The notes below the pieces were generated by a model that searched no databases, was not told the DNA's origin, and saw only the letters and a program-made list of their open reading frames with translations. From a virus, in IMG/VR virus record IMGVR_UViG_3300048597_000675, positions 1 through 30,250 of that record: DNA of 30,250 nt, one strand, 5' to 3'. Each line of letters opens with the position of its first letter. The first letter of the stretch is position 1. This document shows positions 1 through 30,250 of this stretch, in pieces. A program made the position numbers and the translations under genes.

Positions 1-240
1 TCAGTCGCGCATCCAGCGGTCGAGACGGCGATCAAGAGCAGCATCGCTGTCGGTTTGAACTTCATGTCGAATCTCCGAGGATGTTGTGATGGCTTTGTCC
101 TTCGCAGCGTGACGTTTTGTTTGCCATGCGGCCTTGCCGGCAGCCCGACCCCTGAGCCAGGCAACCCCCAAAGCTGCGAACACGGCGCCGACGAGCGACA
201 GCCAGCGGCCGATGGGCGAGAGGATCCAGGCCAGCATCAT
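1..240 (-). CDS. Small membrane protein of lysis cassette, spanin-like
   Basis: This 79-residue protein has an N-terminal hydrophobic segment (about residues 12-29) followed by a charged, mostly helical tail rich in Lys, Arg, Asp and Glu. The layout (short cytoplasmic start, one membrane anchor, charged periplasmic part) and the position directly downstream of the endolysin resemble an Rz-type inner-membrane spanin, which would help disrupt the outer membrane during lysis. That role is inferred from size, topology and place; I see no diagnostic motif. The start ATG overlaps the endolysin stop by 4 nt (ATGA), so translation is probably coupled; a second ATG follows immediately, so the protein could be one residue shorter. 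A separate outer-membrane spanin lipoprotein was not found within the window. Confidence 0.7.
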   Translation of the reverse strand: MMLAWILSPIGRWLSLVGAVFAALGVAWLRGRAAGKAAWQTKRHAAKDKAITTSSEIRHEVQTDSDAALDRRLDRWMRD

Positions 241-965
241 GCCCCCTGCTCCAGAAGCCTCTGACGGCGCCAGACCCAGATCGCGACGGCGGCTGCCATG
301 ACGATCAGCGCAGCAACGAATGCCGGCCTGCCGAGAGACTCGGAGAGCATGGGCATTAAGCCGACCCCCTCCCGGATGACGGGCATAGCTTCGGTTGCCG
401 CCGCCACGGCCCCTGCTCCACCTGCCAGGATCGCGGCATTGGCCTCGCGTGACTGGGTGATGGGCTTGGGCGGCCGAGGCATATCGGGAGCGGTTCGCGC
501 TTCGCCGGCATCGACATGCCTTGGCAATCCCCGCCACAGGGCGGCCTCCGCACGCCGCCGCCGGACCAGCCCCGGAAGCTCCCGACCGTCGGCCTTGGTC
601 CATTTCATGAGCTCGGCCGGAACGGCTTCGAAGGCGCTGGCATTCACCCGCTTCAGCAGGGTCGACCGCCGGAGGGCCGCTGCCCCGCAGTTGAAGGCAA
701 AGGAGACCAGGACATCGAACTGCGCCTGGGTCAGCGGCACCTTGACCATGGCGCGGACGGCCGCTTCAAAGCGTTCCAAGTCATGTTTGAGGATCGCTTC
801 GGCCTCGGCTGCCGTGATCCGCAACCCCTCACGAACCTCAGGGGGTCCCGCCGCCGTCGTGTGGCCGTAGCCGATGGTCCAGATCCCGGCCGGACAGCGA
901 TAGGCCTTTAGTCTCAAGCCTTCGAAGGACTTAATCAGCTTCAGGCCGGCGTCACTGGTTTTCAT
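237..965 (-). CDS. GH24 lysozyme (endolysin) with C-terminal membrane anchor
   Basis: The protein is a 242-residue muramidase of glycoside hydrolase family 24 that would cleave the peptidoglycan glycan chain at lysis. The T4-lysozyme-like triad is visible as Glu15, Cys24 and Thr30 with the family's exact spacing (E-x8-C-x5-T, then IGYGHT); Cys in place of Asp is common in phage members. The catalytic domain fills about residues 1-150. A Pro-rich linker leads to a second hydrophobic stretch (about 165-200) and a clear transmembrane segment near residues 214-232, followed by basic residues. The ATG at 965 is chosen because a strong GAGGAGG ribosome site lies 5-6 nt upstream; a GTG at 980 overlapping the previous stop would add five residues. 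It lies between the DUF6127 membrane protein and the spanin-like gene. Confidence 0.93.
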   Translation of the reverse strand: MKTSDAGLKLIKSFEGLRLKAYRCPAGIWTIGYGHTTAAGPPEVREGLRITAAEAEAILKHDLERFEAAVRAMVKVPLTQAQFDVLVSFAFNCGAAALRRSTLLKRVNASAFEAVPAELMKWTKADGRELPGLVRRRRAEAALWRGLPRHVDAGEARTAPDMPRPPKPITQSREANAAILAGGAGAVAAATEAMPVIREGVGLMPMLSESLGRPAFVAALIVMAAAVAIWVWRRQRLLEQGA

Positions 966-976
966 GGGGAACCTCC

Positions 977-1225
977 TCACGGGTTGCGGTTGACAAAGTG
1001 CATCCAGGCTCCGGCTGCGAGGGCAAACAGGATGGCGCTGGTGATGATCCGGGCGATGGTCTGGGTGACGGTGCGCTTGGTGTCGCGCCAGGTCTCGAGC
1101 AGGCTTCTCAGCTCCTGGACGTCCTTGCCGGCATCCTCGTCATGGAGGCCAACATCGGCCAGGGCGCGCCTGGCACCGGCTTCCGCGGCACGCGTGATCA
1201 GGGCCTCGATCTCGGCATCAGTCAT
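977..1225 (-). CDS. DUF6127-like small membrane protein, possible holin
   Basis: An 82-residue protein with an acidic/helical N-terminal two thirds and one transmembrane segment near residues 58-75, ending in a short polar tail. The N-terminal pattern (MTDAEIEALI, then LADVGLHDEDAGKD, then a conserved LRSLLETWRDTKRTV) matches my recollection of phage DUF6127 proteins, which lie just upstream of endolysin genes in alphaproteobacterial prophages. A holin or holin-partner role is plausible from topology and position but is not shown. The stop overlaps a GTG of the endolysin frame. A GGGAG ribosome site precedes the ATG by about 9 nt, and a perfect hairpin (1251-1266) lies 25 nt upstream of the start. 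Confidence 0.75.
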   Translation of the reverse strand: MTDAEIEALITRAAEAGARRALADVGLHDEDAGKDVQELRSLLETWRDTKRTVTQTIARIITSAILFALAAGAWMHFVNRNP

Positions 1226-1250
1226 GAGAGTGACTCCCGGACGAAAGAAG

Positions 1251-1266
1251 GGGCGGTAAACCGCCC
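1251..1266 (-). terminator. GC-rich hairpin upstream of the lysis genes
   Basis: GGGCGG and CCGCCC form a perfect 6-bp stem with a 4-nt loop. Read on the minus strand it is followed by CTTCTTTC, which resembles a weak intrinsic terminator. Transcripts coming from the tail genes would meet it just before DUF6127 and endolysin, so it could attenuate lysis-gene expression or insulate them from the cargo gene at 1435. Function is inferred from structure only. Confidence 0.4.
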
Positions 1267-1383
1267 GGCTCTGAGAAACCGCGGGCAGGTCGCAGGGGTG
1301 ATGGAGGACACTGGCGCCGGAAGCGCTGGCTGGGGAGGATCGATGACGCAGTGGCAGGTTGAAAAATTCTCCTGCTAGGCAGC

Positions 1384-1399
1384 GGCCTGTAACCAGGCC
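1384..1399 (+). repeat. Perfect inverted repeat upstream of the SMP-30-like gene
   Basis: GGCCTG and CAGGCC are separated by TAAC, giving a 6-bp GC-rich stem-loop 35 nt before the ATG of the + strand cargo gene. It may be a terminator remnant, a 5'-UTR structure or an operator. No convincing -35/-10 pair was recognised around it. Confidence 0.35.
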
Positions 1400-1434
1400 T
1401 AACCTATGCCATCAACGACGAGCGGGAGTTCATC

Positions 1435-2319
1435 ATGCGCCTGGCTGCAACGTTTCTCGGGTTTCTGGCCCTGACTGTCCCGGCACTCGCGGCGGATTCC
1501 TCCAGCATGCAGGTCATCAATCCCAAGGCCCTGTTCCCTGAAGGGCCCGTCATGTCGGGTGGCAAGCTGTTCTACGCCGAGTATGCCGGCCAGACCGTCG
1601 ATGTCTGGGATGGCGCAACCAACACCCAGATCTGGAAACAGGATGGCTGTGGCCCCTCGGCGGTCGTTCCCCTGGGTGCCGACTTCGGCATCACCTGCTA
1701 TGACTCGGGTCAGATCGTGGTGATCTCGGCCGACGGCAAGACCTTGAAGTCGCATGATGCTGATGCGAGCGGAGCAAAGCTTCAGGGCCCCAATGACGGG
1801 GCGCCAGATGGCAAGGGTGGGGCTTACTTCACATTGTCCGGTCCATGGGAAGCCGGACCGATCGTCGGGCGGATTGTCCACCTCTCGGCAGACGGCAAGC
1901 TGACGGAAGTCGCCAATGACCTCCACTATGCCAATGGCATTGCGTTGGGCCCTGATGGGAGGCTCTATGTGAACGAGTCCGAGGCTGGCCGGGTGATCTC
2001 GTTCAAGGTCGAGGCGGACGGCTCGCTCTCGGACCGCAGGCTCTTCATTCGCCTCTACCAGATGGGGCAGCCTCCGACAGCCTACCCCGATGGCATCAAG
2101 CTCGGACCGAACGGCGATTTCTTCGTCGGCCAATACAGTGCCGGCGAGATCCTGGAAGTGGCTCCCGATGGCACGCTCAAGGCAACTCACAAGGTCCCAT
2201 CGACTGCCGCACCCAACATGACCTTCAGTGACGACGGCAAGACCATGTATGTCATGGCCGTCGACAATACCCAGGCTGCACCTTACGAGGGCAAGGTCTA
2301 CGCTGTGCCGCTCCAGTAG
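1435..2319 (+). CDS. Exported SMP-30/gluconolactonase-like beta-propeller protein
   Basis: A 294-residue protein with a classical signal peptide (Met-Arg start, hydrophobic core, cleavage near ALAA at residues 17-20), so it should act in the periplasm or outside. The rest shows the repeating blades of an SMP-30/gluconolactonase/LRE six-bladed propeller (DGKGGAYFT, NGIALGPDGRLYV, DGIKLGPNGDFFVG). Family metal ligands appear at the right spacing: Glu36, Asn120 (or nearby), Asn167 and Asp219. Lactone hydrolysis is likely in general terms; the substrate cannot be told. It is on the strand opposite to the phage late genes, between the tail-tip gene ending at 2385 and the lysis block, so it looks like cargo. 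A GGGAG ribosome site lies 7 nt before the ATG. Confidence 0.88.
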   Translation: MRLAATFLGFLALTVPALAADSSSMQVINPKALFPEGPVMSGGKLFYAEYAGQTVDVWDGATNTQIWKQDGCGPSAVVPLGADFGITCYDSGQIVVISADGKTLKSHDADASGAKLQGPNDGAPDGKGGAYFTLSGPWEAGPIVGRIVHLSADGKLTEVANDLHYANGIALGPDGRLYVNESEAGRVISFKVEADGSLSDRRLFIRLYQMGQPPTAYPDGIKLGPNGDFFVGQYSAGEILEVAPDGTLKATHKVPSTAAPNMTFSDDGKTMYVMAVDNTQAAPYEGKVYAVPLQ

Positions 2320-2343
2320 AAACAGGTGTCGTCAAGCCTTCCA

Positions 2344-2357
2344 CCGAGGAACCTCGG
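2344..2357. terminator. Palindrome between convergent genes
   Basis: CCGAGG and CCTCGG flank a 2-nt centre (functionally a 5-bp stem with a 4-nt loop), in the 65-nt gap between the convergent ends of the SMP-30-like gene (2319) and the tail protein gene (2385). It could act as a two-way transcription barrier, but there is no T-tract on either side, so this is a weak call. Confidence 0.28.
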
Positions 2358-2384
2358 CATGATTGCTGGCCTTCTGCCGCTTGC

Positions 2385-3302
2385 TTATGCGACTGCCAGA
2401 TCGCCCCAGACATCCCAGGTATCGCTCCCCAGATACTTGATGGTCACGACAGCGCCTTCCCCGGCCGTCGCGAGACTTCGACCTGCAACACCATTGAGCG
2501 TGACGCCGGTGTCTTCGAGGAAGGTGACCTGGCCCAGAACTGTCGCCTGACGAACGTGGATCTCGCCGCCGATTGGAAAGGCGCTGCCGAAGGCCGGCAC
2601 GTAGACCGAGACGGCGCCGTCGGCATAGGTGACCCGGACATAGGTGCCGGCCCAGGACACATCGACCGCGGTGACGGCACTTTCGATGACTGGGCCCAGC
2701 GGCACGTAGGGCGCCGGCTCCACCATGAGGGCCTCGTAGACAGGTGCGCCATCAATCGCCTTCTCGGGATCGAAGGACTCTGTTGTCCCTGTCGTATGCG
2801 GAATCATCACCAGCCAGATCCCGGATCCCAGGACCCGAATGACGTCGTCGAATGCGTAAGCCGTTCCGGTTGCGTAGATCCCGCGCCAGAACATGCCCTG
2901 CGGCCTTGAGACCAGCAGCTGGTAGACGGGCTCACCACCGATCACAAGGTTCGGTTCGAAACTGATGCCACTCGTATGCTGCAGCCGCACGACATAGGCG
3001 GCATTGTCATGGGTGACAACGTCGTTCCGGGTGTAGAGCGTCTCTGCTGCCCAGCTCCCTCTCGCGTTGAAGGCGGCTACAGGCAGCTTCAGCGGCCCGA
3101 TGGCACTGCCATCTGACAAATGCACGGTGAATGTCGACCCCGTTGAGGTGACATTGGCAATGCTGACGGCCTCCGGCGGATTGTCCTCGAGTTCGGTCAC
3201 CCGCTGGTCCAGCCCATGGAAGTTGCCGTCAACCTGCTCGGCTGACAGATCTTCAGCGATCCCCGGCCCCCAAGAACCGGATGTGCGATAGACAATGGCC
3301 AT
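2385..3302 (-). CDS. Tail-tip or fibre-like protein with WG repeats
   Basis: A 305-residue protein at the end of the tail module. The N-terminus (residues 1-50) is a short attachment-like segment containing a helical stretch VDGNFHGLDQRVTELEDN typical of fibre attachment regions. The middle carries two related units of about 45-50 residues (GSWAAETLYTRNDVV...YVV and GIYATGTAYAFDDVI...WLV), each like a small carbohydrate-binding or fibre repeat, and the end is a beta-rich domain. A structural or receptor-contact role is inferred from this and from position; no enzyme motif is seen. A strong AGGGAGGT ribosome site 5 nt before the ATG fixes the start. It is the last tail gene before the cargo gene at 1435-2319. 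Confidence 0.75.
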   Translation of the reverse strand: MAIVYRTSGSWGPGIAEDLSAEQVDGNFHGLDQRVTELEDNPPEAVSIANVTSTGSTFTVHLSDGSAIGPLKLPVAAFNARGSWAAETLYTRNDVVTHDNAAYVVRLQHTSGISFEPNLVIGGEPVYQLLVSRPQGMFWRGIYATGTAYAFDDVIRVLGSGIWLVMIPHTTGTTESFDPEKAIDGAPVYEALMVEPAPYVPLGPVIESAVTAVDVSWAGTYVRVTYADGAVSVYVPAFGSAFPIGGEIHVRQATVLGQVTFLEDTGVTLNGVAGRSLATAGEGAVVTIKYLGSDTWDVWGDLAVA

Positions 3303-3316
3303 GGAGACCTCCCTTG

Positions 3317-3823
3317 CTATGCGACGGTGAACCTGCCGGTGCGAAGATCGAACTCGATCTCCGCCAGTGTCTCGGGGCTGCTGGAGGCAATGATCCGGGA
3401 GATCTCATGCCGCTGCCGCTCCTCGCCATAGGTGAAGGGCGGCCTGCTCTTGATGTAGCTGACGACCGTCAGGAACACCTGGCCTTCATAGGCGTCGGTC
3501 TCATCCCAGTACGCGGCGCAGGTGACCGTGACCTTTCCCAGACCGGTCATGGTGCGGACCTCCCGGCCCCAGACCTCGACGGTTTCGGCGCTGCCAATGT
3601 CGCCACTCCAGACGATGACGGAGCGGCCATCGTTGTAGATGCTGTCGCTCGCCCCAGCGCCCACGGGCTCGAAACTCCCGACGGTGGTCACCGTGTCGAG
3701 ATCGCGCGAGTCGGCCCCCGACCAGATGTAGTCGATGACCAGCAGCGCCCGGAGGTCCCAGTTCACCTCGGTTACCTCCTGGAAGGGGTCGAGCTGGACG
3801 GGATCACTTTCCGAGCCTGGCAT
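3317..3823 (-). CDS. Conserved phage tail-region protein, unknown function
   Basis: A 168-residue acidic protein without signal peptide, membrane segment or recognised motif. Predicted beta-strand content is high in the middle (SVIVWSGDIGSAETVEVW, KVTVTCAAYWDETD), in keeping with a structural part of the tail tip. It is tightly packed in the tail operon (14 nt to the next gene, 12 nt from the previous). A GAGGGGG ribosome site lies 7 nt before the ATG, so the start is well supported. I do not recognise the family; assignment to the tail rests on context. Confidence 0.7.
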   Translation of the reverse strand: MPGSESDPVQLDPFQEVTEVNWDLRALLVIDYIWSGADSRDLDTVTTVGSFEPVGAGASDSIYNDGRSVIVWSGDIGSAETVEVWGREVRTMTGLGKVTVTCAAYWDETDAYEGQVFLTVVSYIKSRPPFTYGEERQRHEISRIIASSSPETLAEIEFDLRTGRFTVA

Positions 3824-3835
3824 GGCAATTCCCCC

Positions 3836-4204
3836 TCACCAGCTCAGCTTGAAGGTCCGCTGCACACCGTTCTCGCTCGACGAGAAGGTGATGGTCTTGA
3901 TGCGGGTCACCATCACGTAGATCTCGGGGTCATCGGGGTTTTCGACCCGGATGTCCTCGGTCTCCCGGCTCACCTCGTCATAGGTGATTGTCTGCTCTTC
4001 CGGTTCCGGATCCTCCGGTTCCTCATCGTCCTCGTCGAAGGTGATGAAGTTCCAGGGCACAGGCTGGGGCGTGGTGCCACCGGTGCCCCAGCGGACATTG
4101 GCCTCGAGGTCCTCGTTCTCGGGCGGAACCCGCGAGATCCGTTTCTGCAGCCGCCGCTCGGAGACCTGCTCGAACAGGGCATAGGACAGGACCGGAATGG
4201 GCAT
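3836..4204 (-). CDS. Acidic phage tail-region protein, unknown function
   Basis: A 122-residue protein with a run of acidic residues and Pro in the centre (DEDDEEPEDPEPEEQ), a low-complexity linker between an N-terminal helical part and a C-terminal beta-rich part. No known domain was recognised. The ATG at 4204 is preferred: it follows the upstream stop (4218) and a GAGG ribosome site lies about 10 nt before it. A TTG start at 4237 inside the upstream gene would add 11 residues. Position between two tail-tip genes suggests a tail role. Confidence 0.68.
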   Translation of the reverse strand: MPIPVLSYALFEQVSERRLQKRISRVPPENEDLEANVRWGTGGTTPQPVPWNFITFDEDDEEPEDPEPEEQTITYDEVSRETEDIRVENPDDPEIYVMVTRIKTITFSSSENGVQRTFKLSW

Positions 4205-4217
4205 GATGTAGCGAACC

Positions 4218-5906
4218 TCAGGGGGCTTCGAGGTCAATGGTCTTCGAGACGGCCACCGGCTGGACGGTCAGCCGATAGTCGGTCTGGAAAGGACCACCCT
4301 TCAAAGGCTTCAGCGTCAGGTCGATCTGGGTCGGGGTCCGTGCCAGGGCAGCAGACGCCGCGGTGACCGATCCCCAGTCAAGGTTGACCACCTGCCACTG
4401 GTCATCGAAGTCATTGTATAATGACAAGGTCTCGATCACGGTCTCCGGCGTCATGTTGAAGAAGTCCGTGCCGTCATAGCCGTCGGTCACAATCGCCGGC
4501 GGCGTATAGACCACGTCACTGGTCACAAAGCCGATCTGGGCCCCGTCGGCCTTCTGATAGCCCGGTGCCACGTAGCCCTCGGCCCAGACCGGGTCACCCA
4601 TTGTGGGCGCAACACTGCCGCCCTTGCCGATGGTGCAGCCCATGACGATGCGGGTGCCCGACTGCCCGGTATCGCCGTTCAGATAGAGCGTGTAGCCGGC
4701 AACCTTGCCGATGGCCGCCCCACCGGGAAGTCGGGGATCGGCAATCGACACATTCTTCCGGCAAGACAGGCCAAGACCATGATCGAGTGAGGTCTCGAAT
4801 GTGATCTCGACCGCCCGAGCGCGTGACAGAAGCTGGGCACGCGCCAGGGCTACAAGGTAGGAGACGCTCTTCAGGCCACGCTCCGTCGGAAAGAAGGACC
4901 GCCTGCGAACATCACGAATGGGGGCAAGCCCTCCCGGATCGATCAGCTGATCCACGTCCTCGGACTGAAGCGCAATGGTGATCGTCTCTTCATCCGCGGC
5001 GTCGGTCAGGATCTCCTGGGTATCGGCCGTTACCTCGAAGGCAATCGTCTCAATCAGGGTCCGCTCCACCTCGTATTTGACGCTGGTGGACTGGACCAGG
5101 GTGATCGCAGGCCACTTGATGTACTGGCCGGTGATGGTCTTTGTTGTGTAATACTGGATGCCGAAAGCTGGAACATTGGCCTCGCAGCGACATGGACCGA
5201 AGGTCCAACCGGCGCCGATAGCGTCACCTTCCTTCGGCCAGTCGTCCTGCAAGCCTTGCGAGGTCAGGCTCCTGACCCTCTTGTCGTCGAACAGTCTGGC
5301 AATGTCCTTGCTGATGTCGACCGTGCCGCTGGCAACTTGCGTCCACTGGCAGGTCGCCTCGATCCGCACCTTCCGCGCCGGCGGGCCCTTGTAGGCAATC
5401 GCGATGCCGTCGAAGAAGACCTCGCCGCCGAGATCGAGAGTCCCGTCCTCGCCGGCGTTGAGGTCCGAAGCCGTCACGGCATGGGTGACGCGATCCGTGT
5501 GCCAGAGCATCGGACGAGCTTCCAGCACGACGTCCGGGTCATCCCACAGATCACCCGCGATCCACAGGGGATCGTAGAACGGGAAGACCCGCATCGCATT
5601 TGCCACGACTTTCTTGCGCGCATCGAAGTCAGAGGGCCTTGCCACGAAGTTCAGAGTCACCACCTCCTCGCGGATTGCCGTCGGGATCCCGACCAGGCGG
5701 CCGTGGAACACGGCCACGCCATCCTTGCCAAACCAGCACCAGCGCTTGCGGCCAGGCTTCAGCAGCCCGACGCGGGGGTTGCGGATTTCGACGGTGAGGG
5801 TCGCGAACTCACCCTCCAGATGCGTGAGCTCGAAGGCGAAGACATCCTCATCGATGCGATCGACAAAGGCGTCCCCCTTATCACCCCAGGCAAAGGAGAA
5901 CGCCAT
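4218..5906 (-). CDS. Large tail-tip protein, putative hub
   Basis: A 562-residue protein, the largest tail gene after the tape measure. Its first 100 residues (ELTHLEGEFATLTVEIRNP, WCWFGKDGVAVFHGRLVGIP) look like the beta-barrel domain found at the start of tail hub proteins related to T4 gp27 and lambda gpL-type hubs. The remainder is long, beta-rich and without a catalytic motif; the C-terminal 100 residues (DQWQVVNLDWGSVTAASAALARTP) form a separate module. No homologue of the lambda J central tail fibre was found in the window, so this protein may be the main tail-tip hub; that is an inference. The strong AGGAGGT site 7 nt before the ATG and the near-overlap with the previous gene (2 nt) support the start. 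Confidence 0.72.
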   Translation of the reverse strand: MAFSFAWGDKGDAFVDRIDEDVFAFELTHLEGEFATLTVEIRNPRVGLLKPGRKRWCWFGKDGVAVFHGRLVGIPTAIREEVVTLNFVARPSDFDARKKVVANAMRVFPFYDPLWIAGDLWDDPDVVLEARPMLWHTDRVTHAVTASDLNAGEDGTLDLGGEVFFDGIAIAYKGPPARKVRIEATCQWTQVASGTVDISKDIARLFDDKRVRSLTSQGLQDDWPKEGDAIGAGWTFGPCRCEANVPAFGIQYYTTKTITGQYIKWPAITLVQSTSVKYEVERTLIETIAFEVTADTQEILTDAADEETITIALQSEDVDQLIDPGGLAPIRDVRRRSFFPTERGLKSVSYLVALARAQLLSRARAVEITFETSLDHGLGLSCRKNVSIADPRLPGGAAIGKVAGYTLYLNGDTGQSGTRIVMGCTIGKGGSVAPTMGDPVWAEGYVAPGYQKADGAQIGFVTSDVVYTPPAIVTDGYDGTDFFNMTPETVIETLSLYNDFDDQWQVVNLDWGSVTAASAALARTPTQIDLTLKPLKGGPFQTDYRLTVQPVAVSKTIDLEAP

Positions 5907-5908
5907 GC

Positions 5909-6337
5909 TCAGACCTCCTCGAGTTCGAGCGTCCAGCTGGTGGCCGCACCATACTCATCCCTCTCAATCGTGAATCCTACGACCTGCATCACGAGCTGAG
6001 GGCGATAGAAGATGAAGCTACCTTCCGTGCGCTGCGATTCGGACACGACAGGTCTTTCCGGCACATCGATTGATGGACAGCAGAGCTCGGCAACACAGCT
6101 CACGGTCACCACCCTCCCCGGCCAGACCCCATCGAGGGCCGGCGCCTGCAGATCCCGGCCACGGATGGTCGAGCGATACTTGCGGAACTGCGCCTGCGAC
6201 AGGTCAACCAGCGTGCCATTCACCGTGCGTCGCTGGCTGCCGGCAGCCTCGATCGGTTGCAGCGTCTGGATCAGACCGCGGGCCGCATAAGGCGGAACAC
6301 CGATGCCGGTGAGCATGAGGAGAGTTTCATCGGGCAT
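5909..6337 (-). CDS. Conserved phage tail-assembly protein, unknown function
   Basis: A 142-residue protein directly upstream of the putative hub, separated by 2 nt. Near the N-terminus it has IGVPPYAARGLIQTLQPIEAAG, followed by a segment on replacing a fixed sequence (RRTVNGTLVDLSQAQFRKYRSTI) and four Cys/Pro residues at CVAELCCPSIDVPE. Proteins with this N-terminus occur next to tail hub genes in alphaproteobacterial siphoviruses, as I recall, but no function is known to me. It is the first tail gene after the tape measure gene, but about 1 kb of DNA with a DUF1059 gene separates the two. The ribosome site is weak (GCAGAG). Confidence 0.7.
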   Translation of the reverse strand: MPDETLLMLTGIGVPPYAARGLIQTLQPIEAAGSQRRTVNGTLVDLSQAQFRKYRSTIRGRDLQAPALDGVWPGRVVTVSCVAELCCPSIDVPERPVVSESQRTEGSFIFYRPQLVMQVVGFTIERDEYGAATSWTLELEEV

Positions 6338-6480
6338 GATCGGGCTCTGCGGCTACAGATTGCGTTCGAATGGGATGGGACCTGCAATCGTTGAAGATTG
6401 CGACCAGTGAGAGACAAACCCGCACGGTTTCTCGCCTTGATGCGTTGTATTGCCCTCAGGACTGGAGCGATCTGGATCCT

Positions 6481-6500
6481 GACTGGCAAATTGGCCAGTC
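6481..6500. repeat. Perfect 7-bp inverted repeat
   Basis: GACTGGC pairs with GCCAGTC across a 6-nt loop (AAATTG). It is 18 nt from a second, larger hairpin, so the two could form an RNA double stem-loop on either strand. No T-tract follows. Confidence 0.5.
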
Positions 6501-6517
6501 GCTGCGACGGCATACGA

Positions 6518-6555
6518 AGGACCAGCCGGTGATGGCCCCCTCAACGGCTGGTCCT
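6518..6555. repeat. Perfect 11-bp inverted repeat
   Basis: AGGACCAGCCG pairs with CGGCTGGTCCT across a 16-nt loop. An 11-bp uninterrupted stem in a short non-coding gap is not expected by chance. It may be a transcription barrier, an RNA-processing site in the tail transcript, or the mark of a small mobile repeat. Confidence 0.55.
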
Positions 6556-6726
6556 GTCTGTAGATTGGCCTGTCTGCCGCATGCTGTAGATGCGGTGACC
6601 AGGATACCGATCGCGGGACATCGTGACGCAGCTCCGTCGCATGCGAAGCAGGCCAATCCACTTTCCGCGTCGCAAATCGAGGCGTAAGCTGTTTCGACCT
6701 TGAGAGCAAACTTGGAGGATCATGCG

Positions 6727-6900
6727 ATGTCCAAGATTCTGAAGTGTGGGGACCTGATGGCAGGCTGTAGTTTCGTGGCCCGCGGAGAAACCGAGAAGGA
6801 AGTTCTCCAGGCGGCAGCCGAGCATGCCAAGAAAGCCCACGGGCTCGATGCGACGCCCGAGCTCGTCGAAAAGGTCAAGGCCGCAATCAGGAATGCCTGA
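6727..6900 (+). CDS. DUF1059 family small protein
   Basis: A 57-residue protein matching the DUF1059 pattern almost end to end: a start with KCGDLMAGCSFVARGETEKEV, then AAEHAKKAHG, then a C-terminal helix ELVEKVKAAIRNA. The two Cys (residues 7 and 13) and the His pair are the conserved features. The family's function is not known to me. The ATG at 6727 is fixed by a GGAGGA ribosome site 7 nt upstream. It is on the strand opposite to the phage tail genes and surrounded by non-coding DNA, so it is likely cargo with its own promoter, although I did not find a clear one. Confidence 0.88.
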   Translation: MSKILKCGDLMAGCSFVARGETEKEVLQAAAEHAKKAHGLDATPELVEKVKAAIRNA

Positions 6901-7354
6901 GGCCTGAACCTCTGCTAACCTGCGGTCGATGACTGCAATCGCTGGCTCTGCCGTGTCCTGTGCGGAGTTGCTTTGCATTTGGTATGGCACATGGCAGCAA
7001 CACGACCGGGACGGGTCGAGGTCAATGCCATTCACGCACCGGTCGCTTGCACTGTCGTCCAAAGGGAATAGCATTCCGTCCAGGATTGGCTGGGCGCCAG
7101 TCCTTTCGACAGACGGTCGAAGCATGGTCGGGAGGACCGAAGCCGGGATCGATCCGCGACAGCCCCCAGCGGCGGATCGATCTCGACTTTATATCAGGTA
7201 CATGACTGTCGATCTCCATGCCATGTCCAGTGTTGTCGTGGCCTGCTCGGCTTTGTCTTTGATTTGATCGCCAGTGTTCCGTTCAGTCGACATTCGACGA
7301 CATAATGACTGACATATCCGATGTCAGGGGTGATTGAATCGGGAAAGCCGGGTG
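6901..7354. other. Non-coding gap downstream of the DUF1059 gene
   Basis: 454 nt between DUF1059 and the end of the tape-measure gene. No frame here has a ribosome site plus plausible protein composition. It contains a perfect 11-bp stem-loop (7147-7182) and a 6-bp inverted repeat TGACAT/ATGTCA at 7310-7326 close to the tape-measure stop. Confidence 0.6.
7147..7182. repeat. Perfect 11-bp inverted repeat
   Basis: GATCGATCCGC pairs with GCGGATCGATC across a 14-nt loop containing CCCCC. It lies 247 nt downstream of DUF1059 and has no long T-tract. With the hairpin at 6518-6555 it means the DUF1059 gene is bracketed by two strong but unrelated stem-loops. Confidence 0.55.
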
Positions 7355-10159
7355 TCAGCTCCCATACCAGCCCGGCTTCCGCCCGAGGGACTGGATCTTC
7401 CGTGCTGATGCAAAGCGGACCAACCGCTCCGCCGTCGCATCGGGCGCAAAGAGATCGGCGAAACGCTCCGTGCCGATGACAAGATCGAAGCTCTTGCCGG
7501 GAAGAGAAGCACTGCCCGTCGGAGCGATTGCAGGAGTCAGCATCGGCCGTGGCATCATCATCGAGCGGTTGAAGCTTTCGACCAATCCACCGAGGGCAAA
7601 CTTCGGAACGCCATTCATTCGTGACGGTTTCATGCGAAGGCCATTGATCGCCCGCAGAAAGTCGACACCATACTGCTGTACGGCCGCAGCGCGCACGATG
7701 AACTCGCCATGCGACAGGAAGGCCGGAATGCTATCGGAGGTCGAGGTTCCAGGACCCGAAACATAGCCGCCACGCGCGAAACCGTCGCCATCACCGCCGC
7801 TGCCTTGTGCCCGGAGCCTCGCGGCCTCCGCAATGGCGTGGCGGATCGAAGCAAGTATGGCCGCGATCGCCCGCTCGATGCTGGCTGCGGCCCGGTTGAC
7901 AGCATCGGCCACGCCTGTGAATCCTGCCTCAGCGATTCCCCTGATGCCCTGCATGATCTGCTCGATCTGTGCAGATGCCTCGACAAAGGGTTGGACCAGT
8001 GCTGCGGCGACAGCTGCTGCACCTTCGATATCGCCCGCAATCTGTGTCGCCCGCGCAATCGCGGCCCGGATCGCCTCGGCACTTGCAACGACGGCCTGGG
8101 TGGCACCCGACCAGGCCTGCAGAACATGATCGGCAAGTCCCGTCAGAACTGCCGTCGCACCGCTGACGATCCCATCCCAAATCGGCTGGATCGTTGCCGC
8201 GACCGCACTGGCCGCCTCGGTGATGGCCGCCCAGGTCAGTGAGGCCGCCGCGAATATTCCATTCCGCGCCAGGGTGACCGTCTCAGTGATGCCGGCCCAG
8301 ATGCCGGTCACGACCGTGATCAGCCCTGTTCGTGCGTCTGATAGAACAGTCGTGATGCCGATCCAGACATCGCGCCATGCCGTTGTCAGGCCCGTCCATG
8401 CGGTCTGTGACGCGGTCGTGAGGCCGGTCCAGACATCCGAGACAACGGTGACAATACCACCAAGCGCTGTCTCGGCGATGACGGTGAGTCCATCCCATAT
8501 ACTTGAGAAGATCGTCGTCAACCCGCTGAGCGCTGCCGAAGCTCCCGCTACGATCTGGTCCCAGAATCCATAGATCAGGGCGCCCAGCGCAATCACCCCA
8601 ACTGCAATCAGCCCCTGCGGCGAGAAGAAGGCCGCCAGCATCGGCAGCATGCGGAGAACAAGACTGATGCCGCTGGCAATCACCGGGAACAGCCGCACAA
8701 TCACCGCTCCTGCAGGCCCGATCAGCCGCAGGGCATTGACGAAGAGCATGAAGGACTGGGCACCCACCTTGACCACGGCGAAGAGCAGCCGGAAGATTCC
8801 CAGAAGCTTCAGGATCGTGGCTCCAACGAGGAGCTGATCCCCCGTCAGCTCCGTCCCGAAGAGCGTATTGAACGCACTGGCCACCAGCCCTGCCTGCTCC
8901 CGGATCACCTTGAAGGCCGGGATCAGCACGTTGACGAAGGTATCCCGGACCGCCAGTGCCGCATCCCGAAGATCGAGCAGCCACGTGTTGGAAACGGACT
9001 CATCCGGCGCCTGCGACAGGATGCTGACGAGATCGACGATGATCGATGACAGGCTCGACGCCAGTTGCTGCAGGACGCCACTGATTCTGTCAGAATTTGT
9101 TGCAAGTGCGTTCAGGATCGCATCCGTGGCCTGGATGATCGCAGGTGCCACCAGGGTTGCAAACTCGTTGGCATATTGCTCGAAGAGGAAGCCGACGAAG
9201 GCCAGTTCATCGGCAGCTCGTCCTGCAATCGAAGTCGCCTCAGTGGTCGCCGTCAGCCCCAGGGCCTCGATCTGCTGCCGGTACTTCTCGATGCCTTTGG
9301 CACCCAGGTTCAGGAACGGGATCAGCTTCGGGCCGATCCGCTTGCCGAAGAGCTCGACCGACAATTGGGTCTTCTGGGCCCCATCCTCCATGCTGGCAAA
9401 CTGGGTGGCGACCGCCCGGAAAGCATCAACCGGCAGGATCTCCTGGCCGGGCTTCAAGCCGACGTTCTTCAGGATCCGCGACAGCGTCCTCGCACTTTCC
9501 GAGAGCTTCGCGGTCTCGCCTGCTCCCTGGCGGACCACCTGGCCATAGGTGCTGAAGCCCGAGATCACCTTGACGGTGCTGCTGGAGGCCTCCTCCATCG
9601 ACCCCGAGAACCGGACATTGCCGGCCGTGGCTTTGGCAGTCGTGCCCTGAAGTTCCTTCAGCGCCTCCCCGATGCTGATAAACCCCCGGCTGAGCGTGCC
9701 ACTGTCGATGCCGGAGGCCGTAGCGGCCGCCTGGAAGGTCTGGAGCTGGGTGACCGTCACCCCGAGGCTCGAGGCCAGGTCCCCCAGCTCATCGACCCGG
9801 TTCAGGCTGTTCCGGATGAAAGCACCTGCCGCAAAGGCAGCACCCGTCACGGCAACCGCAAACACCGTGACGCGGGCCGAGGTCGACGCAAAGGCGCTGC
9901 CAACATCAGCCAGTCCCTGGCTCAGCCCGGCAAAACTCGTCGTCACCCGGACCCCGGCCGTCCGGAGATCGGCAAAGGATGTCCGAAGACGCCCGAACTG
10001 GGTGGCAAATCCAGTTCCCAGGCTCACCCGGCTGAAGGCCTGTTCCAGCTTCCGGGCCGAGCGCTCGCCTTCCTCCCCCAGGCTTCGGAGCTGGCGCAGG
10101 ATCTCTTCGCCACCTTCCAGCCGGATCGACTGGTTGATGACATTGCGACCGCTGGCCAT
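7355..10159 (-). CDS. Tail tape measure protein
   Basis: A 934-residue, helix-rich, Ala-rich protein, the longest gene in the window, placed after the tail tube and chaperone genes as expected for the tape measure that sets tail length and is the scaffold for tube assembly. The N-terminus has a coiled-coil region (GGEEILRQLRSLGEEGERSARKL), residues about 80-330 carry the family core (FIRNSLNRVDELGDLASSLGVT, LFGKRIGPKLIPFL), and hydrophobic helices lie around 455-520. Residues 555-653 consist of nine tandem 11-residue repeats of the type W-x-G-[LI]-T-x6. Near the C-terminus is the phage motif FARGGYVSGPGTSTSDSIPA with FLSHGEFI. Its start overlaps the DUF6441 stop by 1 nt (TGATG) and has a GGGGGA site. 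Confidence 0.95.
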   Translation of the reverse strand: MASGRNVINQSIRLEGGEEILRQLRSLGEEGERSARKLEQAFSRVSLGTGFATQFGRLRTSFADLRTAGVRVTTSFAGLSQGLADVGSAFASTSARVTVFAVAVTGAAFAAGAFIRNSLNRVDELGDLASSLGVTVTQLQTFQAAATASGIDSGTLSRGFISIGEALKELQGTTAKATAGNVRFSGSMEEASSSTVKVISGFSTYGQVVRQGAGETAKLSESARTLSRILKNVGLKPGQEILPVDAFRAVATQFASMEDGAQKTQLSVELFGKRIGPKLIPFLNLGAKGIEKYRQQIEALGLTATTEATSIAGRAADELAFVGFLFEQYANEFATLVAPAIIQATDAILNALATNSDRISGVLQQLASSLSSIIVDLVSILSQAPDESVSNTWLLDLRDAALAVRDTFVNVLIPAFKVIREQAGLVASAFNTLFGTELTGDQLLVGATILKLLGIFRLLFAVVKVGAQSFMLFVNALRLIGPAGAVIVRLFPVIASGISLVLRMLPMLAAFFSPQGLIAVGVIALGALIYGFWDQIVAGASAALSGLTTIFSSIWDGLTVIAETALGGIVTVVSDVWTGLTTASQTAWTGLTTAWRDVWIGITTVLSDARTGLITVVTGIWAGITETVTLARNGIFAAASLTWAAITEAASAVAATIQPIWDGIVSGATAVLTGLADHVLQAWSGATQAVVASAEAIRAAIARATQIAGDIEGAAAVAAALVQPFVEASAQIEQIMQGIRGIAEAGFTGVADAVNRAAASIERAIAAILASIRHAIAEAARLRAQGSGGDGDGFARGGYVSGPGTSTSDSIPAFLSHGEFIVRAAAVQQYGVDFLRAINGLRMKPSRMNGVPKFALGGLVESFNRSMMMPRPMLTPAIAPTGSASLPGKSFDLVIGTERFADLFAPDATAERLVRFASARKIQSLGRKPGWYGS
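8201..8497 (-). repeat. Nine tandem 11-codon repeats in the tape measure gene
   Basis: The encoded units begin W-D-G-L-T, L-G-G-I-V, W-T-G-L-T, W-T-G-L-T, W-I-G-I-T, R-T-G-L-I, W-A-G-I-T, R-N-G-I-F and W-A-A-I-T, each exactly 11 residues (33 nt). This hendecad pattern is compatible with a regular helical rod in which repeat number would change tail length. Confidence 0.8.
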
Positions 10160-10797
10160 CAGGTCCCCCGGAAGTTCTGGGCATAGAGTTCAGGAAGCCG
10201 GTCCCGCGCCCGGCGGATGGCCTTAGTGATGTTCAGCCGCTTGCGGATCGAGACGCTGTCGATCCCGACGAACAAGGGCACGGACGTCGTCCGCACACCG
10301 CCCCGGGCCGCAGCCCGGAGTGCTGACAAGGTCACCTTCGCGCGCTTGCCGGTCTTGGTCGCCCCCGTCTTCGCCACCAGCAGCGGTCGCTTGCCGGGTC
10401 GCTTCACATATTGCAGAGGGCCGATCTCCTTCTGATACCGCTCCGGCGTCATGCGATACCGTCCCGACCGCTTCGGCGTCGCGGGCAGCGGCGCCCACAT
10501 GCGGGGTCGCCCCCGGATCGTGGCCCCCTCCTCGAAGACCCCGGCATAGGGGATCTTGTGGAAGATCTGGGCGGCCGCCTTCAAACTGGCTCCCTTCTTC
10601 GGGTAGACATTGAGACGCAACGCCTTGGCAAACTTGCTGCCGAGCCCTGCGCTCTGGATGTTGGCGCGGGCGTCGGTCTTGGCCAGTTCACCGGCTGCTG
10701 CGACGGCGGTCTGTGCCGCTTCTTCGATTGCCTGGGCAGGCGCCAGAAATGCGCGCTCGAAGATCCCCGGTTCGGAGCGGTAAACGATCCTGCGCAT
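10159..10797 (-). CDS. DUF6441 family phage protein
   Basis: A 212-residue basic protein. The central segment with AKALRLNVYPKKGASLKAAAQIFHKIPYAGVFEEGATIRGR and a Trp-Ala-Pro-Leu-Pro motif fits my recollection of DUF6441, proteins found in tail modules of alphaproteobacterial phages and of unknown exact role (possibly tail completion). The first 50 residues are helical with an Ala-rich stretch. The start at 10797 is chosen because AGAGGAG stands 8 nt upstream; a longer frame to 10845 has no ribosome site. The stop overlaps the tape-measure start by 1 nt. Its upstream neighbour is the inserted cyclase, so its natural partner is probably the chaperone gene ending at 12692. Confidence 0.75.
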   Translation of the reverse strand: MRRIVYRSEPGIFERAFLAPAQAIEEAAQTAVAAAGELAKTDARANIQSAGLGSKFAKALRLNVYPKKGASLKAAAQIFHKIPYAGVFEEGATIRGRPRMWAPLPATPKRSGRYRMTPERYQKEIGPLQYVKRPGKRPLLVAKTGATKTGKRAKVTLSALRAAARGGVRTTSVPLFVGIDSVSIRKRLNITKAIRRARDRLPELYAQNFRGT

Positions 10798-10895
10798 CGT
10801 CGGGCTCCTCTGATCACGACATGTTGCGCCACTGCGTCGTGGCAAGACTCAGCAATCAGTGATGCTGCTGGGGAGTAAGCCAATTCCAAGTCGAG

Positions 10896-12254
10896 CTATT
10901 CCAGATCCGCAATCCGAGCGAAAAGCACTAGCTGCTCCTTGCGCCCGCCTAGAGGTTCCCGGCCAATCTCCTTCCAGTCCCTTCCCGGTCCGACAGGATC
11001 CAGAACTTGTCCAGAAACAAGCAAGGGCACACGATATACCTTTGTGGCTTGCTCAATCTTGGCTGCCACATTCACGGTATCACCAAGTACGGTGAACTCG
11101 ATCCTTCGCGCATCGCCGACGAGTCCCCAGTAGATTTCGCCGGCATGGATGCCGATTCCGATGCGGACCGGCGGATCGAAGTCGCGCTTGATGTTCCACT
11201 GATCGATGTAGCCAAGCAGGCGAATGGCGAACGAAATGGCACGCTGTCCTTCATCGCCCCTGATCTCCGGCACGCCGAACACCACCAGGGCACCATCGCC
11301 AATGAACTTGTCGACAACGCCGCCGTACTCGGCCGCCGCGCGCATCACCCGACGCCTGAAAGACGATATGAAAATGGAGAGCCGCTCCGGATCCATCTTC
11401 TCTGCCAGCGCGGTTGAAGCCCGGATGTCGGCAAAGAGGATCACCGCATTCTGGCGGCGACCCTGCCGCCATTGCTCGAGGCCGGCGCCTTCGACCAGCG
11501 GCGCGATTTCGGCCGGCAGGAAGCGCGAAAGATCCATGCGCCGCACCGTCTCGTCGACGGCGCGGAGGAGCAGGCGACGGGATCGCAGGATGACCAGCGT
11601 CGTGATCAGTCCAACGAGCAGAAGCATTACCGCCCGCATGATGTAAGGCGACAGCGAATGCAGTGAAGCGATGCTCGCAGCCTGGTTCGCCGGTGCTCCC
11701 GTCGAATCGAGGACCGGACGGAAACCGAGGTCAACGGCGACAACCGCAAGCGTGAGCAGCATGGCTGCCGTAGCCCAGAGCTGGACGGTCGGGCGGTACC
11801 GCAAGGCGCCGACTGCGAGAGCGAGCGGCGCGACCCAGATCACCGGAATAGTCGATATCCAGTTCCCGCCGAGCCCGATATTCGCAAGGCTCACATGCAG
11901 GCTGAGGCCAAGCACTGCGGCATCTGCCGTCACGAGCAGATAGGCCGTCCAGCGTCGAAAGAGGCCGCGTGACACAAGGACAAACGACATGACCCCCAAG
12001 GCGATATAGGCGCCGACGGTCGTTAGCCCGGTCGCAAAGTTCATGGGCCGATCGCCGTCCAGCAGATCAGCGCCGGATGAGACGAAGAGGCCCGAGATCA
12101 ACAGCGCGAGGCCCACGGCAATCCGCACCCAGCCGACCGTATACTCACCCTCAAGCTCCGACACCTGAAGCAACTGCTCCACGGAGGTTCGACTGGCACC
12201 CCCTTCGTCTCTGGTGTCCGCGGCGCTCACAGTTGGCTTCGGTTCCTCTGTCAA
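10896..12254 (-). CDS. Membrane-bound class III nucleotidyl cyclase
   Basis: A 452-residue protein with a soluble N-terminus, six predicted membrane helices (about residues 41-60, 74-95, 102-120, 132-151, 158-176, 203-223) and a cytosolic class III adenylyl/guanylyl cyclase domain (about 262-450). Metal-binding aspartates are Asp276 (LFADIRAS) and Asp320 (KFIGDG); Lys316 and Thr388 (EFTVLGDTVN) fit ATP rather than GTP as substrate. Asn395 is present, but the usual transition-state Arg four residues later is Lys399. It would make cAMP at the membrane. It is not a phage structural gene, yet shares the late-gene strand, lying between the tail chaperone pair and DUF6441. The TTG start is uncertain: no strong ribosome site is seen, and GTG codons at about residues 25 and 31 are alternatives. 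Confidence 0.9.
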   Translation of the reverse strand: MTEEPKPTVSAADTRDEGGASRTSVEQLLQVSELEGEYTVGWVRIAVGLALLISGLFVSSGADLLDGDRPMNFATGLTTVGAYIALGVMSFVLVSRGLFRRWTAYLLVTADAAVLGLSLHVSLANIGLGGNWISTIPVIWVAPLALAVGALRYRPTVQLWATAAMLLTLAVVAVDLGFRPVLDSTGAPANQAASIASLHSLSPYIMRAVMLLLVGLITTLVILRSRRLLLRAVDETVRRMDLSRFLPAEIAPLVEGAGLEQWRQGRRQNAVILFADIRASTALAEKMDPERLSIFISSFRRRVMRAAAEYGGVVDKFIGDGALVVFGVPEIRGDEGQRAISFAIRLLGYIDQWNIKRDFDPPVRIGIGIHAGEIYWGLVGDARRIEFTVLGDTVNVAAKIEQATKVYRVPLLVSGQVLDPVGPGRDWKEIGREPLGGRKEQLVLFARIADLE

Positions 12255-12691
12255 AGAGTGGACTTACCCTGCGGCCCTCGACCTGCTTGGGCGGGTCACA
12301 GTATGACACAGTCCCTGGTCGGTCGAGAAATGCAAGTGGGCGTGAATAGTTGCCGCGGCCACGGAGTGGATATCGCATGAAGTATTGTGTCTGAACCGAC
12401 ACCCAAGGCTTAGCTGAACTCCTTGGTGCTCCCAAGCAAGCGTTCTGCATCGCGATAGCCTCAATCGTGATGGGTATCGAACCCTTCCAATCAAGGAACC
12501 CAACGACTGACACGGCTCTGCCGAACAAGTCTGGAGCCAACGGCCATCATGCGACCGGAGAGACCTCTTATCGTCGTTCACGAGAATGTCTCACCCGTCA
12601 GTTCGCCCGATTCATATGGTTAAGCGGATCATGCCGGATGCTGCGCCTTCACCTGCTGCATCTCGGTGAGAGGCCTGTACCCTTGGTCAAT
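12255..12691. other. Non-coding gap upstream of the cyclase
   Basis: 437 nt without a supported gene. It must hold the cyclase 5' region and the right junction of the cyclase insertion. Around 12401-12437 the segments CCAAGG, CCTTGG and CCCAAG can pair in two mutually exclusive ways. A clear promoter was not recognised, and no direct repeat with the other side of the cyclase (10798-10895) was found by eye. Confidence 0.55.
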
Positions 12692-12874
12692 TCACCTTTT
12701 GCTGCCGAGCTCCCGAAGCAGCCGCTTGACCTCCTTTGGCTCCCCGCGCGCCGCAAGCGCCTGAAGTGCCAGACTGTCGGCCCTCTCCTTCGATACCCGC
12801 GCCTGCGCCACCTTCAGGAACCCTGCAATCTGCCGGGGCGTGTAGCTCCAGACATCTTGGGAACCGTGCCCCAT
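12692..12874 (-). CDS. GT-like extension ORF of tail assembly chaperone
   Basis: A 60-codon frame with good protein character: GSQDVWSYTPRQIAGFL, a basic helix AQARVSKERADSLALQAL, and a terminal helix EPKEVKRLLREL. Proteins of this kind (W-x-x-T-P-R-Q-I-x-x-F-L) follow tail-tube genes and precede the tape measure. The frame stays open upstream, without any ATG or GTG nearby, as AELAEAIEALIAMGHG, overlapping the end of the previous gene in the -1 register. It is therefore likely the second half of a frameshift product, or else a reinitiation product starting at 12874. A slippery heptamer at 12973-12979 would yield a 203-residue fusion. Role: chaperone coating the tape measure (inferred from lambda G/GT). 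Confidence 0.72.
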   Translation of the reverse strand: MGHGSQDVWSYTPRQIAGFLKVAQARVSKERADSLALQALAARGEPKEVKRLLRELGSKR

Positions 12875-12888
12875 GGCAATGAGGGCCT

Positions 12889-13302
12889 CTATGGCTTCGG
12901 CGAGCTCGGCTCCGGCATCCCGGAACCGCCGCCGCCTGCGGGCCTGAGCCCCAGCCGGGCTAGCTTGTCGACGAAAGGGCCAAGACCCTGCGGCATGGTG
13001 AGTGTCATGATGGCGGCGAGAAGCTCGGCCTGGTCATCCAGACCCAGACGACCCGCCGCCTTCTCCGCTTCCGCTTCACCCGCCTGACCGCAGCCGGCCG
13101 CGATCACGGCGGCAACAATGTCGCCACCCAGTGCCAGGAGCTGGTCAAGACCCACTTCCCGGCCTGAAATGAGTGCGCGGAGTTCCGGGAAGCGGAGCAG
13201 AAGCTGCGCCAGCCCCCTGACCGACACACCGGTGACCTCGATGGGCTGATTACGGATCGTGACGGCTTGGTTAAGGGGTGCAATATCAAGAAGTCCGACC
13301 AT
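12889..13302 (-). CDS. Tail assembly chaperone, G-like
   Basis: A 137-residue, mostly helical protein directly after the tail tube gene, the place of lambda gene G. It opens with a short beta segment (NQAVTIRNQPIEVTGVSVRGLAQLLLRFPELRALI), has a hydrophobic Ala-rich helix (GGDIVAAVIAAGCG), and ends in a Gly/Pro-rich tail (residues 122-137) that looks unfolded, as if the true end of the long form lay in another frame. It is expected to bind the tape measure during assembly. AGGGAG lies about 10 nt before the ATG at 13302. Confidence 0.78.
   Translation of the reverse strand: MVGLLDIAPLNQAVTIRNQPIEVTGVSVRGLAQLLLRFPELRALISGREVGLDQLLALGGDIVAAVIAAGCGQAGEAEAEKAAGRLGLDDQAELLAAIMTLTMPQGLGPFVDKLARLGLRPAGGGGSGMPEPSSPKP
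12973..12979 (-). other. Candidate -1 ribosomal frameshift heptamer
   Basis: Read on the minus strand the seven bases are C CCT TTC, the canonical X-XXY-YYZ form in the correct phase of the G-like frame. Slipping back one base enters the frame of the downstream ORF, which is open from here to its stop at 12692. The product would be 110 + 93 = 203 residues. The geometry is seen in the sequence; use in the cell is inferred from lambda G/GT. Confidence 0.5.
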
Positions 13303-13318
13303 GTCATGTCTCTCCCTG

Positions 13319-14092
13319 TCAGGCTGCGGCGATCACAGCGGCGGTTGCGGCCGACGTCGCCGTTGTGGAGCCCGCGGCATTTGTGGCAGTGACCGCGACA
13401 CTGAGGGCATCACCGACATCGCCTGCCACCGGCGTGTAGGTGGCACCCGTGGCGCCGGAGATGTTCACGCCTGCGTTCTTCCACTGGTAGGTGAAGACTG
13501 GGGTCCCGCTCCATTCACCCACTATGGCCACCAGCGGCTCGCCCTCCTGGGCGATGCCGGCAATCGACGGCAGGACGGTGTTGACGGGGACACTCTCGCC
13601 GAGGGCGGTGATGGTCCCGAAGGATCCCCCTGAGATCAGGACGTCACCCGTCAGCTCGATCGTCCCCCACTCGTCTGACAACAGCGAGATTGAGGACGAG
13701 GGCACGAACTCGACCGCGGGGAAGACCCATTCGTACTTGGGTCCCACTTCATTGGTCCCGGTGAACTTGAGCGACCCCTTGATCGCGTTGCTGTCGAAGA
13801 TTTCGGTGAGGCTCTGGCCCCCAACAATGGCATTGGTGCCGAGCACGGCCAGCGCAATGTTGTCACGGGTCCATTCATCCAGCACCAGGCGGACGGTTCC
13901 CGATTTCTGGATCACGATGGACTTGTCCTTGGTCCGGACCCCTTCGCGTGACGAGAAGTGATCCAGCTTCTCCAGTTCGGGGGTAAACTCGAACTCGGTG
14001 CAGTTTCCCATGTCGGCATAGGCGCCAGCACCATCCTTGCGGAAGGACACAATACCCTTGCCGACGGTGTAATTGTTGATCGAAGCAGTCAT
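13319..14092 (-). CDS. Major tail tube protein with C-terminal Ig-like domain
   Basis: A 257-residue protein. Residues 1-160 form the beta-sandwich tube subunit (YTVGKGIVSFRKDG, FTPELEKLDHFSSREGVRTKD, then PAVEFVPSSSISLLSDEWGTIELTGDVL). Residues about 165-250 are a separate Ig-like domain with YQWKNAGVNISGATG and a TYTPVAGDVG motif, as in lambda gpV and other siphovirus tubes; it would project from the tail surface and may bind surfaces weakly. Position before the G-like chaperone and after the tail terminator fits. GGAG lies 8 nt before the ATG. Confidence 0.92.
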   Translation of the reverse strand: MTASINNYTVGKGIVSFRKDGAGAYADMGNCTEFEFTPELEKLDHFSSREGVRTKDKSIVIQKSGTVRLVLDEWTRDNIALAVLGTNAIVGGQSLTEIFDSNAIKGSLKFTGTNEVGPKYEWVFPAVEFVPSSSISLLSDEWGTIELTGDVLISGGSFGTITALGESVPVNTVLPSIAGIAQEGEPLVAIVGEWSGTPVFTYQWKNAGVNISGATGATYTPVAGDVGDALSVAVTATNAAGSTTATSAATAAVIAAA

Positions 14093-14193
14093 ATGTGGGC
14101 TCCATCTGAGGGACTTGCCGTCTCACGACGGGGGTTCGCGCCTTGCCCAAGGGCCTGGAAGGCAGAAGGAACAGATGGCCGAAGATGTGCTGG

Positions 14194-14643
14194 TCAAAGT
14201 TCATCCGGCCGCAGAATGTAGGAGAAAGTGAAGGAGAGACCCATCTCGGCCTCCATGGTGCGGCCGCGGGCAAGCCCCGTGGCGCAGCCCTCGTAGCGGA
14301 TGTCACCATTGGGGCCGACAATCCCGGCCAGCTCGGAGTCCGTCAGCACCGTCTTGATGAAGGCAGCCCTGAAGCCGTTGATGGCGGTGCCGACAGCTTC
14401 GGGCTTCGCGCCGAGCATCAGGTAGATCTCCGGGGTCATGCCAATCCGCCGCGGGGCATTGGGACGCCTGGTCAGTCCTGCGGGATCCGCATCCTCGGCC
14501 GCCTCGTCGGCATCGAAAATGACGATGCACGGCCGCTGCCGGTCGCTGATCTCGTCCGTGTTGCGGAAAGCTGCAGCAATTCCGGGCAGGCCCTGGGCAA
14601 CGCCCAAAAGACGGCCAAGGATCTGCTCACGCTTGTCGGTCAT
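14194..14643 (-). CDS. Phage tail terminator-like protein
   Basis: A 149-residue protein between connector and tube genes, where lambda gpU-type tail terminators lie. N-terminal helix (REQILGRLLGVAQGLPGI), central strand (CIVIFDADEAAE), a segment MTPEIYLMLGAKPEAVGTAINGF, and a C-terminal membrane-free beta strand (SFTFSYIL) fit a gpU-like alpha/beta fold that caps the tube. Identification rests on size, order and pattern; sequence similarity to lambda U is not obvious. The start ATG overlaps the previous stop by 4 nt. Confidence 0.72.
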   Translation of the reverse strand: MTDKREQILGRLLGVAQGLPGIAAAFRNTDEISDRQRPCIVIFDADEAAEDADPAGLTRRPNAPRRIGMTPEIYLMLGAKPEAVGTAINGFRAAFIKTVLTDSELAGIVGPNGDIRYEGCATGLARGRTMEAEMGLSFTFSYILRPDEL

Positions 14644-14987
14644 GCGGTGTCCTCGATCAGGAACAGATAGAGTTCACCCTCGGCCTCACCAGACGGCGCC
14701 GGCTTCGGCATCGTCGCCTTGACTCGCCAGGCTCGATCCCCCAGCACCAGCTGAGCGTCCTCGAGGTCGGCCGCATCAAATCCCTTCGATGCGAGATCCG
14801 CAGTGCGAGTGGTCACCGCCGGCCGGATGGTCTTGACGTCGATCGAGGACGCCTCCGCAACCTCGACACCCCGGGTCTGGTCGATCACGGTCAGCGCGAC
14901 CCTGTCGCCGTAGAGGCAGACGAAGGTCGCCTGCACCCCGAACACCCGGTAGATCGGGGCGTAGAGGAGCGATGCGAAATCGATCAT
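14640..14987 (-). CDS. Head-tail connector-region protein
   Basis: A 115-residue protein starting MIDFASLLYAPIYRVFGV, followed by beta strands typical of the short connector proteins (gpFII or stopper-like) that sit between the portal and the tail in lambda-type phages. It has VALTVIDQTRGVEV and a C-terminal YLFLIEDT strand. The exact connector class is uncertain. The ATG at 14987 is used; the longer TTG start at 15008 lacks support. The 3' end overlaps the terminator gene by 4 nt (ATGA). Confidence 0.72.
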   Translation of the reverse strand: MIDFASLLYAPIYRVFGVQATFVCLYGDRVALTVIDQTRGVEVAEASSIDVKTIRPAVTTRTADLASKGFDAADLEDAQLVLGDRAWRVKATMPKPAPSGEAEGELYLFLIEDTA

Positions 14988-15027
14988 GCTGATACTCAAA
15001 GGTCCCAAGTCAAGGCGGCAGAACGCT

Positions 15028-15198
15028 TCAGGAGTTGATCACCGTCCGGCGCCCGGTTGGCAGGGCCATCGGCAGATCGGTCACACCGGAGATGATCATC
15101 AACCGCACATTCGAGAGGCGTGTCTGCGTTTCATTCACTGGCGAACTCGTCTCCGCCACGACAAGACTCGACGTGGTGACCCGGATCGTGTCCGCCAT
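15028..15198 (-). CDS. 56-residue phage protein, unknown function
   Basis: The frame ATG (15198) to TGA (15028) encodes MADTIRVTTSSLVVAETSSP and 36 further residues ending in RTVINS. It is beta-prone, without Cys or membrane segment. Support for a real gene is its place: its ATG overlaps the stop of the LamG-like gene by 1 nt (TGATG), the same coupling used elsewhere in this operon, and it fills an otherwise empty 190-nt gap. No family was recognised; a virion decoration or connector part is possible. Confidence 0.6.
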   Translation of the reverse strand: MADTIRVTTSSLVVAETSSPVNETQTRLSNVRLMIISGVTDLPMALPTGRRTVINS

Positions 15199-16310
15199 CA
15201 GACAAACTCCACGCCGAACTCCGAGGCCTCGATGTTGGCCTTTGACCAGGCATTGCCCGTTGCCGGGTTGAGCCCACAGAAGTCCTCGGCCTTCACGTAA
15301 GACGTTGTCGCCGTCCTGGCAGCACCATTGCGAACCGTACCGCCGCTGTCCTTCAACCTGTTGCGCCAGGCCTGCGTGCCGCTGTCGATCCTGGCCACAC
15401 TTTCCACCTGAACGCCGATGATGCTGGCAGGTGTCCAGCCCATGCTGGCGGTCCTGTAGTCGTCGACTTGGCCCGAGGTTGTCGCAGCGACATAGGTGGC
15501 ATCATCATCCTGGGTAGGATCATCGACCGCCGCAAAGTTGGCCCCCGCATTCGGCACCCACTGTGACAGCGCGCCATCGGCCGTTGGCAGCACGCGGCGC
15601 AGACGATGTTCGCCCGGCAGATGGCCGGTGAAGTCGGCCCCGCTGTCATCCCAGATGATCAGGTCGTCGATCCAGAGCAGATTGCCGCCATTGCCCGCCG
15701 TGCTGTTCGAATTGCAGCCCGCAATCACGACGCGGTCGAAGCTGTCGAAGTCGCCGCACACGGCGTCCGACGTATCGCCACTGACCACGGTCTGCTCGAT
15801 GATCTCGCTTCCGTCGATCCACATCCGGGCGCTTCCGCTTGTCGTGCTGACCTGGAGGGCCGTCTCGACGTGATGCCAGTTCCCGTCATTGATGCCGCGG
15901 GTCCTCGTCGGTGGCCGACCCGAGACAATCTGGCCGGTGGCCTGCGCGTCGTCGAACCGGGTGTGGTAGAGGCCGTTGCTGCCGGCGAAGCCGAAGTCAT
16001 AGCCCCAGTGGCTGTAGAAGCGATCGGGTGTTCCGTTCCGCAGCTGCAGGATGGGCCTGGTGCCGGTGACCGAGAAGCCGGTCAGCAAGCAGCGGATGTG
16101 ATAGGCCATCCGCAAGGTGCTCCCCGCGGCCGGTGCCTGCTTCAGGAGCCGGATATGCCCGGTCGAGAGCGCCGCAGCGCGTGCCGCACCGCCCCCGAAC
16201 CGGCCAGCGGCGGGTTCATAGGTCCCGCCGCCGCTGATGTAACCACCGGCGGCGCGGTATTTGGCCGTCGTGTCATAGCCGTCGAAGTGCTCGCAGAAGA
16301 GCAGTGCCAT
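15198..16310 (-). CDS. LamG/concanavalin-like virion protein, second copy
   Basis: A 370-residue beta-rich protein whose N-terminus is MALLFCEHFDGYDTTAKY. Residues about 130-230 have the LamG/concanavalin-like jelly-roll pattern: NDGNWHHVETALQVSTTSG, SARMWIDGSEI, then NLLWIDDLIIWDD. The last 130 residues hold a second conserved block (HRLRRVLPTADGALSQW, then TASMGWTPASIIGVQV). It is paralogous to the gene just upstream (16310-17401) with the same block order. A role in capsid or tail decoration or sugar binding is inferred. Start overlaps the upstream stop by 1 nt. Confidence 0.78.
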   Translation of the reverse strand: MALLFCEHFDGYDTTAKYRAAGGYISGGGTYEPAAGRFGGGAARAAALSTGHIRLLKQAPAAGSTLRMAYHIRCLLTGFSVTGTRPILQLRNGTPDRFYSHWGYDFGFAGSNGLYHTRFDDAQATGQIVSGRPPTRTRGINDGNWHHVETALQVSTTSGSARMWIDGSEIIEQTVVSGDTSDAVCGDFDSFDRVVIAGCNSNSTAGNGGNLLWIDDLIIWDDSGADFTGHLPGEHRLRRVLPTADGALSQWVPNAGANFAAVDDPTQDDDATYVAATTSGQVDDYRTASMGWTPASIIGVQVESVARIDSGTQAWRNRLKDSGGTVRNGAARTATTSYVKAEDFCGLNPATGNAWSKANIEASEFGVEFV

Positions 16311-17401
16311 CAGGTCACCCGCTCGAAGCCGGCCTCAAGTCCGGCCAACAGCTTGGCCCTGGTCCAGCGGGACCCGGTCAGGGGATCGCGGATCAGCTCG
16401 AGGCGCTCGGCCCGATAAGTCGGGTCGACGCTGACAGTGGGACCGGTCAGGACCATGCCACCCCGTGTTGCCTTGATGCGGCCCGTATGGGCCAGGAGAC
16501 CCTCGCGGCGCACCAGGGCCTCGGCATAGACACCATAGATCTCCGCGGGGTTGAAGGGGATGGTGTTGATCCGGAACAGGTCCTCGCCAACTGCCGTTGC
16601 GGAGGTGTAGGATCCATCCTTGTCGCGGATGACATCATCGACGTTCTCGACGTTCGAACCCGACAGCGGCGTGAAGTCATTCACGCTGCCATTGGCATCC
16701 GGCAGAACGGTTCGGATGCGGTGCCGGTCGGTGAGACGGCCGGTGAAGGCATCTCCCTCATCATCCCAGATGATCACATCATCCAAGTAGGTGCCGGTGT
16801 TCCCGCTGTTCGAACAGGACCCGCAGAGCAGGACGTGATCCATCACGGAGAAGTCCCCGCTTGCCGCGTCGCTGGTGTCGCCCGTGAAACTGATGTCGGC
16901 AACGCCATCCACCCAGGTCCGAACCGTGCCAGAGCTTGTGCCGATGAGGAACTCAACCTCGACGTGACGCCAGGCATTATCCCCCAGCGGAATCGTGCCA
17001 ATCGCGGCCTGGCCGGGAGATGACGCGTCATCGAACTTCCGGACGCTCAGATAGACATTGGGCTGAGTGCCCAGCAGATAGAGACTCCACCAGCGGGTGA
17101 TACTGTTGAGTGCCCCGACGAGGTTGAAGAAGGGCCGCCAGACCGTCGTGCTGAAGACGGCTGTACCACTGCCATAAGTCCTGAGCCAGAACGCCGTCCG
17201 GATCAGGGAGCCCAACGGTGTGCCGGTGAGCCCGAATCCCATGCCGCTGCTCAGGTCACTGCCAACAAGGCATCCGTCTCCCCAGTTGCTGAGCGTGTTC
17301 GCGGATCCCAGTGCGGCGCCTGCATTGATGCTGCGTGTTGCATTTGCGAGATCGCTGCCGCTGGCCCAGCCGTCAAAGCCTTCGGCAAAGAGCAATGCCA
17401 T
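16310..17401 (-). CDS. LamG/concanavalin-like virion protein, first copy
   Basis: A 363-residue paralogue of the next gene, beginning [20 protein letters not shown]. Equivalent blocks are WRHVEVEFLIGTSSGTVRTWVDG, TYLDDVIIWDDEGDAFTGRL, HRIRTVLPDANGSVNDFTP, and a C-terminal region VYAEALVRREG. Between blocks the two copies have diverged strongly, which suggests an old duplication. It lies between the collagen-like fibre gene (stop/start overlap at 17401) and the second copy, so all three probably build the same external structure. Function is inferred from fold pattern and place only. Confidence 0.78.
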   Translation of the reverse strand: MALLFAEGFDGWASGSDLANATRSINAGAALGSANTLSNWGDGCLVGSDLSSGMGFGLTGTPLGSLIRTAFWLRTYGSGTAVFSTTVWRPFFNLVGALNSITRWWSLYLLGTQPNVYLSVRKFDDASSPGQAAIGTIPLGDNAWRHVEVEFLIGTSSGTVRTWVDGVADISFTGDTSDAASGDFSVMDHVLLCGSCSNSGNTGTYLDDVIIWDDEGDAFTGRLTDRHRIRTVLPDANGSVNDFTPLSGSNVENVDDVIRDKDGSYTSATAVGEDLFRINTIPFNPAEIYGVYAEALVRREGLLAHTGRIKATRGGMVLTGPTVSVDPTYRAERLELIRDPLTGSRWTRAKLLAGLEAGFERVT

Positions 17402-19110
17402 CAGTGGACCTGTCCTGTTGCCTCGAAGGTGAAGAAGAGATCGGCCAGTGTGGCATCCGGAGATCCGGGTGCCACGAGTTCCAGATGGTCCCCGCTCGCC
17501 ATGGCGAAGCCTGCAATCGACACATAGCTCGCAACCGTGCCTGCCGCAGCAAAGCGCACCGTGCCGACACTGATGCCGTTCTTCTGGAGATCGAAGTCCG
17601 CCTGTGCTGCTGCCGCCGTCTTGGCCTTGATCACCGATCCCAACATCGATGCCGGAAACGACAGGGATTCGTTTGCCAGGAAGGCAAAGACGACGACGCT
17701 TGCTCCCGGCGCACCACCGAAGGTGCCCATGAACTTCGGCTTCCGGGCTTTTAGCGGGTGGACATAGACCTTGTCGCCATTATCCTGCAGCACGATCGCA
17801 CGATCATCGATCGCGAAGTCGTGGCTGACGCCGCCTGGCAGCACCAGGTTTGCGCCGTGCGTCATTGTCGCTGCGACATCGAAGATCAGCATACAATGAC
17901 GGCCATCGACAGCTGAACTCCAGTCGATGTCTGTGATCGGCCCGGTGCCCGCGGTGATGTGGATATGGCTGCCCGGCCCGAGCGTGATAGTGTCTGCAAG
18001 GGCAACATTCGCGCCCTTCATCTCGGGCTTCAGCGGGCCTTCGGTGACGGTGTTGTTCCGCCAGTAAAGCCCCGCCGAGGTCTGCCAGAGGTCACCATCT
18101 ACAGGCGATGACGGCGCAACGCCCGTGTTACCGCCAAGATTGATCAATGCCCCGCCCGCCACAGACGGATTAAACGTCTTCTTCGCTGTATAGGTCTCAG
18201 CCTTGTTGATGAAACTCGTGAAGTACCAGACACTCGCAAGATAGATGACGAGATTCGTGCCGCCGGACGCATAGACATCGCCATGCACTGGCGATGAAGG
18301 TGCCGTGCCGCCGGGGATGCGAAATGATGCAGATGTACCGGTTCCGGGTTTGAAGTCCACACGACCGGTCAGGGCGCCGCCGCCGAGTGCAAGGTAGGTC
18401 GCGGCGAGGTAGGCGATCAGGTCGGTCTGATCGGTGATGGTTCCACCGAGATCGCCCCAGTCGCTGGCGCCACCGGACGTGGGGGTAACCCACTGGGTGT
18501 TGTAGTCGGTGGCATCGATCTTCGCGAGAATCTGACCCGTCGTGCCGCCGATCGGAACGCCGACGCCATTGGATCCCGGCGCACCATCGGCGCCGGCAGG
18601 ACCAGTAGGACCCATCGGCCCAGCGGGTCCTTGAATGCCCGCCGCCCCATCTGCGCCGGCAGGACCCTCAGGCCCAGCAGGTCCGGTTGCACCAATAGGT
18701 CCTTCTGGACCCATGGGGCCGGTAGGACCTGGTGGACCTTGAGGACCTGGTGCGCCCTCAGGGCCTGCGGCACCTTCTGGACCTGCTGGACCAGTTGGAC
18801 CCGCAGGACCGGCTGGTCCATCGGCACCCGGAGCCCCCGCGGGTCCCTGTGGTCCGATTGTCCCTTGTGCACCGACTGGCCCCGCGGGGCCCTGCGGCCC
18901 GGTTGGTCCAGCCGCACCATCGGCACCAGCTGGGCCTACGGGACCCGGGGGACCTTGAGGACCTGCGGGGCCGATCGCGCCATCGAGGCCGTCAACACCT
19001 TGTGGACCGGCCGGGCCCTGGCGACCGATGGGACCTTGAGGACCCGGAACGGCAATCTCGACGACAGCGGGTTTGTCCGGAACAATGATCTCGATCACCT
19101 CAAGCGTCAT
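17401..19110 (-). CDS. Collagen-like phage fibre protein
   Basis: A 569-residue protein. Residues 1-22 are an attachment peptide; from residue 23 about 54 uninterrupted Gly-X-Y triplets follow (to about residue 184), rich in GPA, GPQ, GPE and GAD, which should form a collagen triple helix. A beta-rich trimerisation part then carries two related segments, [20 protein letters not shown] and [18 protein letters not shown], and the C-terminus (about 460-569) is a separate globular domain that may contact a receptor. The ATG at 19110 lies 10 nt after AGGGG. The start codon is inside the left copy of a 13-nt direct repeat, so its ribosome site is supplied by the inserted nitric-oxide cassette. Confidence 0.9.
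18559..19044 (-). repeat. Gly-X-Y coding repeat (collagen-like)
   Basis: About 54 successive 9-nt units encode Gly-X-Y without interruption. X is mostly Pro or Ala. Such regions change length easily by slippage and recombination, so the triplet count may vary between relatives. Confidence 0.9.
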
Positions 19111-19111
19111 C
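19099..19111. repeat. 13-nt direct repeat, left copy
   Basis: The bases CTCAAGCGTCATC recur exactly at 21200-21212. On the minus strand this copy includes the fibre ATG (19110-19108) and its next codons ACG CTT. It marks the left limit of the nnrS-rrf2-ric' insertion. Confidence 0.85.
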
Positions 19112-19388
19112 GTTCGAACCCCTGAAGTGCCTTGAAAGAAATCATGCCCCATGTCGGAAATTTGAGTGCATCCCGGAGCCAATCAGCTTCCCGATCTCCG
19201 AGGTCAGATTGCAAGGGGCGAACCACCATCCAGCGCGGTCAATCTCGTACAAGGCCCTTGAATTTGAGTTTGGCGTTACGCAGCGCTGGGACTTGGACAA
19301 CATGACGCAACACGGATTTCAAACAGGCCAAACCCCACAGAAGCGACATGGCGGTTAGTGGTCCGTGATTTGGCGTATGAGTTTCAGG

Positions 19389-20588
19389 TCAAGATTGCGC
19401 GCGCCGACGCAGTACAAGGGGGCCAAACAAAACCGCGAATCCGCCGAAAGCCAAGATCCAGGCAAAAGCCGCCGCGATGTGAAACAACTCGGCCCAGGTT
19501 GGCAAGACGCCTGCAGCGGCGCGCAGGATAACAGCCGTGACGCAGGCCAAATAAAGGACGGTCGTACCACGACCCGCTGTCAGCGCCTGGCCGGTGTGAC
19601 CAAGGGTGGCGCGAGTCATGACGGCGAGTGTCATCAGACCAATCGTCCCGGCCATCCACAGATGCTGGCCCGCGGCGAGGCCCCAGAGTCCTGGCCAGAA
19701 AATGTCGGCGGCAACAGCGAAAGCACCCAGCGGCAGGAAGGCGTAACCGACATGAAGCACCAACACCAGTGGCTCCGCAGCGGTGCGCTCCCCGGCCCAG
19801 CGAGCGAGGCGGATCGCATGCATTGCGCCGGCGAGCGCCAGACCTGCACCACTCATGACATGGTCAGGAAAGACGACCCATAGAAGGAGCGCGACGATCA
19901 AGACGGCCAGCGCAACCACGTCGAAGCGTTGCATCGGTGAGGCCGGCATACGCCCGGCGTTGCGTCTAACCAGCCAGTTGCGCGTGAAGGAAGGCACGAT
20001 ACGCCCACCGATTAGCGCGATCAATGTGAGTACGGCGGACAGGCCGATGCGCAGACCGATGCCCTGCGCCGCGAAAACACCTTGCGCCGTCTCCACATGG
20101 AAGACGAGGTTACCCATGGCGAAGACGATGAGCAACAACAGTACAGGCAGGTTACGCCAGTTCTTGCCCGTGATGATCTCGCGCGCAATGACCGCGGCAA
20201 GCGCGGCCGGCAGTGCCAGATCGGCAAAAATAACGAGCAGCAGCGGCATCGACGCGGACAGCGCTACGGCGATGCGACCCATGATCCAGAGTGCAAAAAG
20301 GCCGCCCAGTGGCCATCCGACGATCGGCAGGCGGCCCGTCCAGTTCGGCACTGCGGTCAGCAGGAACCCCGCGATCACGGCACCGAGATACCCGTAGAGA
20401 AACTCATGCGCGTGCCAACTGACCGGATCAAACCGCGTCGGGAGGATGCTCATGCCGCTGAGCATCGGGATCCAGAACGCCATGGCGAGCGCTGCCCAGA
20501 GCGCCGCACCGAGGAAGAACGGCCGAAAGCCGTAGGTCAACAGCGCCGGGCCGCGCCAAGCGCGCATCTGTTCGGCAGAGGTGGTCAT
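19389..20588 (-). CDS. nnrS: NnrS family membrane protein (nitric-oxide response)
   Basis: A 399-residue, very hydrophobic protein with about 12 membrane helices, full length for NnrS. Family hallmarks are visible: YGFRPFFLGAALWAALAM at the start, WHAHEFLYGYLGAVIAGFLLTAVPNWTG, FHVETAQG, IGGRIVPSFTRNWL, then LHVGYAFLPLGA, AGQHLWMAGTIGLMTLAVMTRATLGHTG. The many conserved His residues fit the haem- and copper-binding reported for NnrS of Rhodobacter, which protects cells during nitric-oxide stress. Its ATG overlaps the Rrf2 stop by 4 nt (ATGA), so the two are co-transcribed and coupled. It is not a phage gene and lies inside the inserted block. Confidence 0.95.
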   Translation of the reverse strand: MTTSAEQMRAWRGPALLTYGFRPFFLGAALWAALAMAFWIPMLSGMSILPTRFDPVSWHAHEFLYGYLGAVIAGFLLTAVPNWTGRLPIVGWPLGGLFALWIMGRIAVALSASMPLLLVIFADLALPAALAAVIAREIITGKNWRNLPVLLLLIVFAMGNLVFHVETAQGVFAAQGIGLRIGLSAVLTLIALIGGRIVPSFTRNWLVRRNAGRMPASPMQRFDVVALAVLIVALLLWVVFPDHVMSGAGLALAGAMHAIRLARWAGERTAAEPLVLVLHVGYAFLPLGAFAVAADIFWPGLWGLAAGQHLWMAGTIGLMTLAVMTRATLGHTGQALTAGRGTTVLYLACVTAVILRAAAGVLPTWAELFHIAAAFAWILAFGGFAVLFGPLVLRRRAQS

Positions 20589-20884
20589 GGGGTCGCCGGC
20601 TCAGCGGGTTGGAGCCGTTCGACCATCGAAAACGGCTCTGCTGGCAAGGGCACCTCGTTGCCGAGTTGGCTCGCATCGGCTGCCTTGGCGAGCCAGAAGC
20701 CGCCCTGTCCGCGCCTCCTTTCGACGAAGCCCGTTTCCGCCAGACGCCGAACGATCTTGACGAGATGGTTCTGCGACAAACGGAACTCGTTCGCGACCTT
20801 GGCCGTGTTGAATAACCGCCCAGGCGGGCTGGTAAGTCGTATCAGGGCCCGCACTCCATCTTCGGTGAACTTCGCCGGCTGCAT
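20585..20884 (-). CDS. Truncated, cysteine-free Rrf2/NsrR-like regulator
   Basis: A 99-residue protein with the winged-helix DNA-binding part of Rrf2 regulators: helices around residues 24-52 (AKVANEFRLSQNHLVKIVRRL), then the wing GFVERRRGQGGFWLAK. Normal NsrR/RirA proteins have about 140-160 residues and three Cys that hold an iron-sulfur cluster. Here there is no Cys at all: the place of the usual VECF motif reads MVERLQP and the protein ends 10 residues later. DNA binding could be kept, but cluster-based nitric-oxide sensing should be lost. Neighbours (nnrS, ric') fit an NsrR ancestry. AGG lies 6 nt before the ATG. It may be a degenerate gene or a redox-independent regulator. Confidence 0.88.
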   Translation of the reverse strand: MQPAKFTEDGVRALIRLTSPPGRLFNTAKVANEFRLSQNHLVKIVRRLAETGFVERRRGQGGFWLAKAADASQLGNEVPLPAEPFSMVERLQPAEPATP

Positions 20885-20893
20885 CTGACCTGC

Positions 20894-20907
20894 TTGATCT
20901 ACCTCAA
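20894..20907. promoter_or_regulatory. Crp/Fnr-type box (NnrR/FixK/FnrL-like)
   Basis: TTGAT-CTAC-CTCAA matches the TTGAT-N4-ATCAA consensus at 9 of 10 positions. It lies between the divergent rrf2 and ric' genes. NnrR- and FixK-type regulators control nitric-oxide genes through such boxes in alphaproteobacteria; which regulator acts here is unknown. It is only 10 nt from the rrf2 start codon and about 75 nt before the ric' start, so it fits ric' better. Confidence 0.45.
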
Positions 20908-20930
20908 GGCAAATGACCGGTTCGGATTGA

Positions 20931-20953
20931 AAGTTGCACTTAAAATAGCACTT
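20931..20953. promoter_or_regulatory. NsrR-box-like sequence
   Basis: A 23-nt partly palindromic, AT-rich site with the arms AAG-TTGCA-CTT and AAAT-AGCA-CTT. The left arm fits the E. coli NsrR half site (AAnATGCATTT) at eight of its ten fixed positions; the right arm fits with one base displaced. It overlaps the expected promoter of ric', 29 nt before its start. The adjacent Rrf2 gene is the natural candidate to bind here. Confidence 0.45.
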
Positions 20954-20981
20954 CTAGACTACAGCGCAAGGAGTTCCTCCG

Positions 20982-21347
20982 ATGCCGGTGACAGAGACGA
21001 GCATCGATCCCGTCAACGCGGCCTCTCTGTTCTTGGGTCGCCCTGTCGGAGACGTGGCAGCTCACCTTGCCGGGGCCACCACTGTGTTCCACCGCCAAAA
21101 GATCGACTTCTGCTGCGGCGCCGATGTAAGCCTCGCCGAGGCGGCACGGAAGCGAGGGGTCGACGCCCAGGTGATCGCGGCCCAGCTTGTTGATCTCAGC
21201 TCAAGCGTCATCATTCATCCCTTGCACAACAAGCAGACTTCCAGACAGGAGGGTGAACTCGTCACCACCAATCCTTCGCTCGATCTCGTAGCGGTTGCGA
21301 AGTCTGCCCACGGCAAGGAGACGGGTTTCGGCCGGCGAGAGCCTTAG
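20982..21347 (+). pseudogene. 5' fragment of ric/ytfE-type iron-sulfur repair gene
   Basis: The first 72 codons encode the ScdA_N (DUF542) domain that starts RIC/YtfE/ScdA di-iron proteins: LGRPVGDVAAHLAGATTVFHRQKIDFCCGADVSLAEAA, with the conserved Cys44-Cys45 pair. The full protein (about 220-240 residues) then has a haemerythrin-like di-iron domain, which is missing. At 21200 the match stops at the 13-nt repeat, and the frame continues antisense through the phage gene at 21201-21551 to a stop at 21347, adding about 49 random residues. An AAGGAG ribosome site 8 nt before the ATG is intact. The gene was evidently cut at the insertion boundary. Confidence 0.85.
21200..21212. repeat. 13-nt direct repeat, right copy
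   Basis: Identical to 19099-19111. On the minus strand this copy contains the last codons GAC GCT and the TGA stop of the phage gene ending at 21201. It marks the right limit of the inserted block. Confidence 0.85.
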
Positions 21348-21551
21348 GGTGACCTCGCCCATCGCAGGCAACGGCATCTTCAGGCTGTTGTCGGTCGTCG
21401 TCTTCCGGAGAATTGACGTCGTCGTCTCGGCGATGAAGATGATCTCCGAACCCGTCAGGTCAACCGGACTGCCGGCCCCGTCCTTGAAGCGGAACAGGCG
21501 TTCATAGGTGTTGCCGCGGCGGAGGCCGGTGAGATCGAAGCGTGTCGACAT
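21201..21551 (-). CDS. Phage head/connector-region protein, unknown function
   Basis: A 116-residue protein with a pattern seen in small phage proteins next to the capsid gene: FDLTGLRRGNTYERLFRFKDGAGSPVDLTGSEIIF, followed by strands and TLRLSPAETRLLAVGRLRNRYEIERR. The start resembles proteins with an FDLTG...G-x-t-w-x-x-x-f layout that occur in many prophages beside fibre genes. Function unknown; a small fibre-linking or decoration protein is possible. GAAGGA precedes the ATG by 4 nt. Its stop lies in the right copy of the 13-nt repeat. Confidence 0.72.
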   Translation of the reverse strand: MSTRFDLTGLRRGNTYERLFRFKDGAGSPVDLTGSEIIFIAETTTSILRKTTTDNSLKMPLPAMGEVTLRLSPAETRLLAVGRLRNRYEIERRIGGDEFTLLSGSLLVVQGMNDDA

Positions 21552-21568
21552 GTCCTTCGTCTGACGTG

Positions 21569-21904
21569 TCAGAAACTGCCGTTGAGCCTGACACGACCCG
21601 TCGTCTCATCGGCACCACTGCCAACAACACCAAGCGCCACGCCAATCAGCGTGTTGTCGGTGGCCGTCTTGGTCGTCCGCTTGTTGGTATTGTCCCAGTA
21701 GATCTTGTCGCCAACGGCCCAGGCCTGGGAGCCCACCTTGGTGATGTCGATGACACCGACGGTGAGTGTCTCAACCGGTTCACCGGAGGCTGCATCATGG
21801 GCAGCAATGCCGAAGATGGCGCCGACCAGCAAACCACTGCCCGACGTGATGGCGGCTAGGGCGGTGAGCGTAATCGTGTGGCCGGGCTGGATATAGTTCT
21901 TCAT
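21569..21904 (-). CDS. DUF2190 capsid decoration protein
   Basis: A 111-residue beta-rich protein with the DUF2190 pattern: MKNYIQPGHTITLTA, GLLVGAIFGIA, GEPVETLTVGVIDITK, the AWAVGDKIYWDN motif, and TLIGVALGVVGSGADETTGRVRLNG. Members coat and stabilise capsids (cement proteins) and are encoded next to the major capsid gene, as here. AGAAGGA lies about 10 nt before the ATG at 21904; a longer TTG start adds two residues and is not needed. Confidence 0.9.
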   Translation of the reverse strand: MKNYIQPGHTITLTALAAITSGSGLLVGAIFGIAAHDAASGEPVETLTVGVIDITKVGSQAWAVGDKIYWDNTNKRTTKTATDNTLIGVALGVVGSGADETTGRVRLNGSF

Positions 21905-21998
21905 GGGCAATGTTCCTTCTCGGATTGAATGACAGGGTTCAGAGACAGCGACGGCGGCATTTCTGCCGCCCGCTGCATCCGGTTCAGGTGGAACTGCC

Positions 21999-24083
21999 TC
22001 AGTTCAGGGCAACACCAGGGTTCTTGTAGAGACCGCGCCAATCGATCGCCTTGGCGCCAAAGTCGAGACGGGCCTTGATCTCGACGCCATCGACATCAAA
22101 GCCCATGCGGGTCTCGATGAAGACGCCCTCTTGGCCTTCGAGGAAGGCATATTCGATGGTGTCGATCGCGGCGGGACTTGCCACGAGATACCAGGGAATC
22201 GCACCTGAGGCCGGGTCGAGCCGGGGCTCGGAGACCACGACCAGGCTCCGAATGTTGGCCGGAACCACGTCCGTGGACTTCGCCGGCACGAGGTTCTGGG
22301 CCAGCAATTGCTCGGCAGCGAGCTCCAGCGAGGTCGGCACCACGAGGAAAGAAGGCCTGATATTGAGCACCGTCTTGCCATCAAGCCCGGTCTGGCGCGA
22401 CATGGCGGTCCGCGCCTTGGCCAGATTGGCGACATCAAGGGCCGTTCCCGCACCTGCCAGGTTGTTGTGGCCGGCATGGAACAGGGTCTTGCCATCGGCC
22501 ATGTTCGGATTGGACGTGAAGATGCTCCAGACCACGTCGGACTCAAGGGTGGCTGCCGAGGTGCCGAAAAGCGACGGCACCCGGGTGAAGGCATCGAGAT
22601 CGTCATTGATCAGAACCTGGCGGGTGATGCCGACGACCTTGCCATAAGTCTCGACGCGGTAGGTCTCCTTCGCCTCCCCGATGGTGCCGCGCTTGAACTC
22701 GCCGGACTCATTCACTTTCTCGAGTTGCGGGGCTTCACCGAGTTGCAGGCGCTGGACCGCCTTGAAGTCGGCAACGGTCGCGCGCCTGGAAATTGCCTGG
22801 TAAGTCCGTGGTGCGGCTTCATAGGCTTCCCTGAGAGTCCGGTTGGTGACTCCAGCCAGGATCTGCGGGAAGTCGGAGGTCGAATGAAGGGCACGGGTGG
22901 CAATCTCGTCGCGACCCAGACCTTTCACACGCACACCTTCCGCCTCGAGGAAGCTCCGCGCCATCTCGATGAGACTGAGTCCCCGCCAGTCCCGGGCTGC
23001 GTCCGTCAGCTTGAAGCGGCCTGGCTCGAAGCGATGAAGAAGTGCGGTTTCAACCGCTGCACGCCGGGTTTCCACCTCATCCTGACCACCCATGCGGATA
23101 TGGGGGCGGGTTTCGATCGTGGCATCGCGTGCCGCGGCCGCATCAATGAGGGCGGCACGGGCCTCGCCGATCACGACGCCGCGCTTGACCAGATCATCGG
23201 CCAGGGCCTGGTCGACATTCAACTTGCGGGCGGCATCATAGATGCCGGTCACGCGGGCACGTTCCTCGGCGAGAATGCGCTCAGGCTTCACGTCGGGCTG
23301 GCTGTCGCCGCGCCGCTGCTCGCTGGCCGGCGCCGGCATCTGGCGCTGCTCCCGCTGTTCAACAGCGGGCATGGGGATCACGGGGATTGGGTCTTGTGGC
23401 TTAGACTCGGTCTGCGCCGCTACAACTTCGGGCGTTGAGTCAGTCATTGTGGTTTCCTCTTCATGAGTGGGATCAGCGGGGTTGCTCTGCCGCAACAGGC
23501 GGCAGAGCGTTGGCGCAGTGGTGGAGCGGAATCCTGCCGCGCCATCGGCACCGACGGGTACGGCCGAAAGCTCGAGGGGCTGCCAGTCGACCGCGGTCCA
23601 GACGGGAACAGCGCCCTCTTCTTCGCGGATTTCGTAGGTTCGGACGGTGTAGCCCACCGAGACATTGCGGATGATGCCCCCCTTCACATCCTGCCAGATG
23701 GGCTCGACATCGGCCCGGTCGCTGAAGCGGACCGTTGCGCGGCCGACGTAAGTGCCACCCTCACGCGCAATCCAGGCGCGCTCAACGACCCCGATCACGT
23801 CATCGAGATCAAAGGCACCATGAGCATTGAGCAATGGCGCTCCGCCATTGAGCCGTGTCAGGTCGACATGGGCCGGATCAAGCGAGAGAATCTCCTCGTA
23901 GGCCTTGCCGCTCCACGGATCCCGGCGCCGGACGGCTGCACCGCTCGACCATACAACTTCAATGGTGCGGGTCTCGGCAACGGCACTTTCCGCCATCAGC
24001 CGCACATCCAGGCGGGTCTGCATGGGAAGATCGACGGTCGATGCGTCGGCTGCAAAGACAGCCGGTGGATCATGTTGGGTCAT
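21999..24083 (-). CDS. Prohead protease/major capsid protein fusion
   Basis: A 694-residue protein with two parts. Residues about 25-190 are an S78-type prohead protease: APLLNAHG contains the likely catalytic His88, and IIRNVSVGY the likely Ser142. A low-complexity Pro/Glu/Gln linker (about 210-270) and a helical scaffold-like part (270-330) follow. Residues about 340-694 are a HK97-fold capsid protein (SDFPQILAGVTNRTLREAYEAAP, FKAVQRLQLGEAPQLEKVNESGE, LFHAGHNNLAGAGTAL). Separate genes are more usual; the protease would release mature capsid subunits by cleaving the linker. GAGGG lies just before the ATG, 10 nt after the portal stop. Confidence 0.92.
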   Translation of the reverse strand: MTQHDPPAVFAADASTVDLPMQTRLDVRLMAESAVAETRTIEVVWSSGAAVRRRDPWSGKAYEEILSLDPAHVDLTRLNGGAPLLNAHGAFDLDDVIGVVERAWIAREGGTYVGRATVRFSDRADVEPIWQDVKGGIIRNVSVGYTVRTYEIREEEGAVPVWTAVDWQPLELSAVPVGADGAAGFRSTTAPTLCRLLRQSNPADPTHEEETTMTDSTPEVVAAQTESKPQDPIPVIPMPAVEQREQRQMPAPASEQRRGDSQPDVKPERILAEERARVTGIYDAARKLNVDQALADDLVKRGVVIGEARAALIDAAAARDATIETRPHIRMGGQDEVETRRAAVETALLHRFEPGRFKLTDAARDWRGLSLIEMARSFLEAEGVRVKGLGRDEIATRALHSTSDFPQILAGVTNRTLREAYEAAPRTYQAISRRATVADFKAVQRLQLGEAPQLEKVNESGEFKRGTIGEAKETYRVETYGKVVGITRQVLINDDLDAFTRVPSLFGTSAATLESDVVWSIFTSNPNMADGKTLFHAGHNNLAGAGTALDVANLAKARTAMSRQTGLDGKTVLNIRPSFLVVPTSLELAAEQLLAQNLVPAKSTDVVPANIRSLVVVSEPRLDPASGAIPWYLVASPAAIDTIEYAFLEGQEGVFIETRMGFDVDGVEIKARLDFGAKAIDWRGLYKNPGVALN

Positions 24084-24092
24084 GGGCCCTCG

Positions 24093-25574
24093 CTAGGTGT
24101 TGGCGGGAATGTCGCTGGCCTCGGACGAGGCCTTCTCCTGGCCGGTCTTCGTCGAGCGCCGGGGATCGGTATCCAGTGTGATACCGGCGGCATCGAGTTC
24201 GGCATTGGTGGCGGCGATCTCACTCAGGACCTGCGCTGGGTCATAGCCTTGGCGCGCGATTGCCTCTTTCAGAGTCATGACGCCAGCACGGACGGCCAGA
24301 ATGTCGGCCTGGATGTCCTTCAGCGGGTCAACCGCCTCAAAGCGCGGCGCTGTCCATTCCGCCGTGATCGGACCTTCCGGCAATTTGCCCGCAACCTGCG
24401 CCAAGGTGACAAACCGCGACCACACCGGCTGGCATAGGCCTGGAACAATGACCTGCCATTGCAGCGCCTCCATCCGGCGGCGAAACTCGATGAGCCCCGC
24501 CCGGATCGACGAGTAGTTGACCTGGCTCAAGTCACCGGTGAGCAACTCGTAGGTGAGGCCCACACCTGCTGCGACAGCATGAAGTTGCAGGCGCATGTAT
24601 TCGGCATAGCCGCCATTGGCCGAAGGGTTCGCGAACTTTACGTCCTTGCCCGGCTCCAGATACTCGATCATGCCGGGCTCGAAGGCCTCGATCCTGTCAC
24701 CGTCGGCGTTGATGTTCGTCTTACCCAGCGTGTCCTCGTCCTGGGAGCCGGTTACAAAGGCTGCAAAGCAGGCCTCGATCTTCTTCCGCATCAACTCGGC
24801 ATCGTCATAGTCATCAAGATCCCGGAGCTTCAGGATCACGGGTGCAAACCAAGGCACGCCCCGGACCTGTCCCGGCCGGAGACGCTCATAGAGATGCAGC
24901 ACCTGGGCTGCCGGCACCGGCTTTGAGACCAACACCCTGCCGCGGCTATCGCCCGGATGGGTCGAAAACAGCCAGTAAGCGCGCCGTCGTCCCAGGGCAT
25001 CGAACTCGATCCCCTGAACGATGAACCCGCCATCGGGGAGTTCACTCGACTTCATGCTGTCCAGATGATCGGGCTCAAGGACCTGCAACTGCAATGGCAC
25101 CGGCAACCCGTCTTCGATCCTGCGATCCCGGAACCGGATCAGAACCTCACCGCTTTCCGCCATGGTGCGGACCACAAGCGCCTGCAACCCGCCGAAATCC
25201 GTCAAGCCGTCGGCATCGCTGTTTGCCGCAAATTCCAGCCACAGCTGATCAGCTGCCTTTGCAACTGAACTTCGCTTTGCCCTGGCACGCGGAACAATCC
25301 CCGTCCCCACCAAATTGCTGACCAGCGCATGCACTGCCTTGGTGGCATAGGGATTGTTGCGCACCAGATCGCGCGATCGCTCGCGCAGCCGTGACAAGGC
25401 TGGCGCAATCTCGGCATTGGCGCCGCTGCCGGTCGTCACCCAGCCATCGGTGCGCCGCCCGATCTTGGCGCCCTCATAGGCTCGTTGCATCAGACCCAAC
25501 GCCTGCCGCTGCCGCAGACGGCGCAAGGCAGCGCCTGGCGCCACTGCACCAATCGCCCGGTCGATCCAGTTCAT
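24093..25574 (-). CDS. Portal protein, lambda gpB family
   Basis: A 493-residue protein with the lambda portal family layout: N-terminal helix, then RRTDGWVTTGSGANAEIAPALSRLRERSRDLVRNNPYATKAVHALVSNLVGTGIVPR, the GEVLIRFRDRR block, VLEPDHLDS, GRRRAYWLF, VLHLYERLRPGQVRGVPWFAPVI, the YEYLEPGKDVKFANPSANGGY-type block, YELLTGDLSQVNYSSIRAGLIEFRRRME, and a C-terminal crown helix. It forms the dodecameric ring through which DNA enters the head. It lies between the gpW-like gene and the capsid gene. Full length for the family. Confidence 0.95.
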   Translation of the reverse strand: MNWIDRAIGAVAPGAALRRLRQRQALGLMQRAYEGAKIGRRTDGWVTTGSGANAEIAPALSRLRERSRDLVRNNPYATKAVHALVSNLVGTGIVPRARAKRSSVAKAADQLWLEFAANSDADGLTDFGGLQALVVRTMAESGEVLIRFRDRRIEDGLPVPLQLQVLEPDHLDSMKSSELPDGGFIVQGIEFDALGRRRAYWLFSTHPGDSRGRVLVSKPVPAAQVLHLYERLRPGQVRGVPWFAPVILKLRDLDDYDDAELMRKKIEACFAAFVTGSQDEDTLGKTNINADGDRIEAFEPGMIEYLEPGKDVKFANPSANGGYAEYMRLQLHAVAAGVGLTYELLTGDLSQVNYSSIRAGLIEFRRRMEALQWQVIVPGLCQPVWSRFVTLAQVAGKLPEGPITAEWTAPRFEAVDPLKDIQADILAVRAGVMTLKEAIARQGYDPAQVLSEIAATNAELDAAGITLDTDPRRSTKTGQEKASSEASDIPANT

Positions 25575-25582
25575 GCTTGGTG

Positions 25583-25786
25583 TCAGCCTTTACGGAATGA
25601 CGCGAGGCTTCGCTTCGGAGCACGGTTGCCGGACTGTCCTGCCATCTCTGTTTCGATGATTCGAATGCGACTCAGCAGATCAGCGGCAGATCCATACTCG
25701 ACACTTCGGCCCTCAAAGCTCACGCGCAGTGTTCCTGCCGCATAGGCCTTCTTGAGGGCATCGAGTTCAGGTTGAGTCCAGGACAT
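25583..25786 (-). CDS. gpW-like head-tail joining protein
   Basis: A 67-residue protein with the gpW pattern: LDALKKAYAAGTLRVSFEGRSVEYGSAADLLSRIRIIETEM. Lambda gpW binds under the portal to complete the head. It is directly upstream of the portal gene, as in lambda (A-W-B order). The ATG at 25786 is preferred; the TTG at 25807 adds seven residues without a ribosome site. No strong ribosome site precedes the ATG either, perhaps because the inserted cold-shock cassette replaced the original upstream DNA. Confidence 0.88.
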   Translation of the reverse strand: MSWTQPELDALKKAYAAGTLRVSFEGRSVEYGSAADLLSRIRIIETEMAGQSGNRAPKRSLASFRKG

Positions 25787-25815
25787 GGCGGCACACTCTG
25801 CTTTCAACCAGGGTC

Positions 25816-25862
25816 AAGTTGCTAGAGACTTTGAACTTCAAAGTTGCAAAGATTCAACTTGC
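25816..25862. promoter_or_regulatory. Clustered AAGTTGC repeats and palindrome, operator-like
   Basis: AAGTTGC occurs at 25816-25822 and 25841-25847, with its inverted form GCAAGTTG (read as CAACTTGC) at 25855-25862. Between them lies a perfect palindrome CTTTGAA-C-TTCAAAG (25829-25843). This AT-rich cluster stands between gpW (-) and the small HTH gene (+), about 130-180 nt before the HTH start, and looks like a binding region for a dimeric repressor. Confidence 0.4.
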
Positions 25863-25992
25863 TTACACCTGCACGCCAGCCTAGGTGAACTGCCATTGAT
25901 GCTGTCGCGCATTTCATTCTGCAAGAACAGCTATGACTCAATCACCAACGGCGCCTCGCGCACGCAAAGTAAACTTACGAAAGGTAAGACTA

Positions 25993-26265
25993 ATGTCCAC
26001 GATACGTCAGCAAAAGACACTCGAAAAGATCATCGTGATGGCGCAGGATCTGCTGGCCGACATGCAGAAGAGGAATTCTCTGATCGGCAGTGCCGCAGGA
26101 AAGACTGGCCGCAAAGTGGTACGATTGCGCCGAACCTCGGAAGAAGCAAAGAAGATGAAGGCTGACGTTCTTGCAGCTCTCAAAGCCGGCAAGCCCGCAA
26201 CCGCGATCGCCAAGCGCTACAAGGTCAGCACGGCTTACATCTACATGCTGAAGACTGCTGCTTAA
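25993..26265 (+). CDS. Small helix-turn-helix protein
   Basis: A 90-residue basic protein: an N-terminal helical part (RQQKTLEKIIVMAQDLLADMQKRN), a linker, a Lys/Arg-rich segment, and a C-terminal helix-turn-helix (about residues 58-88) with LAALKAGKPATAIAKRYKVSTAYIYML, like the DNA-binding end of resolvases or small regulators. It probably binds DNA; the target is unknown, though the repeats at 25816-25862 are a candidate. ATG 25993 follows AAAGGT by about 9 nt; a longer start at 25933 is possible. It is on the strand opposite to the phage genes, between terminase and gpW, with a cold-shock gene downstream. Confidence 0.75.
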   Translation: MSTIRQQKTLEKIIVMAQDLLADMQKRNSLIGSAAGKTGRKVVRLRRTSEEAKKMKADVLAALKAGKPATAIAKRYKVSTAYIYMLKTAA

Positions 26266-26481
26266 CTTCACCGAACGCAGCGGGTGCGAGTGCCTCGGTG
26301 TACTTGAGGTGAAAGTGACGTCGCAACCGGTCTCAGGCTCAATTGCTCCGCCACCGCGGTGACTTGCCCCGTTCGAAGCTGCCGTTGCAGTCTCTTTGTA
26401 ACATTTTCCGGGCGTCATATCCCCGCAAGTGTCTCGAATGAGTCAGTATCTAAACGTCAACTGTCATGAAAGAGAACGAAA

Positions 26482-26691
26482 GTGGCTACAGGCACTGTTA
26501 AGTGGTTCAATTCCCAGAAGGGCTTCGGATTCATCGCACCAGACGGAGGTGGTCCGGACGTCTTTGTTCATGTCAGTGCCGTCGAGCGCGCAGGCCTCAG
26601 AAGCCTGAACGATGGACAGAAGGTTTCTTTTGAAGTCGTCACGGATCGCAAGAACGGCAAGTCGTCGGCTGACCAGCTGAAGACCCTGTAA
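26482..26691 (+). CDS. CspA-type cold-shock protein
   Basis: A 69-residue single cold-shock domain: [20 protein letters not shown] with RNP1 (KGFGFI, residues 13-18), and RNP2 (VFVHVS, residues 27-32). Such proteins bind single-stranded RNA and DNA and melt RNA structure. The start is GTG, with a GAGA-type weak ribosome site. Cold-shock genes in prophages are known from E. coli (cspB and cspF in Qin, cspI in Rac). It lies opposite to the late genes, followed by a hairpin with a T-rich tail inside the end of the terminase gene. Confidence 0.95.
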
Positions 26692-26711
26692 CAGCGCGAC
26701 GGGGGTCCGGC

Positions 26712-28685
26712 TTATCTGAGCCAGGCCTTTCGCCGCGAAATCCAAACTTGATCGCGCGAGGGAGCAGTTGCCTGCCCCTCGCGTTTCTTCTTTCGTGACA
26801 TCATGTCACGCGAAAGCGTTGCCGGACTTGAATCCCTGAGTTCGGTTTCGAGCGCCTGCCAGCGCTCCTCCGACCAACGATCGACCCCGATGATCCAGGC
26901 GGCAGCCCGTGCATAGACGCGCGTGTCGAGCGCTTCGTTGCGTTCGCGAAGCTTCTGCCACTCGAGGCGCTGGAAACCCCGCTTATCCTTGACCGTTACC
27001 AGTTGCTCGGCGACGAACTGCTTGCACCACTCGCTGTCGGCCCAGCCCGGCAGGTGGATGGTGCCGGGCGGATGATTGATGCCAGCAGCGATCTCCTCGT
27101 CCGTTGGCCGATCAAGCCGGAGGAAGCGGTAGGTCTCGGCCTTGAAGGTCGAAACGGCGACGGTCCAGAGCCTGGCTCCGCGGCGGAGCCGCTTGCCGTT
27201 GTCCGTTGCATCCACATAGGTAGGCCCCGAGACCGGGCTTGCCCTATTGAAGCCCTCGACACCCTTGATGGGAGCAACTTGCGCAAATCCTGCACGGCGT
27301 GACCAGGCATAGACAGCTGGCGCCTCATAGCCCGTATCGATCGCCAGCTTCTGGATCCTGAGGTCGGCTCCGGTCTCATGGCGCCAGGTCCGGTTCAAGA
27401 TGGCATCAAGCTCTGACCAGCTGGTCGGTCGTCCAGGTCCGCCTTCGATGACGATGTGATCGATCAGCCAGCTCTCGAGTCCCCGCCCCCAGGCCCAGAC
27501 ATCGATCTCGATCCGGTCCTTCTGAACGTCAGCACCGGCGGTCAGAAGCAGTCCGCTGGCCGGCACGATTCCAGACTTCCAGGTCTCCCGGCGATCGTAG
27601 AGGCGCTGCCAGTCGGGCGCTTCGCCTGATTCCATCCAAGTCTCGCCGAGGAGCACGTTCTTCGCCGTCTTGAGTGCGGCATCATTGTTTTGGGCGTCTT
27701 CCCAGCTTCGGGCAATGTCGGACCAGCTGGTCCAGCCCACTGGGGAATAGAGCGCCGAGAGATGGTAACCTCTCGTCCGCGGATTTGTACCTTGGGCTGT
27801 CGGGCGCCACTCCCCCTGGGCCAGCATCTCGGTCTTGGCCGCTTCGCTGATCGGCTGGTCACAGGCTTCACAGGTATAGTGTGCGGTCTCAGGATTGCCC
27901 TTCTCCCAGCGCAGCCGCTCGAACTGCAGCCACTGCATGGATTGGCAATGCGGACAGGGCACGAAGAAGCGCCTCTGGTCAGAGGCTTCATATTCCCGCT
28001 CGATCCGTGACAGTCCCTTGATCGTCGGCGTCGAGACGAGAAACAGCTTCTTCCGGTGACCGAAGGTCGCCGTTCTGGCCTCCGCCAGGGCAATCGGGTC
28101 ACCTTCGCCGTCGACATCGCCCGGATAGGCGTCAACCTCATCCAGAAACACATAGCGCGCCGGCATGGAGCGAAGCCCCGTGGCACTGTTGGCACCGGTC
28201 AGCACCAGCTGCCCGCCCGGGAACCGCTTGGCCAGCACCGTGTTGCCGCTGTCCCTTGACCGGGCCGGCGCCACGATCTTGCGAAGCTCCGCACTCTCCT
28301 CGATCAGAGGATCAATCCGCTGCTGAGAATTGCGCTTGGCCAGTTCAACCGTCGGCTGCACGGCCAGGATCGGCCCCGGCGCCTGGTGAATGACAAAGCC
28401 GATGAAGTTGTTTCCAGCCTCGGTTGCCCCGGTCTGGGCCGCCTTCATGAAGACCACCCGCTCGACCGGGCTCGAAGGCGAGAGGTTCTCCATGATCTCG
28501 CGCATGTAAGGCGTGCGGGACGTCCGGTATCTTCCAGCTTCTGCCGCGGCTCGGCCAGACAAGATCCTGTAACTGTCGGCCCATTCCGCGACTGTCATCG
28601 GTGGATCAGGGGTCAAGCCGTCGGTGAGACTCCTCAGAAATGCGTGGTTGCCTTCGTAGTCATGGGCCGAGGAGATTGAGTTCAT
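26712..28685 (-). CDS. terL: Large terminase, GpA family
   Basis: A 657-residue packaging motor. ATPase part: Walker-A-like KAAQTGATE (residues 82-89), Walker B VFLDE (179-183), coupling motif LVSTPT (216-221). A zinc-ribbon-like pair CPHC (244, 247) and CEAC (272, 275) follows. Nuclease part: Asp386 (AGADVQKDRIEI) and Asp450 (AIDTGYEA). All are in the order known for lambda gpA relatives. The ATG at 28685 is preferred because 23 residues before GLTPDP is the usual length; an ATG at 28718 is also possible and neither has a clear ribosome site. The start overlaps the small-terminase gene by 26 nt. The 3' end carries a terminator-like hairpin serving the opposite gene. Confidence 0.95.
   Translation of the reverse strand: MNSISSAHDYEGNHAFLRSLTDGLTPDPPMTVAEWADSYRILSGRAAAEAGRYRTSRTPYMREIMENLSPSSPVERVVFMKAAQTGATEAGNNFIGFVIHQAPGPILAVQPTVELAKRNSQQRIDPLIEESAELRKIVAPARSRDSGNTVLAKRFPGGQLVLTGANSATGLRSMPARYVFLDEVDAYPGDVDGEGDPIALAEARTATFGHRKKLFLVSTPTIKGLSRIEREYEASDQRRFFVPCPHCQSMQWLQFERLRWEKGNPETAHYTCEACDQPISEAAKTEMLAQGEWRPTAQGTNPRTRGYHLSALYSPVGWTSWSDIARSWEDAQNNDAALKTAKNVLLGETWMESGEAPDWQRLYDRRETWKSGIVPASGLLLTAGADVQKDRIEIDVWAWGRGLESWLIDHIVIEGGPGRPTSWSELDAILNRTWRHETGADLRIQKLAIDTGYEAPAVYAWSRRAGFAQVAPIKGVEGFNRASPVSGPTYVDATDNGKRLRRGARLWTVAVSTFKAETYRFLRLDRPTDEEIAAGINHPPGTIHLPGWADSEWCKQFVAEQLVTVKDKRGFQRLEWQKLRERNEALDTRVYARAAAWIIGVDRWSEERWQALETELRDSSPATLSRDMMSRKKKREGQATAPSRDQVWISRRKAWLR
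26755..26783 (+). terminator. Intrinsic terminator-like hairpin for the cold-shock gene
   Basis: CGCGAGGG and CCCTCGCG form a perfect 8-bp GC-rich stem with a 13-nt loop, followed by TTTCTTCTTTC (26784-26794). It is 64 nt after the cold-shock stop, in the + direction, and lies inside the last codons of the large terminase gene on the other strand. Confidence 0.55.
26794..26810. repeat. Perfect 7-bp palindrome within the terminase 3' end
   Basis: CGTGACA and TGTCACG are separated by TCA. It is 10 nt beyond the stem of the terminator-like hairpin. It may be a regulatory binding site or a second barrier stem; it also codes for terminase residues near LSRDMM. Confidence 0.4.
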
Positions 28686-29208
28686 CTCCCGCTGAGGCCT
28701 TGAGCTGTTCCCGGACATGATGGGTGAGGAGTCCTTCGAGCTTGTGGACTTCCACCCCGAGATCTGCCGCCATCAGGGCCGCAACCCGTGCCGGCCAGTT
28801 GACCCAGGCATCCCGCAGCCGCCTGGCAAAGGCAAAGCCCTGCTCGATCGCATAGTCCCGCTCCACCACCTCGCCCTTCTCGCGCCGGAGCTTCTCGCGG
28901 AGCAGCTGCACAGTCAGAACCTTCTCCGCCGTCCGGGCATGGAGGTAGCTCATGCCACCGACAACCGGAGCTCCCGCTTCCGACAGCGTGTCGCGAACGG
29001 CTCCCACTGCTGCTGTGGGCACGGGCTTGAGCTGCGGCGCGTCGCGCGCCTTGGAGGGATCGGCATTCTGGACCCAGTCGCGGTTTGCCCGGACGGGATC
29101 AATCGTGCCATCGGGCTCCAGCGTCAACCGACCTAGGCTGATTGCCTTGCGCACCGCCGTGTGGCTGACACCCCTTTGAGCTGCATAGGCGCGGATTGAC
29201 AGTCCCAT
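28660..29208 (-). CDS. terS: Small terminase subunit, Nu1-like
   Basis: A 182-residue protein with an N-terminal winged-helix type DNA-binding region (residues 1-30: IRAYAAQRGVSHTAVRKAISLGRL, then TLEPDGTIDP), a Pro/Ala linker, a central coiled helix (LTVQLLREKLRREKGEVVERDYA), and a helical C-terminus. The layout matches lambda Nu1-type small terminases, which bind the packaging site and recruit the large subunit. It is the first gene of the late operon and overlaps the large terminase. The packaging site is probably in or just upstream of it. Confidence 0.88.
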   Translation of the reverse strand: MGLSIRAYAAQRGVSHTAVRKAISLGRLTLEPDGTIDPVRANRDWVQNADPSKARDAPQLKPVPTAAVGAVRDTLSEAGAPVVGGMSYLHARTAEKVLTVQLLREKLRREKGEVVERDYAIEQGFAFARRLRDAWVNWPARVAALMAADLGVEVHKLEGLLTHHVREQLKASAGDELNLLGP

Positions 29209-29483
29209 GGATGCACTGCTCCCAAGAAAGCAATCTCATTGCTGCTTATCAAGTGGATCATCAGATCCAATCGAGCAAATGTCAGATCATGAGGTCAACC
29301 AAGAGGAGGCCCCAAAATGCAACTGAAGCGCGGCGAAGATCCCACTTTCAAGGAAAGTGAACGCGCCACGTAACACGGCTCAGACGTCATGCGTTCCTTC
29401 GCCTCGCGCGTGACGCGGGGCTCGAGGCCGTAGCAGCCGGCGATCCCCGCCGGTTCAGACAGGCCCGAAGGAGCCATCCAACA
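29209..29483. promoter_or_regulatory. Divergent intergenic region, likely late promoter/packaging site
   Basis: 275 nt between the small terminase (-) and DUF3489 (+). It is AT-richer than its surroundings near 29221-29290, with related motifs ATCAGATCC (29259-29268 area) and GTCAGATCAT (29281-29290). By analogy with lambda-type phages the packaging site and a late promoter should be here. No exact -35/-10 pair was assigned. It includes an 18-codon ORF with a strong ribosome site. Confidence 0.4.
29317..29373 (+). CDS. Possible 18-residue leader peptide
   Basis: ATG at 29317 to TAA at 29371-29373 encodes MQLKRGEDPTFKESERAT. The only strong support is a near-perfect ribosome site GAGGAGG (29303-29309) with 7-nt spacing. 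It ends 110 nt before the DUF3489 start, so it could be a leader ORF or the remnant of a longer gene. Confidence 0.35.
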   Translation: MQLKRGEDPTFKESERAT

Positions 29484-30023
29484 ATGACCAAGCTTTCCGA
29501 TACCCAACTTGTTGTCCTCAGCGCCGCAGCCAAGCGGCCGACCCTCCTGGCGCTGCCATTGCCACCCCGGCTCAAGGGCGGAGCAGCCCACAAGGTGATC
29601 AAGCCGCTCATCGCCAATCGCCTGCTTGAAGAAGTCGAAGCGAACATCCGCCGCAGCGATCCCGTCTGGCGCAAGACCGGCGATGACCCTGGCGTGAGCC
29701 TGATCATCACGGCCGCTGGACTGAGTGCCATCGACGTCGAGCGAGAGGCCGCATCGGGCAAACGGAAACCGGCCAAACCCCGGAAGCCGCGAACGGAAGA
29801 GTCCCAGAGCCCTAGGCATCGCAGCGACACCAAGCAGGCCGAGATGATCGCCCTGCTGCAGCGCGCCAAAGGAGCGACCCTCGATGAACTTGTCACCGCC
29901 ACCGGCTGGCAAGCGCACACGGTGCGGGGTGCCATGTCCGGTGCCCTCAAGAAGAGGCTCGGCTTCACCATCGGGTCCGAGAAGGTCGACAATCGTGGCC
30001 GCGTCTACCGGATCGAACGGTGA
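29484..30023 (+). CDS. DUF3489 domain protein
   Basis: A 179-residue protein. The first 80 residues resemble a winged-helix pattern (LSDTQLVVLSAAAKRP, VIKPLIANRLLEEV). A basic Lys/Pro/Arg linker (about 90-112) precedes the DUF3489 domain (114-178), whose hallmarks are KQAEMIALLQRAKGATLDELVTATGWQAHTVRGAMSGALKKRLGF and GRVYRI. It is likely a DNA-binding protein. In alphaproteobacteria such genes often stand before a small protein and a site-specific recombinase; only the small protein is inside this window. AAGGAG lies about 10 nt before the ATG. Confidence 0.92.
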   Translation: MTKLSDTQLVVLSAAAKRPTLLALPLPPRLKGGAAHKVIKPLIANRLLEEVEANIRRSDPVWRKTGDDPGVSLIITAAGLSAIDVEREAASGKRKPAKPRKPRTEESQSPRHRSDTKQAEMIALLQRAKGATLDELVTATGWQAHTVRGAMSGALKKRLGFTIGSEKVDNRGRVYRIER

Positions 30024-30028
30024 CCGCC

Positions 30029-30250
30029 ATGAGAACCATTCGCATCACCTCCGAAACCCTGCAAGCCATCCGGGATCTTGCCATCCTGCCGTTCCGGTCG
30101 AACGCCACACAACAGGATGACGGCACCTGGCTCGTGCCCCTTGATGAGGACGTCTGGCAGCGGCTTCATGAGATGCAGTTCCCGGCCGAGAGCATGGACG
30201 ACACCCTGACGCGCATCATCCGGAACTATCGGGGGCTCAAGCCGAGTTGA
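30029..30250 (+). CDS. Small protein paired with DUF3489 gene
   Basis: A 73-residue acidic/helical protein: MRTIRITSETLQAIRDLA, then FRSNATQQDDGTWLVPLDEDVWQRL, and a C-terminal helix MDDTLTRIIRNY. Similar small proteins accompany DUF3489 genes, but no function is known to me. An ATG at 30029 is chosen, with GGTGA just upstream; a GTG at 30020 that overlaps the DUF3489 stop is also possible. The stop codon is the last base of the window. Confidence 0.75.
   Translation: MRTIRITSETLQAIRDLAILPFRSNATQQDDGTWLVPLDEDVWQRLHEMQFPAESMDDTLTRIIRNYRGLKPS

What the first reader, a model, noticed from the sequence alone, without database searches (positions are those of the whole stretch)
10896..12254. Six-TM class III cyclase in the tail module, with Lys in place of the transition-state Arg
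The cyclase stands in line with tail genes on the same strand, between chaperone and DUF6441 genes. Catalytic Asp276, Asp320 and Lys316 and Asn395 are present, but Arg (N-x3-R) is Lys399. Class III cyclases are known in anti-phage signalling (Pycsar), yet no effector gene is adjacent. It might modify host cAMP, or serve in superinfection exclusion at the membrane.
Basis: partly seen in the sequence, partly recalled or inferred. Interest (0 to 1): 0.6.

Follow-up and report, generated by a model that had tools for sequence, protein, structure and literature searches.

The report
Host-derived cyclase gene carried by phage
A phage related to prophages of Rhizobiales (the bacterial order that includes rhizobia) carries, slotted between two of its tail genes, a gene for a membrane enzyme that probably makes cyclic AMP; bacteria such as Rhizobium have the same gene outside phages, so it looks like borrowed cargo that could alter the host rather than a part of the virus.

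Summary
Window 10896-12254 (minus strand) encodes a 452-aa, six-helix membrane protein with a class III nucleotide cyclase domain. Asp276, Lys316, Asp320, Thr388 and Asn395 are present and N-x3-R reads N-x3-K (Lys399).

Its meaning changes on testing. (1) The Lys is not a phage feature: all 12 cellular orthologues from Rhizobium/Sinorhizobium/Ensifer that cover the site (57-60% identical, at non-phage sites) have it. Outgroups, 24 other class III cyclases of related genomes and 82 phage cyclases have Arg. The phage gene is sister to that clade. (2) The gene is not part of the tail module: in 27 of 28 measurable relatives the same gap is 203-424 bp, whereas here a private 1.9-kb insert fills it and in the 84%-identical sister phage an opposite-strand FAD oxidoreductase gene does. 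Other differences from the sister are also host-like genes (SMP-30, DUF1059, Rrf2-NnrS). (3) No Pycsar effector lies beside it.

Best reading: accessory cargo (a "moron") taken from a rhizobial-type donor, probably an active adenylyl cyclase that alters cAMP signalling in the lysogen. Activity and expression were not testable; the promoter scan found no sigma-70-like site. Interest modest; the Arg-to-Lys clade is a clean enzymology test.

The parts
10800..12720 (-). Private insert (cargo slot) between the tail assembly chaperone and DUF6441; no DNA match to the sister phage L116 here while both sides match at about 84%
   Evidence: blastn window vs L116: matches 7355-10799 and 12721-18624, nothing between; gap sizes in relatives
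10896..12254 (-). Six-TM class III nucleotide cyclase, 452 aa
   Evidence: Foldseek matches Mtb Rv1625c/Cya 7yzk over 425 columns, TMq 0.51
11058..11060 (-). Codon of Lys399 (AAG), position of the transition-state Arg
   Evidence: conserved as Lys in Rhizobiaceae orthologues
11070..11072 (-). Codon of Asn395, transition-state Asn
11295..11309 (-). Lys316 (substrate) to Asp320 (metal), K-F-I-G-D
   Evidence: Lys316 and Asp320 invariant in the 25 aligned rows
11427..11429 (-). Codon of Asp276, first metal-binding Asp
12255..12691 (-). Leader of about 440 bp with no convincing gene; would hold a promoter of the cyclase if it has one; no sigma-70-like site or convincing FNR-like box found
10159..10797 (-). 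DUF6441 minor tail protein, downstream flank of the slot
   Evidence: Pfam 3.8e-31; Rhodobacter phage minor tail proteins
12692..13302 (-). Pre-tape-measure / tail assembly chaperone pair, upstream flank of the slot
   Evidence: Pfam Pre_tape_measure 4.4e-10; second short ORF 12692-12874

Best explanation
An accessory cargo gene (a 'moron') captured by a temperate-type alphaproteobacterial phage from a Rhizobiaceae-type donor and set into an intergenic slot of the late operon. The product is most likely a working membrane adenylyl cyclase of the Rv1625c/Cya layout: six TM helices as sensor/anchor, a helical linker, and a class III homodimer with a Lys/Thr (ATP-type) substrate pair and Lys instead of Arg at the transition-state site. 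Expressed in the lysogen, it would raise or re-route cAMP (CRP/Clr-type) signalling and so change host physiology, perhaps under low oxygen or energy stress. Shown here: identity, residues, insertion, clade, absence from relatives. Inferred: catalysis, product, expression in lysogeny, fitness effect.
For: Insertion: the preTMP-DUF6441 gap is 203-424 bp in 27 of 28 measurable relatives (683 in one), 2095 here, 1730 in sister L116, where an opposite-strand FAD oxidoreductase fills it. Host origin: full-length orthologues at 57-60% identity on Rhizobium/Sinorhizobium plasmids and genomes, beside phosphoketolase, acetate kinase, carbamate-kinase-type, USP and cytochrome genes, with none of the window's phage proteins detected beside them; the phage copy is sister to that clade, support 100/98. 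No near phage homologue in IMG/VR or INPHARED. Likely enzyme: all other catalytic residues invariant in the 25 aligned rows; dN/dS 0.13-0.21 within the Lys clade; catalytic domain 70-74% identical against 45-50% for the N-terminal part. Moron-like setting: other host-like genes at other slots, several on the opposite strand; accessory loci of this kind are known to act in lysogeny (PMC7067206).
Against: No promoter or terminator found by consensus scan; the gene is on the late strand, so it could be made only in lytic growth. No integrase or repressor was identified in this 30-kb record; temperate life is inferred from a related prophage in a chromosomal contig (G083). I found no activity data for any Lys-clade member. 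dS between phage and host copies is near saturation, so selection on the phage branch itself is weakly measured.
Confidence: 0.68

Rival explanations
1. Pseudo-enzyme: loss of the transition-state Arg has ended catalysis, and the protein acts as a membrane sensor, dimer partner or decoy that dampens host cyclases.
For: N and R are described as highly conserved in most class III cyclases (PMC4215837); all 24 other class III cyclases of related genomes and 82 phage ones keep Arg.
Against: Metal-binding Asp pair, Lys316, Thr388 and Asn395 are invariant in the Lys clade and the catalytic domain is the most conserved part under purifying selection. Lys keeps the charge. A natural cyclase lacking the Asn (Ma1120) is active, and restoring the Asn sharply lowers its activity (PMC4215837).
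Confidence: 0.2
2. Membrane-level superinfection exclusion or defence (Pycsar-like): the cyclase senses another phage and signals.
For: PADLOC PycC models match the cyclase domain, best 1.2e-19; prophages often carry defence genes (general knowledge).
Against: The match is only to the shared catalytic fold; no effector gene on either side; ATP-type Lys/Thr pair; cellular orthologues sit in metabolic islands, not defence islands, where neighbours were read.
Confidence: 0.07
3. The cyclase is used by the phage itself: cAMP made late in infection or in the lysogen steers lysis/lysogeny or late gene expression.
For: Same strand as the late genes; cAMP-CRP affects the lysis/lysogeny choice of known coliphages (general knowledge).
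Against: Absent from the sister phage and other relatives; no excess of CRP- or Clr-like boxes in the window (7 against 10.4 expected; 21 against 19.0).
Confidence: 0.1
4. Passive hitch-hiker with no function in the phage, inserted by chance and on its way out.
For: Private to this phage; patchy in hosts (1 of 247 Rhizobiaceae genomes with a 60%-level match, the query's own centre genome).
Against: Open frame over 452 codons with all motifs kept despite about 40% amino-acid divergence from the nearest known copies.
Confidence: 0.12

Closest known systems
Six-TM class III cyclases of Rhizobium/Sinorhizobium/Ensifer plasmids and chromosomes (e.g. WP_018246480.1)
   Same: Full-length orthology, 57-60% identity, six-TM layout, same N-x3-K motif
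   Different: At non-phage sites beside fermentation and stress genes; here inserted between phage tail genes
Mycobacterium Cya / Rv1625c (7yzk, 7yzi)
   Same: Six TM helices plus class III domain; Foldseek match over 425 columns
   Different: Only about 19% identity; a mycobacterial signalling enzyme, not phage cargo; canonical N-x3-R (from general knowledge)
Class III cyclases of other phages (HTVC008M, Melnitz, hundreds in IMG/VR)
   Same: Cyclase domain on a phage genome, about 26-38% identity, mostly over the catalytic part
   Different: Not matched over the membrane part; 82 of 82 read keep Arg; HTVC008M and Melnitz carry it beside curli genes
Prophage morons / accessory loci
   Same: Extra gene in an intergenic slot, absent or swapped in near relatives, host origin
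   Different: Own promoter and expression in lysogeny not shown
Pycsar PycC
   Same: Class III-type catalytic domain
   Different: No effector partner; six-TM part outside the PycC matches; ATP-type substrate residues

Membership tests
Class III nucleotide cyclase | Guanylate_cyc catalytic domain above curated cut-off | tested here: met
   68.3 bits against 21.9; structural matches to CyaC, CyaB with Z about 24
Class III nucleotide cyclase | Two metal-binding Asp | tested here: met
   D276 and D320
Class III nucleotide cyclase | Asn and Arg transition-state pair | tested here: not met
   Asn395 present, Arg replaced by Lys399. The pair is described as present in 'most' members, and natural exceptions such as Ma1120 exist (PMC4215837), so I treat it as typical rather than defining
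Class III nucleotide cyclase | Makes a cyclic nucleotide | not testable with these tools
   needs an assay
Rv1625c/Cya-like membrane cyclase (layout) | Six TM helices in front of one catalytic domain | tested here: met
   Model helices; match to 7yzk over the whole length, TMq 0.51, rmsd 9.3
Prophage moron | Inserted in one phage, absent or replaced in near relatives | tested here: met
Prophage moron | Host or foreign origin, not part of the conserved virion gene set | tested here: met
   Origin by tree; relatives lack it
Prophage moron | Own promoter/terminator and expression in lysogeny | tested here: inconclusive
   Consensus scan found none; it covers only sigma-70-like sites; no transcript data
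Pycsar | Adjacent effector gene | tested here: not met
   Neighbours are tail genes; no convincing ORF in the gaps
Pycsar | Pyrimidine cyclase activity | not testable with these tools
   Lys/Thr pair suggests ATP; needs an assay

The most novel reading that the evidence does not exclude
The Rhizobiaceae/phage clade is a natural set of active class III cyclases in which Lys does the work of the otherwise near-universal transition-state Arg, and a phage has taken one as a lysogenic-conversion gene that puts a new cAMP input into its host.
Probability: 0.35. Interest if true: 0.55.

Novelty: new member of a known kind. Interest (0 to 1): 0.35.

Why it matters
It gives a clean case of a phage carrying a complete host-type second-messenger enzyme as cargo, in a slot that a sister phage fills with an unrelated metabolic gene. 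The clade also offers a natural test of whether Arg in N-x3-R of class III cyclases can be replaced by Lys, which could be settled with one construct in an existing cyclase-free Sinorhizobium strain.

Tried and rejected
Close phage homologues of the cyclase: none in IMG/VR or INPHARED. FNR/FixK boxes at the cyclase: none convincing. CRP and Clr boxes: not above chance. Promoter/terminator scan of the slot: none. Repeats or insertion-sequence marks at the ends of the insert: none. Rfam: nothing in the window. Cargo genes from one host island: no homologue of the phage's other cargo or core proteins beside the cellular cyclases. Orthologue in the family of the related-prophage genome G083: only 35-40% matches. 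Composition as a mark of recent arrival: cyclase GC 0.62, GC3 0.72, like the phage core, so uninformative. Literature: no paper found on phage morons encoding class III cyclases or on natural Arg-to-Lys variants, but the library is open-access only and searches were few.

Full report
What was checked. The ORF at 10896-12254 on the minus strand is real: 452 aa, open throughout, Pfam Guanylate_cyc at 8.5e-19 over residues 266-410. Thr388 completes a Lys/Thr substrate pair, which by general knowledge of class IIIb enzymes points to ATP. An AlphaFold2 model from 25 aligned orthologues (mean pLDDT 78) shows six long helices, a linker and the cyclase domain. Solved class III domains match at Z about 24, and Mtb Rv1625c/Cya matches over the full length.

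Lys399 is a clade trait, not a phage trait. tblastn against plasmids found full-length orthologues at 57-60% identity on Rhizobium and Sinorhizobium replicons, and the scan of 84,980 genomes gave 28 loci. Every Rhizobium/Sinorhizobium/Ensifer orthologue that covers the site (12 of 12) has N-x3-K; Microvirga, Methylobacterium and a betaproteobacterial relative have N-x3-R. Of 25 class III cyclases read from six genomes, only the orthologue itself has Lys. All 82 phage cyclases read have Arg. A maximum-likelihood tree puts the phage copy as sister to the Lys clade with support 100/98. The simplest reading is one Arg-to-Lys change before phage and rhizobial copies parted.

Is it still an enzyme? 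Within the Lys clade dN/dS is 0.13-0.21, and phage and host copies are 70-74% identical in the catalytic domain but 45-50% in the N-terminal part. Metal and substrate residues are invariant in all 25 aligned rows. That pattern argues against a decayed pseudo-enzyme, but it is inference. A precedent shows that this site pair is not absolute: Ma1120 lacks the Asn, is active, and loses activity when the Asn is put in (PMC4215837).

The gene is cargo, not tail. A sister phage (L116, IMGVR_UViG_3300048597_000628; about 84% DNA identity) is collinear with the window but has no match over 10800-12720. In its place stands an opposite-strand gene for an FAD-dependent oxidoreductase (DAO, 1.2e-42). Across DUF6441-bearing relatives, the distance between pre-tape-measure and DUF6441 is 203-424 bp in 27 of 28 measurable cases and 683 bp in one. 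One of those, L244, looks like the same prophage as the G083 locus, so the independent number is slightly lower. The window (2095 bp) and L116 (1730 bp) are the exceptions. About 440 bp upstream and 100 bp downstream of the cyclase hold no convincing gene.

The same pattern at other slots. Other stretches where the window and the sister part company are also host-like genes: SMP-30/gluconolactonase at 1435-2319 (+), a DUF1059 gene inside an insert at 6340-7354 (+), and an Rrf2-NnrS pair at 19389-20884. A cold-shock gene on the opposite strand near the terminase is shared with L149 and the G083 prophage. More distant relatives carry a Fic gene (L154) or a small, apparently exported protein (L155) between cement and the next gene. 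This is the layout of phage accessory loci or morons; PMC7067206 describes them as host-affecting, often highly expressed in lysogeny, and calls a position antisense to the lytic genes characteristic. The cyclase itself is on the late strand.

How it most likely works. Shown: descent from the rhizobial Lys clade's sister branch, insertion in a slot, and maintenance of an intact cyclase. Inferred: expression in the lysogen from a promoter within 12255-12691, membrane insertion, dimerisation, ATP to cAMP, and a change in CRP/Clr-type regulation. The cellular orthologues stand beside phosphoketolase, acetate kinase, phosphotransacetylase, ornithine carbamoyltransferase, an amino acid kinase, universal stress and cytochrome genes, which hints at an energy or low-oxygen stress setting. 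The phage's NnrS cassette would fit such a setting, but the link is only suggestive, since no regulatory box joins the two.

Pycsar and exclusion. PADLOC PycC models hit the shared catalytic domain only, and no effector gene is adjacent, so Pycsar membership fails a defining feature. Exclusion remains possible without support.

Limits. The window is a whole 30,250-base virus record, probably a fragment, with no integrase identified. Promoter scans cover only sigma-70-like sites. The paper library is open-access only, so novelty of the Arg-to-Lys clade is not established.

Verdict. An ordinary kind of thing, phage cargo, with an unusual content: a host-type membrane cyclase of an Arg-to-Lys clade. 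New member of a known kind; interest 0.35.

Noticed in passing
window 19389-20884 (-): NnrS (Pfam 5.8e-105) preceded by a 99-aa Rrf2/NsrR-like regulator with no cysteine at all, so it lacks the Fe-S ligands of NsrR; an imperfect NsrR-like palindrome (16 of 22 positions, best in the window) lies at 20931-20953. Absent from sister phage L116.
   Followed up: partly
window 1435-2319 (+): SMP-30/gluconolactonase-type beta-propeller gene with a signal-like N-terminus, on the strand opposite to the phage genes, absent from L116.
   Followed up: partly
window 6340-7354: 1-kb insert between tail genes that abut exactly in L116; its only recognisable gene is a small DUF1059 protein at about 6724-6900 (+).
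   Followed up: partly
window 26482-26691 (+): Cold-shock protein gene antisense to the late genes, between portal and terminase; also in L149 and the G083 prophage, so possibly a long-kept accessory gene.
   Followed up: partly
L154:4801-5985 (-), L155:4894-5340 (-): Fic-family protein and a small, apparently exported protein, each antisense, in the slot after the cement gene in more distant relatives.
   Followed up: no
window 17401-19182 (-): Collagen-like triple-repeat protein, probably a tail fibre (Pfam Collagen 4.5e-24), also in L116.
   Followed up: no
L006, L007: Pelagibacter phage HTVC008M and Methylophilales phage Melnitz both carry a class III cyclase next to curli secretion genes (CsgG, CsgB/CsgF) and close to tail genes, a recurrent pairing.
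   Followed up: no
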